Source: Singulisphaera sp.
Lineage (GTDB): Bacteria; Planctomycetota; Planctomycetia; Isosphaerales; Isosphaeraceae
NCBI GenBank assembly: GCA_027451445.1
Contig: DAIDJG010000013.1
Location: 1-64,000, forward strand
Length of the DNA stretch: 64,000 nucleotides
Direction of reading: 5' to 3'
The number at the start of each line of letters is the position of its first letter. Positions within the stretch are counted from its first letter, which is position 1. This document shows, piece after piece, positions 1 to 64,000 of the stretch. A program made the position numbers and the translations under genes. The notes below the pieces were generated by a model that worked only from the letters and a program-made list of their open reading frames with translations, made no database searches and had not been told where the DNA came from.

Positions 1-2510
1 GTGGTGGTGCCGTCGCCCCAGTCGATGGTCGCGGTGAAGTCGCTGGCGGCGTGGCCGGCATAGGTGTCAAAGAACGACGCCACGACGCCGGTAATGCTTG
101 CGGGTTCCGTGTCCGAAAAGGTGAGTGGCTCGGGGGTCAACGAGTCGAGATCGGCGACGTTTGCGGTCGACTGGGCGCTCGACTGTGGCGCATCGGGATA
201 CGTCTCGCCGAACGTCACGACCACGGGGAACTGGCCCTCGTCGGCGTACGTATGAGTGCCGGACACCGTAAAGTTGCCCGCTCCCCCGTCGATAATCCCC
301 GATGTGGTGGTGCCGTCGCCCCAGTCGATGGTCGCGTTGAAATCGCTGGCCGGAGAGGCGGTATTGGTGTCGGCAAAACTCGCGACGGCTCCGCTGAACA
401 CTGTGCCTTCGGTCGGCGTCAGGGTCGTCAGCTCCGGCGTCAGCGTGTCGCTGTCGGCGACGACCGCGAGTGAGGTCGTCCCGGCTCCCGTAAAGCCGTC
501 GGGATCGGCGATGAAGACTTGCACATTGTCCTCACCCTCGTCGGCATAGGTATGTTCGCCGGAGACCGTGAACAGGCCGTCCCCGCCGGAGACGTTACCG
601 GTCGTGGTGGTGCCGTCGCCCCAAAAGATGGTCGCGGTCAGGTCGTCGGCTGTGTTGGCCGTGTTAGCATCAGTGAAGGTGGCTACGGCGCCGTTGAACG
701 CCTGCTGCTCTGTCGGATTGATCGTCTGCGGCTGGCCCGTGAAGTAGTCGGCCTCATGGACATACCTAGGCATCGTGAGTGTCAATGGTGCCGATGCCGG
801 CGCCTGGGTCGTCTGAAACGTCAGAGTGACCGTGTACCAACCTTCGTCGGCGTACGTGTGCGTGCCTTGAATCTGGCCCACGGGGATTCCGGAGCCGTTG
901 CCGTCACCTGAGGGGAGGACGATGGTCCCCGCAGTGGTCGTTCCGTCGCCCCAGTCGATCGTCGCCGAGTAGCCGTCGTCCGAGTCGGCGTCGTTGCCGT
1001 CGCTGAAGCCCGCCAGGGTCACCGTTTGCGCTTGGCCCTCAACGAAGTTCCATGGGCCACCGCCCCATAGCCTCAGGTCGGATTCGGCGACGTCGACCGT
1101 CGAGGACGCTGAGGCCGAAGCGCCGTCGTCGTCGGATAGCGTCACGACGGCCGAGTACACTCCGGCATCCGAATAGACGTGATTCCCGAAGACGGCGAAT
1201 TCATTTCCGGTGAGTGCCCCAATGGGTCCGTCAAGATAAACGCGTCCAGCCGTGGTCGTGCCGTCACCCCAGTCGATGGTCGCCGTGAAGTCGCTTGGCG
1301 CGTTCCCGGCGTAGGCGTCGAGAAAGGTCGCAATCGTACCGTAAAACGCCTGGTGCTCGTTCGCCGTGATGGTCTGTGGCTGCGGCGTGAGGGAGTCCGC
1401 GTCCGCGACCGTTGCTGTGAAGGGCGCGGTCAGCGAAGCGGCTAAAGGCTCGAGCTCAGCGATGGTGACATGGAGAGTGTACTGCCCTTCGTCGCGATAC
1501 GTGTGCGGACCGGAGACGAAGAGCATGCCGCCTCCGCCGGTGACGATACCCTCCGTGAGGGTGCCGTCACCCCAGTCGATCGTCGCGCTGAATTCGCTCG
1601 CCTGCGCGTTCGAGTTGGCGTCGGCGAACGTGGCGACGATTCCGGTGAACGGTTGCCCTTCCACCGCGTTGATCGTCGTGGATTGTGCGGAGAGGACGTC
1701 GGCTTCGCCGACGAGCGCTACCCCCTTCGCGGTGGCCGTGGCCGAGCCGGGGGCGTTTTCGGTCAGTGTGACGACCGTGGCGTACTTGCCCTCGTCCGCA
1801 TAGCTGTGGTCGCCCGTGACGGAGAACGTGCCGCCGCCGCCGGAAACGACGCCCGCCGTCATCGTGCCGTCCCCCCAGTCGATCTTGGCGGTGAAGTCGC
1901 TCGCCGGACTGTTCGTGTATGTGTCGCCGAACGTGGCGACCGCACTACCGACGTACTGGCCTTCCGCCGGCGTGATCGTCAACGAATTCGCCGTCAGCAC
2001 GTCCGACTCGGCGACGTCCATGGTCGTCGAGCTGGAAACGGTGTCGTTCCCCGCTGCGCCCGAGGATCCGACCGTGACCGTAACGACGTACGAGCCTTCG
2101 TCGATGTAGTCGTGCGTACCGGACACGGTCGCCATACCGTCGTGGTCATCGGTGATCGTGCCGGCACTGGTGGTGCCGTCACCCCAATCAATGGTCGCGG
2201 TGAGATCGTCGGACGGATCGATCAGACCCCCATCGCTAAACGTCGCCACGGTAAAGAGGCCGGGCATGCCCTCGAAAGCCGCGATGCTCGGAGTCGTCGC
2301 GAATCCAAGGTCGGATTCGGCGACGTCAATGCGCCCGGTCGCTGAGGCCTGGCCGGTGCCCGGCGCATCCTCGCTCATCGTGACGGTGGCGGTGTATTCC
2401 GTATCCTCGCCGTAGGCATGAGTGCCATAGACCACATACGATCCGTCACCCGTACCCACGACGGTCCCGATACTGGTCGTGCCGTCGCCCCAGTCGACGG
2501 TGGCGGTGAA
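1..2510 (-). repeat. Nine tandem ~300-330 bp repeats encoding PKD-like domains
   Basis: The plus-strand string ccgtcgccccagtcgat (or close variants) recurs at about 18, 318, 618, 948, 1266, 1566, 1873, 2184 and 2485, spacing 300-330 bp. It is the reverse complement of the codons for I-D-W-G-D-G. Spacing is regular and nucleotide similarity is high, so the copies look like recent tandem expansion inside the gene. Two more divergent copies sit at about 2875 and 3490 outside the regular array. The array continues past the left edge. Confidence 0.9.
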
Positions 2511-3914
2511 GTCGGCTGCCGAATTATCGGCGAACGTGTCGTCAAACGCGGCGACCACGCCGGTGAACGCTTGGTGTTCGAGGGCGGCCAGGGTTTCGTC
2601 GTGGCCGGTGAGGACATCCGAGTCATCAAGGGTCCCGGACCCGGACGCCGTAAGGCTCGGATCGCCGTCGGTTGGGGTCGCGTTCGCGGTCAACATCGCC
2701 TGGACCGACCACGGGCCTTCGTCGGAGTAGCCGTGGTACCCGAAGGTTGAGATATCAGTGACATCGCGCTCCCAGTATGAAAGGGATCCATTGCTCCCTT
2801 CGTATGTGGTGTTCACGGAATAATTGACGCTGCCTGCGCCCTCGCCGCCGACGGGCAGGCCGTCGCCAAAGTCAAACTGAGGAGCAAGCGTGAGGTCGAG
2901 TGGAGCCCCGGAAATGTAGTAAGTGCCCGCCTCGTCCTCGCTGTACTGCGTGCCGAAATCAAGGCCGTTGAAAAACCCTTGGATGACAGCGAATGATTCT
3001 TCTCCTTGCAGGCTCGCCGTGTAGGATGAGTCCAACGGTTTGATTGACGATGGGTGCGTTGAAGCTCGCGAATGAGGCGAATGCGACCGTTTGGTCCGGG
3101 CCTGAACCGACGCGGACCAGACCGACGCGAGCCAGGGTAGCCCGGGGTGTTTCGCGTGATGGCCGGCGTGCCGCGCCGGGATAGCGGTATGGGCGGGCGG
3201 CATCGAAGCGACGTTGCTTTGAAGCGCCGCGGGGTTGATGCGGGTCGCGTGGACCGTCGTGCCCGTCGTGCCGACTCCCTGTTCTGTGCCGGCGGCATCG
3301 CCGTACCAATCGACCTTGATGCTCGCGGCGTAGCTTCCAGCGTGCTTGTAGACGTGCGCCGCGCTGACCGTGAAGTTACTACGCGTGTACTCGACGATCG
3401 TTTGAAGCGGCTGGCCGTCGACCCCGCCGCGGGTCCGGATGGTCTCGTGGACCTGAAAGCTGACGCCCGCGCCGGTCTGGCGCGTACCGTCGCCGAAATC
3501 GATCGTGGCGACGAACGGCACGTTCGCGGGCGGCCCCTGGGTGGTGACGACCGGAGCGGATCCCGACTCGTAGGTCGTGGTGACGACCGTCGTGTAAACC
3601 AGACTCGGCAGGGAGACGTTCAAGGTCGTCGACGCACCCGCCATTGTCCAGACCGGTGCGCTCGAATTGACGCTTGGATCGCTGAGGCCGGCAAGGGCGA
3701 CGTTGGTCGCAACGCGTTCGTTGTCCTGGACGCGAGCGTCGGAGACGACGGTTGCGGTATGGTTCGCAAGCGGGCCCGCACCGAGAATCGCCAGTGGACC
3801 AGCGGGGTCCGTCGACCGGGAGAGCATGACACGTTCTTCCATCGCCTCAAACATCGGTCTCAGGGCGCGCAAGCGCCGAAGGCGGCGGACGGACGAGGGG
3901 ATCCGGCGGCTCAT
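1..3914 (-). CDS. Giant surface protein with PKD-like WGDG repeats and LEPR-XLL-like N-terminal signal (partial, C-terminus off the left edge)
   Basis: The frame reads leftward from ATG 3914 (in-frame TAG just upstream, AGGAAG ribosome site before it) and stays open to base 1, giving 1304 visible codons. Residues about 21-31 read RPMFEAMEERVMLS-like, the planctomycete LEPR-XLL-type N-terminal signal. The motif A-T-I-D-W/F-G-D-G-T recurs near 3490, 2875, 2485, 2184, 1873, 1566, 1266, 948, 618, 318 and 18, each module also carrying a T-Y-A-D-E-G strand followed by Y-T-V-T-V. This is the pattern of PKD/Ig-like beta-sandwich domains. Role is inferred as cell-surface or exported structural/adhesive protein. 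Many plus-strand ORFs in this interval are shadows of the repeats. The end and any anchoring domain are outside the window. Confidence 0.85.
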   Translation of the reverse strand, partial: MSRRIPSSVRRLRRLRALRPMFEAMEERVMLSRSTDPAGPLAILGAGPLANHTATVVSDARVQDNERVATNVALAGLSDPSVNSSAPVWTMAGASTTLNVSLPSLVYTTVVTTTYESGSAPVVTTQGPPANVPFVATIDFGDGTRQTGAGVSFQVHETIRTRGGVDGQPLQTIVEYTRSNFTVSAAHVYKHAGSYAASIKVDWYGDAAGTEQGVGTTGTTVHATRINPAALQSNVASMPPAHTAIPARHAGHHAKHPGLPWLASVWSASVQARTKRSHSPHSRASTHPSSIKPLDSSYTASLQGEESFAVIQGFFNGLDFGTQYSEDEAGTYYISGAPLDLTLAPQFDFGDGLPVGGEGAGSVNYSVNTTYEGSNGSLSYWERDVTDISTFGYHGYSDEGPWSVQAMLTANATPTDGDPSLTASGSGTLDDSDVLTGHDETLAALEHQAFTGVVAAFDDTFADNSAADFTATVDWGDGTTSIGTVVGTGDGSYVVYGTHAYGEDTEYTATVTMSEDAPGTGQASATGRIDVAESDLGFATTPSIAAFEGMPGLFTVATFSDGGLIDPSDDLTATIDWGDGTTSAGTITDDHDGMATVSGTHDYIDEGSYVVTVTVGSSGAAGNDTVSSSTTMDVAESDVLTANSLTITPAEGQYVGSAVATFGDTYTNSPASDFTAKIDWGDGTMTAGVVSGGGGTFSVTGDHSYADEGKYATVVTLTENAPGSATATAKGVALVGEADVLSAQSTTINAVEGQPFTGIVATFADANSNAQASEFSATIDWGDGTLTEGIVTGGGGMLFVSGPHTYRDEGQYTLHVTIAELEPLAASLTAPFTATVADADSLTPQPQTITANEHQAFYGTIATFLDAYAGNAPSDFTATIDWGDGTTTAGRVYLDGPIGALTGNEFAVFGNHVYSDAGVYSAVVTLSDDDGASASASSTVDVAESDLRLWGGGPWNFVEGQAQTVTLAGFSDGNDADSDDGYSATIDWGDGTTTAGTIVLPSGDGNGSGIPVGQIQGTHTYADEGWYTVTLTFQTTQAPASAPLTLTMPRYVHEADYFTGQPQTINPTEQQAFNGAVATFTDANTANTADDLTATIFWGDGTTTTGNVSGGDGLFTVSGEHTYADEGEDNVQVFIADPDGFTGAGTTSLAVVADSDTLTPELTTLTPTEGTVFSGAVASFADTNTASPASDFNATIDWGDGTTTSGIIDGGAGNFTVSGTHTYADEGQFPVVVTFGETYPDAPQSSAQSTANVADLDSLTPEPLTFSDTEPASITGVVASFFDTYAGHAASDFTATIDWGDGTT

Positions 3915-4478
3915 GGCGGCTTCCTCGGTGGTGACGAGACAATACGATCCCTAACACGTCTCCTGGCGCGGAGAGTGGCCTGGTATTGCGACGACGGTTC
4001 AGACCCGGCGCCGCAGGCGCCGAGGTATCGCCGGGAGGCTCCGGCAAGCGGTATCGGGCGCGAAACGATCGACGATTGGCGAAACCCGTGCGAATCGACG
4101 ATTGGCTCGCTTGAACGAATGGGGGGGATGATAGACAGGAGTACCGTGTAAAGGCAAACAAAAAAAGCAAGGGATCTTCGGAATCATCCGTTATCGGGCA
4201 ATTACGCTCGAAAGCAATGCCATATCTGCTTCGGGTGCCGGATTTAATCGATGATTGGCGTGAGCGTAAGTTTTTTCGAGCCATGTCGAAGGAGAGTAGG
4301 TATCACAGCGGTTATTTCCTTCCTTTGCCTGGCCAATCCGTTCACGCACGACGACTTGGCGTGGCGGGAAAAGACTCCAGGATATGCATCGCGCAAGGAA
4401 GGAGAGGGCATCTCATGCCAGGTTGCTTCGGTCGATAGCATCAATTCAAACAATCAAGAACGCCCGTCAAAGTGCATG
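3915..4478. other. Gene-free stretch between the giant surface gene and the intron remnant
   Basis: No reading frame here has a recognisable product. The first part (3915-3990) should contain the promoter and leader of the leftward giant gene. The rest may contain more decayed intron sequence, but I could not recognise any reverse-transcriptase motif upstream of 4479. Confidence 0.5.
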
Positions 4479-4866
4479 TTCAGTCCGATTTCCCCTTTCG
4501 CAATGCATGTCCTGGGGCCTTTCGTCGTGAAGCGAAAGACGTCCACGAGCCGCCTCAGCCGCGGCTTGAAAACCCTCTCGGAATGGTGCCGGGTCAACCG
4601 TCACCAGCCGATGAGGGAACAGCACCGGACTTTGAGTCAGAAGCTTAAGGGGGCACTTTGCGTACTACGGGATCACCGGCAACTCCAATGCGCTGGGTCG
4701 CTTCCGTACCGGCGCCACTTGGCTCTGGAAGCGTTGGCTGTCACGCCGGCGACGGCATGGCGGACGGATGACTTGGGCTCGCCTCAATCGCTTCCTGAAG
4801 CGCTACCCGCTTCCGCCAGCGATCGCGCTCCGCTCAAAGTGCCGTCCCGCAGCGATTGTGACATGA
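4479..4866 (+). pseudogene. ltrA: Decayed group II intron maturase/reverse transcriptase, C-terminal fragment with frameshift
   Basis: Two adjoining frames together read like the C-terminus of bacterial group II intron-encoded proteins. Frame one (about 4479-4652) gives FVVKRKTSTSRLSRGL then NRHQPMREQHRTLSQKLKG, matching the thumb/maturase region (VVKRKT ... REQ...L..KLRG). Frame two (4651-4866) continues GHFAYYGITGNSNALGRFR, W-K-R-W-L-S-R-R, M-T-W-A-R-L-N-R-F-L, YPLPPA and ends at TGA 4864-4866. The join is a run of five G at 4649-4653, where one extra G would account for the shift. The N-terminal finger/palm with the YADD catalytic motif is absent, so it cannot be an active reverse transcriptase. 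Confidence 0.85.
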
Positions 4867-4867
4867 C

Positions 4868-4940
4868 GAGCCAGATGCCTTAATTGGGCACGTCTGGATC
4901 TGTGGGAGCCCTGGGAGAGCGATCCCCCAGGGCGACCCGG
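4868..4940 (+). ncRNA. Group II intron 3' end: domain V and domain VI hairpins
   Basis: Directly after the maturase stop, 4868-4900 starts GAGCC and folds CAGATGCC against GGCACGTCTG, the shape of a group II domain V (AGC triad near the base, an ACG bulge on the 3' arm). 4904-4938 folds GCCCTGGG (4908-4915) against CCCAGGGC (4926-4933) with an outer GGG/CCC and an unpaired GA, so A4935 is a candidate branch point in a domain VI. One pair near the base of domain V looks mismatched. The position right behind the maturase fragment supports the call. The intron's 5' half is not visible. Confidence 0.75.
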
Positions 4941-6480
4941 CCCAATTCCGCTTCAATTCCGCTTCGAGCGCTCGATATGAGTTCTCATCGCAAAGCGGGT
5001 TCATCGAACGGGTGAAGCCCCACGCTACGCAGTTTGCGGCATGCACTCGGCGTCCGGCGACGAACTGCGAAATCCTTGAGGCCGCCAGATTTTTTTCCGA
5101 ATATTCGGCACCCGCGGCCGTATACTAAGTGGTCTTTAGTTCAGATGCCACGTTTCGCACCGGCCGGCCTCATCCCAGGGGGCCAAGGTCGGTCGAAAAA
5201 CGGTATCGGAGGGTCGGCTCATCATGTCGCCAAAACATTGCAGAACAGACCGTTCTTCCACTCGCCTCCATCGCACGCCGCGTTCGTCTGGCAGGTCACC
5301 GTCGGCGGAGGAAACGAAGACGCGTATTGGTACGATCGCACCGAGGATTTGCTGCCATATTAATTCCGATATGCTCGCGATCGGCGTCATGAGGATGAGA
5401 CGAGACGAGATCGGAGGATCCTGTTGGGACAAGAGTCATACACCATATTTCGGATTTCTCGTAAATTTCGGAAGCCGTTTTCGAAGTAAGATGCGGATGT
5501 TTGCAGAAAATATACAAAATAGGAGGTGTTTCTTGTCTCGGACCGCTGGCTGTTCCGTGCCGACCCTACCGCTTCGAGGATCACGAATTAGATGGCGTGG
5601 AGGCGCGGTATCTTCACTTTCGCTGATATCGCTTATCGGAAATTCGGAAATTCGGAACCCGTTGGTACGTAAGGGGTCTTCATTTCCGATCAACGGTCTT
5701 ATCGGAAACGCCCGCGACCTCTCCAACCTATTTTTCTTGACTCGTCGGAACAAAGGGATTTCGATCGCGCGCCGGTCGCATGGCTCGGAGAGGGTGACTG
5801 CTCAACGTCGTTGCGCCTCCCTGCCCTGGCGGACTGGTCGGATCCAAATCGACTTCGGATGCTCGATGCGCGACCGCGACCGACCTCCTTCCGTAAACGC
5901 GTCCGATTCCGTCGCCACGCACCGCCAGCGCTCCCGCATCGCCGTCGCGAAAAGCCGCGACCCCGCGAACGCAATTGATATGAAGGACTCACGATAACCC
6001 GCCGAACATCCGGCTGTCCGGCAGCAGTCATCGTATCGGTGTAGGCCGTAAAACCCGACTCCGGTAACTTTGACGATTGAGCGAAGCGTAGGCCCCATCG
6101 TGTGTTAAACTAGAGCGATCGCATGGGTCGGGTGGAGTTGGCGCCTTGGCGGCTGCATCTGATTCGGTGAGAGAAACCGTAAGGTCCGTGGAACTCTTGA
6201 TTGCCGCAGAGCGTCCAATTCGTAGGCCGTTTCATCGTGCGGTCCGACCGCAGCTCCTCCCGCGTCGAACCGGTCCTGGGTTGACTGCAAGGTGTTGCGA
6301 CGCAGGAGGTTGGCGGCTGCGTTGACGCTGGAGAGTCTGCTGTGCTAGCGTGATTCTGCTCCCGGCTCGCTTCGTGTGCGCCGGTCTTCTTGACCTGTCT
6401 CGTGCTAATCTTCGATCGAATTCGCGATAAACCCGTGTCCCGCGCGCGGCCCCGTTCGGGTGCCAGAGGAGAGTGATTGT
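4941..6480. other. Gene-free stretch, partly AT-rich, upstream of the pilus-type operon
   Basis: No convincing gene. ORFs here have unstructured Arg/Ser-rich translations. A lower-GC island at about 5430-5720 contains repeated TTCGGAA strings (for example near 5640) resembling sequence at 32830-32890. The last 160 bases hold the likely promoter and leader of the operon starting at 6481. Confidence 0.5.
6322..6351 (+). promoter_or_regulatory. Candidate sigma-70-type promoter of the pilus-type operon
   Basis: TTGACG at 6322-6327 and TAGCGT at 6346-6351 are separated by 18 bases, about 130 bases ahead of the start codon at 6481. The -10 box is a poor match, so this is a weak call. Confidence 0.3.
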
Positions 6481-8940
6481 ATGGCGAAAATCCAGGCCGT
6501 CTGGGCGCTCGACATCGGCCAAGCGGCACTCAAGGCGTTGAAGCTCGTCCCTGGCGAGACGCCCGACCAGGTGACGGCGGAGGCCTTCGACTATGTGGAA
6601 TACCCCAAGATTCTCAGCCAGCCGGACGCCGACCCCGATCAGTTGGTGCGCGAGGCGCTCGAGACGTTCCTGGAACGGAACGACCTGAAAGGGTGCAAAG
6701 TCGCAATCGGGGTGCCGGGACAGGCCGGGCTCGTCAAATTCATCAAACTCCCCCCCGTCGAGAAGAAGCGCATTCCGGACATCGTGAAGTTCGAGGCGAG
6801 GCAGCAGATTCCCTTCGCGCTCGAAGAGGTGGTCTGGGCCTACCAGCAGATCGGTGATGAAGACGAAGGGGCCAGCGACGACGACTTCACCATGGCGGAG
6901 GTCGGGCTGTTCGCGATGAAACGCGACCAGATCAACCGCGCGATCCTGCCGTTTCGGGTTGCGGGCATCGAGGTCGACGTGGTGCAGATGGGGCCGATTG
7001 CGCTCTACAACTTCATCACGTTCGACCAGATCAAGGGGAGTGAGTCGAAGGACTCCGTCGTCCTGCTTGATATCGGGGCGGACAACACGGACCTGATCAT
7101 CACCGACGGTACCCGTATCTGGCAGCGCAACGTGCCCATCGGCGGCAACCACTTTACGCGGGCATTGACCAAGGAGCTGAAGCTCACGTTCGCCAAGGCC
7201 GAGCACCTCAAGCGGAACGCGACCAAGGCGCCCGATCCGCGCTCGATCTTCACGGCGATGCGCGGGGTGTTCAACGACTTCGCGAGCGAGATCAATCGTT
7301 CGATCGGGTTCTACTCCAGTGTCAACCGCTCGGCGAAGATCTCGAAGATCGTTGGCCTGGGCAATGGTTTCAAGCTCCCCGGCTTGCAGAAGTTCCTCCA
7401 GCAGAACCTCAGCCACGAGGTCGAGAAGCTGGAGACATTTGCCAAGATGGTTGGCGAGGAGGTCAAGACGGCTCCTCAGTTCCAGGAGAACCTCGCGTCG
7501 TTCGGAGTTGCGTACGGCCTGGGGGTTCAGGGACTGGCACGCAGCGGGCTGCGAACGAACCTCTTGCCGCCGGAGATCGAACAGATCCGGCTCATTCGGG
7601 CCAAGAAACCCTGGGCGTTGGTGGCCTCCGCGCTGCTGATGGTCGGGTTTGGCGGGCTGTTCATGGGCGATTACAGCGTCCTGGCGACGGTCATCAAACC
7701 GGAATTCGACAACGCGGTGAAGTCGGCCAAGTCGACCTCGCAACAGGGCGCCCAGTTCAAGACGGACTTCGGGACGGCCAAGGGGGCGTGGCAGGCCAAG
7801 TTCGACGAGGGGAAGGCGCTTGTTCCCGATCCGACCGACCGAGGGCGCTGGCCGGCGTTCTTGAAGACGATCAATGAACATCTTCCGAACCCCATCGCCG
7901 AGCTGAAACTCGATCCGAACCGGCCGAGCGACGTGCCGATCATCGACAAGCTGCGGGTCCACGTGGACCTGATCAAGCCCGTCTGGCGGAAGGACGTGGC
8001 GGCCGAGTGGTTCAGCATGGCTCCGCCGGTTGGACCACGCGACGACCTCAAGCGACTCGTACACCCGCTCGATCGGGACAAGCCCCCCGCGGGTTCGGGC
8101 TGGATCGTGCAGATCGTGGGGCACCACTACAACCCGATTCCTTCGAAGGCCGAAAGAAGCCTTCCTGAAGACAGTCCGAAGCGCACGGAGTTCGGACCGT
8201 ACTTCTATCTCGTCAAGAAGGTTCTTCCCCGGCTCAATGCGCCCGACTTGCGGCTCTACGGCGTCAACCACGTGACCCTCGCGTGGCTCACGATCGAACG
8301 GGAGTGGACCAGCGAAAAGGGGGCACAGAACAACAACCTGTCGTCCAACGCGGTTCCGCTCCTTGACCGGGCAACTGCGGCTGTGACGGAGGGAGCGGCC
8401 GGTAGCGGTAGCGGCGGGTCAATGGATGCGATGCAACGCGCGATGATGGGCGGTGGATCGGGCAGCATGCAAGGCGGAATGATGAAAGGAATGGGCGGGT
8501 CCGGCGGCATGATGCCGGGCATGATGCCCGGGATGATGCCGGGAATGATGCCTGGGATGATGCCCGGCGGGATGGCTGACGCGAAGGAGAAGGAGAAGCT
8601 GGTGACGCTTACGCGCACCGACTTCCTGATCCAGTTCGTCTGGCAGCCGCCGACGCCCGAGGAGACTCCCAAGACAGAGGAGGAACTCAAGACCAAACTC
8701 GCCGCCATCACCAAGGACCTCATCGATGCGCAGACGGGACAATCGGAGGTGCGGATCGATGAGTCGACGATCGAGAAAGCCTCCCTCGAACAGTCGAAAG
8801 CCGTGGAGAACGCCTTGACCAAATCGGCTGCGACACCGGGGATGCCGGGAGCTGTGCCGGGTGCTCCGGCTGCGGTGCCGGGTGCTCCGGCTGCGGTGCC
8901 GGGTGGTGTGCCGGCGGTTCCGCCCGCGACACCGAAGTGA
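6481..8940 (+). CDS. pilM: PilM-type actin-like ATPase fused to a PilN-like membrane segment
   Basis: 819 residues from ATG 6481, chosen over GTG 6460 because AGGAG (6467-6471) sits 9 bases upstream. Residues about 1-355 are PilM: an actin/FtsA-like fold with A-L-D-I-G near residue 9, the VGLFAMKRD region and a second nucleotide motif VVLLDIGADNTDLII. In type IV pili and type II secretion, PilM is the cytoplasmic ring that binds the N-terminal INLLP-like motif of PilN. Here a T-N-L-L-P-P-E motif (residues 359-365) follows the PilM domain directly, then one membrane helix (about 378-400) and a periplasmic part, which is how PilN begins. I therefore read it as a PilM-PilN fusion. Residues about 647-698 are Met/Gly-rich (repeated MMPG), and the C-terminus repeats PGAPAAV. 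It heads an operon with the next two genes. Confidence 0.88.
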   Translation: MAKIQAVWALDIGQAALKALKLVPGETPDQVTAEAFDYVEYPKILSQPDADPDQLVREALETFLERNDLKGCKVAIGVPGQAGLVKFIKLPPVEKKRIPDIVKFEARQQIPFALEEVVWAYQQIGDEDEGASDDDFTMAEVGLFAMKRDQINRAILPFRVAGIEVDVVQMGPIALYNFITFDQIKGSESKDSVVLLDIGADNTDLIITDGTRIWQRNVPIGGNHFTRALTKELKLTFAKAEHLKRNATKAPDPRSIFTAMRGVFNDFASEINRSIGFYSSVNRSAKISKIVGLGNGFKLPGLQKFLQQNLSHEVEKLETFAKMVGEEVKTAPQFQENLASFGVAYGLGVQGLARSGLRTNLLPPEIEQIRLIRAKKPWALVASALLMVGFGGLFMGDYSVLATVIKPEFDNAVKSAKSTSQQGAQFKTDFGTAKGAWQAKFDEGKALVPDPTDRGRWPAFLKTINEHLPNPIAELKLDPNRPSDVPIIDKLRVHVDLIKPVWRKDVAAEWFSMAPPVGPRDDLKRLVHPLDRDKPPAGSGWIVQIVGHHYNPIPSKAERSLPEDSPKRTEFGPYFYLVKKVLPRLNAPDLRLYGVNHVTLAWLTIEREWTSEKGAQNNNLSSNAVPLLDRATAAVTEGAAGSGSGGSMDAMQRAMMGGGSGSMQGGMMKGMGGSGGMMPGMMPGMMPGMMPGMMPGGMADAKEKEKLVTLTRTDFLIQFVWQPPTPEETPKTEEELKTKLAAITKDLIDAQTGQSEVRIDESTIEKASLEQSKAVENALTKSAATPGMPGAVPGAPAAVPGAPAAVPGGVPAVPPATPK
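8515..8572 (+). repeat. Short tandem repeat encoding MMPG units
   Basis: About five copies of a 12-base unit (atgatgccgggc and variants) encode repeated M-M-P-G inside the PilM-PilN fusion. A second small repeat at about 8845-8900 (21-base unit) encodes PGAPAAV copies. Confidence 0.85.
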
Positions 8941-8948
8941 TTGTGAGT

Positions 8949-8985
8949 CCGTCCTGGGCCGGGTCCGAAAACCGGTCCAGGACGG
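8949..8985 (+). promoter_or_regulatory. Strong stem-loop between the first two pilus-operon genes
   Basis: CCGTCCTGGGCCGG (8949-8962) pairs with CCGGTCCAGGACGG (8972-8985) over 14 positions with one G-T wobble and a 9-base loop, starting 8 bases after the stop codon of the first gene. No T-run follows, so an attenuator or mRNA-stabilising hairpin is as likely as a terminator. Confidence 0.55.
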
Positions 8986-9089
8986 CCGCTCTACCGCGAA
9001 ATACGCCGGCTGGAATGATCTCGAGTGTCTTCGAAGTCGTTCCCGGGACCTCCTCCAAACGCTGCTGAATCCGAGAGGCCAGTGCGACC

Positions 9090-10904
9090 ATGGACCAAGT
9101 GAAGGAAATTCTCAAGCAGGCGATCAAATATCGGTTCTGGATCGCCTTCGGGATCTCATTGCTCTTCCCGATCATTGCCTACGCTGTGGGCTCCGGCCCG
9201 ATCAAGGACGAGGCGAAGAAGAAGACCGACGAAATCAAAGGCGCCAAGAAGGACGTGGAGCAGTACGCCAACGGGGTTGCCATCAATCGTCAGTACAAGC
9301 CTCTCGTCGACGCGAAGACAACGGAGTTGAATAAGGACGTGCTCAGCTCATGGAAGAAGCTTTACGCCGTCCAGGCGCCGCTGTTGACCTGGCCGGAGAT
9401 CGTACAGGACCGGTTCAACACCTGGGGCCGTACTTGGCCCGAGAACCAGGACGCGAGCGTCGTTCAGCGTGCGATCATCGAGTATGTCGAGGCCTATCCC
9501 AAGTTCGTGACCGAGGTCTACAAGTCGTTCCGCCCGTTCGATTACGTCGACGGTGGCGGAGTGGTCTCCGCGCCGCCGGAGGAGGTATTGCTTAGGCCGG
9601 CGAAGTTCAACCTCGAAAAGACTCCGGACCTCGGCAAGGTCTGGGCCGCCCAGGAGCGGCTCTGGATCCAGCGGACGTTGCTGGAAGTGGTCGGGGAAGT
9701 GAACCACAATGCCAAGGACTGGAGCGGCGCGATCATCAAGGAGATCAAGGCGCTCGAAGTCGGTAGCTCCGCCGCGCAAGATCAAGTTTCCCTGGCCTCC
9801 GGCGAGACGCTGGAGGAAGCCCCGGCCATCACCGATCCCAAGGCCCCGCCTCCCCCCGCGGCTGAATCGTCCAGCCCCGCTGAAAGCGGGCCCGGCAATG
9901 CGATGATGGGTATGTATGGCAGCGGTGGCGGCAGCGGCGGTGGGAAAGATCCGGACGGCGAGGCGATCTTCTACCTCAAACCCCAGAATCCGAACGCCCA
10001 ATACAAGATCATGCCGGTCTCGCTGACCGTCTCGGTCGAGCAGGACCACATCCAGGACTTCCTCGTCGCCCTGGAGAACTCGCCGATGGCGATCCAGGTC
10101 AAAGAGTTCGAGATGTCCAAGCCCTCCCAGCGCATCGTGAAACCGGAGAAGGGCGAGGGGCCCAACTTCGGCTACGGCGGGTACGGTTCTGGGTCCATGA
10201 TGGGCATGATGGGCATGATGCCGGGAATGATGGGCCGGAGGGGAGGCGTGACCGCGTTCGGCGGTAATTCGGCAATGATGAATATGTATAATGCGGGCAG
10301 TATGCGTCCGCCCGGTGGGGCGATGGGCTACGGTGCTTCGTCGAGCACAACCACGAAATCGGGGGTCGACAAGCGCGGTACGGACAAGCGCAAGGTGAGG
10401 AAGGAGGGTGCGTCGGAAAGCGAGAAGGTCAAGAACACGCACTCGACTCAGGATCCGTACTTCAACGTCGTTGAGGTGACCGTCTACGGTCAGGCCCGCT
10501 TCTACAACCCACCGCCGCCCGAGCCCCCGGCTGAGCCGAGCGTTGCGGCCGAGGGGGCTGCCCCGGCGGATGCCGCCAAGACCGATGCCGCGAAGACCGA
10601 GTCTATGCCCGAAAAGGGCGACGCCGAGCCGGCCAAGACCGATGAGGCCAAGAAGGACGAGAAGCCGAAGGACGAGGCCAAGACGGAGGGCGATGCGCCC
10701 AAGAAGGCCGAGGAAGACGCTGCCAAGAAAGCCGAAATGCCTGACGCTGCGAAGAAGGACGAGGCTCCCAAGGCTGACGCTCCCGCGGCGAAGGAAGAGC
10801 CCGCTGCTCCCAAGGCCGGCGAGAGTGCGCCGACCAAGGAGAAAGACGACTCAGCGGCGAAAGATGCGGAAAAGAAGCCCGAGACCGCGACTCCCAAGAA
10901 ATGA
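9090..10904 (+). CDS. Inner-membrane pilus-operon protein with Met/Gly tracts and long Lys/Ala/Glu tail
   Basis: 604 residues with one N-terminal membrane helix (about 17-35, FWIAFGISLLFPIIAYAVG) after a short cytoplasmic lead, then a predicted periplasmic body. This is the layout of PilN/PilO-type alignment proteins, but I see no diagnostic motif. Met/Gly-rich stretches lie at about 269-285 and 366-415. From about residue 473 to the end the protein is almost only Lys, Ala, Glu, Asp and Pro (AAKTDAAKTE-like), resembling a histone-H1-like disordered tail. It follows the PilM-PilN fusion by 149 bases and precedes another single-pass protein, so it is probably a partner in the same complex. The exact function is not recognised. 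Confidence 0.8.
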   Translation: MDQVKEILKQAIKYRFWIAFGISLLFPIIAYAVGSGPIKDEAKKKTDEIKGAKKDVEQYANGVAINRQYKPLVDAKTTELNKDVLSSWKKLYAVQAPLLTWPEIVQDRFNTWGRTWPENQDASVVQRAIIEYVEAYPKFVTEVYKSFRPFDYVDGGGVVSAPPEEVLLRPAKFNLEKTPDLGKVWAAQERLWIQRTLLEVVGEVNHNAKDWSGAIIKEIKALEVGSSAAQDQVSLASGETLEEAPAITDPKAPPPPAAESSSPAESGPGNAMMGMYGSGGGSGGGKDPDGEAIFYLKPQNPNAQYKIMPVSLTVSVEQDHIQDFLVALENSPMAIQVKEFEMSKPSQRIVKPEKGEGPNFGYGGYGSGSMMGMMGMMPGMMGRRGGVTAFGGNSAMMNMYNAGSMRPPGGAMGYGASSSTTTKSGVDKRGTDKRKVRKEGASESEKVKNTHSTQDPYFNVVEVTVYGQARFYNPPPPEPPAEPSVAAEGAAPADAAKTDAAKTESMPEKGDAEPAKTDEAKKDEKPKDEAKTEGDAPKKAEEDAAKKAEMPDAAKKDEAPKADAPAAKEEPAAPKAGESAPTKEKDDSAAKDAEKKPETATPKK

Positions 10905-11006
10905 TGACGGCCGTCACATTTTTGAATCGCAACGCCACATTCAACGGTCGGGCCGCGAGGGTCGCCGGCTGTTTGCTCATAACCTGCGTCGAGAGGAGTG
11001 TCCACC

Positions 11007-12959
11007 ATGGCCAATGCGTCTGCTGAAAAATTGAAGGGCCTGGCGCTGCGTCACGGCGAGAAAGTGGGGGTTGGCCTGACGGCTGGTCTCTGCGCGTTCT
11101 TGCTCTTTACCGGGGCCACCGAAGAAAAGATCGACCTGACTCCCGAACAGGTCAAGAAAGCCGCCGAGGCGGCCAATCAGAATATCACGCGCAATCAGAA
11201 TGAGGACGACATCCTCAAGCGGCTCTCGGAGGAGTGGCTGAAGAAGCCCGAGTTCACGGCCCTGGTGGACAAGCAAGCGACGACCAAGCTCGTAGCGAGC
11301 GACTTCAAGGCGCGTCAGCCGTGGGTCTCACCCGAGCCGGGAGCTGGTTTGCTGCGCGACGATCCCGTCCTGATCGCCGTCAGCGAGCTCTATGCGTACC
11401 CAGGCCGAGGCGGCGTCCTGATGTACGAGCTCGATAAGACGGGCGAGCGCATCAAGGACGACGGCAAGGGTGCGGACGAGGACACGAAGGTTCGGCGCGG
11501 CAAGAAAAAAAAGAAGAGGCGGGGTGGCCAGATGGGGGGGAGCTCCAGCATGATGCCGGGAATGGCGTCGGCCGACAAACCCAAGAGCAAGGAGGAGGAG
11601 GCGAAGGAGAAGAAGGAACTCGAAGAGAAGGCCAAACGGCTGAGGGCTCAGTTCAGCGGTGGCGACAAGGACAAACCGAAGACTGAAGAAGCACCCCAGG
11701 AAGAGGAAGGCGGCCCGTACAAGGAAACCACGGTTGGCCAGCGCTGGGTGGTGATCACGGGGACGCTCGATCACCAGAAACTCTGCGACAACTATCTCCT
11801 GGCCTTGAAACGGCCTGAGGTCGCCCATCCCCATTACAAGCGCCTGGATGTCGAGCGGCAGATCAAGCAGGCAGACGGTACGTGGTCCGACTGGGAGCAG
11901 CCGAACTGGGAGCTGCACGACAAGATCCTGGATAATCTGCCCGAGGAAGAAGAGGAGATGACTCCGGACGACGTGCGGATCGCTGAACTTGTCGACCCCT
12001 TGCCATTCCTCCGCGCGGGCTACTGGGAACGCGCGCACATCGCCAGTCTCGTTCCGCAAGAGAAGAAAGAGCTTCCCAAAGCGGCCGCCACGGGTGGTGA
12101 GGCCGGGATGATGGGCGGCAGTGGCTCCAGCATGAGCATGGCGATGAGCCGGATGAACGAGGAGCAGATGCCCCGAATGCCCATGACGGGCTCAAGTATG
12201 GGCATGATGGGGATGATGGGTGGTATGGGCGCGACCGGGGAAGACACCAACTTCGCGAAGACCGAAGCGGACACCATCATGATCCGCTCGCTGGACTTCA
12301 CCGCCGAGCCCGACACGACGTACCGGTATCGGGTCCGGATTGTCGTCTTCAACCCGAACTTCGAACGTGAAGACGTGAACCCGGGGGTCGAAACCAAAAA
12401 GAAGACCCTGTATGGGCCGTGGAGCGAGCCCTCGGAAGAAGTGACGATGCCGGCCGACGTTACGGCTTATGCCTACAAGCCCGCGCCCAATGCGAAGAAG
12501 TCCGACGTCGTGCCCGTGCAGTTCCAGGTTACGAAATGGAACCCCGACGACGGTGTGACGGTCGTCAAAACGTTTGACGCGTCTCCCGGCGATATTATCG
12601 GTGAACCTCGTACGACGGACGTTCCGGTCTCCGACGGGTCGGGCAAGAAGTCGACGAAGATCGACTTCAACTCGCGTCAAATCCTGCTCGATAGTGCCGG
12701 CGGTACCCAGGCCATGCCCAAGGTGGGTGCCTCGGTCAACTTCTTCGAGGTGCCGGCCGTTTCGTTGTTGCTGCGGCCCGATGGCTCTGTGGTCTTGCGC
12801 AACCAGGCCAGCGACTCGATGGACGAAGTTCGGCTCGATATCGAGTCGAACTACAAGAAGGAGATTGAGGAGTCGACCAAGAAACGCGAGAAATCGCAGG
12901 GGTCCGGCTCTTCGGCGATGATGATGATGGGAAGCCCACCGGGTCGGCCGGGGCGCTGA
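11007..12959 (+). CDS. Third pilus-operon membrane protein with Met/Gly tracts
   Basis: 650 residues from ATG 11007; AGGAG (10994-10998) lies 8 bases upstream, favouring this start over GTG 10998. One membrane helix is predicted at about 20-37, then a charged Lys/Glu segment and a periplasmic part. Near residues 430-480 the strand-rich D-T-T-Y-R-Y-R-V-R-I-V-V-F and Y-G-P-W-S-E-P-S resemble a fibronectin-III-like fold. Met/Gly/Ser-rich tracts lie at about 174-187, 365-410 and the extreme C-terminus (SSAMMMMG). Operon position suggests a component of the same envelope complex (PilO/PilP position), but the family is not recognised. A terminator follows. Confidence 0.8.
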   Translation: MANASAEKLKGLALRHGEKVGVGLTAGLCAFLLFTGATEEKIDLTPEQVKKAAEAANQNITRNQNEDDILKRLSEEWLKKPEFTALVDKQATTKLVASDFKARQPWVSPEPGAGLLRDDPVLIAVSELYAYPGRGGVLMYELDKTGERIKDDGKGADEDTKVRRGKKKKKRRGGQMGGSSSMMPGMASADKPKSKEEEAKEKKELEEKAKRLRAQFSGGDKDKPKTEEAPQEEEGGPYKETTVGQRWVVITGTLDHQKLCDNYLLALKRPEVAHPHYKRLDVERQIKQADGTWSDWEQPNWELHDKILDNLPEEEEEMTPDDVRIAELVDPLPFLRAGYWERAHIASLVPQEKKELPKAAATGGEAGMMGGSGSSMSMAMSRMNEEQMPRMPMTGSSMGMMGMMGGMGATGEDTNFAKTEADTIMIRSLDFTAEPDTTYRYRVRIVVFNPNFEREDVNPGVETKKKTLYGPWSEPSEEVTMPADVTAYAYKPAPNAKKSDVVPVQFQVTKWNPDDGVTVVKTFDASPGDIIGEPRTTDVPVSDGSGKKSTKIDFNSRQILLDSAGGTQAMPKVGASVNFFEVPAVSLLLRPDGSVVLRNQASDSMDEVRLDIESNYKKEIEESTKKREKSQGSGSSAMMMMGSPPGRPGR

Positions 12960-12995
12960 TCGCCGGAGCGCGCGCGCAGCCCAGTTTCAAAACGA

Positions 12996-13039
12996 GGCCC
13001 TCGTCGGACCACGGCGGGGGTCTTCTGTTTTGTCGTTTT
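12996..13039 (+). terminator. Intrinsic terminator after the pilus-type operon
   Basis: GGCCCTCGTCG (12996-13006) pairs fully, with three G-T wobbles, to CGGCGGGGGTC (13012-13022) around a 5-base loop. It is followed by a T-rich stretch TTCTGTTTTGTCGTTTT, 37 bases after the stop codon. Confidence 0.7.
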
Positions 13040-13206
13040 GGTGTAATCGTGCTGTTGGGGTTGCCCTTTGCGGTGAGAGCGGGCGTGGTTCATCCCTTGA
13101 GGCCCCGATACAATAGAGCGAGTACGATCCTTCCGCCGAGTGCGGGCGTTTTTTGACGCACCGAAAGATTCCCGCCGAGCGGGTGAGTCAACTCCGGGGG
13201 TGTCAC

Positions 13207-13746
13207 ATGCAGGAGCTCTCGGATCCGCCGGTTGCGGGTTATCCCTCGGGTTTCAGTTTGCTCGACGGCGTCGCGCTCGTGTCGGGAGCCGCGGTGTCGT
13301 CGGTCCACGTTCGCACGGTCGTGCCCGTCGCCATTTCCGGCTTCGGCATTGTCGCAATCTGGGGAATCTTCACCTGGATCGCTCTTTCCGCGGCGGGACC
13401 ATTCGTCTTTGTCGTGCGACGCTACGTGCGTCGCGCACCAGGGTATCCCAAGGTTGGCGATTGGCTCTGGGCGCTGATTGGATGTCCCTGGTTGGTCTCT
13501 GCGCTCATCCGATCCGCCGATGGAGATTCGCCCACCGAGCGAAACGGTTTGGTCTCGATCACGTTGCTCGCGGGAATTGCCATCGTATCAATCATCGCGC
13601 TGGGCGTGGTTTGGAGCACGTGGGTGACCGTCCCGCCCGAACAGGCCGCACGGACCGCGTCCCACCCGTGGACAAATCGGCTGGGGCTGCTGCTGGCTGT
13701 GGCGTGGCCGATCCAGTGCGGGCTGGGAATGGTGATCCTGAGCTGA
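13207..13746 (+). CDS. Predicted four-helix membrane protein, paralogue of the next gene
   Basis: 179 residues from ATG 13207; a TTG at 13153 is a weaker alternative. About four hydrophobic segments are visible (near VVPVAISGFGIVAIWGIF, WLWALIGCPWLVSAL, LLAGIAIVSIIALGVV and LLLAVAWPIQCGLGMVIL). The order G-P-F-V-F...R-R, then W-L-W-A-L-I-G, then a C-terminal H-x-W-T segment and last helix is shared with the protein at 13786, so the two look like a diverged tandem duplication. A TACAAT at 13109-13114 may be its -10 box. It heads the run leading into cobM-cbiA. No known family was recognised. Confidence 0.75.
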   Translation: MQELSDPPVAGYPSGFSLLDGVALVSGAAVSSVHVRTVVPVAISGFGIVAIWGIFTWIALSAAGPFVFVVRRYVRRAPGYPKVGDWLWALIGCPWLVSALIRSADGDSPTERNGLVSITLLAGIAIVSIIALGVVWSTWVTVPPEQAARTASHPWTNRLGLLLAVAWPIQCGLGMVILS

Positions 13747-13785
13747 GGTCGCATCTTCGATTGATCGGAGTGGCGTGAACGACCG

Positions 13786-14313
13786 ATGACTGACCGCTTG
13801 CCCCAATGCGGCTTTCGAGTGCTCGACCTGTCGGCCCTGGTCGTTGGCTATAGCCTGGCGGCGCTCCTCGTCCGGGCGTTCTGGCCGTCCCCGAGCTTCC
13901 TTACGACTGTCGTGCTGGTCGTGATCAGCATCGTTTTTCTCTGGCTGGGACTCGCGATGAGCGGCCCGTTGGTTCTCGCCCGAAGGCGCCGAGCGACCGA
14001 TCCAACGGCGCGTACTCAGAGCCACTACACCTGGGCCGAGGTCGCCTGGCTGATCATCGGCTTCTACTGGATCGCGATGATGGTTGTGCTGGTGCCGGTT
14101 CGAATGCACAACGCGAAACTCCTCGACGCCGGATTCATCGGCGTCTTTCCGTTTCTGGCGGCGCTGGCGCTGCGGTTCCTGAGTCCGAAGGGCAGAGCCG
14201 TGACCGAGCTCGATTCGCATCGACGTTGGACCCATCGCGCGGCGGTTGGCCTCCTCATCACGTGGCCGTTTGTGTGGGTGGCGTTGATCATGCTGGGGAT
14301 GACGCTGCCATGA
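13786..14313 (+). CDS. Predicted four-helix membrane protein overlapping cobM
   Basis: 175 residues, about four or five membrane segments (VVGYSLAALLVRAFW, LTTVVLVVISIVFLWLGL, VAWLIIGFYWIAMMVVLV, FPFLAALALRF, LLITWPFVWVALIMLGM). It shares with the preceding gene the G-P-L-V-L..R-R-R-R turn, the W-L-I-I-G segment and the C-terminal H-R-R-W-T-H region. Its stop overlaps the cobM start by four bases (ATGA), so it is translationally coupled to cobalamin synthesis. Being next to cobM-cbiA it could be a transport or membrane-anchoring helper, but nothing in the sequence shows that. Confidence 0.78.
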   Translation: MTDRLPQCGFRVLDLSALVVGYSLAALLVRAFWPSPSFLTTVVLVVISIVFLWLGLAMSGPLVLARRRRATDPTARTQSHYTWAEVAWLIIGFYWIAMMVVLVPVRMHNAKLLDAGFIGVFPFLAALALRFLSPKGRAVTELDSHRRWTHRAAVGLLITWPFVWVALIMLGMTLP

Positions 14314-15104
14314 TGCCTGCGCGCGATTTCCACTCAGGTACCGTTTACTTCATCGGTGCGGGGCCGGGCGATCCGGACCTGATCACCGTCCGAGGACGTA
14401 CGCTCATCGAGCGCTGTCCGGTCTGTCTGTTCGCGGGCTCACTCGTGCCAAGGGCGGTGGTCGCGTATGCGCCTCCCGGTGCCGAGGTGCGCAATTCCGC
14501 GAGCATGACACTTGATGAGATCATCATGTTGATGGCCGCGGCGACTGCGGATGGGCGCGACGTCGCGAGGGTCCACTCGGGCGATCCCAGCCTCTACGGT
14601 GCCATTGCCGAGCAAATGCGACGGCTCGATTCGCTGGGCATTCGCTATGAGGTTGTTCCGGGCGTGAGCTCGTTCCAGGCCGCGGCGGCGGCCCTGCGGC
14701 TCGAGTTCACGCCGGCGGGTAAGACGCAGACGGTCATCCTCACACGCGCCGCGGGTCACACAGGGACGCCGGAATCGGAAGACCTCAAGGCGCTGGCGGC
14801 GCATCGAGCCGCCCTGATTCTCTTCCTGTCCGCGGCGCAGATGCCGGACGTCGTCTCGGCGCTCGTACCGCACTATGGTCTCGATGCGCCCGTTGTGGTC
14901 GCTTACCGGGTCTCGTGGCCTGACGAGCAGATCCTCAGATGCACCCTGGGAAGTGTCGAGTCCTGCATGGCCGAAGCCGGGATCACGCGGACGGCCCTGA
15001 TCATTGTCGGCCCGATGCTCGAGGACTCGAACGGGTCTGAAAGTCACCTCTACAATTCTGGTTACGCGCACCTGTTTCGCAAGGCCCGTGATGCCGACCG
15101 TTAA
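14310..15104 (+). CDS. cobM: Precorrin-4 C11-methyltransferase (CobM/CbiF)
   Basis: Methylates C-11 of precorrin-4 (or cobalt-precorrin-4) with S-adenosylmethionine in corrin ring synthesis. 264 residues, normal for the tetrapyrrole methylase family. The N-terminal motif V-Y-F-I-G-A-G-P-G-D-P-D-L-I-T and the V-H-S-G-D-P-S-L-Y-G-A motif are the classic SAM-binding signatures, and V-P-G-V-S-S-F follows. Start is the ATG at 14310, overlapping the previous stop; a second ATG at 14313 is equally possible. The 3' end overlaps cbiA by 14 bases. Other cobalamin genes are not in the window. Confidence 0.93.
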   Translation: MMPARDFHSGTVYFIGAGPGDPDLITVRGRTLIERCPVCLFAGSLVPRAVVAYAPPGAEVRNSASMTLDEIIMLMAAATADGRDVARVHSGDPSLYGAIAEQMRRLDSLGIRYEVVPGVSSFQAAAAALRLEFTPAGKTQTVILTRAAGHTGTPESEDLKALAAHRAALILFLSAAQMPDVVSALVPHYGLDAPVVVAYRVSWPDEQILRCTLGSVESCMAEAGITRTALIIVGPMLEDSNGSESHLYNSGYAHLFRKARDADR

Positions 15105-16458
15105 AGAGACCCCCGCGCTCGTGATTGCCGGCACGCATTCGGGATCGGGGAAGACGACCGTCGTCCTCGCCCTGCTCTCCGCGCTGCATCGGCGCGGCCA
15201 TCGGGTTCAGGGCTTCAAGGTTGGCCCCGACTTCATCGACGCCGGCCATCATGGCCGAATCACGGGCCGGCCGAGCCGCAATCTCGATACCTGGCTCCTT
15301 GATCCCCCAGGGCTCGCGAAGACGTATCGTCGAGGCGTCCAAGGCGCGGACGTCGCGATCATCGAAGGCGTGATGGGCCTTTTCGACGGTCGAGGGGCTC
15401 TGGACGAGGCTGGCTCGACGGCCGATCTGGCCCGCTTGTGGGACCTGCCGGTCGCCCTGGTCGTCGACGCGCGGGGGCTTGCGCGTTCGATCGCGCCGCT
15501 CGTCCACGGCTTCCGGACTTTTGACGAGCGGGTCAACGTGATTGGGACGGTGGCCAATCGTGTCGGCAGCGCGCGGCACTATAACGGGTATCTCGCCCCT
15601 GCGCTGACAGCTTTGCCCGGGGGATGCCAACCGCTGGGTTTTTTGCCGAGAGACGAGCGTCTGTCGATTCCGTCGCGCCACCTCGGTTTGGTCACGACGG
15701 AGGAATTCCAACCGGACGGAGATTTCTGGTCGCGTTTGGCGGATGCTGCTGAGTCATTTCTCGATGTTGATGCGTTCCTCGCGCTGGCCCGGCCTCCCCG
15801 ACTTGCGCCTCCGGAGGACGAGTCCACCCGGGCGTCCTTGGCGCGATCGGTCCGCGTGGCGGTGGCCCGCGATCGCGCCTTCTGTTTTTACTACGAAGAC
15901 AACCTCGATCTCTTACGCGAGGCGGGGGCAGAGCTCGTGCCGTTTTCGCCGCTCGACGACCCCGGTCTTCCGGACTCGGTGGACCTCGTCTACGTTGGGG
16001 GCGGCTATCCCGAGGTCTTTGCGTCGCAGATTGCCGCGAATCACTCGTTCCGTGCATCGATCCAGGCGTACCACAAGCAAGGGGGCGCGATTCTGGCGGA
16101 GTGTGGCGGACTGATGGCGTGCGCCCAGACGTTGCGGGACGGCTCGGGGCACGATCATGCTGTCTGGGGGCTCATTCCTGTCCGGGTGGTCATGAAGAGT
16201 CGATTCCAGGCACTCGGCTATGTGACGATCGAGACCGAGAACGAAACCCTTTTGGGGCCGCAGGGCACATCCGTGCGCGGCCACGAATTTCACTACTCCG
16301 CGCTCGAACCGCTCCAGCCTCTGTGCTACGCGACCCGATTGGTGCGGTCGGATGGGGCTCCCCGGCCCGACGGGATTCAGATTGGTGGTCTTCTCGCCGG
16401 TTACGCGCATCTTCATTTCGGCTCCAATCCCGCCGTTGTGCCGGCGCTGCTGCAGTAG
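15091..16458 (+). CDS. cbiA: Cobyrinic acid a,c-diamide synthase (CbiA/CobB)
   Basis: ATP-dependent, glutamine-using amidation of the a and c side chains of (hydrogeno)cobyrinic acid. 455 residues from ATG 15091, inside the end of cobM. The N-terminal P-loop G-T-H-S-G-S-G-K-T-T, the switch region around V-G-P-D-F-I-D and E-G-V-M-G-L-F-D-G mark the dethiobiotin-synthetase-like ATPase half. The C-terminal half is a class I glutamine amidotransferase with Y-V-G-G-G-Y-P-E, the nucleophile Cys in A-E-C-G-G-L-M-A, and a late H-L-H-F pair. Length and motif order are normal. Translationally coupled to cobM. Confidence 0.93.
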   Translation: MPTVKETPALVIAGTHSGSGKTTVVLALLSALHRRGHRVQGFKVGPDFIDAGHHGRITGRPSRNLDTWLLDPPGLAKTYRRGVQGADVAIIEGVMGLFDGRGALDEAGSTADLARLWDLPVALVVDARGLARSIAPLVHGFRTFDERVNVIGTVANRVGSARHYNGYLAPALTALPGGCQPLGFLPRDERLSIPSRHLGLVTTEEFQPDGDFWSRLADAAESFLDVDAFLALARPPRLAPPEDESTRASLARSVRVAVARDRAFCFYYEDNLDLLREAGAELVPFSPLDDPGLPDSVDLVYVGGGYPEVFASQIAANHSFRASIQAYHKQGGAILAECGGLMACAQTLRDGSGHDHAVWGLIPVRVVMKSRFQALGYVTIETENETLLGPQGTSVRGHEFHYSALEPLQPLCYATRLVRSDGAPRPDGIQIGGLLAGYAHLHFGSNPAVVPALLQ

Positions 16459-16476
16459 TCGGGTCGCGAATCGACG

Positions 16477-16506
16477 TTGGACCTCGCGTTTCGGATTGGC
16501 TAGATT
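16477..16506 (+). promoter_or_regulatory. Candidate sigma-70-type promoter ahead of the acyl-CoA/ACP ligase
   Basis: TTGGAC (16477-16482) and TAGATT (16501-16506) with an 18-base spacer lie about 175 bases upstream of the start at 16682. Confidence 0.4.
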
Positions 16507-16681
16507 GGAGCGAGATTGCAGGCCGAATCAGATCGGCAGACACAGACTGGACTTGAACGAATTCCGTCGCAGCGGTACTTCACCGTCAAGATGCGGCCTA
16601 CTCCGGCCTAGGTGTCAGTGCGTAAAACAAGCGACGATGGACATCGCGCGTCCCCGTACGTCAGGACGAGGAGCCACAGTA

Positions 16682-18343
16682 ATGACCGTGCAAGCGAGCC
16701 CCCAGACCGCCGAATCCACGGTCGTCGAGCCGGGGGGTAAATTGACTCCTCTGCCGGCCGGATGGAGCTCGCTTCCTCGCGCCTTCGCGGTCGCCGCGCG
16801 CGCGAGTTCCAAGAAAACGGCCATGGCCGACAGCAGTGGAGCGCGTCTGACCTACAGCGACACGTTGCTGCGCTCGATCGTTCTCGGACGCGTGCTGGCT
16901 CGTGCACTCAGTCCCCATCCTTACGTGGGGCTGCTCCTCCCTCCCGCTGTCCCATCGTCCGTTGCGAATCTGGCGCTGGCGCTTTGGGGTAAGATCCCTG
17001 TCAATTTGAATTACACGGCGAGCCAGCACCTGATCGATTCCTCGATCGACCAATGTGGCATCACGCACGTCGTCACGTCCCGCAAGGCGCTCGAGAAGCT
17101 CAAGCTGGAGCCCAAAGGAAAGCTCATTTACCTGGAAGACGTGCCTGCTCAGGTCACATTGCTCGACAAGGCGTTCGCGGCCTTCGTGGCGAAAGTGCTG
17201 CCCATCAGTGCGTTTGGCACGTTCTTGCCGGGGCTGCGTCGCGAGAGTCTGGACGAGACTGCCACCGTCATTTTCACGTCGGGTTCCACGGGAGACCCCA
17301 AGGGGGTCGTTCTGTCGCATCGCAATGTCTTGAGTAATGTCCATCAGATGAACCAGCATCTCGACCTCTTGCCTGACGAAAGCGTGCTGGGGATCCTGCC
17401 ATTCTTCCACTCGTTCGGCTTCACCGTGACGATCTGGACGGTGCTCACGCTCGGAAAGCGGGTGGTCTACCACAACAATCCGCTCGATGCGCGCATTGTC
17501 GGCAACCTGTGTGCGAAGCATGACGTAACGATGCTGGTCGGCACGCCCACATTCATGAGGCTCTATCTCCAGAAGGCCGGGAAGGAGAGCTTCGGTAAAC
17601 TCGTCCACTTGCTGTTGGGGGCGGAGAAGCTCAAGCCCGAGCTGGCCGCCGCCATTCGGGAGGAACTCGGGATCGATCCGATGGAAGGCTACGGCTGCAC
17701 CGAGCTCTCGCCGGTTGTCGCGGTCAACCAGCGGGGAAACAAGCGCACACCCGACGGGCGGACCGTTCCGGGCAATCGGCTCGGGACAACCGGTACGCCC
17801 TTGCCGGGCACTTACATCAAATCGGTTGATCCCGAGTCGGGTGCCGAACTCAGCCCATTGACGGAAGGAATGATTCACGTGAAAGGGCCCCAGGTCATGG
17901 TGGGGTACCTCAATCGCGCGGAGGCTACCGCGAAGGTCCTCAAGGACGGGTGGTACTGCACCGGGGACCTGGGGTTCGTCGATGCCGACGGATTCCTGAC
18001 AATCACGGGCCGGCTCAGCCGGTTCTCGAAGATCGGTGGCGAGATGGTTCCCCACGAGGGCCTCGAGGGAGCCATCCTTCGTACGACCGGAGTGACTGAG
18101 CAATGCGTGGCGGTGACGTCGCTGCCAGACCCGAAGCGAGGTGAACGGCTTGTTGTGGTCTACACGGATATGGGCATGTCGCCAGAGCAACTGTGTCAGA
18201 AGCTTAACCATTCCGAAATCCCGAAATTGTGGATCCCCTCGCCGGACAGCTTCCTCGCGGTTGAGGCCATTCCAATCCTCGGCACCGGTAAGCTCGACCT
18301 TCGCGGATTGCGTGAACTGGCCGCCGCACGATTCGGTCAGTAA
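16682..18343 (+). CDS. AMP-forming acyl-CoA / acyl-ACP ligase
   Basis: Adenylates a carboxylic acid (probably a fatty acid) with ATP and transfers it to a thiol. 553 residues from ATG 16682; GAGGAG (16668-16673) is 8 bases upstream, so longer upstream starts are rejected. The AMP-binding P-loop is I-F-T-S-G-S-T-G-D-P-K-G-V, then F-F-H-S-F-G-F-T, the Y-G-C-T-E-L-S motif, Y-C-T-G-D-L-G and a C-terminal G-T-G-K-L-D-L with the catalytic Lys. The sequence resembles the ligase half of Aas (2-acylglycerophosphoethanolamine acyltransferase/acyl-ACP synthetase) without the acyltransferase half. Substrate is inferred. It stands alone, followed by a palindromic element. Confidence 0.88.
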   Translation: MTVQASPQTAESTVVEPGGKLTPLPAGWSSLPRAFAVAARASSKKTAMADSSGARLTYSDTLLRSIVLGRVLARALSPHPYVGLLLPPAVPSSVANLALALWGKIPVNLNYTASQHLIDSSIDQCGITHVVTSRKALEKLKLEPKGKLIYLEDVPAQVTLLDKAFAAFVAKVLPISAFGTFLPGLRRESLDETATVIFTSGSTGDPKGVVLSHRNVLSNVHQMNQHLDLLPDESVLGILPFFHSFGFTVTIWTVLTLGKRVVYHNNPLDARIVGNLCAKHDVTMLVGTPTFMRLYLQKAGKESFGKLVHLLLGAEKLKPELAAAIREELGIDPMEGYGCTELSPVVAVNQRGNKRTPDGRTVPGNRLGTTGTPLPGTYIKSVDPESGAELSPLTEGMIHVKGPQVMVGYLNRAEATAKVLKDGWYCTGDLGFVDADGFLTITGRLSRFSKIGGEMVPHEGLEGAILRTTGVTEQCVAVTSLPDPKRGERLVVVYTDMGMSPEQLCQKLNHSEIPKLWIPSPDSFLAVEAIPILGTGKLDLRGLRELAAARFGQ

Positions 18344-18519
18344 GAGTCTGTCCCAATCGTGCGTGAAGCGTGGAAATGGGGACTGGCTCCGGACGTCTTC
18401 GGACGGTGCCTGTCCCCATTTTCACGCTTCACGCTCCGCCGGAAAACGGGGACTGGCACCTCGAAGACTCGGAGCCAGTCCCCGTTTTCCGGCTCCGCTC
18501 CACTTCCGGGACAGACTCT
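18343..18519. repeat. 177-bp nested palindromic element (MITE/REP-like)
   Basis: Outer arms AGAGTCTGTCCC (18343-18354) and GGGACAGACTCT (18508-18519) are perfect inverted repeats. Inside are two further hairpins: GCGTGAAGCGTG...ATGGGGACTGGC against GCCTGTCCCCAT...CACGCTTCACGC, and CCGGAAAACGGGGACTGGC against GCCAGTCCCCGTTTTCCGG. The left tip overlaps the last base of the ligase stop codon. It encodes no protein. It may also act as a terminator for the ligase gene. Confidence 0.85.
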
Positions 18520-18645
18520 AACACCCGAGAGTGAGGAATTGTGAACCGAATTGGCCAATAGCGTATTCATCGCCGGGCTGATTGATTAAGATTCATTGGG
18601 AGCGAGTGTCAACGACAACGATGCGCCTCACCCCTGGAGCCTGGG

Positions 18646-20004
18646 ATGGAGGTTGTCCTCAAGGTCAAGTCGGGTCCGCATCAGGGCGAGGTCCATTCTG
18701 CGCAAGGCGACGTTTCTCTGGTCGTCGGCCGCTCGTCTCAGGCGGGGCTCCCCTTACCCGAGGACCGCTTACTCTCTCGTGAGCATTTCCGGATCGACTT
18801 GAACCCATCGTGTTGCACCCTCGTCGACCTGGGAAGCACGAACGGGACGAAGGTGAACAACTTGAGGGTCGATACCACCCAACTCCGCCACGGCGATGTG
18901 ATCGCGGCGGGTGACAGCATGTTGGTGGTACAGGTGGAACAGCCGCAGAACCAGGAAGTCCCGCGCCTCCGTTGTCCGGGTTGCGGACATCCGATTCCTC
19001 GGCAGCCAATCCCCTCTCCATCTCGCGTTTGCATCGTCTGCCAGGCCAAGAGCCGGCGCTTTCCCAGGACCGATCGCGACTATTTGATCGAACGCATGAT
19101 CGGCGGCGGAGGCATGGGCGAGGTCTATCTTGCCAAGGATCTCGAGCACCAGCGCCAGGTGGCCATCAAGATGATTCCCGCCACTTCCGGAGCAAGCGAG
19201 CGCGCGCGCAGTTACTTCCGCCGCGAAATGAAGGTGCTGCGCGACTTGCTCATGCCGAACGGTGAGTGTCATCCCAACATCGTTCAGTTCTACGACGTGA
19301 TCGACGTCGACGGTCAGATGCAACTCATCATGGAGTACGTTGCCGGCAAGAGTGCCCTGCTCTGGCTCAGCGAGACTTCGGCGCGCGACTCCGGAGGCAG
19401 CAAGACCGCGATTGACGTCGAAAACGGATCGAACTCGGAAGCCTTGAAGGACGCGGCGCCGTTAGCCGTCGCGTCGGCCGTGCGCATCGGCTGGCAGCTT
19501 CTTTCGGCGCTCGAATACGCGCACGAGAAGGGATATGTGCATCGGGACGTCAAGCCGTCGAATGTCCTGATCATGGGGCCGAGGCATCGTCCGAAGGTCA
19601 AGCTTTCCGACTTCGGACTGGCGAAGAGCTTTCGAGAGAATGCCGAGTTCGAGATCCTGACGGCTCAGGGCGTGATCGGAGGATCAGTCGGCTTCCTGTC
19701 GCCGGACCACATCCGCGCCTTTCGAGAGCTCAAAGCTCCCGCCGACATCTATTGCGCGGGGGTAACCCTGTACTACCTGCTCACCCTGCGGTACCCCTAT
19801 CTGGGTTTCGATCCCCACCAGCCGGACGCGTACACTCTGATTCTGGAAAACCCACCCGTCCCGCTGCGCGTATTTCGCCCGGACGTTCCGGAGGGACTCG
19901 AACGCATCATCCGCAAGGCGCTGGAGAAGCACCCCCAGGCACGTTGGAAAACTGCGGGTGAAATGGCCGATGCCCTGCGTTCGCTGTCGCTCAGTCCGGC
20001 CTGA
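18646..20004 (+). CDS. Ser/Thr protein kinase with N-terminal FHA domain and zinc-knuckle-like linker
   Basis: 452 residues. Residues about 22-95 are an FHA phosphothreonine-binding domain (V-G-R-S, L-S-R-E-H-F, D-L-G-S-T-N-G-T). Residues 110-132 hold two CxxC pairs (C-P-G-C and C-I-V-C), a possible zinc site. The kinase domain covers about 146-445: glycine loop G-G-G-G-M-G-E-V, VAIK with Lys175, H-R-D-V-K-P-S-N catalytic loop, and D-F-G-L-A-K. There is no transmembrane helix, so it should be cytoplasmic. FHA upstream of a kinase suggests self- or partner-recognition after phosphorylation. It lies between the palindromic element and a lipoprotein isomerase, without obvious operon partner. Confidence 0.9.
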   Translation: MEVVLKVKSGPHQGEVHSAQGDVSLVVGRSSQAGLPLPEDRLLSREHFRIDLNPSCCTLVDLGSTNGTKVNNLRVDTTQLRHGDVIAAGDSMLVVQVEQPQNQEVPRLRCPGCGHPIPRQPIPSPSRVCIVCQAKSRRFPRTDRDYLIERMIGGGGMGEVYLAKDLEHQRQVAIKMIPATSGASERARSYFRREMKVLRDLLMPNGECHPNIVQFYDVIDVDGQMQLIMEYVAGKSALLWLSETSARDSGGSKTAIDVENGSNSEALKDAAPLAVASAVRIGWQLLSALEYAHEKGYVHRDVKPSNVLIMGPRHRPKVKLSDFGLAKSFRENAEFEILTAQGVIGGSVGFLSPDHIRAFRELKAPADIYCAGVTLYYLLTLRYPYLGFDPHQPDAYTLILENPPVPLRVFRPDVPEGLERIIRKALEKHPQARWKTAGEMADALRSLSLSPA

Positions 20005-20284
20005 ATCGGGCTTCTGCGTTTGTATTGAGGTCAAAAAGGGACCTTAATAGGCCATCCATGCTCGCAAACGCCGGTCGTAAACCGCCAAACCGCTCTTGCA
20101 GCATGTGAAGGTCGAAGGTACTCTGCCGACGCCATTCTCGATGTGCCAGCGGCCGAATCGCGCCCCTCGGTATTTCACCTCTCGATCTGAGTCACACGAA
20201 GCGACTCCTTGCGTCTCCGATGCGCGTTCGCGCGCTGTCTGTTCGGTGACGCTTCCCCAGTCTCCAAGGACGGAGAAACCGCCA

Positions 20285-22603
20285 ATGAACCGTCATGTCG
20301 TCGCCGGGCTCCTGATCTTGGCCCTCGCGGGCTGCGCGCGCGATCGCGTCGCTCAGCGGGGTGGCCAGGGTGTGGGGGGACCCGTCGGACTCCCGCCGGA
20401 AGTGCCGCCGATATCCGAAACCATCAATCAGGGAGCTCCCTCGCTTGGTGCCAACGCGCTCCTCGCCGACAAGGCCCATGGGACCATCTCAGCGCCTCTG
20501 AATACGGGTGGAGCAATTGTACCCGCCCCTCCCGATGCGATGGGTGATCCATCGACGATGTCTACCGCAAGTGTCGCGGCCTCGCCCGGTGAGAGCGGAG
20601 GCTCTGCCAGCGCGGCTACGGCATCCCCATCGACCACGGGTAATATCGCCGCTCTTCCGGGCGCGAATCCTGCGGCCGGCCCTCATGTCGCGAGCGGGCG
20701 ACCGGTCGCGTCGACGCAACCCCACGAGCACGGCCCTCCGGCGGCGCTTTCGGCCCCGGCCGAAGAGAGACCCCAACCGAGCACGCCCGCGCCCGCGATG
20801 AGTTCGCTTGAAGGAAGTTCCCCCGCCTCCGCCATCGGTCAACCTACAGACGCCGGAGCACGGACCCTGGTGCCGCCCGCTCAACCCGGACCGGGAACGA
20901 GCGACCCACTGCTCGGCGCCAACCCACAGGTTATGCCGGAGATCGATCCGGCCGGGTTACCACCGAGGGCCGGGGACGCAGGCGTGCAGCCGGCCGCAGG
21001 AACGGTTCCGGTCGTCGGACCCGCCACGCCTCCACTCGGCAAGGAGCCGAAGCCCGGTGCGGATTCCGATGTGATGCCGAACATGGAGTTGGCCCCCGCG
21101 CCGACCTCGGGAGGATCCGGCGGATCACCCGTACGCGAGGATTTGCCCACCTCACTCGTGCCCGCCGAATCCGGTGCGTCAGCCCCCGAGGGTGCCGCAC
21201 TGCCCAAAGCGAACCAGGATTCGCTCCTGGGTGCCAGCCCGTCGCTCATGCCCGACATGCAACTGCCACCGCCGAGGCAACCCAGGAACGAGAAGACAAT
21301 TCACGGAATCGAAGCTGCCAAGGGTCAGAGCGGCGCTGGGTCCAACCCGGCCGGGGGCACAAGTCCGCCGACCGCCGACAGCGACGTGATGCCTCCGATC
21401 GTGCTCCCGCCGGACACTGCCAAAGCCCCCGGGGCGGTTCCCGCGCCCGTTGATCCCCTGCCCCCGGTCGTGGCACCGCCGCCAGCCGAGGTGGCCCCGC
21501 CCTCCGCCGCACCGTCGACTCCCGTCGACCCCGCGCCGCCTCCCCAGGCGGCACGGGCCAAGCGCGACTCCGGCCTCGCCCGCACTGCGGGCGAGGCGGC
21601 GACGGTTCGCTCGCAAGTGAAGACTCAAGCGATCAAGCCCGCCGGCGAAATCGCCGCACACGTGGGAGACGACATCATCACGTTCACCGAGCTCACCAAC
21701 GCGCTGAAGGATCAACTCGAGGGCCAGTTCAAGGGAATGCCCACGAACGATAAGAAGAGCGTGAACATGCTCGCCGCGGTCACCCTTCAGGATCTCATTG
21801 ACCGGAACGTCATCTATCAGGAAGTCAAAAGGAAACTCAAGGACCCCAAGAAACTCAAGGCGGTGAATGACATCGCCGACCGGATCTGGACCGATAGCGA
21901 ACTCCCCGCCCAGATTCGTAAGCACAAGGCGGAAGACGAAAAAACACTCCGGGAAATCCTGGCCAAAAAGGGGCGGTCGCTCGACGACATCCGCGAAAAC
22001 CACCGGATCAATTTCCTGACCCACGGGTACCTGGAACAGGAAGTGGCGTCAAAGTTCAAAGCCGGTCTCTCCGAAATGCGGGACTATTATAACGAGCATT
22101 TGAACGATTTCGATCGACCCGCACAGCGCACGTGGCGAGAGGTCCTGATCGAGGTCGACAAATCGCCAAACCGTGTGGCAGCTCGCCAGCGTGCCGAATC
22201 TGCACTGGCCCGTCTTCGTCGCGGTGATGACTTCGCCAAGGTGGCTCAGAGCGACAGCGACGGACCAAACAAGTCACGCGGCGGTGTCTGGCAAACCTCG
22301 CCGGGTGGATACTCGGTTGCCTCGGTCAACGCCGCGCTCGAAACGACCCCGGTCGGCGAGATCAGCTCAATCATCGAAGGTCCCACGAGCTTTCACATCA
22401 TTCGCGTCGACGAACGTCGAGAAGCCGGCCCTGCCCGCTTCGATGAGGTTCAGGATGAAATCCGTGAGATCGTTCAGAGAAAAAAGTCCCGCGCCGGACT
22501 CAACGAGTACATTGTGAATCTTCGCAAGAAAGTAATCATTCGTACGATGTTCGATGGTACCGACAGCGATCCGGCCCTCATCCGTGCTTCTGCCAAACCA
22601 TGA
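20285..22603 (+). CDS. Lipoprotein SurA/PpiC-type peptidyl-prolyl isomerase with long Pro/Ala-rich linker
   Basis: 772 residues from ATG 20285, with a short leader ending in lipobox L-A-G-C (Cys17), so it is probably an envelope lipoprotein. Residues about 30-440 are a Pro/Ala/Ser/Gly-rich linker holding repeated motifs: S/D-L-L-G-A-x-P-x-x-M-P and D-S-D-V-M-P, each followed by an acidic-to-proline stretch, alternating. From about 450 a SurA-like N-domain (E-I-A-A-H-V-G-D-D-I-I-T) leads to a parvulin/PpiC rotamase domain (R-E-V-L-I-E-V, R-L-R-R-G-D-D-F-A-K-V-A, G-G-V-W-Q-T, I-S-S-I-I, F-H-I-I-R-V). Role inferred: outer-membrane/periplasmic protein folding. The start was chosen because it begins the only sensible signal peptide. 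Confidence 0.85.
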   Translation: MNRHVVAGLLILALAGCARDRVAQRGGQGVGGPVGLPPEVPPISETINQGAPSLGANALLADKAHGTISAPLNTGGAIVPAPPDAMGDPSTMSTASVAASPGESGGSASAATASPSTTGNIAALPGANPAAGPHVASGRPVASTQPHEHGPPAALSAPAEERPQPSTPAPAMSSLEGSSPASAIGQPTDAGARTLVPPAQPGPGTSDPLLGANPQVMPEIDPAGLPPRAGDAGVQPAAGTVPVVGPATPPLGKEPKPGADSDVMPNMELAPAPTSGGSGGSPVREDLPTSLVPAESGASAPEGAALPKANQDSLLGASPSLMPDMQLPPPRQPRNEKTIHGIEAAKGQSGAGSNPAGGTSPPTADSDVMPPIVLPPDTAKAPGAVPAPVDPLPPVVAPPPAEVAPPSAAPSTPVDPAPPPQAARAKRDSGLARTAGEAATVRSQVKTQAIKPAGEIAAHVGDDIITFTELTNALKDQLEGQFKGMPTNDKKSVNMLAAVTLQDLIDRNVIYQEVKRKLKDPKKLKAVNDIADRIWTDSELPAQIRKHKAEDEKTLREILAKKGRSLDDIRENHRINFLTHGYLEQEVASKFKAGLSEMRDYYNEHLNDFDRPAQRTWREVLIEVDKSPNRVAARQRAESALARLRRGDDFAKVAQSDSDGPNKSRGGVWQTSPGGYSVASVNAALETTPVGEISSIIEGPTSFHIIRVDERREAGPARFDEVQDEIREIVQRKKSRAGLNEYIVNLRKKVIIRTMFDGTDSDPALIRASAKP

Positions 22604-22640
22604 TCAGTCGACGCATTCAGTGACGTACCTCGCCGCTCCG

Positions 22641-22664
22641 GATCACCGCTCTTCTCCGGTGATC
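22641..22664. terminator. Weak stem-loop between convergent genes
   Basis: GATCACC (22641-22647) pairs with GGTGATC (22658-22664) across a 10-base loop between the convergent lipoprotein and DUF58 genes. No T-run follows, so termination is only a guess. Confidence 0.3.
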
Positions 22665-22801
22665 ACCCACCTCACATGCCCTTCCCTACGCGTTCCCACC
22701 GCTCGGCTCGCGGAATATAGGGTCTGTTGCAGTGCCCACCGCTTGGAAACCGGCAAGCCGCACCCACTTTACAAGTGCGCTGGGCCTTTCCGTACTCCCG
22801 C

Positions 22802-24118
22802 TCATAGCAAATGCCTGGCCTTGATCTGCAGGTATTGGTTGATGAGAGGCGCTGTGAGCTCGCCTGGAAAGACGTCGAGTGTCAAGACACCACGCCGGCG
22901 CAACGCCGCGAGAGACTTTTCGCGCCAGTTGAGGAGGGCTGCCGCCGCGGCGCCTCGATAGAGCCCGATGCCGTCGTCGGGCGCATGATCGGCGAGCTCG
23001 AATATGTCGTGATCGCGCAGAAAAACTCCGAGCGGCAAGTGGCGGCCGACGAAGTTCGCCAGATGGCTCGCAACGATCTCGGCGTTGACATCATCAAAGA
23101 TATTCGTCATCAGGATCACGAGGGAACGCTTGCGGCAACGCTTTTCCAGCTCGACAAACGCGCGCTCGTAACGTGGCTCCACGATCTCGGGGAAGAGGTT
23201 GTGCACCGCGTGCACCAATCGGCGAATGCGCCCTGCGCCGCCGCCGGGAGGAACGTAGGCGCGCACGCGGTCGGAGAAGGCGAGCACACCGACCTGGTCG
23301 CCTCGGATCAGCGCGACATGTGCGAGGAGCAACATGGCGTTCAACGCATGGTCGAGCGGCGACAGTCCGCCGCCGGTGTCACCGGCCATCATGCGGCCGC
23401 AATCGATCAGGAAGATCAGACGCTGGCTCTGGTTCACCTGGTGGGCGCGAACCGTCAACTTGCGGCGGCGCGCGGTCGCCCGCCAGTCCATGTGCCGCGG
23501 CTCGTCCCCCTCCGTATAGTCGCGCAGACGCTCAAACTCGTTGTCCGTGCCCAGCTTTCTCGAACGCCGGACTCCCAGGGTGCTCAACTTATCGCGACGG
23601 GCCAGGACCGTATACCGCGCGATCTGACGGATATCGGGATACACCCGCACGTCGGTCCGCACCTTCCATGACACCGAGCGCTCCCAGAAGTTGAGCCGGC
23701 TCGAGACGAGCGCATACACGCGTCGGAACGCATAGCTGCCACGCCTCCGGGGTGTGATGCTGTAAACGACCGCGGCCAAACTCCGGCCCGGTACGCGCAC
23801 GAGGAAGTCGGCCGGCTCGGCGGCGAATGTGTCGGGGACGTCGTCGCGGAGCCGCAACACCCTTCCCCACCGGCCCGTGTTGCGCAGGATGAGCTCGACC
23901 TCCTGCTTTTCACCGAGCGACGCGACCGTCCCAGAACGGCGTTCGAACATGAACTTCCCCGCGCCAATGAGGGTAAAGAGGTCAATGAGCGCGACGAACG
24001 CGACCATGAGGTCGAGCCCGATGACGCCCCACCAGATGAGCGGCGAGGCGAAAACCGCGAGCGAAAGAAGCGCGGGGATGAGCAGGGCGTAACCCAGGGC
24101 TCGGCCGGGCCAGATCAT
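22802..24118 (-). CDS. DUF58 domain protein (vWA-like), partner of MoxR ATPase
   Basis: 438 residues. Two N-terminal membrane helices (about 8-28 and 33-52), then a beta-rich region and the DUF58 core: F-E-R-L-R-D-Y-T-E-G-D-E-P-R-H-M-D-W-R-A-T-A and a vWA-like segment L-I-F-L-I-D-C-G-R-M-M with a further D-x-x-x-A-F-S-D stretch. The ATG overlaps the moxR stop by four bases. DUF58 proteins are usually encoded beside MoxR ATPases and are thought to be their membrane-side clients. This gene is the last of the seven-gene leftward cluster. Confidence 0.88.
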   Translation of the reverse strand: MIWPGRALGYALLIPALLSLAVFASPLIWWGVIGLDLMVAFVALIDLFTLIGAGKFMFERRSGTVASLGEKQEVELILRNTGRWGRVLRLRDDVPDTFAAEPADFLVRVPGRSLAAVVYSITPRRRGSYAFRRVYALVSSRLNFWERSVSWKVRTDVRVYPDIRQIARYTVLARRDKLSTLGVRRSRKLGTDNEFERLRDYTEGDEPRHMDWRATARRRKLTVRAHQVNQSQRLIFLIDCGRMMAGDTGGGLSPLDHALNAMLLLAHVALIRGDQVGVLAFSDRVRAYVPPGGGAGRIRRLVHAVHNLFPEIVEPRYERAFVELEKRCRKRSLVILMTNIFDDVNAEIVASHLANFVGRHLPLGVFLRDHDIFELADHAPDDGIGLYRGAAAAALLNWREKSLAALRRRGVLTLDVFPGELTAPLINQYLQIKARHLL

Positions 24119-25188
24119 CGTAGCGGGACCTCCACCGAGCGGATCAACTCGGTCAGCAACTCATCCGCGGTTCGTCCCTCGACTTCGGCCTCGGGTGTGA
24201 GGATCACGCGGTGCCGCAGGGCCGGGAGGGCGATCTCCTGGACGTCGTCGGGGACGGCAAAGTCGCGTCCTTCGAGAGCGGCCATGGCGCGGGCCCCTCG
24301 CAGAACCGAGACTCCGGCTCTCGGCGATGCGCCGAGCGAAAACGCTGGCCATTGGCGGGTCTTTCGGACCAAGGCGGCGATGTAACCCAGCACATGATCG
24401 TCCACCAGGACCGCGGCGCAGTGCCGCTGCATCGCGAGGATCTCCTCCGGCCCCGACATCGTGTCGAGCTGCTCGGCCAGGGCGACGTCCGGCCCGCGCT
24501 CGCGGGTGTGCAAGCGCAGGATGTTCGTTTCCTCGTCGAGACTCGGGTAGTCGGCGACGAGCTTGAACAGGAAGCGGTCGAGCTGGGCTTCCGGAAGGTT
24601 GTACGTTCCCTCCGACTCGATCGGGTTCTGCGTGGCCATAACAAGGAACGGACGCTCGATCAGGTGACTCACCCCGTCGATGGTGACCCGTGTTTCCTGC
24701 ATGATCTCGAGCAGAGCCGAGTGCGTTTTGGCCGGCGCACGGTTGATCTCGTCGGCGAGCAGCAGTTGGGTGAAGACGGGTCCGGGCCGGAATCGGAAGT
24801 CGTGAATGCGCTCGTCGTAGATGGGAGAGCCCGTGACATCGGACGGCATCAGGTCGGGCGTGAACTGAATGCGGTTGAACTGACAGCCGAGCACCCGGCC
24901 AAGCGCTCTCACGAGCAGCGTCTTACCCAGCCCGGGGACGCTTTCGATCAGCACATGCCCGTCCGCCAGCAGCGCACCGAGGACTCCTCGGACGAGCGTT
25001 TCCTGACCCACGAAAACCTTGCTCAACTCCCCAAGGATGCGCCGCGCCCACTCCGCGACCGGCCCCGTGCCGATGCCAGGCGGCCTTGCCGCCGCCGCTG
25101 TCGATGCGGCGACGCGCCGAGGCGGCTCCTCCGGGGTGTCGGCAGGGAAGAAGATTTCCGGCAGGTCAGACGGGTTCGTATCGCTCAT
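24115..25188 (-). CDS. MoxR-family AAA+ ATPase
   Basis: 357 residues; AAA+ chaperone-like ATPase. Walker A is G-L-G-K-T-L-L-V-R-A, Walker B is L-L-A-D-E-I-N-R-A-P, followed by a sensor region A-T-Q-N-P-I-E-S-E-G-T-Y-N-L-P-E-A-Q-L-D-R-F, all MoxR hallmarks. Residues 1-45 are a Pro/Ala-rich lead. It overlaps both neighbours by four bases (ATGA), so it is translated as part of one polycistron. Inferred role: assembly or metal loading of proteins with vWA domains, here the DUF58 partner. Confidence 0.93.
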   Translation of the reverse strand: MSDTNPSDLPEIFFPADTPEEPPRRVAASTAAAARPPGIGTGPVAEWARRILGELSKVFVGQETLVRGVLGALLADGHVLIESVPGLGKTLLVRALGRVLGCQFNRIQFTPDLMPSDVTGSPIYDERIHDFRFRPGPVFTQLLLADEINRAPAKTHSALLEIMQETRVTIDGVSHLIERPFLVMATQNPIESEGTYNLPEAQLDRFLFKLVADYPSLDEETNILRLHTRERGPDVALAEQLDTMSGPEEILAMQRHCAAVLVDDHVLGYIAALVRKTRQWPAFSLGASPRAGVSVLRGARAMAALEGRDFAVPDDVQEIALPALRHRVILTPEAEVEGRTADELLTELIRSVEVPLR

Positions 25189-26393
25189 CGCTCTTCACGC
25201 TCGAGAGAGGGGAGTTTGGCCTGGGTTCCAAGCGGCGTTGCTTCGAGGGTCCCTTTGTCGGACGGCTGAAGGCGATCGCCGGTTTGCCTGTTAGGGAAGC
25301 GCCACTTGCGGTAGTTTTCAAGGATCGCGAGGGCCTGACGCGACTGCCGGGTTCGAGCCATGAGGGTGCCAAGCGCCAGGGGGTGCGCCACGGGTTGATC
25401 GGCTCCCGACGGAATCGCGGGGTGCGGGCGGCCGAGCCTCGCCGCACGTGCGAGGCATACGGCCAGGCCGAGCAGTAACATTTGAATGGCGATCCAGCGG
25501 AATTCCCAGATGCGTCGCAACATATTCCAGATCGAAGGCCCAACCTCCTCGCCGATGACGTCGCTTCCTTCAACGAACGCCACCTTTAGATCGGGTCCTT
25601 CTTCACACCCCCATTCGGCCGTGCGCTCGGCAAGCGGGCGGCGCCCCTTGATCAGCAACGCCCCGTTCAGGAGGAACGACCCGTTGGCAAGTACGAGCAC
25701 CCGGCTCGAATTGTAACGGCTCCATTCCAGGACCAGGGCCTCGTCGTCGCCTTTGAGCAGGACATTTTCCGCGTCGACCTTGAACGTTTCATGCCTGACG
25801 AGCGCGGCGCTCTTGGGATCGATGGACTTTGCCCACGGACCGTCGAGCGTCTTGCACGGTGCGGGCGGACCCTTGGCGGTGTTGACGGCGAACCAATCCG
25901 TCGGATTTGCGATCTCCTTGGGGCGGTGGGGAAGATGATCACTCCAATTCCATGACTGCCGCTGCCTTCGCTCGACACGCTCACGATCGGCGGTCGTCGT
26001 CTTTGGAGGGAGGTGGGCCAGGAGTTCGGTCCAGTAGTCGTGCTGCGCGTCGTAATCATTCACGACGTAAACCAGGCGCCGGCCCTCGCCGTCGTCGAGC
26101 CAATGTGCATACCATTCCGCCTCTTCGCTGGACGGCGGCCCAGGATGAGGTGAAAACCGAACGATGACATCGGCCCAATCCTTCAGATTCTCCGTGAGTC
26201 GAACCGCAGCGCGGACCTCATTCCCCTCCGCGCGGAACATCTCGGCGAGCGTTCCGGTTCCATTGATGCTCTGGCCACGTATGCGACCATAGTACGTTTC
26301 AACCTCCGATCCCCCGCAACCGGCGACGAGTGCGACGATCAGGGACAATGTCGAGGCCACGCGGATTCGTCGGTGGCGGTGGCCAGAGGTCAT
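25185..26393 (-). CDS. DUF4350 domain lipoprotein/membrane protein
   Basis: 402 residues. The N-terminus ends in a lipobox-like V-A-G-C (about residue 26), then a DUF4350-type domain: G-R-I-R-G-Q-S-I-N-G-T-G-T-L-A-E-M-F, followed by D-W-A-D-V-I-V-R-F and a Y-V-V-N-D-Y-D region. A membrane helix is near 300-320 (W-I-A-I-Q-M-L-L-L-G-L-A-V), and the C-terminal part is cytoplasmic. In MoxR clusters DUF4350 genes sit beside DUF4129 as here. Overlaps both neighbours by four bases. Confidence 0.82.
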   Translation of the reverse strand: MTSGHRHRRIRVASTLSLIVALVAGCGGSEVETYYGRIRGQSINGTGTLAEMFRAEGNEVRAAVRLTENLKDWADVIVRFSPHPGPPSSEEAEWYAHWLDDGEGRRLVYVVNDYDAQHDYWTELLAHLPPKTTTADRERVERRQRQSWNWSDHLPHRPKEIANPTDWFAVNTAKGPPAPCKTLDGPWAKSIDPKSAALVRHETFKVDAENVLLKGDDEALVLEWSRYNSSRVLVLANGSFLLNGALLIKGRRPLAERTAEWGCEEGPDLKVAFVEGSDVIGEEVGPSIWNMLRRIWEFRWIAIQMLLLGLAVCLARAARLGRPHPAIPSGADQPVAHPLALGTLMARTRQSRQALAILENYRKWRFPNRQTGDRLQPSDKGTLEATPLGTQAKLPSLEREER

Positions 26394-27097
26394 GCTCGGG
26401 CTCCCTCGGCGACCCGCCGCTCGAATTGCAGGGCGAGCGACCAGACGGCCTCGAACGATTCGGCCGAAGGCGAACGGTGGCCGTAGTAGACGGCCTCGAA
26501 CATGCGCAACGTCGGCTCGACCCAGGAGCGGAACTCGGCGTCGTCGAGCGTGCCGACGAGTTGGCGCCCGGTTCGACCCGGAGCCAGGCGTAGTTGCCGA
26601 AGGCGATCGAGCGTCAGAAGCTGATGAGCGAAAAGGCAGACGACCGCGCCCGCATAGTCGCCGCGCTGGCGGCGGCGGATCGCCTCGGTCCAGGGATCGC
26701 TGGTCTCCGGGCGCAGACCCTCCGGGAGACCCTCGACGCGCGCGGCACGTCCGGATCGGGCGACCGTTTCCTCGTCAGCGACTCCAGGTTGGTTCCGCAT
26801 CCAAAGCCAAATGAGCACGCCGATCAAAGCGGTGAGTGCAGCACCCGCGAGACTCAACGCGATCACCTCGCCGACGCTCCCAATCCCCGACACTCGCCGC
26901 TCAGCCCAGGGGAACTTCCAGTCAGGGACCCAGTCCCAATTCCACTCCCGAGCCGGCATGAGGGGGCGGACCGAGTCCGACCTGGCGTCGTACCACGGAT
27001 AGTTGCCCTTGCCCATCGCTTCGCGCACGGGCTCGGCGGGAGTGGCGTCTCCCACCAGGCCGAGCGCCAGCCAGAGCGTACCGACCACGATCACCAC
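26390..27097 (-). CDS. DUF4129 domain membrane protein
   Basis: 235 residues. An N-terminal signal-like helix, one central helix (about 75-95, V-I-A-L-S-L-A-G-A-A-L-T-A-L-I-G-V-L-I-W), and a C-terminal soluble part with L-T-L-D-R-L-R-Q-L-R-L-A-P-G-R-T and F-E-A-V-Y-Y-G-H, the signature region of DUF4129. Overlaps the preceding gene by seven bases and the next by four. Confidence 0.82.
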   Translation of the reverse strand: MVIVVGTLWLALGLVGDATPAEPVREAMGKGNYPWYDARSDSVRPLMPAREWNWDWVPDWKFPWAERRVSGIGSVGEVIALSLAGAALTALIGVLIWLWMRNQPGVADEETVARSGRAARVEGLPEGLRPETSDPWTEAIRRRQRGDYAGAVVCLFAHQLLTLDRLRQLRLAPGRTGRQLVGTLDDAEFRSWVEPTLRMFEAVYYGHRSPSAESFEAVWSLALQFERRVAEGARA

Positions 27098-27879
27098 GCT
27101 CGAGCCTCCTCCATGGCTTTACCCACCGACCGGAGCCGAAGGTCGATTTCCCAACCTTCGAGGCGAATGCGCTGATCGATGTACGTGAGAAACCGTGCGA
27201 CGGTGAAGAATGCGAGCGCAATCCATAGCCCGAGCTGGAACCGAAAACCCGCGAGGTCAGACCAGCCGGGGCGATCCCACGTGAGATCACTACTGAAGAG
27301 CACGCTGTTCACTGCACCAGTGCCAAACCAAAAAGCGAGAACAAACCAGATCCCGAAAAAGACCTGGCCCAGCCAGTGTAAGATCAACTCGACCCCCGAA
27401 CCGGAGCAGAGGGTGCCGCTTCGCCTCCCCGCTTTCAGCCAACCTCCGCGTTCCAGCAGCAGAACCTCATTGACGAACAAGAGGCGGGCCGGAACGACGA
27501 GATACAAGAGGGGGATGATCATTAAGAGCCCGCGTACTGCGACTTGATAGAACGCCATTGGGATTGCGGAGACGGTGACCGTGCGAACGATCCTCCACGT
27601 ACGCGGCCGCTCGCCGAACATGAGGCCCCCGAGCATCACGGTGAGGGCGGCCGTGGCGAGAGGGGCTTCGAGCCATGGGAGGAAAATGCTGCCCCAAAAA
27701 ACCGCGGATTCATGGCCCGCGCGAGCAAGCCAGTAATTGAGCGCCGCAAACGGCAACACGCCTGCCACGGTCGAAACGAGCAACGGCAGAGGCCGCCGCC
27801 GTACGACGAGGAGTGCCAGTTCCAGCACGTCGAGAAACGACCGCTCACGGATTCGAACCAGCGTCCGCTCGTACGACAA
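27091..27879 (-). CDS. Multi-pass membrane protein of the MoxR cluster
   Basis: 262 residues with about five membrane segments (for example around 34-52, 65-85, 105-130, 178-198, 228-248). It overlaps the SpoIIM-like gene by 35 bases at its start and DUF4129 by seven at its end, so expression is coupled. The position between SpoIIM-like and DUF4129 genes is a common slot for an unnamed membrane protein in these clusters. No motif was recognised. Confidence 0.78.
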   Translation of the reverse strand: MSYERTLVRIRERSFLDVLELALLVVRRRPLPLLVSTVAGVLPFAALNYWLARAGHESAVFWGSIFLPWLEAPLATAALTVMLGGLMFGERPRTWRIVRTVTVSAIPMAFYQVAVRGLLMIIPLLYLVVPARLLFVNEVLLLERGGWLKAGRRSGTLCSGSGVELILHWLGQVFFGIWFVLAFWFGTGAVNSVLFSSDLTWDRPGWSDLAGFRFQLGLWIALAFFTVARFLTYIDQRIRLEGWEIDLRLRSVGKAMEEARAW

Positions 27880-28858
27880 GCCGGCTCCTTTCCCGCGGCG
27901 CGCGACCGCCGAGACTCAAGTACAGGGCCAAAATCACGGCGCTCGCGATGGCGACACTCGCCTTTGACCAGTATGGCAATCGCGATGCGGAGATATAGCC
28001 TTCAACGAACGCGGCCATGACGAACAGGACGGCCGACGCGCCGACCGTGGGAAGCGCGCGCTTGGCCTCTCGGTGCAGCGAGGCGAGCCGCGTTTGTCCC
28101 TTGGTTTCGATCAGTCCATAACCCAGTCTCAGCCCCGCCGCGCCAGATAGGACGATGGCGGTGAGCTCGAAGACGGAGTGAGCCGTCACGAACGTGTAGA
28201 AATTCTCTGCGTACGTGGTGCGGGCCATGTGCCCGAACACCGTTCCGAGGATCATGCCGTTGGAGAGAAGCTGATACAGGCTCCCGAGCCCGAATAGCAA
28301 TCCCCATGCGAAGCACTGCAGGCCGATCGAGGTGTTGTGTTGGATGTAGAAACCGGCCATCGCGGTGTCATTGCGCTCGCCCGCGTCTTTCCGTGCTTCG
28401 TTGATCGGGCGCGAGTACATCTCGTCCATCTGTGCGACGTACGAGGCGCCGATCACTTTTTCCGTGAAGTCTTCCCTCGCCGCCGCAATGAGGCCGCAGA
28501 GGATGAAACTGCCGTAAAAAACCAGGGCCGAGAGTCGCACGGCACGGTCCCGCCGGATCTCGCGCGGCGCTGTGTCGAAGATGGCCCTGGCGCAGTCTCG
28601 AAATCGGAAGCCCTGGGCCCGATAGACCGCGTTATGCGCTCGCCCGACCAATGCGTGGAGATAGGCGACGGTGTCGCGCGGAAGGTCGTGCGACTCCGCA
28701 AGCATCAGGTCGGTGCACGCTGCGCGGTACAACTCGCCCAGGCGCAGGATCTCGTCGGTGTTCAGACGCGGCTGCCGGGCGTCTCCCATCTTGCTGAGCA
28801 GCACTTCGAGCTCGCGCCAGGACGACTCCCGCTGCGCCAGGCGATCGACAACGCGCAT
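27845..28858 (-). CDS. SpoIIM-like (stage II sporulation protein M family) membrane protein
   Basis: 337 residues. A cytoplasmic N-domain (W-R-E-L-E-V-L-L, L-G-E-L-Y-R-A-A-C-T-D-L) precedes the SpoIIM membrane core with N-N-T-S-I-G-L-x-C-F-A-W-G-type segment (here H-N-T-S-I-G-L-Q-C-F-A-W-G-L-L-F-G-L-G-S), then H-S-V-F-E-L-T-A-I-V-L-S-G-A-A-G-L-R-L-G-Y, which are the family signatures. Planctomycetes do not form endospores, so the role is a general envelope one. Six bases downstream of the RDD gene. Confidence 0.88.
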   Translation of the reverse strand: MRVVDRLAQRESSWRELEVLLSKMGDARQPRLNTDEILRLGELYRAACTDLMLAESHDLPRDTVAYLHALVGRAHNAVYRAQGFRFRDCARAIFDTAPREIRRDRAVRLSALVFYGSFILCGLIAAAREDFTEKVIGASYVAQMDEMYSRPINEARKDAGERNDTAMAGFYIQHNTSIGLQCFAWGLLFGLGSLYQLLSNGMILGTVFGHMARTTYAENFYTFVTAHSVFELTAIVLSGAAGLRLGYGLIETKGQTRLASLHREAKRALPTVGASAVLFVMAAFVEGYISASRLPYWSKASVAIASAVILALYLSLGGRAPRERSRLVVRADAGSNP

Positions 28859-28864
28859 CGTTGG

Positions 28865-29635
28865 TCAATCTCCCAGGAACACGCGGTGATAGACAGCGCA
28901 CAGAATGGCGTCGGACGTCGCTTTCGGCGGCAGCGTGAAACGCTTGCGCAACGGCCGAGCGAGCGGTTCGGCCATCTGCTCGAGACGCGAACGTGAGAAC
29001 CGCCGCCGGCACCTGACGTAGTCCGACAACGCTCTCGCCAGCTCAGGCCCTGCGGCGATTCGCATGGGGAGCCAGGGCAACACGGCCTCGATGGCAGGCT
29101 CGCGAAGTCGGATCACACCAACGCGGCGTCTACGCTCTTCGACCACCACCATCGTTCCCGCTGCGAGATCGCCAAGACGTTGGAACTTCCGCGTCAACAG
29201 CATGCACGATAAGCCCGGCAAGTAGATAAACGGGATCAACCCGTCCACTGCGCCCACAAGGTTTCGGAGTACGGCCTGAGCGCCCGTTATGGGCACGCCT
29301 TGGTCAGAGACCACACGCAGACCGAGGAGGTGCTTGCCCAGCGTCTGGCCGTTGAAGACCCCTTCGCAGAATGCGCCATAACCCTGGTAGATCACAAAGA
29401 AGGCGACGAGCGCGGGCCCGAGCCCCGAAGTCGAGCCGAGCGTCAGCGCCAGGGAAGCCAGGAACGCGGCCAACATAAGGACCGTGATCAGGATCATGTC
29501 GACACAATACGACACCGCGCGCCGGAATGGGCCGGCGAGAGGGTACTCGAACGCGATTCGCTCCGGCGTCACCAGGCGGACCGTCGTATCGAGCGGGTCC
29601 AACGTTTCGGACGGAGTCGAGGATACCGTCGCCAT
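28865..29635 (-). CDS. RDD-family membrane protein
   Basis: 256 residues, first gene of the leftward cluster. R-R-A-V-S-Y-C-V-D-M-I-L-I in the first helix is the RDD-type signature (Arg...Asp), then a second helix and the conserved N-G-Q-T-L-G-K-H-L-L-G-L-R-V-V, and a third membrane segment at F-I-Y-L-P-G-L. A basic C-terminal domain follows (R-C-R-R-R-F-S-R-S-R). RDD genes are regularly linked to SpoIIM/MoxR clusters. A TTAG-aatg-CTAA palindrome near 29740 in the upstream 285-base gap might be an operator. Confidence 0.86.
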   Translation of the reverse strand: MATVSSTPSETLDPLDTTVRLVTPERIAFEYPLAGPFRRAVSYCVDMILITVLMLAAFLASLALTLGSTSGLGPALVAFFVIYQGYGAFCEGVFNGQTLGKHLLGLRVVSDQGVPITGAQAVLRNLVGAVDGLIPFIYLPGLSCMLLTRKFQRLGDLAAGTMVVVEERRRRVGVIRLREPAIEAVLPWLPMRIAAGPELARALSDYVRCRRRFSRSRLEQMAEPLARPLRKRFTLPPKATSDAILCAVYHRVFLGD

Positions 29636-29920
29636 GCGCCGTCAACGCCCCTTACGAATCTCACCCGACGCAATGCGGCTTTGTCCCCCTTCGGGATGCG
29701 CTCGATCCCGAGCGCGTACCCGTTGGCATTGGTGTTAGAATGCTAACCAAATGCACGCGGTCTCGCAACCGACACAGGGTCGTTTCAACCGGGTCGGATG
29801 GAGACGTGGTAGGCGTCGAAGTGGGCTCGACCGATCGAACTGCACAGCCGTTTTCCTTCGCATCCGAATACCGGGTGCGGAGTCCGCATGATCGAATTCA
29901 GAGCTCAACTTGCCCGTGCG

Positions 29921-31150
29921 TCAGCGAGTTTCGTCCATCTTGAAATCGATGGGAAAAAGCTCCGCTGGTTTGCGTCTTCGCCGCGCGACGAAAGCGACGA
30001 TTCCGATCGCCGCGACGACGACCGTCATGCACAGTGGCACCAGATAGGGACTCGTGGCTTCCCGAGCGTCCTTCAGTTTTCGGACGATCGGCTCGTACCG
30101 GCTGAGCCACGCGAGGCTCGGCCGAGGGGCCTCGTGATAGCCGTCCCAGAATGTGGCGTCGTTATCGGGATGGCGGCCGGCGTTCAACCGTTCGAGCATG
30201 AACCGGGTTCTTGCTTCGTGCCAGGTCTCTGCTTCGGATCGAAGTGTCTCGTAGATTTTTCGCAACTGTTTCAAATCGGTCGGTTCGTCCATGATGTAGG
30301 CCAACGCCTGTTTGAGGCGGCTTCCGTCCGGTGCGCCGGGGTGCAGCGATTTGCGGCCTGCGTCGATCATCTCCTCACAGCGCCAGCGTGCCAGATATGC
30401 GAGCGAGGTGCGCTGGTCGTCGGCCTGACAGGCCGCGATGAGCGTGTTGAAGAGATCAACGTTTTCCCAGGCGTTTCCCAGCGCCACAATTCCGGTGAGG
30501 CCTTCGATGGCCGCGTGAGCTTTGGCTCGCTCGGCGGTATTCTGGAAATCGATAAACGGAGGGACGAACGGATCCTTCGTCTCGTCGTAAGCTGGCGGCT
30601 CGATCATCCAGTCGAGCGCCTTGAGCTGATACACCTCGCGGCCGAAGTGCGCGTTAGGATTGAGTTTCACGGCCTCTGCAATGAAGTCGCGTGCAGTTTG
30701 GAGTTCGCCGATCCGATCGTGCGCGGCGCCATTTCGAATCCAGCGGTGAGCCCAGAAAGTCCCGGCGTTCGCGAGATATCGGTAGCGCTGCTCGGCAGAC
30801 TCATGCCGGTCCCTGGCGTGACGGTCGAGGACGGCTCGCTTACGCTCCATCCACCCGATCGCCTCGTCGCCCCGTCCCAGCCGGTCGCACGAGGCACCCG
30901 CGTCGTCGTATGCCGCGAGATCGTCGGCGTTCGCCTCGATGGTGGCACTCGCTCGCTTGAGACGCATCTCGTAATAGAGCGGCGGGTTTCGCTCAAACCG
31001 CCCGACGAGGATCCAGACAGCATCCGGCAACCCTTTGGCTTCCGTTGCGAACGTGTCAGAGTCCCACAGACAGGCGTGGATCGGTCCGGAGAACGTCGCG
31101 ATCGCGATCATCAGCGCCGCGATGACGTTCTTCCGTGTTATGTATCGCAT
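29921..31150 (-). CDS. Exported planctomycete-type protein with C-terminal membrane helix, unknown function
   Basis: 409 residues from ATG 31150, which gives a clean signal peptide (N-V-I-A-A-L-M-I-A-I-A-T-F); an upstream in-frame ATG at 31327 would bury it. The mature start A-C-L-W-D-S-D-T is a recurring beginning in planctomycete exported proteins. The body is alpha-helical with TPR-like spacing (L-A-A-Y-D-D-A-G, L-G-R-G-D-E-A-I). A helix at about 378-396 (L-V-P-L-C-M-T-V-V-V-A-A-I-G) precedes a basic cytoplasmic tail. Stands alone. Confidence 0.78.
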   Translation of the reverse strand: MRYITRKNVIAALMIAIATFSGPIHACLWDSDTFATEAKGLPDAVWILVGRFERNPPLYYEMRLKRASATIEANADDLAAYDDAGASCDRLGRGDEAIGWMERKRAVLDRHARDRHESAEQRYRYLANAGTFWAHRWIRNGAAHDRIGELQTARDFIAEAVKLNPNAHFGREVYQLKALDWMIEPPAYDETKDPFVPPFIDFQNTAERAKAHAAIEGLTGIVALGNAWENVDLFNTLIAACQADDQRTSLAYLARWRCEEMIDAGRKSLHPGAPDGSRLKQALAYIMDEPTDLKQLRKIYETLRSEAETWHEARTRFMLERLNAGRHPDNDATFWDGYHEAPRPSLAWLSRYEPIVRKLKDAREATSPYLVPLCMTVVVAAIGIVAFVARRRRKPAELFPIDFKMDETR

Positions 31151-31344
31151 CGGCTGTCTTCTCGTCCGATCGAAGGGAGGTTGACGACGAGTGATTTCGG
31201 AGACGCCGTTCAACTTACGACATCGGTCGCGACACGTCAAACGAAGGCGGAGCGTGAGGATTGAGCGGTGGCGGTGAGTCGCGTATCCTGGCGCCGTGAA
31301 CGACGAAGCGTTTTCGTTTGCGACCACTGACGGGAGACGTGCTC

Positions 31345-32241
31345 ATGATTCGCCTCGGGATTGTGGATTTCGACACGAGCCATGCGGTGGAATTCACCAA
31401 GCGGCTCAATCATATCGACATTGCCGAGGACCAGTGGGTTGAGGGCGCGAAGGTGGTCGCGGGCGTGCCGGGAAAGTCGCAGATTTCTCCCGAGGTGATT
31501 CCGAAGAACGTCGAGCTGATGAAGAAGTACGGTGTTCCGCTGTTCGACGACCCAGCCGAGTTGTACGACAAGATTGACGCGGTCCTGATCGAGTCGGTCG
31601 ACGGCAGCGTGCACCTCGATCGCGCGCTGCCGTTCCTGGAGCGCGGGATGCCGACCTATGTGGATAAACCGTTCGCCTGCTCACTGGCCCATGCCCGCGA
31701 GATGGTTCGCGTTGCCGAGATGAAACACCTCCCGCTGATGTCCAGCTCGAGCCTGCGTTATGCGCCGGAGGTTGTCGCCGCGAAGGGCGGCAAGGGGCCC
31801 ACCGGGGCCGTCGTGGGTGTGGCGACGTACGGGCCTTCACCGACTCACCCGCGGAACCCGGGGCTGTTTCATTACGGCATCCATCCCACGGAGATGTTAT
31901 TCACCTTGATGGGACCGGGCTGCCGGCGCGTCACGTGTCTGAGTGAGCCCGGCGCCGAGGTATCCGTCGGCCAGTGGGCTGACGGCCGCATCAGTTCGAT
32001 CCGCGGCATCCGCGCGGGGGCCGCGGCTTACGGCTTCACGCTCTTCGGGGAAAAAGGTGTTGCCACGTCAGGAGTCGGAACGCAATACATCTATCGCGAG
32101 CTCCTGAAGCAGATCGTGACGATGTTCGAGACCCGGCAGTTGCCGATTGACCTGCGCGAGACCCTGGAGATTGTCGCGTTTATCGAAGGCGCGAAGAAGA
32201 GCGCGGACTCCGGTGGCGCTGCCGTGGAACTCAAGGTGTAA
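31345..32241 (+). CDS. Gfo/Idh/MocA-family oxidoreductase
   Basis: 298 residues from ATG 31345, with GGGAG 8 bases upstream (31332-31336). An N-terminal Rossmann-type region (R-L-G-I-V-D-F-D-T-S-H) is followed by I-D-A-V-L-I-E-S-V-D-G, then the conserved lysine motif Y-V-D-K-P-F-A, characteristic of this NAD(P)-dependent sugar/inositol dehydrogenase-like family. The usual G-x-G-x-x-G loop is not clear and the C-terminal domain is short, so cofactor use is uncertain. Substrate unknown. Confidence 0.85.
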   Translation: MIRLGIVDFDTSHAVEFTKRLNHIDIAEDQWVEGAKVVAGVPGKSQISPEVIPKNVELMKKYGVPLFDDPAELYDKIDAVLIESVDGSVHLDRALPFLERGMPTYVDKPFACSLAHAREMVRVAEMKHLPLMSSSSLRYAPEVVAAKGGKGPTGAVVGVATYGPSPTHPRNPGLFHYGIHPTEMLFTLMGPGCRRVTCLSEPGAEVSVGQWADGRISSIRGIRAGAAAYGFTLFGEKGVATSGVGTQYIYRELLKQIVTMFETRQLPIDLRETLEIVAFIEGAKKSADSGGAAVELKV

Positions 32242-32339
32242 GGGCGCATTCCGAGCTCACAACTGCACCCGCCGCCCGCTCGGACGCACATAAGTCCTTA
32301 CTTGCTCGCGACCCATCCCGGTTTTCGAGTGTTTTCGAC

Positions 32340-32425
32340 GAATGGTTTGCAGGCGGTCAGCCGTTCACGCGCGACGATGGAACATCCGGGATGGCGGGCG
32401 TTGAACCCGCGGGACCGCAGAGCGG
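32340..32425 (-). repeat. Dispersed repeat copy A (inverted)
   Basis: Read on the minus strand, this segment matches the 3' half of copy B near 33212-33275: both have gcgggYtcRacSCC, a central ttccatcgt and gcgcRYgaac in the same order. It is more diverged than B and C are from each other. Confidence 0.65.
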
Positions 32426-32832
32426 TCAAGAGGGCATTCCCACGGAGGGCCGGGAACGAGCGTTTGCTTTCGCTTCTATCCGATACGAATCCACGGCGCA
32501 TCGCCTGTACTCAATAAAGAAAAGCCGCTCATCCGCAGGAGTCCGAAGGCTTGGGAGTGCGCGGAGCTTGCTCCCGCTTTCGTGACACCCACCCACTCCG
32601 ACAACGACCTTCCTAGCTTCGACCGGCCTTCCCGGCCCTCTCGCTTTCGATCGGCTTTTCCAGCGCGACCGCGGGAGCGAACTCCGCGCACTCCAAGGCG
32701 TTCGGACTGAGGCAACCATGGCCGACCCAAGACGAAACGGCCCTACGCCATACCCCATCTGCTCGCTGCAATTTGCCATTTCGTCATAAACTGTTGTTCC
32801 TCTTGGCCTTCCGAATAACCTACCCCAATTCG

Positions 32833-32887
32833 CCATTCGGTAATTCGGAACCCCTTGTTGGCCTTGTGGTTCCGAATTACCGAATGG
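32833..32887. repeat. Perfect 20-bp inverted repeat
   Basis: The left arm (32833-32852) starts CCATTCGG and ends GGAACC; the right arm (32868-32887) is its exact reverse complement, across a 15-base loop. AT-richer than the surroundings. The strings resemble the TTCGGAA island near 5640. Confidence 0.85.
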
Positions 32888-33060
32888 GTTAGCGCACGTG
32901 CGCACTGTCGTTCTGAGTTGTCGTCCCGGCCAAGTCGTCGTTGCGCAAGATCTTTGCCGACAAGACCCTCCAGTGGATGAATGTGCGAACCACGGCGCCA
33001 GCAGGCTGGAGCCTGTTTGTGGACGCGTTGACGTGTGTAGACTGACATCGGCCGAGTGAC

Positions 33061-33280
33061 GCCTCAAAAAGTTCCTGGCGCCCAACAGTTCGTGCGCGTG
33101 ACTTTGGTATCGAAGAAAACGACCGCGGACGGGTGGCCGGGATTGGGGCCGCAGGGCGATGCCCCGGTCCGTTCGAAGAGCCAACCCGTCCAGGGGAATC
33201 GCCCTGCGGGCTCGACCCCGACCACCCAAGGTTTTCCATCGTTGCGCACGAACTGTTGGCCTCCTGCCGAGATTTTCGTG
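33061..33280 (+). repeat. Direct repeat copy B (~220 bp)
   Basis: Aligns over about 220 bases with copy C, exactly 600-601 bases downstream, including cgtgcgcgtg/cgtacgcgtg, the ggtccgttcga block and aaggttttccat followed by gaactgttgg. Confidence 0.8.
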
Positions 33281-33660
33281 AAGTCCGCCGCGAAGGGGCG
33301 AAGAACGAATCGACGAAGAGACGCGGTGATCGTTCCAGAGTTTCGGAGTTTCCGAAAAACTCCGAAACACGCAAGTCGCGGAGCACCAATGGTTTCGGAG
33401 TTTCGGAGTTTTTTGGCGAGAAAACTTACCTTCTTCCTTTCCGCCAGTTGACTGCGTCCTGCAGGGATTTGCCGGGTGCGAATGCGCGCGAGCGCCGGGG
33501 TGGTGAGGTTTCGCGGTCGTTGGCCCGTTCAGCGCTCGTAATCTTGCTTGCTCGCGGTTTCGCATTGCCCTCTATGTATATGCTCCGGGTAACTCGATAG
33601 TTCTTACCAGTCGCGTTCCTCAATTCGTCACACGCGGGTCGGCGTTTACGACAATCTTTT

Positions 33661-33880
33661 CTCGAAAGTTTTTCGTCGCGTCCGAGCACTCGTACGCGTG
33701 GCTTTGGTCTCGAAGAGGATTGTCGAAGACGGGCGGCTGGGGTTGAGTCCGCAGGTCGATGCCCCCGGTCCGTTCGAACGGCCAGCCCGTCCGGGGGAAT
33801 TGCCCGGCGGACTCGACCCCAGTCATCCAAGGTTTTCCATTCTCGCGCATGAACTGTTGGGCGCCTTCGAAAAGTTCAAA
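33661..33880 (+). repeat. Direct repeat copy C (~220 bp)
   Basis: Second direct copy, 600 bases after copy B. Flanking similarity continues: gctccgggtaactcgatag near 33580 (after B) matches gctccgagtaacttgctag near 33945 (after C), so the larger duplicated unit may be about 600 bp. A partial further copy may begin near 34030. Confidence 0.8.
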
Positions 33881-34343
33881 TAGGGCGGGCCGTTGGGATG
33901 GCTGCGGTGACGAAACCTCCGACTGCGCACCCTATACCTTATAGGCTCCGAGTAACTTGCTAGCATTTTCCAGTCACTTCGTGCTGAAGTGCTTTGCGAT
34001 CCCGACCTTAGAAAATCCGTCGCGCAGCAGTTTTTCGTGCGCGCCGCCTCATCGGCGGGGGCGTGATTCGTGCATCGAGATCGGTCCCGACGATCGGCCA
34101 GGCTTGTTGCGCATCACCAGGCGGAACGAGGTACTGCGAGTTGCCCTCGCTCACCCATGCTTGTGCCATTTTGGGGAAATGCTGATGAAGGACTCAAATG
34201 CGCTCGCTCGATGAGCAATGCGTCTTTCGCTGGCCTTCCTGCGCGGGCGCACCTTTGGGACAATACAGCTTACGCAGATCGATCACGTTTCATGCCCGGC
34301 CAGTATCTCACTGACCGCTATAGCATTCGATCAGAGCCACGCC

Positions 34344-34586
34344 ATGCCCCTCCCCCGCTTCCGCATCCGGACGCTGATGATCGCCGTGGCCTTAGCGGCG
34401 GTTTACACCGCATCCGCCAAGTTCGTCATCCGCTGTGCGTGCCTCACCGGCTGCTGCGGGGTCGTAGTCTCACGGCCGGATTTTACACGACTCAACCTGC
34501 GGCGAACCGCAGCCACTGTTGTGCCGCCGCTTGTCATTGTCACGCTTTCGCTCGTCGAGTTTGCTGCGCTACCGAAGAAAGATTAG
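34344..34586 (+). CDS. Small membrane protein (80 aa)
   Basis: 80 residues from ATG 34344. An R-F-R-I-R-T-L-M-I-A-V-A-L-A-A start with one or two membrane helices, a common planctomycete small-protein format, then a Cys-rich segment (C-A-C-L-T-G-C-C). The bases around its start (gccATGCCCCTCCCCCG) are repeated at the next gene. Real expression is uncertain. Confidence 0.55.
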   Translation: MPLPRFRIRTLMIAVALAAVYTASAKFVIRCACLTGCCGVVVSRPDFTRLNLRRTAATVVPPLVIVTLSLVEFAALPKKD

Positions 34587-34590
34587 GGCC

Positions 34591-34941
34591 ATGCCCCTCC
34601 CCCGAATGACAACCCGGCGGTGGATGATCGTGGTGGCGGCGATTGCGCTCTCTATGGGATTCGCTAGGGTTGCGCTAACATGGTACAGCGCTCAAGAAGG
34701 AGCGAGTTACCACGCTTCGACGGCGGATCGAATGCGCACCGTCGGATTGTACATGCGACGGCAGTTAGCGCGAGGCGAGATCCCTGAAGCTGAACGGGCC
34801 GAGGTTGAAGGCGCGGCCGCCCAGCACATGGAATGGGCCGAATACTATTCCACTCTTGCAAAGCGGGACCGCGACGTCGCCAGCCGTCCCTGGCTACCCG
34901 TCCCGCCCGACCCGCCAGCGCCCATTGAAGGATCCCGCTAA
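34591..34941 (+). CDS. Small membrane-anchored protein (116 aa)
   Basis: 116 residues from ATG 34591, four bases after the preceding stop. One N-terminal helix (R-R-W-M-I-V-V-A-A-I-A-L-S-M-G-F) leads to a charged alpha-helical region (A-D-R-M-R-T-V-G-L-Y-M-R-R, A-E-R-A-E-V-E-G-A-A-A-Q-H-M). Identical first residues M-P-L-P-R to its neighbour suggest the pair arose by duplication or shares a module. No known family. Confidence 0.6.
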   Translation: MPLPRMTTRRWMIVVAAIALSMGFARVALTWYSAQEGASYHASTADRMRTVGLYMRRQLARGEIPEAERAEVEGAAAQHMEWAEYYSTLAKRDRDVASRPWLPVPPDPPAPIEGSR

Positions 34942-35114
34942 ACTATGCATTGGCGGTCACGAGGTTCTGAAGGAACCAAGGGCGACCGAGCAATCGGTTG
35001 CCTGTCGGTCACCCGAGTTTATGTGCACCGCAATTAATTCGTGTGCATAGATTTTTGTGTGCAAATCCAGATGGGTCGATTTCCAGGATTCATCTGCAAA
35101 GCCCTGAGCGACTG

Positions 35115-35645
35115 CTATTTCGTCATCTTTTCCAACATCGCGACGATCTCGGGAGTGTCCCAATCCATGGATCCCACCTGCTTGGAGACGATCCGTCCGT
35201 CAGGCGCGATGATGAACGTTGCGGGAATACCGTCGGTGTAATAGATCCCTGGACGATCCCGAGAACGGAGAATCGTCATGGGCCAATTCTTGTCCGCCAG
35301 AAAGCGCTTGACGGTCTCGGGAGAATCATCGACCGAGGCACAGACGAACGCGACGTCCTTGAGCCGCGGGTTTGCGGCGAGACGGGCGATGGAGGGCATC
35401 TCGGCGACACAGGGGCCGCACCAGGTTGCCCAGATGTTGAGGAAGATGGGCTTGCCCGCATACTTCTTGAACTCGACCGGTTGATCGTCGAGGTCGCGTA
35501 GCGTCCAGGCGAAGTCTGCGGGCATGCTCGGCCCCGACCCCAGGGGCAGGAAGAGGACGAGGCCCACGATCCATGCGACGGCGAAAACGACCGCGACCAG
35601 CAGCCAGGGATTGAACGGTCGAGGGGGAGCGCCGGTTTCATTCAT
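35115..35645 (-). CDS. TlpA-like membrane-anchored thioredoxin
   Basis: 176 residues. One N-terminal helix (L-L-V-A-V-V-F-A-V-A-W-I-V-G-L-V-L-F) anchors it with the thioredoxin domain outside the cytoplasm. The active site W-C-G-P-C lies in I-W-A-T-W-C-G-P-C, and the cis-Pro is in G-I-P-A-T-F-I. This places it with TlpA/ResA/DsbE-type disulfide reductases. It starts 15 bases after the fusion gene upstream, so the two are probably co-transcribed. Confidence 0.92.
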   Translation of the reverse strand: MNETGAPPRPFNPWLLVAVVFAVAWIVGLVLFLPLGSGPSMPADFAWTLRDLDDQPVEFKKYAGKPIFLNIWATWCGPCVAEMPSIARLAANPRLKDVAFVCASVDDSPETVKRFLADKNWPMTILRSRDRPGIYYTDGIPATFIIAPDGRIVSKQVGSMDWDTPEIVAMLEKMTK

Positions 35646-35660
35646 CGTCCAATTCGCCTC

Positions 35661-38324
35661 TCAATCGTCGCCGCGCGTCTCGGCGACGGGCGCGAGCAGG
35701 TTTTCCACGGGTGCATAATCGTCGGTCAGGATAATATTGCGGGAGCGAAGTTTGACCGTCTTCTCGTCTTCGGGTCCGTAGGGCTTGGGCTGCACCAAAG
35801 CACCGTTGTTGTAGAACTTCGGGTCGTCGTCGCGTTCGCCGAGGGCGTCGAGGTCGAGGTCCTGGTTGGAGACCACAACCACGAACGTCTCGCGCAAGCC
35901 CCCTCCCGGTTCATCATCGGTGCCGAAAATATAAACGTTCTTGAACGTCTTTCGCGCCGTCTCGACCCATGCGCCGAGGAAGCCGCCGAATCGGTGAGCG
36001 CGGGCGAGTTCTTCGCGGCGGATTCGTTGCTTCCCGGCGTCGGTGGTAATCGATTCGTTCTTAATGCGGCGGTCAGCTTTTTTCTCGGCCTTGGCATCGC
36101 TCTCATAGGCATCGATGATGTTAATCATGTAGACGCCGTTGGGAGCGAGCATCTTGGCCAGCTTGGTGTTGAACTCCTCGGTGGTGAGGTGCCAGGGGAC
36201 GGAGAAGTCGTTGAAGGCGTCGCCGAAGACGATGTCGTACTGGCGATTGCCCTGGTGGCGCTCAACGAACTGCCGGGCATCGCCCCAGGTCGTCTTGATC
36301 GGCGTGTCGCGAGGGAGGCCGAGGGCCATAAGGTTGGCGCGGGTGACGGCGGGGTCGATCTCGGCGACCTCGACGTCGGTGCCGGGGAAGGTGTGCTGCA
36401 TGTAGCGTTGGAAGGTGTACGCACCACCGCCCAGGAAGAGCGTCTTCAACGGCGACCAGGGAGTGCCCGCGTTTTTTTCAGCCTTCTCCTTCGCCTTTGC
36501 AGCCCGGTGGGCGACGAGGCCGTAGATGTGCTCGTAGTCGTAGTCGAGCCGTTCGGGGTGGCCGAGGATGAAGTAGCCGTGGATCAGGTTGTCGAGGACC
36601 AGGGTGCGCTTCTGGCCTTCCTCGTCGGGTTCGTTGGTGACCTTGATATAGTAATAGTTACTCTCATCAACCCAGGCGAGTGCGTCCTCCGTGGTTTCGG
36701 GGTTGCCGCGCTCCTCGCGCAGGCCCCACTCGAGGGCCCGCTTTTCCAGAAAGTTCAGCGGCGAAAACGCCAGCACGCACAGACCGAGCGGAATTCCCGC
36801 CCAGGCGGCGTGCCAGACCGAGCCGAGCATCGTGGCGGCGAACGCGAGCGCAGCCGCGAGGACCAGGATCAGGCCCTTGGTTCCCAGCAGATCGATGAGC
36901 ACGAAGCCCGCGAGAAATGTGCCCACGATGCTGCCGACCATACCCCACGCATACACTTGACCGATCGCAGTCCCCGTACGTTTATTACGTCTCAATCGCT
37001 CCACCGCCAGCTTCGCGACGACGGGACTGACCGTTCCCATGGTCACTGATGGAAGGAAGAAGACGAGGAACGTCACGAGCAAAACGCGGGCAGGCCAGGC
37101 CATCTTGATGACGTTTTTACCGGGGAGTGTGAGCTCGTTCCAGGAGATGGCCTGACTGAGAAGCGACTTATCGATTCCGAGCATGTCTTTGAGGGGAAAC
37201 GTGGGCTTCTCCAGGGCGATGATCGACAGCGTCATCACCGAGGCCGCGAGGAAGAGCCAGCTCGCGCGTTTTTCGCTCTGCACGTAGTCGGCGATTTTCC
37301 CTCCCAGGAAGTTGCCCAGACTCAGACCTCCGAGCAAGACACCGATGACGCTCGTCCACCCGTAAACGCTGGAGCCGAGGTGCCGCGTGACGAGGCGGCC
37401 GGCCACCATCTCGAGCGCCATGAACGCGAGGCTCGCCACGAACGCGAGTACCGAGAGGTCGGTGAGCGAAGGCTTCACAAGGGCCATATCACCGCTCAGC
37501 ATCGCTTCGGGATCGGGGCCTTCATCCGGCGTCGCAGCTTGCCTTGCCTTCAACAGCTTGGTCAGGCATTCGAGGGCGAGGAACAGGGAGAGCGCATGAC
37601 CGGGGAGCGCGATGAAGTTGATTGCCGTCGAGCCGATGGTTAAAGCACCGACATGCAGGCTCCGGACCAGCGGATTGATGGACCCGAGTCCCAGAAAGAT
37701 CGCGGCGATCAAACCGATGATCTGCGACCGCCGGTCCTCGATCAAACTGGCAGCCAGCAGTGAGAGGGCCGCGGCGACGATCGTCACAATAATCGAAACA
37801 GGTGCATCGTAGAGCAGAATAAAGCCCGCCAGGAACGTGCCGGCGATCGACCCAATCGCTCCGAAGAAGTAGACATCGCCGATGGCGCTCCCTGCCTTTT
37901 TCGCCTGCTCGACCGCGATCTTTGCCACTACGGGACCGATCATCCCCAGCACTGTTCCTGGGATGAGGAAATCGAGGACGACCACGACCACTGTTCGAAT
38001 GGTCCACGGAAGCGGCTCCAGTACCGGCGTAAGGAATCCCACCGCGGCGTTCACCCAGAGGCAGCTCAACGTGAGGAAAGCGCCCAGGGCATATAACGGT
38101 CCGATTGCCTTGACTGGATCCACGCGGTCCGCCAACCGTCCGCCCAGAACGTTGCCGAGGCAGATGCCACCCAGCATGATGCCGATGACGCTGGTCCAGA
38201 CCGTCAACGAGGCCCCGACGTGCCGCGCGACGAGACGGCTCGCCACCAGCTCCAGGATCATGATGCACAAACTGCTAAAAAACGAGAGCGAGTAAGGCAG
38301 GATGCGGTGAACAAGGCCCTTCAT
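35661..38324 (-). CDS. Two tandem membrane modules fused to a spermidine-synthase-like domain
   Basis: 887 residues from ATG 38324 (an in-frame start at 38411 is possible but gives a hydrophilic lead). Two related membrane modules are visible: E-L-V-A-S-R-L-V-A-R-H-V-G-A-S and E-M-V-A-G-R-L-V-T-R-H-L-G-S-S start them, both continuing W-T-S-V-I-G-I/V-x-L-G-G with L-G-N-x-L-G-G-x-I/L-A-D; both end G-S-I-A/V-G-T-F-L-A-G-F. The C-terminal third has L-F-L-G-G-G-A-Y, V-A-E-I-D-P-A-V and a D-A-R-Q-F-V region as in polyamine synthase-like methyltransferases. Role is unknown; polyamine synthesis is not certain because substrate residues are not identifiable. Confidence 0.88.
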   Translation of the reverse strand: MKGLVHRILPYSLSFFSSLCIMILELVASRLVARHVGASLTVWTSVIGIMLGGICLGNVLGGRLADRVDPVKAIGPLYALGAFLTLSCLWVNAAVGFLTPVLEPLPWTIRTVVVVVLDFLIPGTVLGMIGPVVAKIAVEQAKKAGSAIGDVYFFGAIGSIAGTFLAGFILLYDAPVSIIVTIVAAALSLLAASLIEDRRSQIIGLIAAIFLGLGSINPLVRSLHVGALTIGSTAINFIALPGHALSLFLALECLTKLLKARQAATPDEGPDPEAMLSGDMALVKPSLTDLSVLAFVASLAFMALEMVAGRLVTRHLGSSVYGWTSVIGVLLGGLSLGNFLGGKIADYVQSEKRASWLFLAASVMTLSIIALEKPTFPLKDMLGIDKSLLSQAISWNELTLPGKNVIKMAWPARVLLVTFLVFFLPSVTMGTVSPVVAKLAVERLRRNKRTGTAIGQVYAWGMVGSIVGTFLAGFVLIDLLGTKGLILVLAAALAFAATMLGSVWHAAWAGIPLGLCVLAFSPLNFLEKRALEWGLREERGNPETTEDALAWVDESNYYYIKVTNEPDEEGQKRTLVLDNLIHGYFILGHPERLDYDYEHIYGLVAHRAAKAKEKAEKNAGTPWSPLKTLFLGGGAYTFQRYMQHTFPGTDVEVAEIDPAVTRANLMALGLPRDTPIKTTWGDARQFVERHQGNRQYDIVFGDAFNDFSVPWHLTTEEFNTKLAKMLAPNGVYMINIIDAYESDAKAEKKADRRIKNESITTDAGKQRIRREELARAHRFGGFLGAWVETARKTFKNVYIFGTDDEPGGGLRETFVVVVSNQDLDLDALGERDDDPKFYNNGALVQPKPYGPEDEKTVKLRSRNIILTDDYAPVENLLAPVAETRGDD

Positions 38325-38730
38325 GGGGCGGACACTCCCAAAGAACCGCGGCGCGACCCGGACCTGGGTGGATAACTGGCCCCACGATATCCGACCGGCC
38401 CCGTCCTCCACAACCGCCTAGAACGCGAGAATTGACCCGCGTGCGTAAGATCAAACGGTAGGCCCGGAGCAGCGAGAGTTGGCGATCTGCGCAAAGCTTG
38501 CGGAAAAGGACGTCGTCTATGCCGGACGCCATCGGTTTTTGGCGTGCGCATGGTTGCTCTTCGCTAGAATCCCCGCACAATGTTGAAAACCACCGAAGCT
38601 GTGAGTGGCCTTTCGTGCTTCCCCCGAACCCGGCCGGAAGGACAGCCTTCGCCGTGGAGAGGCCTCAGCGCCGACCGTCCGCCTGGCGACATGGTGCTCT
38701 GTTAAAGACAAACCGTGAGCGGTTTCGACT
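38325..38730. other. Divergent intergenic region
   Basis: 406 bases between two divergently transcribed genes. It should hold both promoters; a TAGAAT near 38565 is a possible -10 box for the kinase gene. No gene or strong repeat recognised. Confidence 0.4.
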
Positions 38731-39684
38731 ATGATCCTTTGCGTGACCTTAAATCCGTGTTTAGACAAGACGTTGAGCGTGCCGGCCTGGCGGCCGGGCG
38801 AATCGGTGCGCGGCCACGCGACGGGTGCGGTGGTCGGCGGTAAGGGAAACAACGTGGCTCGAGCCCTTACGCGGCTGGGACGTCGAGCGCGGCCGGTCAC
38901 GTTCCTGGGTGGGCCGACCGGACAGTATTGCGAAGCGTTGCTACGCAACGACGATGGACTCGACCCGGTCGTCATCCCGACCGCTTCCGAGACGCGAACG
39001 ATTCTGACTGTGCGTACCGAGGGGTCTGCCGACCAGACGGCATTTTTCGATCCTGACCCTTCGATCTCAGTCGAGGAAGCGACCGCGCTGATTCAATCAG
39101 TCGAACGGATCCTGGCCGAAGGAACCGTCGAGGCGCTGACGCTCTCCGGTTCCAGTCCGGCCGACATCACGCACGGCCTCTACAGCGACCTCATCGCTTC
39201 GGCTCGGGCTCGGAAGGTCCCGGTCTTCCTCGATACGTATGGGCCCGCTCTCGAAGCGATCTGGGGTTTCTGGCCCACCGTCATTCAACTCAACCGCAGG
39301 GAGGCCGGGATCTTCCTGCGCAAGAACAATCCGAGCGAGGCCGATTTACTGGGCCTCCTCGCCAAATGGACGCGGCACGGCGCACTCTGCGGCGTGATCA
39401 CGAACGGTCCCGAACCGGTTCTCGTCGCGCATCGTTCACAGCGCTACCGTGCAACGCCGCCAAAGATTGACGTCGTCAATCCCATCGGCTCGGGTGACTG
39501 CCTTCTCGCGGGCTTAGTCGACACGTGGCTCTCGAACGGCGGCCACGATGTCGAATCGCTCATCCGGCACGCGATCGGCTGTGCAGTGGCAAACGCGCTC
39601 GTCTGGGATGCCGCCGCGATCGACCCCGCCGAGGCAACACGCTGGGGCGAGGCTGTCACGATCGAAGCCCTTTCCGCAGACTGA
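38731..39684 (+). CDS. PfkB-family sugar-phosphate kinase (1-phosphofructokinase/tagatose-6-P kinase type)
   Basis: 317 residues. T-L-N-P-C-L-D-K-T at the start, V-V-G-G-K-G-N-N-V-A-R-A-L as the PfkB N-terminal signature, T-L-S-G-S-S-P in the middle and N-P-I-G-S-G-D-C-L-L-A-G as the C-terminal signature with the catalytic Asp. This arrangement is that of the 1-phosphofructokinase/tagatose-6-phosphate kinase branch; the true substrate is not determined. No phosphotransferase genes lie nearby. Converges with trpE 33 bases away. Confidence 0.9.
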   Translation: MILCVTLNPCLDKTLSVPAWRPGESVRGHATGAVVGGKGNNVARALTRLGRRARPVTFLGGPTGQYCEALLRNDDGLDPVVIPTASETRTILTVRTEGSADQTAFFDPDPSISVEEATALIQSVERILAEGTVEALTLSGSSPADITHGLYSDLIASARARKVPVFLDTYGPALEAIWGFWPTVIQLNRREAGIFLRKNNPSEADLLGLLAKWTRHGALCGVITNGPEPVLVAHRSQRYRATPPKIDVVNPIGSGDCLLAGLVDTWLSNGGHDVESLIRHAIGCAVANALVWDAAAIDPAEATRWGEAVTIEALSAD

Positions 39685-39717
39685 TCGATCGGCCGCCGAG
39701 CGCGCCCTTCATTCCGT

Positions 39718-41217
39718 TCAAAGCTGCGCTTCCGCGATCTCGATCGCTTTGAGCAAGCCACGAGCCTTGTTGACAGTTTCCTCGTATTCATCGGCCGGTA
39801 CGCTGTCGTACACGACGCCGCCACCGGCCTGCACATACGCGTTCTTGCCTTGAAGCACCAGCGTGCGCAAGGCTATGCATGTATCCATATTGCCTGTGAA
39901 ATCGATGTAGCCGACTGCACCGGCATAGGGTCCGCGTTTCTGTGGCTCAACCTCGTCGATGATTTCCATGGCCCGCACTTTCGGGGCGCCGGAGACCGTT
40001 CCGGCGGGGAGACCGGCACGCAGGGCGTCGAACGCGGTCTTTCCTTCAGAGAGGCGGCCTGTGACGTTGGATGTGATGTGCATCACGTGCGAGTAGCGCT
40101 CGACCTTCATCACATCACTGAGCTGCACGGTCTGGTAGTCCGCGACCCTGCCCACGTCGTTCCGGCCTAGGTCCACGAGCATGATATGCTCGGCGCGTTC
40201 CTTGGGATCGGCGAGAAGCTGTTCGGCGAGGGCGCGATCCTCGGCGTCGTCTCGGCCGCGCCGGCGCGTGCCGGCGAGAGGACGAATGGTCACGGTGCCG
40301 TCTTCGACCCGCACGAGGATCTCGGGCGAGCTGCCGATCAGGCAGAAATCACCGAAGGGGAGATAGAACAGGAACGGGCTGGGGTTCACGACCCGCAAGA
40401 CGCGATAGATGTCGAACGGCTGCGCTGAGGTCTCGACCTGAAAACGCTGACTCGGTACGACCTGGAAGATATCGCCGGCCTTGATGTATTCCTGGCAATG
40501 GCGAACGACCGCCTCATACTGCTCGCGCGTGAAATTCGAGCGCGGTGTCAGGTGCACTGGACCGTCGGTATCGATGTCGTTCAGCCCAAGTTCCGGTCCC
40601 GGGGCGGCCAGGCGCCCGACGAGCTCATCGACGCGCGCGCAAGCTTGTTCGTATGCGGCGCGGGGGTCAGTGTTTCCTTCATTATGGGCATGTGCGACCA
40701 CGAGCACGGTCTTGCGAATATGGTCGAAGATTACCATTCGGTCGTAGAACGCGAATGATAGGTCGGGCAGGTTGCGATCGTCCGGCGGTGTGTTGGGAAG
40801 TCTTTCGGTGTAACGGACCGCGTCGTATGCGGCGAATCCGACAGCTCCACCGGCGAATCGGGGCAAGCCCGGGGCGGGCTCGGCGCGATAACGTTCGACG
40901 AGCTCCTGGAGTTGGCGGAACGGATCCGTGGAAGTGAACGTGCGACGACTGCCGGAAGGACCGGTCTCGGTGACGGACACCTCGGCCCCTCGCGCCTCGA
41001 AACGAAGGAACGGCTCCGTGCCGAGAAAGCTGAAACGGCCGACCTTCTCGCCGCCGATCACGCTTTCGAAAAGAAACGACGGAGCCGTGCGCTCGATCTT
41101 CTGAAAGGCGGAAACGGGCGTGAGCCCGTCACCGGTCAATTGCCGGAAGACCGGGACGCAGGGCGCTTGCTCGAATCGACGGGCGAATTCGTCGAAGGTT
41201 GGCCGGTGTGCAATCAT
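39718..41217 (-). CDS. trpE: Anthranilate synthase component I (TrpE)
   Basis: 499 residues. Converts chorismate to anthranilate with component II, the first step of tryptophan synthesis. N-terminal S-F-L-F-E-S-V is the LLES-like feedback site; the C-terminal chorismate-binding part has [40 protein letters not shown] and the [11 protein letters not shown] region. Length is normal. No trpG or other trp gene is adjacent. A divergent gap of 400 bases separates it from the mcsA operon. Confidence 0.95.
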
Positions 41218-41617
41218 GGTGCGGGGAGTGGGTCAGGGCCCAGGCCCCGGCAGGCCGTACGTTCAGGCCAGGCGACGCTCGTGGCGGGCACGCTCGATCT
41301 TAGCAGCCGAACCGGCCCTCGGCAAGGCTGCGCGGCCGGTCCGGCTCGCCGCAATGCGCAACCAAGTCCTTCGCTCTCAACGCGTAACGTGCAAGGGCGC
41401 GACGGCGGGCACTCGCTCATCGCAGCGCCTCGGTTGCTTGACACCCCGGAGGGCTGAATTACAATAGATCCCATGGCACGTGCGACGTTTGCCACGTTAG
41501 GGACAAGACGACGGACATGCTCATTGTGAGACTTCGAGGCGGAGTCGCCCGGAACTTTCCTGGAGACGGTTTACCGGCAACGGGCGGGGCCGCGCCGCGG
41601 GAGCCACGGACCTCGGC
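41218..41617. other. Divergent intergenic region between trpE and the mcs operon
   Basis: 400 bases. Contains the candidate mcsA promoter (41438-41465) and presumably the trpE leader. I saw no trp leader peptide or attenuator with tandem Trp codons. Confidence 0.4.
41438..41465 (+). promoter_or_regulatory. Good sigma-70-type promoter for the mcsA-mcsA-mcsB operon
   Basis: TTGACA (41438-41443, perfect) and TACAAT (41460-41465, five of six) with a 16-base spacer, about 150 bases upstream of the first start codon at 41618. The best promoter match in the window. Confidence 0.6.
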
Positions 41618-42142
41618 ATGGGGTCAAATAAAAAGATGAAATGTCAAAAGTGCTCCAAACCGGCCACGTTTCACATTACCGATATCGAGCGCGGCAAGCC
41701 TCGGGAATATCATTTTTGCGAGGAGCATGCTCACCAGCATCTGCGTCCGCCCGAAGGGGGACAGGACGCACCGCCGATCAGCGACCTCGCCAAGAAGCTG
41801 ATCGTGGGGGGGGCCGCGGCGCGCGAGCCAACCTCGGCAGACAAGCAGGTCTGTCCCATTTGCCAGATCAGCTTCCTCGAGTTTCGCAATTCCGGCCGTC
41901 TGGGATGCCCGTACGATTACGAGATTTTCCGCGACGAGTTGATGCCGTTGCTCGAGAACATCCATGATGAGACACGGCATTCGGGTAAGGTCCCGCGGCG
42001 CGCGCCTCGAAACACGCGGCAGCAAACCACGTTGATTCAGTTGCGCAACGACTTGAAGCGAGCCGTTGCCGCTGAGGATTACGAGACCGCGGCGCGGGTG
42101 CGGGACATGATCCGGTCGATCGAACAGGAACAGGGACGCTAA
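41618..42142 (+). CDS. mcsA: McsA-like UVR-domain zinc protein, first copy
   Basis: 174 residues from ATG 41618 (ATG 41636 is possible). CxxC pairs in M-K-C-Q-K-C and V-C-P-I-C, with C-E-E-H and G-C-P-Y-D-Y completing two zinc sites, and a C-terminal UVR motif (L-R-N-D-L-K-R-A-V-A-A-E-D-Y-E-T-A-A). In Firmicutes McsA binds and activates the arginine kinase McsB. A second related protein follows 30 bases later, then McsB. Confidence 0.88.
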   Translation: MGSNKKMKCQKCSKPATFHITDIERGKPREYHFCEEHAHQHLRPPEGGQDAPPISDLAKKLIVGGAAAREPTSADKQVCPICQISFLEFRNSGRLGCPYDYEIFRDELMPLLENIHDETRHSGKVPRRAPRNTRQQTTLIQLRNDLKRAVAAEDYETAARVRDMIRSIEQEQGR

Positions 42143-42171
42143 TCAACGTCCCGGGGTCGGATGGCCAGGCC

Positions 42172-42657
42172 ATGACGTGCGAGCAATGTCAGGACGTGGC
42201 GACCGTCCACCTGACCCGGTCGATCAACGGCGAGCGCCGTGAGGTGCACCTGTGCGCCTCGTGCGCACGCAAGTCGGGCTTGTCCCCGCGCGAAAAGACG
42301 CCGGATCTGGGGCTCGACGCGGTGGTTCAGAGTCTCATCGTCTCGCACGTGGGCGAACTCGTCGGCGAACTGGCCAACTTGACTTGCCCCGAATGCCAAC
42401 TCAAGTATATGGAGTTTCGCGCCCGCGGCCGGCTCGGGTGTCCGCACGATTATCGCATCTTCGCTCGCGGACTGGGGCCCTTGCTCAATCGTGCCCATGG
42501 CGCGACCAGACACGTGGGTAAAGTGGCGCGGATTCGCCCTGATGCGGCCGAACGCCTCCGTCTCCGTGCGCAGTTGCGCGAAGCGGTCCTCCACGAAGAT
42601 TATGAACTCGCCGCGCGGCTGCGCGACCAGCTCCGCCTGAAGGGTGCCGACGCATGA
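42172..42657 (+). CDS. mcsA: McsA-like UVR-domain zinc protein, second copy
   Basis: 161 residues. Same architecture as its neighbour: zinc pairs C-E-Q-C...C-A-S-C and C-P-E-C...G-C-P-H-D-Y, the R-G-R-L-G-C-P stretch shared nearly exactly, and a UVR motif at the end (L-R-A-Q-L-R-E-A-V-L-H-E-D-Y-E-L-A-A). Clearly a tandem paralogue, though diverged. Overlaps mcsB by four bases (ATGA). Confidence 0.88.
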   Translation: MTCEQCQDVATVHLTRSINGERREVHLCASCARKSGLSPREKTPDLGLDAVVQSLIVSHVGELVGELANLTCPECQLKYMEFRARGRLGCPHDYRIFARGLGPLLNRAHGATRHVGKVARIRPDAAERLRLRAQLREAVLHEDYELAARLRDQLRLKGADA

Positions 42658-43718
42658 ATCTCGACGAACTGACACGCTCTTCCGGCGAGTGGCTACGAGG
42701 GACTGGGCCCGAGAGCGATATCGTAATGTGCTCGCGCATCCGGCTGGCCCGCAATCTGGCGGAATTTCCATTCACCAACCGCGCCAGCCGGACCGAGAAG
42801 TCGGAAATCGAAAGCAGCATCCGCTCGGCCATGCAGCGGGCCAATCTCGAACTGGTCTACTTCGACGTCAATGCTCTGCCTCCCCTCGATCGTCAATTCC
42901 TGGTCGAGCGCCAGCTCATCTCACGCGAGCTCGCCGCGGGCGAAGGGCCGCGAGGCGTGGCGGTCGGTCCGCTCGAAAACATCGCAATCATGGTCAACGA
43001 GGAGGACCATTTGCGGATCCAGGTCATGCTCTCGGGCATGGCCCTCCACGACGTCTGGGAGCGAATCAACCGGCTCGACGATCAGCTCGAAGAGCATCTC
43101 GCCTACGCCTTCAGCACGCAGCTCGGTTACCTGACTGCCTGTCCGACCAATGTTGGGACGGGAATCCGGGTCGGAGTCATGCTGCACCTGCCCGCCCTCG
43201 CCCAGACGAAACAGATGGAGAAGGTCTTCCGTGCCCTTCAGAAGATCAACCTGGCCGTGCGCGGGCTTTACGGCGAGGGGACCCAGGCCTTCGGCGACTT
43301 CTACCAGATCTCCAACCAGCAGACGCTCGGCAAGAGTGAACCCGAGTTGATCCGAATCCTGACCGACGTTGTCCCCCAGGTGATCCAGTACGAGCGCACG
43401 GCCCGCCAGGCGCTCATGAACGAGAAGCGCCAGCACCTGCACGACCAGGTGAGCCGCGCTTACGGCGTGCTCAAGACCGCGCACACGATCTCCAGTGAAG
43501 AAACGATGCTCTTGCTGTCGAGCGTGCGCCTGGGGATCAACCTCGGCCTCATCGACGACCTCGAGATCGCGACGATCAACGAACTATTCATCCAGACGCA
43601 ACCCGCCTACCTTCAGAAGATTCAGGGGAGCGAGCTGGGCGTCGAGGAACGGAACGTCGCCCGCGCGTCCTATCTTCGGAGCCGGCTCTCGAACGGGCGT
43701 CACGTTGAGCCGGATTGA
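42654..43718 (+). CDS. mcsB: Protein arginine kinase McsB
   Basis: 354 residues, the usual McsB length. Phosphorylates arginine side chains of proteins, in Gram-positives marking them for ClpCP. S-R-I-R-L-A-R-N-L is the phosphagen-kinase start; the catalytic Cys lies in A-C-P-T-N-V-G-T-G-I-R-V, the ATP guanidino-kinase signature. Near the C-terminus R-N-V-A-R-A resembles the RDxxRA phosphoarginine-binding motif, but with Asn for Asp. Coupled to the second mcsA. Confidence 0.93.
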   Translation: MNLDELTRSSGEWLRGTGPESDIVMCSRIRLARNLAEFPFTNRASRTEKSEIESSIRSAMQRANLELVYFDVNALPPLDRQFLVERQLISRELAAGEGPRGVAVGPLENIAIMVNEEDHLRIQVMLSGMALHDVWERINRLDDQLEEHLAYAFSTQLGYLTACPTNVGTGIRVGVMLHLPALAQTKQMEKVFRALQKINLAVRGLYGEGTQAFGDFYQISNQQTLGKSEPELIRILTDVVPQVIQYERTARQALMNEKRQHLHDQVSRAYGVLKTAHTISSEETMLLLSSVRLGINLGLIDDLEIATINELFIQTQPAYLQKIQGSELGVEERNVARASYLRSRLSNGRHVEPD

Positions 43719-43820
43719 GCGTCTGTGTACGTGGATCTCGCGACGGAGGCGAATCCGGCACGCGCTGTGCGTCCGGTGGGTGTGTCTCGGCGACTCACGC
43801 CGCTTTGGGAGCGACGCCTC

Positions 43821-44531
43821 GTGCCCTCTCTGACCCTCCAGGTCGATCCTTACGACGTTCTCGGCCTTGCCGAGGGTGCATCTCTCGAGCAGATTCGCGA
43901 TGCCTACCGGCAGAAGGCGAAACTCCACCATCCCGACGCCGGGGGCGATACGTGGGCGTTCCGGATTCTGGCCCAGGCGTACGAGTCGCTGAGCACGGCA
44001 CGCGTCACGCGCGCAGCCTGGAACGAGTTCAACGCGCACTCGACGCCCTCGCCTCCTCCACAATCGCCACCTGAGCCCGAGCCAAAACAAGACGAGGGGA
44101 CGATTCGGCCTGGCATCAATGACGCGGTGATCGACCCCGTTCGCGCCGTCGACGTGGAAAAACTCTGGGTCCGGCGCCAAACGGGGCGAGTGTGGCTGTT
44201 GCGTGATTCGCTCGATGCCAGTCACTACATGAGTTGTAACTTGAACGTCTCGTGGCCCAGCGAGCAGCATCGTGAAGCGGCGCGGGCTTTCGAGGGACAC
44301 GAAGCACTGCTTCTCGAACTCGCCGAAGTCTTCCAGGAGATGCAAGCGTTTTCGGGTGCGATCTCCGGAAGCTTCCAGGCTGAGGACGAGTGGTTCTCCG
44401 GCTGGCTCAGCTATCCGAGTCCGAATCAGGCGACCTTGGCGTTCCGCCAACTTCACCACGCGCTGCGATCACGCGGGTTCAGCATCCATTCGTGGACTCG
44501 TGACCTCACGATTCCGCACGAGCGATCGTGA
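43821..44531 (+). CDS. J-domain (DnaJ-like) protein with unknown C-terminal domain
   Basis: 236 residues from GTG 43821, preceded by GGGAG with 8-9 base spacing; GTG 43725 is a longer alternative just after the mcsB stop. Residues about 8-60 are a J domain: D-P-Y-D-V-L-G-L-A-E-G-A-S, then Y-R-Q-K-A-K-L-H-H-P-D-A-G-G with the HPD motif. The rest (proline-rich linker, then a mixed alpha/beta domain with F-E-G-H-E-A-L-L-L-E-L) matches no family I know. The J domain should recruit Hsp70 (DnaK). Adjacent to mcsA-mcsB, so a quality-control link is plausible. Confidence 0.8.
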   Translation: MPSLTLQVDPYDVLGLAEGASLEQIRDAYRQKAKLHHPDAGGDTWAFRILAQAYESLSTARVTRAAWNEFNAHSTPSPPPQSPPEPEPKQDEGTIRPGINDAVIDPVRAVDVEKLWVRRQTGRVWLLRDSLDASHYMSCNLNVSWPSEQHREAARAFEGHEALLLELAEVFQEMQAFSGAISGSFQAEDEWFSGWLSYPSPNQATLAFRQLHHALRSRGFSIHSWTRDLTIPHERS

Positions 44532-44729
44532 GCATCTTTCTCGGTGAGCATCGCGAAAACGATTTCATCGCAAATCGGAAAATCTCCCAATCCAAGTCGA
44601 TCATCCCGGTGTATTCGAACGCGAGGGCGGCCTGACGGATTGGCCGTCGCGACGAGACGCCCTCGCCAGGATCCGGGTCGCGAGGCTGGATCTGCGCTCG
44701 TGGAAAACTCGCGTTCAGGAATGAGCGGG

Positions 44730-45677
44730 ATGACCGTTTCCAGTGATCACGATCGGCCGAAAGATGGTATCGACCGCCGCGGGTTCCTTGAATGCATGAC
44801 GTGGGCGGGGACGGGATTGTTGTGGACGCTCGCGGGCGTGCCGGGTTCGCGCGCGTTCGGACAGGCCCCGGCCGCGAAAAAAGGAGGCTTTACATTTGCC
44901 CAGATCAGTGACAGCCACATCGGATTCGGCAAGGAGCCGTACAAGAACAGTGTGGTTGCGACCCTCGAACAGACCGTCGCGCGGATCAACGCATTGCCCG
45001 AGAAACCGGAATTCCTGATCCACACGGGCGACCTCACCCATCTCTCAACCGCCAAGGAGTTCGACACGGTTTCCGAGATCCTCAAAGGGGTGAAGGTCAG
45101 CTCAATCTTCTGTGTGCCGGGTGAGCACGACGTGGTTGGCGACTCGTCGGAGTATCTCAAGCGCTTCGGCAAAGGGACCCAGGGTGAAGGCTGGTACAGC
45201 TTCGACCATCATGGGGTCCATTTTGTGGGGCTCGTCAATGTTGCGAGCCAGGGGACGGACAAGGGGCTTGGCGTTCTGGGCACCGAGCAGCTCACATGGC
45301 TCAAGAACGACCTGTCAGGAAAGGGCTCGAGCATGCCGATCGTCGTGTTCGGGCACGTTCCGCTTTGGACCGTCTACCCAGAATGGGGATGGGGGACCGA
45401 AGACGGCCTGCAGGCGCTGGGTTTCCTCAAGCGCTTTGGATCCGTCACCGTGCTCAACGGCCATATCCATCAGACGCTCCAAAAGGTCGAAGGCCACATG
45501 ACGTTCCACACGGCACGTTCCACCGCCTTCCCTCAACCGGCGCCCGGCAAGGCTCCAGCACCTGGACCCATGAAGAACATCCCGGCCGAGAAGCTTCGGA
45601 GCTTCTTGGGGCTGGCGAGCGTGACTTATCGTGAAGGTCGTAGAGAGTTAGCCATCACGGATGCGACTCTTGGCTGA
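44730..45677 (+). CDS. Tat-exported metallophosphoesterase
   Basis: 315 residues from ATG 44730, with AGGA nine bases upstream; ATG 44721 is too close to that site. The N-terminus has D-R-R-G-F-L-E, a twin-arginine signal, followed by a hydrophobic stretch ending S-R-A-F-G-Q. Metallophosphoesterase metal ligands appear in order: D-S-H-I-G, H-T-G-D-L-T-H, G-E-H-D (in place of GNHD), F-G-H-V-P and N-G-H-I-H. It should act in the periplasm on a phosphoester. Stands about 190 bases after the J-domain gene. Confidence 0.9.
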   Translation: MTVSSDHDRPKDGIDRRGFLECMTWAGTGLLWTLAGVPGSRAFGQAPAAKKGGFTFAQISDSHIGFGKEPYKNSVVATLEQTVARINALPEKPEFLIHTGDLTHLSTAKEFDTVSEILKGVKVSSIFCVPGEHDVVGDSSEYLKRFGKGTQGEGWYSFDHHGVHFVGLVNVASQGTDKGLGVLGTEQLTWLKNDLSGKGSSMPIVVFGHVPLWTVYPEWGWGTEDGLQALGFLKRFGSVTVLNGHIHQTLQKVEGHMTFHTARSTAFPQPAPGKAPAPGPMKNIPAEKLRSFLGLASVTYREGRRELAITDATLG

Positions 45678-45754
45678 TTTCGCGGTATTCTCCAGGTCGC
45701 CGGACGGGCCTGGCGTCTCTCCAACACGCACGACCGAGGTTCGCAGCGCGACGA

Positions 45755-46792
45755 TTGAGCACGATCGTGGACCGCAACGGACAATCGAACGAACCGGAAG
45801 CCGTCAGCGATGAGGAGCTGATGAGCCGGCTGGCCGAAGGCGAAGAGGATGCCCTCGGCCAGCTCCACGGCCGCTACGCGCCTTTAATCTTCGGACTGGC
45901 GGCGCGATCAGTGGGACGCGCGTCGGCCGAGGAGATCGTCCAGGACGTCTTTGTCGCCATTTGGCGCAAATCCCCAACGTTCAACCCGGTGAAGGGTAGC
46001 TTTCGTTCGTGGGTGCTCCGAATCGCCCACCTTCGTGTGCTCAACGAACTGCGAACGCGAGGCCGGCGCCCGAAGGTTGGTGCGGATCCCGGCGGACTAC
46101 AACTCGGCGACGTCCCCGAGCCGGGCCCCGGCCCGGAGGAGGCTGCGTGGCTCGACCATCGTCGCGATATCGTGCGCGCCGCCGTCGACGCTCTGCCGCC
46201 GTCTCAGCGTCAGGCGCTTCGTCTCGCGTTCCTGGAAGACCTTACGCACCAGCAGATCGCCGACTTCTTGAACCTTCCTCTCGGGACCGCCAAGACGCGT
46301 ATTCGCTCCGGTTTACAGAGTTTGCGATCCCGCCTCGCGCCGGTTGTGGCTCTCACCCTGCTCCTTGCCGCACTGCTCACAACGATCATCGTTCGCGATC
46401 GAATGCTGCGAACGACGCTCCGGAGAGATGAAGCCGCACTTCGTCTCGTCACGTCCAGCGATGTCGTCCCGCGTCGCCTCGTCGCTGCTCCGGGGATACC
46501 GGCTGAGGCCCACGGCAATTACCGGGGTCGCGCCGGGGTTTCGATGGCCGTATTGACGGTCTCCCATTTGCGGCGTGCGTCTGCCGGGCGTGTGTATCGT
46601 GCATGGGGAAGGTTCGGTGACGATTGGTACCATCTAGGCGATCTGAGTCCCAACGCCGACGGCAGCGCTCTCATCGTCTGTGAAGGGGCCCATTTGGCCG
46701 GGCCGCCAACCGCCTTGAAAGTGACTTTGGAGCCGGTCCAAACGCGTCCAAACGCGAGCACGCCGCCCGTCATCGTATGGCCCAGTCCGTAG
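45755..46792 (+). CDS. ECF-type sigma factor fused to a membrane helix and RskA-like anti-sigma C-domain
   Basis: 345 residues, start TTG 45755 (GTG 45767 also possible). Sigma region 2 at about 40-105 (G-Q-L-H-G-R-Y-A-P-L-I-F, A-E-E-I-V-Q-D-V-F-V-A-I-W-R) and region 4 at about 135-190 (L-P-P-S-Q-R-Q-A-L-R-L, L-T-H-Q-Q-I-A-D-F, L-G-T-A-K-T-R-I-R-S-G) make a normal ECF sigma. A single membrane helix (about 195-213) follows, then a beta-rich domain whose V-Y-R-A-W-G, A-L-K-V-T-L-E-P and T-P-P-V endings match the C-terminal domain of RskA-type anti-sigma factors. The anti-sigma's sigma-binding zinc domain is absent. Confidence 0.85.
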   Translation: MSTIVDRNGQSNEPEAVSDEELMSRLAEGEEDALGQLHGRYAPLIFGLAARSVGRASAEEIVQDVFVAIWRKSPTFNPVKGSFRSWVLRIAHLRVLNELRTRGRRPKVGADPGGLQLGDVPEPGPGPEEAAWLDHRRDIVRAAVDALPPSQRQALRLAFLEDLTHQQIADFLNLPLGTAKTRIRSGLQSLRSRLAPVVALTLLLAALLTTIIVRDRMLRTTLRRDEAALRLVTSSDVVPRRLVAAPGIPAEAHGNYRGRAGVSMAVLTVSHLRRASAGRVYRAWGRFGDDWYHLGDLSPNADGSALIVCEGAHLAGPPTALKVTLEPVQTRPNASTPPVIVWPSP

Positions 46793-47271
46793 TTCTCGGA
46801 GGCGATGCGTTTGAGAACCCGGGGGCCATGCCTTTTAGCTCACGATCCGTTTTCCAGGGAATTGCGCTCGAAAGGCGACAAGGTGCTGTCCTGGGATCCC
46901 CATATAGTGGACCCCGAACGATGGACCACTCGGGCCACCTACATTGTTAAGGCTTTCCCCGGTCAGCGCGAAACCCCATAACAGCCCCGCGCACTCCACA
47001 CCCTTCCGATTCGTTTGGATGAACGGTTTCGCACGCCAGATTAAAACTTCTGTGCGCCCGCCACTTGCGGCTCGCAAAGTTTCGGGGTTTTCAAAAAAGT
47101 CTCAAGTGGGAATAATCCGCACGCTCGATCACTTCGCGACTCATTTCCTTGAAGTTTCCGCGATCGACTGACGACACGTTCGAGTCCGGCGCTCCTCCCA
47201 CGCACGCAAGCGTTCGGGGTGCGTACCGAGTGATCGCTGTGCGTACTCGCAGTCTTCGAGCAAGGAGTCTC
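46793..47271. other. Gene-free gap before the beta-helix gene
   Basis: 479 bases without a supported gene. It includes paired TGGACC strings near 46910-46925 and a GTTTCGGGGTTTTC stretch near 47080 like the hairpin strings at 33320-33420. The end is the leader of the gene at 47272, with AAGGAG 4 bases before its ATG. Confidence 0.4.
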
Positions 47272-50268
47272 ATGAATTCCCGTAAGTGGCGAGATTGGCT
47301 CAGCCCGGCACTCGGCTCGGGTGCAGGTCGGCCCGCACCGGCAAAGCGAAGCTGTGTGCTGCGCTGCGACTGGGAAGAGTGTGAACCTCGCGCGCTCATG
47401 TCGCTCGCGATCGATAGTGTCACGATCGCGAAGCCCGAAACGGGTTCGTCCTCCTTCGCGAATTTCACGGTCACGGAGAGTCAGCCAAATCTCAGCCAAA
47501 CCGTCGCTGTTCAGTATATGACCGAGGATGGGACGGCGAAGTCAGGGAACGATTACTCGAAAGTCCAGGGTACTCTCACGTTTGCGCCCGGGGTAACCGC
47601 CCAGAGTTTTTCCGTGCCGATTCTCGGCAACTCGACAGCGACGTCGGATACGACATTCAGCGTCCAACTGATCGACCCAGTGAACGACACGGTCGATTCG
47701 TCGGCGGCCGTCGGGACGGCTACGATCAACGTTGGAACACCGAGTAATTCGCAAGCCCCGTCACCAAGCTCGTCACAAACAGCCAGCACGACGAGCACGC
47801 CTCAGGCGTCGGATCCGCCAAGCAACTCATCGCCCGCTTCCCAGACCGGTTCAACTACATCCTCGGCACCCGTCGCTGTGACCCAGCCAAATCCGCCGCC
47901 GTCAACGGGTAGCAGCACCCAGCCTTCCGCCGATTCCTCGGCGCCTCCGGCGGGCTCGGACTCGTCTTCAGCGCCTGCGGCCGCAACCCAGTCGAACTCG
48001 ACATCCTCAACGAGTAGCAGCGCCCAGCCCGCGGCCGGTTCCTCCACAACGACCCCCGCCAGCACGCCGTCAACGACTCCAACGACGACGTCCCCAAATG
48101 GTTCTGAAGCGCCGACGTCATCGAGCTCGTTGCACACTTCTCCGACAAACTCCGCGCCGCCTTCGATCAGCGTGGCGCCAACATCCTCGCCCGATATCAC
48201 AGCGAACGACTCGCCAGCGCCCCCGATCACGGGAAGTAGCATCTCGATTAACAACGTGAGCGTTCCCTTGCCGGCGTCGGGAACGGCGACAGCGATGTTT
48301 ACCGTGGCACTGTCACAGCCGAACCTGGAGCAGACGATTACCGTCGCGTACGCCACTGCGGACGGCACCGCGAAGGCTGGGATCAATTACACGCCAGAGA
48401 GCGGAACCCTCACCTTTTCCCCGGGCGAATCCACCGCGACGATCAGTGTTCCCGTGTTGTCCAGTACGCTTACGGTTTCGAACCCGTCGTTCTTCGTGAA
48501 CCTGAGCGCACCGAACAACGCGACGATCTCACAGGGCCAGGGCGTCGGCACGATCGTCGGACAGGCGGTCAATCCCCTGGTCGTGACAAATACGAACGAC
48601 AGTGGCCTGGGCTCGTTGCGCAATGCGATTGAGTTCGCGGACGCAAATCCGAGCAACAACCCCATCACATTCGCTATCAACATTGCGGGCTCCGGTCCAT
48701 TCATAATCCAGCCGCGGTCACCGCTGCCGGCGATCACCCACCCGCTCACGATCGATGCCACCACTCAGCCCGGTTACGAAGGGACACCGGTCGTCGTTCT
48801 CGATGGGTCCCAGGCTGGCAGTCAGGCCAATGGCCTGTACATCACCGGCGGCGGCAGCACGGTCAAAGGTTTGACGATCGAGCGCTTCTCCGGTTCGGGG
48901 GTACAACTCCAGACAGGCGGCGGAAACACCGTCGTAGGCGACAACATCGGCACCAACGCATCAGGCGGGGTAGGCCTGGGCAACGCGATCGACGGGGTTC
49001 TCATCGCGGACTCGTCGAACAACACGATAGGCGGGATAGGCGCCGGCACTGCCAACGTGATCTCTGGGAATAGCATCGTGGGCGTGCGAATCCTCGGATC
49101 CGATTCGACGGGTAATGTCGTCGAGGGGAACTTCATTGGGACCAGCCCCCTTGGCTCGGCTGCGCTTGGGAATAAGACGGACGGCGTATTCGTGGACGGT
49201 GCGCCCGGCAACACGATCGGTGGCCAAAGCGCTGCGGCCCGGAACGTGATCTCGGGCAACGGTGCGGTCGGGGTCCAGATTGACGGCGCAACGGGCCTCG
49301 GCAACCTCGTCGAGGGGAATTACATCGGCACGGACGCGAGTGGCACCAACGCGCTCGGCAACGCGTTCGATGGAGTGTTTCTCAATGGCTCAGCGAGCAA
49401 CACCATCGGCGGGACGGCGCCCTCGGCCCGCAACGTCATCTCGGCCAACCAACTGACTGGCGTCCGGATCACGGGCAGCGGCGCGACGGACAATCTCATT
49501 CTCAACAATCTGATTGGGACGGACAGCGCGGGAACCGCCGCATTGGGCAATCGCTTCGACGGCGTGTTCATCAACGGGGCGCCGGGCAACGTCGTTGGCG
49601 GCACAACGACAAACGCCCGTAACGTGATCTCGGGAAATGGTTCAGTCGGCGTGCAAATCTTCTCGCCTTCGGCGACCGGCAACCAGCTTGTCGGCAACTT
49701 CATTGGCACCGATATCTCAGGTCTGGCGGCACTCGGCAACGGCCGGGACGGTGTCTTTGTGAATGACGCGCCGTCGAACTCAATCGGCGGGAGTGTCGCC
49801 GGATCGCAAAACGTGATCTCGGCCAACGGTCAGGTCGGACTTCAACTCTTCGGACGCGGGGCATCGGGAAACGTCGTGCAAGGAAATCTGATCGGCACCG
49901 GCGTCGACGGCATCACGGCGCTCGGCAACGAGTTCGGACTCTTCATCAATGGTGCGCCCAGGAACACCATCGGCGGTCCCGGCGCGGCCCAGAACACGAT
50001 CACGAACAACACGCACACAGACATCGTGCAAAACAACACTCCAAAAGCCGCTGCCGCCAAAGCGGCAGAGCAACCACAAACGACGGTCCATCCACGTCCC
50101 GCGAAACACACGAAGGCGAGCCAATCGGCAACGAATCAAGAAGCAACGAGCATTCTCAATTCACTTGGTCTCAGTTCAAGTTCCAAGGCGAGCAAGGCGG
50201 CCACTCGCGCGGCGCGGGCTCTCGCGGCACTTTCTCGCAACGCTGGCAACGAACAGGGCGCAACTTGA
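47272..50268 (+). CDS. Surface protein: LEPR-XLL-like signal, two Calx-beta domains, Ser/Thr/Pro linker, right-handed beta-helix
   Basis: 998 residues from ATG 47272 with AAGGAG upstream; a start at 47149 would precede the conserved signal by far. E-C-E-P-R-A-L-M-S (about residues 36-44) is a LEPR-XLL-type N-terminal signal. Calx-beta domains lie at about 49-155 and 322-430, each with D-G-T-A-K-x-G...D/N-Y and G-T-L-T-F-x-P-G. Between them is a long Ser/Thr/Pro/Ala linker. From about 434 a CSLREA-like T-N-D-S-G-x-G-S-L-R start leads into about seven beta-helix repeats with N-V-I-S-G-N, G-N-F-I-G-T and G-N-T-I-G-G turns. The stop is fused to the next gene's start (TTGA). Confidence 0.88.
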   Translation: MNSRKWRDWLSPALGSGAGRPAPAKRSCVLRCDWEECEPRALMSLAIDSVTIAKPETGSSSFANFTVTESQPNLSQTVAVQYMTEDGTAKSGNDYSKVQGTLTFAPGVTAQSFSVPILGNSTATSDTTFSVQLIDPVNDTVDSSAAVGTATINVGTPSNSQAPSPSSSQTASTTSTPQASDPPSNSSPASQTGSTTSSAPVAVTQPNPPPSTGSSTQPSADSSAPPAGSDSSSAPAAATQSNSTSSTSSSAQPAAGSSTTTPASTPSTTPTTTSPNGSEAPTSSSSLHTSPTNSAPPSISVAPTSSPDITANDSPAPPITGSSISINNVSVPLPASGTATAMFTVALSQPNLEQTITVAYATADGTAKAGINYTPESGTLTFSPGESTATISVPVLSSTLTVSNPSFFVNLSAPNNATISQGQGVGTIVGQAVNPLVVTNTNDSGLGSLRNAIEFADANPSNNPITFAINIAGSGPFIIQPRSPLPAITHPLTIDATTQPGYEGTPVVVLDGSQAGSQANGLYITGGGSTVKGLTIERFSGSGVQLQTGGGNTVVGDNIGTNASGGVGLGNAIDGVLIADSSNNTIGGIGAGTANVISGNSIVGVRILGSDSTGNVVEGNFIGTSPLGSAALGNKTDGVFVDGAPGNTIGGQSAAARNVISGNGAVGVQIDGATGLGNLVEGNYIGTDASGTNALGNAFDGVFLNGSASNTIGGTAPSARNVISANQLTGVRITGSGATDNLILNNLIGTDSAGTAALGNRFDGVFINGAPGNVVGGTTTNARNVISGNGSVGVQIFSPSATGNQLVGNFIGTDISGLAALGNGRDGVFVNDAPSNSIGGSVAGSQNVISANGQVGLQLFGRGASGNVVQGNLIGTGVDGITALGNEFGLFINGAPRNTIGGPGAAQNTITNNTHTDIVQNNTPKAAAAKAAEQPQTTVHPRPAKHTKASQSATNQEATSILNSLGLSSSSKASKAATRAARALAALSRNAGNEQGAT
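48900..50000 (+). repeat. Beta-helix coding repeats (~200 bp period)
   Basis: The codons for N-V-I-S-x-N followed by G-V-x-I, then G-N-x-I-G-T, then L-G-N-x-x-D-G-V-F and I-G-G recur about every 190-200 bases, for example N-V-I-S at about 49050, 49246, 49432, 49621 and 49810. Confidence 0.85.
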
Positions 50269-52703
50269 AACGTTCTCATCGGCGATCTCCTGGGGACCGC
50301 AAGAACGCCGGCCGGCTAAACTCCGGCCCGCTTGGCGGAGCGTCCCTGCGCAAGATCCTCAAGGGCGTTCTCGCTGTCATCGTCTGGACGTGCGCCACTT
50401 CTGCGGTGGAGGCGTCTGACCCGGTGGCGCGCCCCACTCCGGGCGTCCCTGGTGCGACGACTTCGTCGCCTGATACGCTTTCGGATCCCGCGAGCAATGA
50501 CACTTCCCGCAGCGCCGTGCCTCGTGGTCGACCCGTCGCCGACGCTCCGAAAAACCCCGCGATCAAACCATCGCGGCGACTGCCCGATGACGTCAACGCT
50601 GACCTCCCGAAGGCCGCCGATCCCTCTCGAACACAGCGCCCGCCCTACCGCGCCAATGTCGATTCTCCAACTAACGCGGCAACTACACCAGCGCAACGTT
50701 CTCCTTACGGACCGCGCAGCGACGCCCCAAGGGGTGCTCAACCTTCGCGGCCGCAACTCCCACCCCAGTTCACTCAGGGCGACACCCGAAGAAGCGATGA
50801 ATCCGGCGCGCAGCGACGCCCGCCGTATCGTCCGAACTCCAACGGTCCAAGTGATGGAGAGTTCCCACCCTCGAGACGCGTGCCTTACCGCGCTAACGCC
50901 GACGCGTCCGACGATGCTTGGCTCTCGCGGATGCGACGCCCACCCGACCGCGCTAACGCCGACGCATCCGACGCTACGGATTTCCCGCCGTCGCAACGCT
51001 CGCCGCGCAGCGCGGCCGTCGATACGACGGACGACGAACGGCTCTCGTGGACGCGACGGCCACCCTACCGCGTTAACGGCGATACCTCGAACGCTACGGA
51101 CTTCCCGCGATCGCAACGCGCTCCGGTCAGCGCTCACGCCGACACGTCGAATGACGAATGGCTCTCTCGGATGCGACGCCCGCCCTATCGAGCTAACGCT
51201 AATGCGTCAAATGACCCGGAACTTCCGCAATCGCCACGCCCGTCCTACCGCGTTGCTGGTGACGCATCCAACGTCAATGGACTCTCACGGCCGCGACGCC
51301 CTTCCTACTATCGTCCTGACGACGACGCACCAACCGACGACGACTTCACGCGGACGCAAGGTCCTTCGTCCCGCACCGCCAGTGACCTCCCGCAGGATGA
51401 ATACATAAGACGGGTCCAGATTCCCGAGGAATCGGGCGCTCCGCCGCCGAGAATGCCGGTGACGCGACGACCTACCGGCACATCGCGGCCACCGACGACC
51501 ACGACCCCGATCCCGCCATCGACCACTCAACCTGAGACGACATCCAATCAACCCTATAGCGAGGTCGCCCCCTCCGCGCCCGATACGATTGCGCCACCGA
51601 CGTCCGGGCTCGATTTCTCCAGGCTCAACACTCCCGGTGCGCTACAGCCCTCGGGCGTAGGCACAGGATCCGAAGACGTTGGTTTCAACTACTCGCCCAT
51701 GATGATCGGCGACCAGGCTCCTATGAGCGTCCATGCGCTCGCCTCGGCGGTGTTCCCCGGGATTCCTCCCGCGCCTGTCCCTGGCCAACCCCCAATTCCA
51801 CCCGCCCCGGGCGTGTCGCGCCAGCGGATTACGATCGCTGTCCCGTGGGCACGCGGGTTCAAGATCGCCGATAACCAGAGCCCTCGCCCACAGGACCGAT
51901 TCTTCTTTACGTTCAACTACTTTGATAATCTCGACAAGAGCATCAACAGCCGACTCGCTCCGACCTTCGGCGGTATGGCTGCGTACCGTTACCTGTTCGG
52001 CTACGAGAAGACGTTCTTTGATGGCAACGCCTCGATCGGCCTGCGTCTGCCGCTCGAAACCTTGACCGTGAACTCACGAGTCCCGGGTGGGGGCGGCGGC
52101 ACGAGCACAGCGCTCGGAAATCTCACCCTCTATTCGAAGGTGATGCTTCTGGAAAACCCTGCCAATGGCAACCTCCTCTCCGGCGGTTTGGCGGTGACCA
52201 TGCCGACCGGCCCCACCGCGTTCGGCGGTGCACCCGGGATCGCCGGCTTCCACGACGCCCAGGTACAGCCCTTCCTCGGCTACTACCGATCAAGCGGACG
52301 GTTCTACCTGCAGGGGTTCGAGGCGATCGATATTCCCACCGACCCCCATGACGTGACGATGCAGTACAACGACATTGGCATTGGATACTACCTCTACCGC
52401 AACTCCGACCCGAACGCGTTCGTGAGCGCCATCGCCCCCACGTTTGAGACTCATATCAACGTCCCCTTGAACCACGTCGGCGCATTTCGGCCGAACGATC
52501 CCGCAGGCACGCCGAATGTTGTAGACCTCACATTCGGCGTCAATCTCCTCCTACGGCAACGTTCGATGCTGACGTTCGCCTTCGTCAATCCCGTTACGGG
52601 TCCGCGGCCGTTCGACTTCGAGACCACGGTTCTGTTCAATTACTACTTCGGGCGCACGCGGGCCCGCCCCTCTAGCCTCACGCCGCCGCTCGGCGGAATG
52701 TGA
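50265..52703 (+). CDS. Exported protein with 20-residue Arg/Pro repeats and C-terminal outer-membrane-barrel-like domain
   Basis: 812 residues from TTG 50265, which overlaps the stop of the preceding gene (TTGA), so the two are coupled. A signal peptide (K-I-L-K-G-V-L-A-V-I-V-W-T-C-A-T-S-A) starts it. Residues about 125-365 are roughly 13 repeats of 20-21 residues, pattern R-R-P-P-Y-R-A-N-A-D-A-S-N/D-D-x-x-L-S-R. A Pro/Thr linker (about 375-440) leads to a C-terminal domain rich in alternating hydrophobic strands (F-F-F-T-F-N-Y-F, N-A-S-I-G-L-R-L-P, L-T-F-A-F-V-N-P) and ending in a strand (F-N-Y-Y-F-G-R) as beta-barrel proteins do. Porin-like role is inferred. Confidence 0.85.
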   Translation: MKRSHRRSPGDRKNAGRLNSGPLGGASLRKILKGVLAVIVWTCATSAVEASDPVARPTPGVPGATTSSPDTLSDPASNDTSRSAVPRGRPVADAPKNPAIKPSRRLPDDVNADLPKAADPSRTQRPPYRANVDSPTNAATTPAQRSPYGPRSDAPRGAQPSRPQLPPQFTQGDTRRSDESGAQRRPPYRPNSNGPSDGEFPPSRRVPYRANADASDDAWLSRMRRPPDRANADASDATDFPPSQRSPRSAAVDTTDDERLSWTRRPPYRVNGDTSNATDFPRSQRAPVSAHADTSNDEWLSRMRRPPYRANANASNDPELPQSPRPSYRVAGDASNVNGLSRPRRPSYYRPDDDAPTDDDFTRTQGPSSRTASDLPQDEYIRRVQIPEESGAPPPRMPVTRRPTGTSRPPTTTTPIPPSTTQPETTSNQPYSEVAPSAPDTIAPPTSGLDFSRLNTPGALQPSGVGTGSEDVGFNYSPMMIGDQAPMSVHALASAVFPGIPPAPVPGQPPIPPAPGVSRQRITIAVPWARGFKIADNQSPRPQDRFFFTFNYFDNLDKSINSRLAPTFGGMAAYRYLFGYEKTFFDGNASIGLRLPLETLTVNSRVPGGGGGTSTALGNLTLYSKVMLLENPANGNLLSGGLAVTMPTGPTAFGGAPGIAGFHDAQVQPFLGYYRSSGRFYLQGFEAIDIPTDPHDVTMQYNDIGIGYYLYRNSDPNAFVSAIAPTFETHINVPLNHVGAFRPNDPAGTPNVVDLTFGVNLLLRQRSMLTFAFVNPVTGPRPFDFETTVLFNYYFGRTRARPSSLTPPLGGM
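50635..51360 (+). repeat. 60-63 bp tandem repeats encoding Arg/Pro-rich units
   Basis: About a dozen copies of a unit encoding R-R-P-P-Y-R-A-N-A-D-A-S-x, recognisable as cgacgcccaccctaccgcg-type strings near 50810, 50935, 51055, 51175 and 51235. The copies are better conserved in DNA in the middle of the array. Confidence 0.85.
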
Positions 52704-52782
52704 TCGTTCGCGGACTGATCTTGTCCCCTCGTCGGGCGAACACGGTTCGGCCCGACCCTAAACCGGGGCGCTGATCGCACCG

Positions 52783-55700
52783 CTACCCGACTGCGGACTT
52801 CCCTTTCTCCTTGAGGATCTGTTGAAGGCTCTGAAATTCCTTTCGATCTCGCAGGATGTTGAAACTGCGGTGGTCCAGGTCCTCTGGCCTTCCGAAGCCC
52901 TTCTCGACAGCCTCGCGAAGGCGCTGAAGGGCTCGATCGCAAAGCACTGAGACCGGAGTACCGGCGTCGGAACCGGCCGGTGCCCCCGTGTTCTGCAAGT
53001 TCGCGGCGAGCGCCAGGAGCCGCGCGGCGACGTAGTACGCCTTGGGTTCATCCGGAATGAAACTAAGAATCGCTTCAGCGGCCTTCGCCGCCGCAGCGCC
53101 GTCTTTCGACTGCCCCAGGATGGCCTCGAGATAGAGATAGTCCGTCACCAGGTACTGGCGGAACACGACATTCCGAGGGTTTGTATTGATGGCTAGCTTC
53201 TGCTGCTGGATCGCCTCGTTGAGGAGCCGGAGCGCATCGTCGCGCCGCGTGGGGTTGTCCTTGACGATGTTGACAACGCTGTCGATCGCCTGCCCGAGAT
53301 CGCTGTGGTATTCGGGGACATCGGGAAACTCTTCAATCAATTGCTCGATTCGTTTACGCGCGTTTTGAAACTCGGATTCGGATTCCTTCACATCGTGGTT
53401 TGCCAGGAACTGAAAAATGCCCAGATTGCGATGGGTAATCGCAAGTCGCTGGCGAAAGTCGGGCCGATTGGGGAATGCCTTCACGAGCGATTCGAAAGAC
53501 GCCAGCGCCGCTCGGAGGTGCGTTTCGGCCTCCTGCGGACGGTTCCGCCGTAGAAGTAGCATTCCCAGGTTGTTGTCGACCGTGGCGAGTTCTTGCCGAT
53601 AGTCGGGGACCGTGGGAAACCCACCCGTCAGCTCCTTGTACTTGTCATGGGCTTTGGTGAACGATCGCTCGGCTCCGTCCAGGTCGCGCTCATCTTGCTC
53701 GACAACCCCCAGATTGCTGAGCGTGCGCGCGACCTCCCATTGATAGGCGGCAACCGCAGGGTATTTGCTCGCGAGCTCGCCGTGGATCTTGAGGGCCTCA
53801 TCGTACTCCGCCCGGGCCGCTCGCGGATCGATCTGGCGCCTGAAGATTCCGAGGTTATTGCGGTACCGCGCAAGCTTGCGACGGTAGTCGGGCTGGTCCG
53901 GGTGTTGCGCCGCGAGCCGACTCTCCGCTTCAATCGCTTCCAGGTACGAAGATTCGACCTCCTGAGACCTGCCGGGCAGCCGCGCGAGCAATGCGCCGAG
54001 CTGGTACACGGAGTCTTTTTCGTCCTTCACGTATTCCGGCGTCTGGGGATATTGCTCCACGAGCAGCTTGCGCAAGTCGCGTGCCGCGCGAAATGCGGGT
54101 TCGGCCTCGCTGAACCGATTCGATTTTTTGAGCAGCATGCCGAGGTTGTGCCACGCGGCCGCCAGGTCCGCGCGTGCCATCAGTTCCTTCGGCACCAGCG
54201 GCTTGAGCATGTCGATGGCATCGTCGTAGTTCGATTCCGCTCCTGCGTAGTCACCGAGCATCTCCAGGATATCGCCGAGCCGGATGTGCGCGCGGCCGGT
54301 CTCGCGCCGCAATGTGCGGTCGTGTTCATGCTCGTTCAGGAACGCCTTGTAGAAATCCAGGGCCTTGGTGAGCATCACCTTGCGTACAGGTTCCATCTGC
54401 GGAACATCCACCAGGTCGACCGCACCTAATTCGGTGAGCATCTGGTCCACGGCGCTGCGTGCGAGGAGGTAGTTCCGTTCCGTCCGCGCCTGCTCGCGCT
54501 GGATCAGGACCGTGAAAACGGCCAGTGCGACGACCCCCGACAAGAAAAGTGCCGAGGTCGTCGTCACGAGCGTTTTGTGCCGCTTCGACCAGCGCGCGAG
54601 ACGGGTTGTCCAGGGCTCTCGATAGACCGAAACCGGCTCGTCCGCAAGCCAATGCTCGATGTCCTCGGCGAGTGCCCTCGCGGACGCGTACCGGTCCTCG
54701 GGACGAAGGGCCATCGCCTTGAGGCACACCGCTTCCAAGGCAGGAGGGACTCTCCGGTCGATCGCCCTCGGGGGAGGAAAATCACCTTTCTGCACCTTGT
54801 CGAGAAGCGCCTTGACAGTGCGTTCCTGGATCGGAGTCTGACCCGTGAGCAGGCAGTAGAGCGTCGCGCCCAGGCTGTAAATGTCGCTCGACGGACCGAG
54901 ACGATCGAGCAGGCCAGCGGCTTGCTCGGGGCTCATGTAGTGTGGAGTGCCGATGGTCGAGCCGAACAGCGTCTCACTGCTCCCGCCGGAAAGGGGCCGG
55001 AGCAGCGGCAGCTCGGTCGGGCTTCGCTGTCGTTCCTCCGGCCGGTCGAGCGCCTTGGCCAGTCCCCAGTCGACGACCAGGGTTTCGCCGAACGCCCCGA
55101 GCATGATGTTCGCTGGCTTGATGTCGCGGTGGATAATCCCTCGACTATGCGCATACTCCAGAGCGTTACAGACATCAATGAACTGCCCGAGGAGCTGCCG
55201 CAATTCCAGGGCACGAATGCCGGGGTCCCTGCGCGTTTTCTCAGCCTCATGAAACGCGTCGATCGCGTCCTTGAAGGGCTGGCCTCTGATAAACCGCATC
55301 GCATAGTACGGCCGGCCGTCCAGATAGCGGCCGAGGCCGTAGACCGGAACGATCCCGGGATGTTCCAGCCCTCCCGTGACTTCGGCTTCCAGCAGAAATC
55401 GGTCTCGGCTGTCAGGACTGTCCGCGTGGCGTTCCTGAATCTCCTTGAGCGCCACTTCACGGCCGAGCTCTTCATCGATCGCCACAAAGACTTCGCCCAG
55501 CCCCCCCTTGGCGTGCGAACGAATCGAACGATAGCGGCTCGCGCCCTCGTATGGAGACGCCCCAGGCCCACCCGAATCACGATACGAGCCATTCGCGGCG
55601 GACCGGACCGTGGTCACACCCGGAGGAGCAAGTTCAGTCGATACAGCCGCTTGGGTCGCGTAAGGGTCGTCCGAATGCGGATGCGAGGGGACGACTGTGG

Positions 55701-56232
55701 AAAGTGGGTCGACATCCGGCAGCGTGGAGTGGAGGTCGGACGGCGACGGGATTGTCGGATTTGCGGGTGAGCTTGGGGCAGCCCAGGTGTCCGATCGGAC
55801 AGACTCCCGAACCGTCGCATAAGGGTCGGGTTCCTGACGCGGTACGACGGTTGCGAGAGGGTCGACCTGCGTCGCAAAGAGATCATCGACGGGAGTCGGG
55901 CTCGGAGCATCAAGGCAGGCCAGAGCCTCGTGCAGGCCGGCATCATCGATCCGTTTCAGTTCCGAGCGTACACTCCCGAAGGTGCCCAACGAGGCAAGAC
56001 ACGCGCAGGCATCGTCGTTGTAGGCGGCTAGAACCTCCGCGCACGCTTCGGCGACGATAAGATGCTTGCCCGCCGAGAGGGTTTGTTGTTCGATGAGCAA
56101 GCGGGCGAGTGTGACCTCTTTCCGTCGAGTCCAGGCGAGCAGAGCACTCGTGAGCGCAGGAAGGTCGATGACGCCCATCTTGAGCGCGAGCAGACCAAAC
56201 AGCAGGTTTCGAGAAGCGTCAAGTCGTTCCAT
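52783..56232 (-). CDS. Membrane Ser/Thr protein kinase with C-terminal TPR repeats
   Basis: 1149 residues from ATG 56232 (an in-frame start 63 bases upstream is less likely). Residues 1-110 are an alpha-helical domain with an A-x-A-C-A-E-V-L segment, followed by a Pro/Ser-rich, Tyr-Ala-Thr-repeating stretch to about 230. The kinase domain covers about 234-510 with [12 protein letters not shown] (Lys263), [10 protein letters not shown] and V-D-W-G-L-A-K (DWG instead of DFG). A membrane helix near 555-580 and roughly ten TPR-like repeats with G-x-F/Y-R and L-x-N-L-G-x-L follow. It is divergent from the tss operon. Confidence 0.9.
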
Positions 56233-56563
56233 GGCAGGCAATCCGGAAGACGGCAGGGCGGACTCTTCGCTTAGCGTAACGAGGAAGGCCCACACACGCG
56301 ATGGGACTAACCGCCACGACGTTCATCGCGCGAGAGGCTGGGCGGTTCGCAAGCAATCGACTCGCCCACGACTCAACCCCTACAATCCGACCTCTTGCTA
56401 CGTTTCAGCAGACCGCCTTCGTTCACCGGATCATGCGGATTCGGTTGGGTTGTGTTGGCCGTGGGGTTGGGCTATTCTTTGGGGGCCGAGGGCGCTCAAC
56501 TGCGAAGTAACGCCCGGCCGAGGGGCGGTTCGGGCACGTTCGCCGAAAGGACAGATCAGGTCC
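56233..56563. other. Divergent gap between the TPR kinase and tssK
   Basis: 331 bases without a gene of its own. Contains the candidate tss promoter at 56450-56478 and should hold the kinase promoter. Confidence 0.4.
56450..56478 (+). promoter_or_regulatory. Candidate promoter of the tss operon
   Basis: TTGTGT (56450-56455) and TATTCT (56473-56478) separated by 17 bases, about 86 bases upstream of tssK. Confidence 0.4.
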
Positions 56564-57994
56564 ATGTCGACTCCAGCCGTTCATTGGTTCGAGGGAATGT
56601 TCCTTCGTCCCCACCACTTTATGACGGCGCAAAGGCACTGGGCGCACCAGGTTCACCAGAACACCCTTTTCGACCAGCACTATCACTGGGGCCTCCGGTC
56701 GATCGAACCGAACCTTGAAGCACTCAGTAACTTCCGCTTTGTCGTTCACAAGTTGAGTGCGCGGCTACGAGACGGCACCGTGATCTCTGTGCCGGAAGAC
56801 GGCGTCCTTCCTTCGCTCGATCTCAAGCAAGCGTTCGAGCAGACGAATAGCATCACCGTTTCACTGGGAGTCCCTCACTACTATCCGAGCCGCGCCAACG
56901 TTGCGGCCGACAGCGCAACGGAAGGGGTACGCTACCAGGTCGATACGCAGATGCTCGAAGACGAGAATACGGGGGTAAACCCCCAGCCGATCAAGATCCG
57001 ACGACTCAAACTGAAGCTCCTGCTTTCGACTTACGATCAGTCCGGCTACGAGGTCATCCCAATCGCCCGTCTCGTGAAATCGCAGAAGGCTGAGGCCACG
57101 CCGGAGCTTGACCTGAGCTACATCCCTCCCGTCCTCGCCTGCGACGCCTGGCCGCCACTCGGTACAAGCATCGTTCAGGCTGTGTACGACCGTATCGGGA
57201 AGAAAATCGAGCTGCTCGCCTCCCAGGTCACCAACCGTAACATCACCTTCGACAGCCAGGGGCAGGGCGACCCACTGATCTTTGCGCAACTGCGCGAGTT
57301 GAACGAGGCCTACTCGCTCTTCGGCATCCTTGCCTTCGCGCAGGGAGTCCATCCGCTCACCGCATACCTCGAACTGGCCCGGCTCATCGGTCAGCTCGCA
57401 ATCTTCAGCGGCACCCGAAGGGCACCCGAGCTCCCTCGTTACGATCATGACGACCTCGGAACGTGTTTCTACAGGGCCAAGCAGCAGATCGACGGCCTGT
57501 TGAATATCTTCGTCGAGCCGGAGTACAAGGAGCGTCCGTTCATCGGGGCAGGCCTGCGCATGCAGGTGGCGCTCGAGCCGTCGTGGCTGGAGTCGATCTG
57601 GGACATGTATATCGGCGTCCAGAGCCCTCTCGACACCGAGGAATGCATCCGGCTGTTGACCAAACCGGGCCAGCTCGACATGAAGATCGGTAGTTCGGAA
57701 CGCGTCGATGCCATTTTCAAGATGGGATTGGCCGGCCTTCGGTTCGACCACAGTCCAAGGCCCCCGCGCGCATTGCCCGCAGTACCCGGTTTGATCTATT
57801 TCCAGGTGCGACGAGAGGCGGCACAGGCTGAGTGGGTCAACGTCCAGAAGTCGCTGACGCTCGCGATTCGACTGAACGAAAACCTGATCGCCGGCAACAT
57901 CCAGGGCCAACGGGTACTGGCCATCCGAACCAGCGTTCAAAGCACAACCCTCCAATTCACGCTCTACGTGGTCGCCGCCGAATCTGTGAGGTAA
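56564..57994 (+). CDS. tssK: Type VI secretion baseplate protein TssK
   Basis: 476 residues from ATG 56564; longer readings upstream lack a sensible start. TssK (ImpJ/VasE) links the contractile tail baseplate to the TssL-TssM membrane complex. The N-terminal hallmark V-H-W-F-E-G-M-F-L-R-P-H-H-F is present, and residues 2-350 have the conserved L-R-S-I-E-P-N, F-x-F-A-Q-G-V-H-P-L-x-A-Y-L-E-L-A-R-L and L-P-x-Y-D-H-D-D-L segments. Length is normal. First gene of a run with tssL and a tssM-like gene. Adjacent sheath, tube or ClpV genes are not in this window. Confidence 0.93.
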   Translation: MSTPAVHWFEGMFLRPHHFMTAQRHWAHQVHQNTLFDQHYHWGLRSIEPNLEALSNFRFVVHKLSARLRDGTVISVPEDGVLPSLDLKQAFEQTNSITVSLGVPHYYPSRANVAADSATEGVRYQVDTQMLEDENTGVNPQPIKIRRLKLKLLLSTYDQSGYEVIPIARLVKSQKAEATPELDLSYIPPVLACDAWPPLGTSIVQAVYDRIGKKIELLASQVTNRNITFDSQGQGDPLIFAQLRELNEAYSLFGILAFAQGVHPLTAYLELARLIGQLAIFSGTRRAPELPRYDHDDLGTCFYRAKQQIDGLLNIFVEPEYKERPFIGAGLRMQVALEPSWLESIWDMYIGVQSPLDTEECIRLLTKPGQLDMKIGSSERVDAIFKMGLAGLRFDHSPRPPRALPAVPGLIYFQVRREAAQAEWVNVQKSLTLAIRLNENLIAGNIQGQRVLAIRTSVQSTTLQFTLYVVAAESVR

Positions 57995-58043
57995 ACTTTT
58001 CCACGTCTCCAACGCCGCGCCCTGCACTCCCTGAGCCCTCGAC

Positions 58044-58670
58044 ATGCAAGAGGACACAGCCAACTTCGTCCACGCGATCATCACGAGAGGGCTGGACTTG
58101 AAGGCCCGGCTCGACCGTGGCGAATCCCCAGCGTTTGCCACCGAGCAGGCAACCCTCGAGCGGCTCCTCCATAACGAGATGGCTGAGTCGAAGCAGTACA
58201 CCGACCTGGCCAGCGAGTTGGAGATCCGCTATGCCCTGGCCTGCTGGCTCGACGAGATCTTCGTCGGGAACTCGGCCTGGGATGCACTCTGGAACGAGCA
58301 CAAGGTGGAAGTAGCCCTCTTCGGCACCAACGAGCGCGCCTGGAAATTCTGGGAGAAAGCCCAGCGTGCGGCGACCCGTTCCGAGCTGGACATCCTCGAG
58401 GTCTACTACCTTTGCGTCATGCTCGGCTTCCGCGGCGAGTTGCGGGGCGAGCCCGATCGTTTGCAGGCCTGGGTCAACGTGACGCGCTCGCAGATCGAAA
58501 AGAACCAGGAATCGACCTGGCCGCAGCAGCCTGAGCTCGAACCGCCCGCGAAAGCGCCTCCGCTCCACGGGCGCGAGCTATTGCGGACCATGGTGGTCCG
58601 CGGAGCCTTTATTTTGTTCTTGCTGGTGCCGCTGGCGGCGCTGATGGTCGTAATTCAGTTTCGGCGTTAG
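58044..58670 (+). CDS. tssL: TssL/DotU-family type VI secretion membrane protein
   Basis: 208 residues. DotU family: cytoplasmic hook with Y-A-L-A-C-W-L-D-E-I-F, W-x-x-x-L-F-G and L-D-I-L-E-V-Y-Y-L-C-x-x-L-G-F-R-G, then a single C-terminal helix (M-V-V-R-G-A-F-I-L-F-L-L-V-P-L-A-A-L-M). No peptidoglycan-binding (OmpA) extension. It follows tssK by 49 bases. Confidence 0.92.
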   Translation: MQEDTANFVHAIITRGLDLKARLDRGESPAFATEQATLERLLHNEMAESKQYTDLASELEIRYALACWLDEIFVGNSAWDALWNEHKVEVALFGTNERAWKFWEKAQRAATRSELDILEVYYLCVMLGFRGELRGEPDRLQAWVNVTRSQIEKNQESTWPQQPELEPPAKAPPLHGRELLRTMVVRGAFILFLLVPLAALMVVIQFRR

Positions 58671-58700
58671 GGCGCTCGAGCACGTTCACGAGTGCGGTTA

Positions 58701-58773
58701 GGATCGGCTCCAAACGGAGCGTCGATCCTCGGAAGTGACGACCGGTCGGGCAAAGCCGATCTTCGTCACTCCG
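58701..58773 (+). promoter_or_regulatory. Two stem-loops between tssL and the tssM-like gene
   Basis: GGATCG-GCTCC-aaac-GGAGC-gt-CGATCC forms an 11-bp stem (58701-58728). CGGAAGTGACGA (58730-58741) pairs with TCGTCACTCCG (58763-58773) across 21 bases, one base bulged. Both precede the strong GGAGGAAGG ribosome site of the next gene. Confidence 0.5.
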
Positions 58774-58792
58774 AGACGGGAGGAAGGCAGAC

Positions 58793-60376
58793 ATGTTTTT
58801 GTTTAACGCACTCGCGCAGTTCGGTCGTCGCCTCATGGGAATGATCTTCCCGATGTTCCGCCGGGCGGGCTCGGTGCGTATGCCCAAGGCGCGTTTCGGC
58901 TGGTTCTGGCGCACGCTCCTCCTGGTTCTCATCCTGGTCGGCCTGTGGTTCCTGAATTATTTCCTGGGCCTTGAACGGTACGTGCGAGCGCCGCTGCACG
59001 TCCTGCGACAGTTCTGGCTCCCACTCTTATTCGTTTTGATCTATATCCTCTTCTGGCTGGGCGGCTCGCTCTGGAAATTGCTGGGTCCGGACCAAATTGA
59101 GAATCAGTTTCCGGACATCGATACGGCCTGGACGGAGGCCGTGGACGCGCTCGCCCAGGCGGGCATCAACCTGAGCGAGGCCCCGCTCTATCTCATCCTG
59201 GGCCAGCCGATGGGTGGCGAGAAGTCGCTGTTCAACGCTGCGGAACTGAAGTTGTTGGTCAAGCAAATCCCCCGCGGCTCCGACTCGCCATTGACGATCT
59301 CGGCGAACCAGGATGCGATCTACATCAACTGCCCGGGCGCATCACTCCTCGGCGAGCACGCTGAACGGCTCGCGAGTTCCGGTTCCCGTTCGCGATCTTC
59401 CGCGACTGCGGCAACGGCAGCCCCTCTACCCGCTGCCGTGCAGGAGACCGCGGTGTTCTTCGAACTCCCAGGCGAATCGTCGGCAGAATCCGAACCCGCG
59501 GACCAGGCGACCGCGGTGATGGTCGCCGACGAAGACGAAGAACCGGCGAGACAGTCGCGCTCGTCGCTCTTGCGCGACGCCGAGGAAGTCGAGCGTCTCA
59601 CCGCGCGGCTCCGTTACCTCTGCCAGAAAATCGCCCGGGACCGCCGTCCCTATTGCCCGATTAACGGAATTCTGCTGCTCATCCCGTTCTCGGCCACCGA
59701 TTCAGAGGTCGAAACGAAGGAAACCGCGACGCTGATTCAACGCGACCTGACCAATGCGCGCGAAGCCCTTCAGGTCCAGTGTCCGATCTTCGCGGTGGTC
59801 TGCGACACCGAGCGTGCCCTCGGTTTCGGCGACTTCCTGAGCTTCTACCCCGAAGGCCAGCGCCGGCGGTACCTCGGCCAGCAGTTTCCGCTTTCGCCCG
59901 ATCTCGATGCCTCGGCTCGGGTCCGTATGGTCGAGCGTGGGGTGCAATGGATCGGCAACTCGCTCCTCCCCTCCCTTCTCTACAAGAACTGGGACGTCGA
60001 AAGTGCCGGCCGAAGTGAGCTTTGGGAAACGACGAACCGGAACACGCGGTTGTACCAGTTCCTCTGGCAGATCCGCGATCGCCAGAAACGCCTCAGTCGA
60101 ATTCTGACGCGTGGAATCGTCATGCACAGTCAGGGCCCCACGATGCTCGGCGGCTGCTGCTTTGCCGCCACTGGCCGTGATCGTGCCCGCGAGCAAGGCT
60201 TCGCGTCCGCGGTCTTCCGGCTCCTCAACGATAACCAGAATTTCGTGTCCTGGACCCCCGAGGCCCTTGGCATTGAAGCGGACTACCGGCGCTGGACCCG
60301 TTTGGGATATGCGGCGTTGGCCGTTCTCGGGATCGGACTCATCGTCCTCGAATCTTATCTTTGGTTTCGGAATTGA
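58793..60376 (+). CDS. tssM: TssM/IcmF-like protein lacking the periplasmic domain
   Basis: 527 residues; usual TssM proteins are about 1100-1200. Two N-terminal helices (about 42-60 and 76-94), then the IcmF cytoplasmic domain: A-P-L-Y-L-I-L-G-Q-P-M-G-G-E-K-S at the P-loop position (normally GPPGSGKT-like, here with an inserted Glu), C-P-I-N-G-I-L-L-L-I-P-F, Q-C-P-I-F-A-V-V-C-D-T and a G-Q-Q-F-P-L segment. It ends after a third helix (L-A-V-L-G-I-G-L-I-V-L-E-S-Y), where a normal TssM would continue for some 600 residues in the periplasm. A strong ribosome site precedes the start. Loop residues suggest nucleotide binding may be lost. Confidence 0.85.
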   Translation: MFLFNALAQFGRRLMGMIFPMFRRAGSVRMPKARFGWFWRTLLLVLILVGLWFLNYFLGLERYVRAPLHVLRQFWLPLLFVLIYILFWLGGSLWKLLGPDQIENQFPDIDTAWTEAVDALAQAGINLSEAPLYLILGQPMGGEKSLFNAAELKLLVKQIPRGSDSPLTISANQDAIYINCPGASLLGEHAERLASSGSRSRSSATAATAAPLPAAVQETAVFFELPGESSAESEPADQATAVMVADEDEEPARQSRSSLLRDAEEVERLTARLRYLCQKIARDRRPYCPINGILLLIPFSATDSEVETKETATLIQRDLTNAREALQVQCPIFAVVCDTERALGFGDFLSFYPEGQRRRYLGQQFPLSPDLDASARVRMVERGVQWIGNSLLPSLLYKNWDVESAGRSELWETTNRNTRLYQFLWQIRDRQKRLSRILTRGIVMHSQGPTMLGGCCFAATGRDRAREQGFASAVFRLLNDNQNFVSWTPEALGIEADYRRWTRLGYAALAVLGIGLIVLESYLWFRN

Positions 60377-60520
60377 GGATCACACTAAGGAAAGGGGGGC
60401 CCGCCCATTCGAGACTCGCCGCCAAACCTCAACGGCGCAAAGGAGCCTCGGCAAATCGGTATTTACATCGACCGCATTGAGCGAGGAAGCCTGTTCCTCG
60501 ATTCTCCGATCACAGGTCTG

Positions 60521-63500
60521 TCACCGCCGGAGAAACAACTCCACCGTGGACAGCTCGCCTTGCCTCACCTCAACGGGTTCGTTCGCCGTCGTCCGCGATT
60601 CGCTCTTCTCGCTCACAACTGCGTAGCGGCCCGCCGCAACATTCTCGAAGAGGAACTCACCCCCGGCGTTGGTGACCTTCACGTCCCGCGCAGTCCCCTT
60701 CGCGTCGACGAGATAGACCTTGAGATCCGCCTGCGGCCGTTCTCCCTCCACAACCTTGCCCCCGATGCGTCCCACGGGGATCGGATCGGCTTCCGTGAGC
60801 TCGAGCTTCGCGGTATCGAATGCGCTCAGATCGACGTTGTTCACAAATTGAACGCTGACTTCCGCCGGCCCTTTTTTGTCAGGGAGCGGAACCTCGGCCG
60901 CCCAGGTGGTTTGGTCGTCGTCGAGCGGATGACCAGGCACGACCGTTACGCCCTGGGGGAGTTTATTGGCCTGAGGTTTGCCGACGAAGAAGTTGACCTC
61001 CTTGAGGCCGGATTCGCTCGCAATCCCAAATCCTTTGACCACCACCGTAGTCCCCTTCTTGGCATACGCGGGGACTTCAAAGATTTTGACTCGCTTCGGC
61101 GGACTGTTGTCGAGAACGAGAGGGAGCGTGACACTCTTGATTTCGACGTTGTCCTCCTGGAGCAGGCGCGCGAGGACTAATCGGGCACCTTCGATTCCCG
61201 CCGTTTGAAGCGGCACAATCCAGTCGCTCGCGGCCGTGTTGAATACAACCGTTCCGTTGGCGAGGAACATGAACCCCACGCGCAGTCGGCGACCCTCTCG
61301 GACGGGTCGCGTGTCAGGGACGAAGCTGCCTTTTTCCGTGTGGCCGAGGAGCACTTCGAGCACCGTATCGCTGGGTACGTTTTCGGGCTCGACGAGGACC
61401 TTGAACCCAGCGCCCGGAAGCGCCGAGGGAGCGGCCTGGAGGCGAAGTCTGGGCGTGAATTCGAGGCGAGGCGTCGTCGGGCTGCCTTGCCGCGCAAACG
61501 TCGCATGAAAAACGACCGCACGTGGCACGCTATCGATATTGAGGTAGAAGTAGCCGTCTTCCTTGGCCTCATCCCGGAGTTGGATGTTTTCAGCGAAGAG
61601 CGTGAGCTCCGACCCGTCGGCAGGCAACGTTCCGATAAATGTTCCACTATCGGCCGCGATCAGCCCAGGGATACGGTCACGAGGCAAGACAAGTTCGACC
61701 GAGCACGGCGGACCACTCAGCGGAGTCGTCGCTTGCAGGGTCACCGAGAGCCGGTTAAGCCGATTGTTCTTCGGATTAGCCGGGGTGAATTTCGCTTCGA
61801 GAATACGCACATATTCCAGCGGCGACGCCAGGTTCACCTGAATGTCGCGCTGCGCCAGCACGGCTCGTTGGTTTTCCTCGTCAAGCACCTGGATCCGCAA
61901 AGGACCCTGAAGCTCGGGGAGTTCGGGCGCGACATCCGGCTTGCCGGCCCCGTCGGGTTTCGCGGTCGACTCAGGTGTCGGTGTACCTCCGCCGATCTTC
62001 TCCCGGTCGCCCGAGCCATTCGAAGAAAACGCGACAACGCCGCCGACACCTGTCGCGAGATCCTTCACCTCCACGCTGACCTTGCGGGGCTTGCCTGTCG
62101 GGTTCACCACGGCGACAAAATAAGTCTGACGGTCCTTGACCGGCCGAAGCCGGAGATTGGCAAGCGGAGCCGCAGGCTGGTTCGGGGCATCCCCGACGAG
62201 AATTCCCCAGGGAGCGACAAGCCTTGGGACCGAGACCGGCACTTTGGCGTAAAAGGATCGCCCATCGACCTCGCCCTTGAGAAGAAACCCCTGCGGGATC
62301 GGTCCCGTCGCCGTCTCACTGCCGACTTTCCAGGAGACCCGGACCGCGTAGCGAGCGGACTCCGCAGTCGACGAGGCCGGTTCGATCGCAACGCTGAGCC
62401 GCGGGTCATCCGGAGCGACGACTTCGAGACGAGGCTTTTCGTCTGGGTTGGAGGCGCGTACGGAGATGGTCGCCGAAGCACGCGGCGCGGAGGAGGTCAG
62501 AGTCAACCGTTCCGGAATACCGCTGAACTCCAGATAGCTCAGCGCTGGCGGCATGGCAAGGCTCTTATAAGCTCGCGCCGCATCAGCATAAAACATCGTG
62601 CCGTCGAGATCGTGGCTTTCATATTCGTACCGTTCGGCGAGCCACGCCCAAAGCGCCAGGGCACGCGAGTTGCGCAACTGAACCGTCGGGTTGCTCGTGG
62701 CGTTATCGAGCAGCGGTCGTGGTAGGAACGGCGATAGCCAACGGCTGAGCCGATCTTGCGTCTCGGTGTTCGCCGTGGTCGCAAACTCGCCGGCCACTTT
62801 GTCCTGCCAGGCCACGCGAAGGTCTCGTGCGAGTAGGTAACGCCGCACAGGAGTCGAACCCGGCTCAAACGCCTCGTCGAGGTTGTCCCGCAATGGTTTG
62901 AGAGCGTCCTCGCCCAGATCCGCCGCCAATCCCAGCAGTTGAATCGACCAACGAGTTCGCCGCTTGGCGGCATCGAGTGTATCCGAATCATCATCGCTCG
63001 TGTCTTCGCTGCCGCCCGAGACAGGGATCGACTCACCCTGGGCTTCATCCTGGCGGTCAATGGCAAGCGTCGCAGCGTTGAGACGATGTGACAGCGATCG
63101 GCGAGCATTCCAGAGCTCGATCCGCTGCGCGGCCTTCGGGAAAGGCGTTGCCAACAGATCATCAAGCTCTAGCAAGCTCTCCGCATCGGCTTCGGGGACC
63201 TCACTGCGCGCGATCAGTCGACGCACGGCGTCCGCGCTGAACGGCTGGCGCAGCTCGTCGAGATGATCACGGAGCGCGGTGGTCTTTTGTTTGAGTACCT
63301 CAACCTTCTGCAGCAATTCGGCGGCCGAGAACTTATAGTCGTGGGGCTCGGCCTTGGGAGGTGCCGCGAGTCCCGCAGAAATCTCGCGCGCTTCGCGGAC
63401 CGCGTCTTCCCACGCGTTTTCGAGATCAGGCGCGCTCGCAAGAAAGGACGCGGCGGGTGGAAGAATGAGCATCGCGTCGTCGAGCGCATGCCGGGCCCCG

Positions 63501-64000
63501 ACGATGGCGGATTCGTAATCAAGAATTGTCGTGTAGCGTGCCGCGGATCGCGTCAGGAGTTCCTGTGCCTCGTCAGACGGTACGAATCCAGTCGACCCGA
63601 GCAGGACCGCGCCATCATGCCGGAGCTGAGCCGCCTCGGCCAGCGCTTGGCGGACCCACGGAAGCGCGTACGGTTGGCTTTCCGCTCGTGCGGACAGGTG
63701 GGCGATGTCCAGAACCAGGCGAGCCGTACCCGCCGGCCAGGGAGCCTTGGACTCGCGGACCTGGCGCCCGAGCGCGGCCAGGCGCCTCAGCGTCAAGTTC
63801 TCCTCGTAGATCAGGTCGGAGGGGAGCAACTGATCGAGAAAGATCAGCTTCTCCGGTTGCGGGGAGACGTCCGACTCGGCTTCGGCAAAGACGGCCCAGG
63901 CGAGGTCAAACGGCGACCACTCAGCCGCTTTGGCCTGAAAGTCGGCCACGGTCTTTTCGAGTGCTTTGTCCACCTCCTCGGGGGTCTTGGCTTTCTTCGC
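60521..64000 (-). CDS. Very large unrecognised protein with C-terminal carboxypeptidase-regulatory-like domain (partial)
   Basis: The frame is open from the right edge (64000) to the stop at 60521, 1159 visible codons; a GTG at 63973 is unlikely as start because similarity-looking sequence (AKKAKTPEE) continues upstream. N-terminal third: alpha-helical, with L-D-I-A-H-L-S-A-R-A and Leu-rich helices, no signal visible in the part seen. Middle and C-terminal parts are beta-rich Ig-like modules (A-L-L-x-Y-L-E-F, L-R-I-Q-V-L-D-E, V-F-E-V-P-A-Y-A-K-K-G). The end (G-R-I-G-G-K-V, N-A-G-G-E-F-L-F-E-N-V-A-A-G-R-Y-A-V) matches the carboxypeptidase-regulatory/CnaB-like fold. It converges with the tss operon 145 bases away; a functional link is unproven. 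Confidence 0.75.
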   Translation of the reverse strand, partial: AKKAKTPEEVDKALEKTVADFQAKAAEWSPFDLAWAVFAEAESDVSPQPEKLIFLDQLLPSDLIYEENLTLRRLAALGRQVRESKAPWPAGTARLVLDIAHLSARAESQPYALPWVRQALAEAAQLRHDGAVLLGSTGFVPSDEAQELLTRSAARYTTILDYESAIVGARHALDDAMLILPPAASFLASAPDLENAWEDAVREAREISAGLAAPPKAEPHDYKFSAAELLQKVEVLKQKTTALRDHLDELRQPFSADAVRRLIARSEVPEADAESLLELDDLLATPFPKAAQRIELWNARRSLSHRLNAATLAIDRQDEAQGESIPVSGGSEDTSDDDSDTLDAAKRRTRWSIQLLGLAADLGEDALKPLRDNLDEAFEPGSTPVRRYLLARDLRVAWQDKVAGEFATTANTETQDRLSRWLSPFLPRPLLDNATSNPTVQLRNSRALALWAWLAERYEYESHDLDGTMFYADAARAYKSLAMPPALSYLEFSGIPERLTLTSSAPRASATISVRASNPDEKPRLEVVAPDDPRLSVAIEPASSTAESARYAVRVSWKVGSETATGPIPQGFLLKGEVDGRSFYAKVPVSVPRLVAPWGILVGDAPNQPAAPLANLRLRPVKDRQTYFVAVVNPTGKPRKVSVEVKDLATGVGGVVAFSSNGSGDREKIGGGTPTPESTAKPDGAGKPDVAPELPELQGPLRIQVLDEENQRAVLAQRDIQVNLASPLEYVRILEAKFTPANPKNNRLNRLSVTLQATTPLSGPPCSVELVLPRDRIPGLIAADSGTFIGTLPADGSELTLFAENIQLRDEAKEDGYFYLNIDSVPRAVVFHATFARQGSPTTPRLEFTPRLRLQAAPSALPGAGFKVLVEPENVPSDTVLEVLLGHTEKGSFVPDTRPVREGRRLRVGFMFLANGTVVFNTAASDWIVPLQTAGIEGARLVLARLLQEDNVEIKSVTLPLVLDNSPPKRVKIFEVPAYAKKGTTVVVKGFGIASESGLKEVNFFVGKPQANKLPQGVTVVPGHPLDDDQTTWAAEVPLPDKKGPAEVSVQFVNNVDLSAFDTAKLELTEADPIPVGRIGGKVVEGERPQADLKVYLVDAKGTARDVKVTNAGGEFLFENVAAGRYAVVSEKSESRTTANEPVEVRQGELSTVELFLRR

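Follow-up and report, generated by a model that had tools for sequence, protein, structure and literature searches.

The window, the whole stretch of 64,000 nucleotides that was analysed (contig C13; the draft genome has 622 contigs and 10.9 Mb), contains three consecutive genes on the forward strand. Gene 1 (6481-8940) encodes 819 residues counted from the ATG at 6481, gene 2 (9090-10904) encodes 604 residues and gene 3 (11007-12959, with an alternative start at 10998) about 650 residues. All coordinates given below are on the + strand unless marked otherwise.

Domain structure of the three proteins

The first part of gene 1, residues 1-352 (6481-7536), is a PilM actin-like domain. Residues 10-349 matched the Pfam family PilM_2 (PF11104) with an E-value of 2e-33 and 116.2 bits against a cut-off of 27, and the protein scored above the curated PilM cut-off of TIGR01175 (158.4 versus 133 bits). 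In the AlphaFold2 model of gene 1, which was based on 69 sequences and had a mean pLDDT of 84.6, this domain was mostly above a pLDDT of 90 and aligned to 2ych with Z 33.3. By analogy the domain would be cytoplasmic. In the same frame follows the PilN-type docking peptide TNLLPPE, residues 359-365 (7555-7575), which is kept across the class. Behind the peptide a membrane helix at about residues 377-398 (7609-7674), hydrophobic in sequence, is predicted inside a longer helix of residues 364-401, and a coiled-coil helix, residues 407-447 (7699-7821), was found both in the profile comparison and in the predicted structure. The chain then continues into a predicted periplasmic alpha/beta domain (7960-8329) with strands 494-503 and 540-549, helix 573-585 and strand 595-609. 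Its closing strand, residues 710-721 (8608-8643, the RTDFLIQFVW region), is conserved in the alignment and is set apart in the model by a disordered Met/Gly/Pro loop, residues 633-700 (8377-8580), lying between the last two strands.

When residues 355-735 of 36 class members were aligned and compared by hhalign with 12 separate PilN proteins of other planctomycetes, a match over 111 columns was obtained with a probability of 96.9 and an E-value of 1.8e-10, spanning the peptide, the membrane helix and the coiled coil. The Pfam PilN model PF05137 did not match gene 1 at E 1, nor did it in a search of the own genome at E 0.001, and a profile search of the PDB with the PilN-type periplasmic domain gave no matches. 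Fold searches with the gene 1 model returned matches within residues 2-364, the PilM part; the alpha/beta pattern beyond is a feature of the model. The VIA-align lists for the models of genes 1 and 3 were each filled by one domain, and the absence of PilN, PilP and GspC from them is uninformative. The sequence-only reading had proposed that gene 1 joins a PilM domain to a PilN-type peptide and helix; the PilM_2 match, the hhalign comparison and the predicted structure confirmed that it is a PilM-PilN fusion, here called PilMN, and the region after residue 359 does resemble PilN at the profile level.

A separate PilN alongside the fusion was considered and rejected. PF05137 was absent from all seven genomes of the window's own family that were searched, and where separate PilN genes were found in the class, in 6 of 18 genomes, the distance to gene 1 exceeded 1 Mb in every case.

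The top Foldseek match of the gene 1 model (E 5e-24) was 5eou, a crystallised PilM carrying PilN residues 1-12. In this construct the parts follow one another along a single chain as they do in gene 1; it differs in that it stops after the peptide and that its one chain is named for both proteins. VIA-align superposed residues 5-364 of the model on residues 10-366 of the 5eou chain (chain B) with Z 33, and the alignments to 2ych and 3jc8 ended earlier, at residue 354 or 353. The two ten-residue blocks of the model that hold the peptide had mean pLDDT values of 95 and 94. Because the alignment to the PilM:PilN1-12 construct runs through the peptide, the contact between PilM and PilN is probably made inside one chain, as had been suggested from the sequence. 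The model is no proof of docking in cis, as a swap between neighbouring chains would give the same sequence picture.

Gene 2 starts with one hydrophobic helix and occupies the position of PilO. In Pfam it had a weak match to T2SSM_b, under the cut-off with an E-value of 0.15. Compared by hhalign with separate PilO proteins, it gave an E-value of 5.5e-5 and a probability of 66.3 over the N-terminus only; further comparisons with PilO reached a probability of 15.0, and the C-terminal part 0.4. None of 31 gene 2 members matched a PilO or GspM model at E 0.1. Profile searches of Pfam and the PDB with gene 2 led to no identification, as the match to Amuc_1100 (6laf), with an E-value of 3.2, is no better than chance, and the gene 2 relative of a more distant locus (L097, see below) had no match in the PDB either. 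The conserved segment reads as strand-helix-strand, followed by a Met/Gly-rich low-complexity loop (10152-10349, delimited by alignment and composition) and a last strand-like segment. As we read these sequences, this could be the same plan as that of the PilN part of gene 1.

Gene 3, in the position of PilP, likewise begins with one hydrophobic helix, which was seen in the sequence and in the predicted structure. Besides the membrane helix, its model (mean pLDDT 81.1) showed a fibronectin-III-like sandwich, into which an alpha/beta domain is inserted, and a second beta domain. The most conserved part of the protein, residues 423-492 (12273-12482), is predicted to form the sandwich, which strand 126-140 completes, and residues 361-410 (12087-12236) form a disordered Met/Gly stretch in the model. 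The best VIA-align match was fibronectin-III-like (Z 7.9, rmsd 2.6, 103 residues aligned). Pfam gave no match at E 1 and Foldseek none below E 0.001, and profile searches of Pfam and the PDB found nothing. That two single-pass proteins stand in the PilN/PilO/PilP slot held for position and topology, and on these grounds gene 2 may be PilO and gene 3 PilP.

Recurrence of the locus, secretin and motor genes

PilM_2 was found in 291 of the 294 genomes of the phylum. Residues 1-570 of gene 1 matched 143 of 148 class genomes, and 134 of the 135 good ones. Among the matches listed, nearly all full-length ones had a frame length of about 640-1,100 residues; those that did not were in frames that were broken or ran into a contig end (e.g. 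G404, G360 and G394). The question from the sequence-only reading whether the three-gene order recurs in other planctomycetes could be answered positively: genes 1, 2 and 3 followed each other in 66 of 70 class loci, the window included, with median gaps of 84 and 87 bases, genes 2 and 3 being assigned by position (the longest frame within 700 bases) rather than by similarity. One locus with a broken gene 1 frame (L090) was excluded from the 70. In the four loci without this order, gene 3 was missing (L135), the gene 1 frame had 454 residues (L140), none was found (L141) or the contig ended (L146).

A profile of the gene 3 C-terminus matched 17 of 119 genomes of the phylum, comprising all six class members and 11 of the 113 others. 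Nine of these eleven were examined, and eight had a fused PilMN followed by a second frame and gene 3; L253 did not. The second frame matched the gene 2 profile in seven of the eight. In an unrooted tree of 66 PilM domains all 25 fused ones were placed on one side of a branch with 100/100 support, and a single change between fused and separate was found in 100% of 200 bootstrap trees, in a chosen sample in which the separate PilM rows were mostly the best Pfam matches and the fused rows from outside the class were, all but one, picked for carrying gene 3. The fused proteins of this sample form one lineage. Read most simply, such a tree would point to a single fusion that predates the class.

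Two other arrangements were seen in other classes. Six PilM rows (L027 and L092, which are the same gene, L093, L094, L095 and L099) carry at the C-terminus a tail of some 200-300 residues, in which the NLLP peptide is absent; three of these loci adjoin a shorter PilM, and the rows group apart from the fused branch. They are a second kind of long PilM. At L097 (3675-10392, - strand) a fused PilMN with 34% identity is followed by a gene 2 relative and then by a TPR-secretin, gene 3 being absent between them. This secretin matched the Amuc_1098 model (1.3e-35), and the arrangement is Akkermansia-like. As the secretin stands in the slot of gene 3, the row was excluded from later gene 3 alignments.

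The secretin of the genome itself is located on another contig (C545). It is a giant protein of 1,462 residues, which matched Secretin (6.6e-26), a PilQ model (3.3e-28), the Amuc_1098 family (4.5e-20) and also GspD models. A secretin in a very long frame, of 1,123-2,206 residues, was found in 17 of 18 class genomes searched; in the eighteenth (G304) the Secretin domain was in a frame of 371 residues with the rest of the protein directly upstream, possibly a frame break in this copy. In five genomes (G304, G372, G376, G332 and G363) the secretin was directly after gene 3, on the same strand and within about 12 kb of gene 1. It also followed gene 3 in Singulisphaera sp. GP187, S. acidiphila, Paludisphaera soli, Aquisphaera insulae and Tautonia sociabilis, and it adjoined gene 3 in 7 of the 12 loci examined out of 80 retrieved. 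Counting the 13 loci with at least 5.5 kb of downstream DNA, 8 had the secretin next to gene 3, and in the window and four others it was apart; the remaining 53 of 66 loci were below the 5.5 kb limit and outside this count. The association of the locus with pilQ or secretin genes, raised as a check in the sequence-only reading, is therefore a frequent one, and in these relatives the order reads PilMN-O-P-Q with a secretin of approx. 1,400 residues, the labels PilO and PilP being given by position.

In the window no pilus genes were detected among ten neighbouring frames scanned. The downstream part (14259-22600) encodes a tetrapyrrole methylase, a CobB-like amidotransferase, an AMP-binding enzyme, an FHA and Ser/Thr kinase protein and a PPIC-type isomerase. 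A motor operon was found on contig C558, consisting of PilB, PilT, a second PilB with a c-di-GMP-binding motif and PilC, after which the contig ends. A PilT (L150, 4187-5296) scored above its cut-off, with 457.7 versus 319.1 bits, and the scores of the PilB and PilC/GspF models fell slightly short of the curated cut-offs. An operon of this kind continues into prepilin-like frames in G304, G298, G354 and G332, and in the last two of these it extends as far as a protein that measures 1,611 or at least 1,303 residues. The prepilins matched GspG and GspH models. By its position and likeness the operon of G354 may correspond to the locus Plim_0401-0410 of P. limnophila, in which, according to PMC10632474, four genes of type II secretion-like character precede six that are specific to planctomycetes. 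As platform and motor operon occur in the same genomes, the motor operon may serve the PilMN platform.

One prepilin of the motor operon (L155, 13926-15557) matched, in addition to GspH, the model of Verru_Chthon cassette protein D (1.4e-9), possibly another link to Verrucomicrobiota.

Relation to known platforms and a candidate role

We consider it probable that the products of genes 1-3 form a type IV filament machine's inner-membrane platform, with PilM and PilN as one protein. The earlier suggestion of a divergent envelope or pilus/secretion platform of planctomycetes agrees with the gene order, the secretin and the motor genes. In such a machine the PilM domain in the cytoplasm would grip the PilN peptide of its own chain, and the membrane helix and coiled coil would pass the movement of the motor to the periplasmic alpha/beta domain. 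This domain would pair with the PilO-like gene 2 protein, and gene 3, in its PilP-like position, would connect the platform to the very large secretin. The second operon would supply two PilB extension motors, a PilT retraction motor, PilC and prepilins. The PilO and PilP tasks of genes 2 and 3, the cooperation of the two operons and the filament function are what we infer. With the PilMNOPQ system of type IVa pili the locus shares the gene order, PilM, the PilN motif, the secretin, PilB, PilT and PilC, but M and N are fused, genes 2 and 3 are much longer and unmatched by PilO and PilP models, and the secretin has about 1,400 residues.

The architecture of PilM and PilN in one chain is already known. 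In GspL/PulL an actin-like domain, a helix and a periplasmic ferredoxin-like domain, equivalent to PilM plus PilN, are found in one chain (PMC10191384, PMC4471445 and PMC3815138), and gene 1 shares the actin-like domain, the helix and a predicted periplasmic domain with it. The three genes and the secretin could accordingly be viewed as a type II secretion platform GspL-GspM-GspC-GspD, with gene 1 as GspL, gene 2 as GspM and gene 3 as GspC. The description of PulL as a PilM-PilN fusion (PMC10191384), the weak T2SSM_b match of gene 2, the GspD matches of the secretin and the GspG and GspH matches of the prepilins are in line with this assignment. We regard it as unlikely, since gene 1 is closer to PilM, being above the PilM cut-off and matching no GspL model at E 1 or better, since it retains the NLLP peptide of a separate PilN, and since it is accompanied by a motor operon with PilT, which type II secretion systems are said to have lost (PMC10191384).

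The type IV platform proposed above has its closest curated model in the Amuc_1101 family (NCBIfam NF045709). This model outscored the PilM model for all eight fused proteins scanned and for none of five separate PilM proteins, which lacked a few N-terminal residues. The fused proteins aligned up to positions 458-481 of the 608-position model, past the PilM domain, and gene 1 up to position 463 (211.7 bits, E 2.3e-62); all of them, gene 1 included, scored far under the cut-off of 650 bits. The secretins, both the genome's own and that of L097, matched the Amuc_1098 family as given above, and genes 2 and 3 had no match to Amuc models at E 1 or better. On the Akkermansia side the comparison was made with the curated models and the published description of MUL2 (Amuc_1098-1102). 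Amuc_1101 itself is probably a PilM-PilN fusion. Its locus in Akkermansiaceae is MUL2, a type IV-like pilus system for mucin/glycan attachment and uptake (PMC13174399). The open-access literature searched yielded no account of a PilM-PilN fusion in planctomycetes. What is new is a variant of the type IV filament platform that is class-wide and of a single lineage, and its informative part is the fusion and not the Met tracts.

Planctomycete crateriform structures connect the outer with the inner membrane, and the 12 nm fibres on them bind dextran; it was speculated by Boedeker in 2017 that craters and fibres are a route of polysaccharide uptake (both PMC5394234). In a 2024 paper the mechanism of polysaccharide import in planctomycetes was still called unknown (PMC11131199). 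Joining the fit to the Amuc_1101 model, the uptake role of MUL2 and the dextran-binding crater fibres, we tentatively propose that PilMN-O-P, the giant secretin and PilB/PilT/PilC might build the press-stud-like crateriform structures, that the fibres might bind polysaccharide and retract it into the periplasm, and that MUL2 in Akkermansia might be the same machine. This reading, in which the class-wide presence of gene 1 is set beside the published crater morphology (PMC5394234), seems to us possible rather than probable. If it were true, the use of a type IV-like pilus to take up macromolecules would be an ancient feature shared by Planctomycetota and Verrucomicrobiota as a group. The class-wide platform and giant secretin provide named genes to target in Planctopirus limnophila, where deletion tools are available and a triple deletion of pilQ-like genes has been published (PMC11958385). 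The fusion is a PilM-PilN that occurs naturally as one chain and could be used in structural studies of motor coupling.

Methionine tracts and state of the genes

As had been noted from the sequence, all three proteins hold low-complexity tracts of Met, Gly and Pro. The densest stretch of 40 residues contained 16, 12 and 15 Met in genes 1, 2 and 3, a density reached in none of 2,000 shuffles each, and the 7, 6 and 7 MM pairs were reached in 0, 0 and 1 of 2,000 shuffles. The MMPG units of gene 1 are encoded by a 12-base tandem array of 5.3 copies (8505-8568, 82% matches). The Pro and Gly codons vary between the units, and the array is therefore not a product of fresh slippage; these synonymous differences speak for some age. 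The tracts occupy columns of low occupancy in the alignments and disordered loops in the models of genes 1 and 3. In gene 1 the pLDDT was below 50 over residues 633-652 and 654-700, and the alignment occupancy was 0.37-0.54 per 20-residue block over residues 641-700.

The sequence-only reading had put the Met tracts forward as a feature of the three-gene operon and had mentioned a copper or redox role as speculation. One could accordingly suppose a Met-rich envelope system with copper or redox chemistry on a pilus scaffold, and the clustering of Met beyond chance in all three proteins would fit such a system. The density of M[MGP] pairs in genes 1, 2 and 3, counted per 100 residues, had medians of 1.96, 3.75 and 3.24 in the window's own family (n=8 loci) and 0.40, 0.73 and 0.84 in other families (n=62, 59 and 58), where 14, 8 and 12 members had fewer than 0.2 pairs and some loci had none. 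As the tracts are disordered loops, dense in the own family and low or nil elsewhere, the idea that they mark the system found no support, copper or redox chemistry is unlikely as a conserved function, and we give a Met-centred system very little credence. We rejected the tracts as a conserved functional feature; on the plainest reading they are flexible spacers of drifting make-up.

That the displaced secretin marks a relic, a machine decaying in this genome, is what its place beside gene 3 in close relatives and on another contig of a 622-contig draft here might suggest, and is hardly credible given that the frames of genes 1-3, of the secretin and of the motor genes are all open and that gene 1 is matched in nearly every good class genome (134/135).

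Two minor observations concern the DNA of gene 1. A perfect 21-base repeat of 2.5 copies (8854-8905), coding for VPGAPAA units near the end of the gene, is likely recent, unlike the diverged MMPG array. Antisense to gene 1 runs an open frame of 679 codons (6232-8271, - strand), which probably arises merely from the codon usage of GC-rich DNA.

What the first reader, a model, noticed from the sequence alone, without database searches (positions are those of the whole stretch)
56564..60376. Compact T6SS-like membrane/baseplate operon with a TssM lacking its periplasmic half
Seen: canonical TssK and TssL hallmarks, then a TssM-like protein that stops after its third helix at 527 residues and has G-Q-P-M-G-G-E-K-S at the P-loop position. 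In proteobacterial T6SS the periplasmic TssM half meets TssJ at the outer membrane. Its absence points to a different envelope-crossing architecture, possibly fitting the planctomycete envelope. The operon is at a kinase junction.
Basis: partly seen in the sequence, partly recalled or inferred. Interest (0 to 1): 0.62.

Follow-up and report, generated by a model that had tools for sequence, protein, structure and literature searches.

The report
Secretion machine with swapped envelope-spanning parts
In one large class of planctomycete bacteria the toxin-injecting type VI secretion machine has lost the outer half of its membrane anchor (TssM) and the anchor's partner TssJ, and it instead travels with a pair of giant, apparently undescribed membrane-anchored proteins that probably do the same job.

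Summary
TssK (56564-57994), TssL (58044-58670) and a 527-residue TssM (58793-60376) that ends just after its third membrane helix are real. The short TssM is neither an error nor a decaying gene. The genome holds a second copy (520 aa, 34% identical) and no periplasmic TssM domain, and about 107 of 248 genomes of the same class carry such a TssM. Other classes of the phylum keep a long TssM, many with TssJ. The rest of the T6SS lies on the same contig beyond the window; ClpV is elsewhere. The new result is next door. The gene convergent with tssM (60521 onward) is one of two paralogous giants (about 1300-1900 aa), here called PG-A and PG-B: a short cytoplasmic tail rich in Trp-Arg motifs, one membrane helix, a caspase-like domain without the full catalytic pair, a helical stretch, then Ig/transthyretin-like (A) or vWA (B) domains. 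PG genes occur in 90 of 108 class genomes with a TssM hit against 1 of 140 without, also within genera and when unlinked. The one class genome with a full-length TssM has none. Best reading: TssL plus a TssM stub, with PG-A/PG-B as the envelope-spanning part, a new T6SS variant. That the PGs form the conduit is inferred.

The parts
56564..57994 (+). tssK, baseplate subunit, 476 aa
   Evidence: PF05936 1.3e-77; TIGR03353 277 bits, cut-off 100
58044..58670 (+). tssL (short DotU type with C-terminal membrane helix), 208 aa
   Evidence: PF09850 9.1e-22; helix near residue 188
58793..60376 (+). short tssM: cytoplasmic domain and three membrane helices, no periplasmic half, 527 aa
   Evidence: PF14331 6.5e-14, no PF06761; aligns end to end with eight other short TssM
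60521..64000 (-). PG-A, C-terminal 1159 residues; the gene runs to contig position 65341 (1606 aa in all), convergent with tssM
   Evidence: ORF 60521-65341 on contig C13; 30% identical over about 1400 aa to the gene next to the second short tssM; co-occurs with short TssM; C-terminal Ig- and transthyretin-like domains

Best explanation
This is a type VI secretion system with a hybrid membrane complex. TssK docks on TssL and on the cytoplasmic domain of TssM as in canonical systems, but TssM stops at the inner membrane. Two paralogous giants, PG-A and PG-B, supply the periplasmic part in place of the TssM ectodomain and TssJ. Each is held by one N-terminal helix with the tail inside. The tail carries W-R/K/Q motifs that probably dock on the cytoplasmic machine. 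The roughly 1500-residue body lies in the periplasm: a pseudo-caspase domain, a helical middle, then vWA (PG-B) or Ig plus transthyretin-like (PG-A) domains. Shown: sequence families, domain content, the missing TssM half and TssJ, gene association, and a predicted signal peptide on the C-terminal half of PG-A where the gene is split. Inferred: periplasmic location of the intact bodies, assembly with TssL and TssM, the envelope-spanning role, and use in secretion.
For: (1) Short TssM is conserved: 108 of 248 class genomes match, nearly all with frames of 450-660 aa; proteins end just after the last helix. (2) TssJ 0/21 and PF06761 0/21 class genomes in the phylum sample; other classes keep long TssM, 40 genomes with TssJ. 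(3) PG within 10 kb of 24 of 43 short tssM loci, 0 of 8 control regions, in places in the order PG-tssM-PG on one strand (L059, L060, L062, L085, L086, L094, L096). (4) PG (E<=1e-40) in 90/108 TssM+ against 1/140 TssM- class genomes, and within 17 genera 39/43 against 1/30, permutation p<=5e-5. (5) It holds when unlinked: about 420 kb apart in G121, 2.4 Mb in G315. (6) G375, the one class genome with full-length TssM (PF06761 2.5e-84), has no PG match; outside the class no TssM-bearing genome has a PG match at E<=1e-30. (7) Topology: on average 5.6 K/R in the 20 residues before the helix, 1.8 after; where PG-A is split (for example L111, L112, L123, L067) the C half starts with a signal-peptide-like sequence. 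(8) Clustering of the neighbourhoods found no other envelope protein family shared by most loci.
Against: No biochemistry or imaging. 18 of the 108 TssM+ genomes lack a PG match at 1e-40: one is G375 with a long TssM, several have weaker matches, several are incomplete, but some may truly lack PG (G409 is 100% complete and has none). No PG has an evident outer-membrane anchor, so how the outer membrane is crossed is open. The structure models are mostly low confidence (mean pLDDT 45 and 38). The W-motif excess (46 of 55 tails against 20 expected) is a statistic, not a binding result.
Confidence: 0.7

Rival explanations
1. PG-A and PG-B are T6SS-dedicated accessory proteins (sensors, gates or regulators that report contact or envelope stress) rather than the structural conduit; the conduit is another protein or the short TssM alone.
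For: Caspase-like and vWA domains are common in signalling and conflict proteins; the vWA metal motif is kept in 24 of 29 aligned PG-B segments, and most of the others start beyond it; PGs are unlinked in some genomes.
Against: No aligned PG keeps the full caspase catalytic pair. No other shared envelope candidate was found. PG tracks the loss of the TssM ectodomain and TssJ rather than T6SS as such.
Confidence: 0.2
2. The truncated TssM is a degenerating relic and the TssKLM locus is no longer functional.
For: The Walker A motif is absent.
Against: The open frame and C-terminal end are conserved over many families of the class; TssA/B/C/E/F/G, Hcp and VgrG are present and ClpV is in the genome.
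Confidence: 0.03
3. The PG genes are old neighbours kept by chance synteny or by moving in the same islands, with no functional link.
For: Many are adjacent to tssM.
Against: Association holds within genera and when the genes are hundreds of kilobases apart; the genome with a canonical TssM in the class lacks PG.
Confidence: 0.05

Closest known systems
Canonical T6SS (T6SSi) membrane complex TssJ-TssL-TssM, for example EAEC Sci-1 (PMC3213119)
   Same: TssK, TssL and the cytoplasmic half of TssM are homologous; sheath, baseplate, Hcp, VgrG and ClpV families present. The EAEC TssM ectodomain is helical then beta, and TssJ has a transthyretin fold; PG-A has a helix-favouring middle and a transthyretin-like last domain (analogy only).
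   Different: No TssM ectodomain, no TssJ; two giant pseudo-caspase proteins instead.
Bacteroidota T6SSiii with the TssNQOPR membrane complex (PMC10781749)
   Same: A T6SS whose canonical membrane complex is replaced; several components have one N-terminal helix and a periplasmic domain.
   Different: T6SSiii lacks TssL and TssM altogether; here TssL and the TssM N-half remain. PGs carry caspase-like and vWA domains not described for TssNQOPR in the passages read.
Acinetobacter T6SS without TssJ (PMC10564176)
   Same: No TssJ; lineage-specific envelope-associated proteins.
   Different: Acinetobacter keeps a TssM periplasmic domain.
Caspase (C14 / EACC1-associated type) and vWA proteins
   Same: Domain homology: NF047832 2.4e-12 to PG-B; hhalign 99.3% to a C14 protein of the same genome; vWA profile matches in the PDB.
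   Different: Catalytic pair not kept in any aligned PG, membrane anchor, giant size, and co-occurrence with T6SS.

Membership tests
Type VI secretion system (core machine) | TssB/TssC sheath, TssE/F/G/K baseplate, Hcp, VgrG, ClpV | tested here: met
   TssK; TssC; cluster on contig C13 (TssB, E, F, G, Hcp and VgrG called by reading and by mutual similarity between loci, not by a curated model); TssA; ClpV 1309 bits on C358, cut-off 885
T6SSi membrane complex | TssL present | tested here: met
   PF09850 9.1e-22
T6SSi membrane complex | TssM cytoplasmic domain and three membrane helices | tested here: met
   PF14331 6.5e-14; helices; Walker A absent
T6SSi membrane complex | TssM periplasmic ectodomain (PF06761) | tested here: not met
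   absent from the genome; above cut-off in 1 of 248 class genomes
T6SSi membrane complex | TssJ outer-membrane lipoprotein (PF12790) | tested here: not met
   0 of 21 class genomes including this one
T6SSiii membrane complex | TssL and TssM absent | tested here: not met
   TssL and the TssM N-half are present
T6SSiii membrane complex | TssN/Q/O/P/R present | not tested
   no search was made for these proteins
Active caspase (C14) | catalytic His and Cys | tested here: not met
   no aligned PG keeps both residues
Caspase fold (as a domain) | sequence homology to C14 | tested here: met
   hhalign 99.3%; NF047832 2.4e-12, below its curated cut-off; a PDB profile search found nothing
TssJ-like fold in PG-A C terminus | structural match to TssJ | tested here: inconclusive
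   last domain is transthyretin/CnaB-like, Z about 10; TssJ is not among the rows shown, which does not exclude it

The most novel reading that the evidence does not exclude
PG-A and PG-B form a hetero-oligomeric trans-envelope channel built by co-opting a caspase/vWA protein: pseudo-caspase domains as a ring above the inner membrane, a helical shaft, a metal-dependent vWA site acting as a gate or latch, and a transthyretin-like tip doing TssJ's job. It would be a further independent solution to anchoring a T6SS in a diderm envelope.
Probability: 0.35. Interest if true: 0.88.

Novelty: new variant of a known kind. Interest (0 to 1): 0.77.

Why it matters
The membrane complex is the part of T6SS that differs most between lineages, and how it opens the outer membrane is unsettled. 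A class-wide hybrid that keeps TssL and the TssM stub but swaps everything outside the inner membrane separates the two halves of TssM function by natural experiment and names the genes to test. It also means that searches requiring TssJ or full-length TssM would miss these planctomycete systems.

Tried and rejected
Sequencing error or relic: rejected by the second copy and class-wide conservation. Periplasmic TssM half elsewhere in the genome: not found. P-loop reading of GQPMGGEKS: not a Walker A motif. Search of named genomes with the two-sequence TssM alignment gave one locus, and a nine-sequence alignment was too divergent to search with. PDB profile searches with the TssM alignment and with the pseudo-caspase alignment found nothing meaningful. 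The TssM structure model is unusable (mean pLDDT 38). The PG-A C-terminal model is reliable only over its last 190 residues or so; TssJ was not among the fold matches shown. No Rfam match in 56000-64000. No PG-A match in plasmids. PADLOC: no match. Promoter and terminator scans were at chance level. Papers: no description of this planctomycete membrane complex in the searches made; most subscription papers and preprints are not held.

Full report
Observation. The three genes are as described: TssK, TssL and a 527-residue TssM-like protein. The TssM has only the cytoplasmic IcmF-related_N domain and hydrophobic helices near residues 33, 75 and 507. The proposed P-loop is not a Walker A motif; none of 46 short TssM sequences has one, against 12 of 22 long planctomycete TssM loci.

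The system is not a fragment. The window is the first 64 kb of a 125-kb contig. The next 30 kb hold two giant genes, a CorA-like gene, VgrG, TssA, an FHA/adenylate-cyclase-like gene, TssG, TssF, TssE, three Hcp-like genes, TssC and TssB (TssA confirmed, TssC). ClpV is on another contig. A second TssK-TssL-TssM set with a 520-residue TssM lies on contig C191, followed by a convergent giant gene 30% identical to the one next to the window's tssM. A small contig, C156, ends in what looks like the missing start of that giant and carries a partner giant; that the two contigs join is inference.

Class-wide loss of the periplasmic half. In 294 genomes spread over the phylum, the TssM N-domain was found in 67. 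In the window's own class all hits were open frames of 523-611 aa, and neither the periplasmic domain PF06761 nor TssJ was found in any of its 21 genomes. Outside the class the frames are mostly over 1000 aa, PF06761 is found in 36 genomes (35 above cut-off) and TssJ in 40. A profile of nine short TssM found 108 of 248 class genomes, nearly all with frames of 450-660 aa. In 45 proteins read from loci, the median number of residues after the last helix is 6 and the maximum 43. PF06761 was found above cut-off in one class genome, G375, whose TssM hit is a 1382-aa frame; so 107 of the 108 are of the short kind or fragments of it.

The giants. Two paralogous families, PG-A (window gene 60521-65341, 1606 aa) and PG-B (66598-71709, 1703 aa), lie within 10 kb of 24 of 43 short tssM loci and in none of 8 control regions. 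In seven loci they flank tssM on its own strand. Over 248 class genomes, PG matches at E<=1e-40 occur in 90 of 108 TssM-positive and 1 of 140 TssM-negative genomes (Fisher p 6e-48, which ignores relatedness; the 1e-40 line was chosen after seeing that ordinary caspases give weaker matches, and at 1e-30 the counts are 95/108 and 10/140). Within 17 genera that contain both states the counts are 39/43 and 1/30, permutation p<=5e-5 (counts transcribed by hand). Linkage does not explain it: in G121 the genes are about 420 kb apart and in G315 2.4 Mb. G375, the class genome with a canonical TssM, has no PG match. In the phylum sample the only non-class PG match at E<=1e-30 is a 438-aa frame in a genome with no TssM hit.

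Anatomy of the giants. N-terminal tails, mostly 25-70 aa, are rich in W[RKQ] pairs: 46 of 55 tails have one, against 20 expected from shuffled tails. Then comes one helix with many more basic residues before it than after (5.6 against 1.8 per 20 residues), which predicts tail inside and body outside. In several loci (for example L111, L112, L123, L067) PG-A is split in two genes, and the second, the C-terminal half, starts with a signal-peptide-like sequence, so at least that half is predicted to be exported. The domain after the helix is caspase-like: hhalign 99.3% against a C14 region of the same genome, NF047832 2.4e-12 for PG-B, below its curated cut-off. The His and Cys positions are not both kept in any aligned member. 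A helix-favouring stretch follows at about 300-900 (rough propensities). PG-B carries a vWA domain (PDB profile matches to 2.8e-9) with the DxSxS metal motif in 24 of 29 aligned segments; most of the rest begin after it. PG-A ends in an Ig-like and a transthyretin/CnaB-like domain. TssJ of EAEC also has a transthyretin fold (PMC3213119); this is noted as analogy only.

Mechanism. Shown here: what is present, what is missing, and what co-occurs. Inferred: TssK, TssL and the TssM stub make the cytoplasmic and inner-membrane platform, PG tails dock on it, and PG bodies build the periplasmic conduit. Clustering of all neighbouring genes found no other envelope protein family shared by most loci, which makes the PGs the best candidates. 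The main rival is that they regulate or gate rather than span.

Comparison. It is a T6SS by its core genes, but it fails two defining features of the TssJLM membrane complex. It is unlike T6SSiii (PMC10781749), which lacks TssL and TssM altogether, and unlike the Acinetobacter system (PMC10564176), which keeps a periplasmic TssM. No paper found in the held library describes it.

Limits. 18 TssM-positive genomes lack a strong PG match. Structure models were mostly low confidence. Nothing was tested at the bench.

Noticed in passing
L067 (JAKOSN010000033.1) 9800-13191: Two short tssM genes in tandem (555 and 566 aa) in one locus, next to a PG-A split in two and a PG-B.
   Followed up: partly
contig C13 65414-66601 (outside the window): A CorA-type magnesium transporter gene lies between PG-A and PG-B; not seen as a recurrent neighbour elsewhere.
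   Followed up: partly
L093 7804-10674 (G409): A 956-aa TssM-like protein with a long N-terminal extension that still ends after its last helix; its genome (100% complete) has no PG match.
   Followed up: partly
L071, L073, L098, L099: A subgroup of the window's family has a 472-483 aa TssM with five hydrophobic segments, and L073, L098 and L099 have a shorter giant (1311-1318 aa).
   Followed up: no
contig C13 77098-78396 (outside the window): Signal-peptide protein, possibly repeat-containing, with relatives near T6SS or PG genes in three other genomes.
   Followed up: partly
47149-52703: A 1039-aa ORF with Calx-beta-like and IGG..NVISGN repeats, followed by an 812-aa ORF with Arg-Pro-rich repeats.
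   Followed up: no
52783-56295 (-): Large Ser/Thr kinase with TPR repeats divergent from tssK; relatives sit near only a few of the other loci.
   Followed up: partly
own genome, contigs C31, C262, C493, C143: Four further TssC-like sheath genes outside the C13 cluster; only two TssK and two TssM genes were found, so some sheath loci lack their own membrane complex or are split by contig ends.
   Followed up: partly
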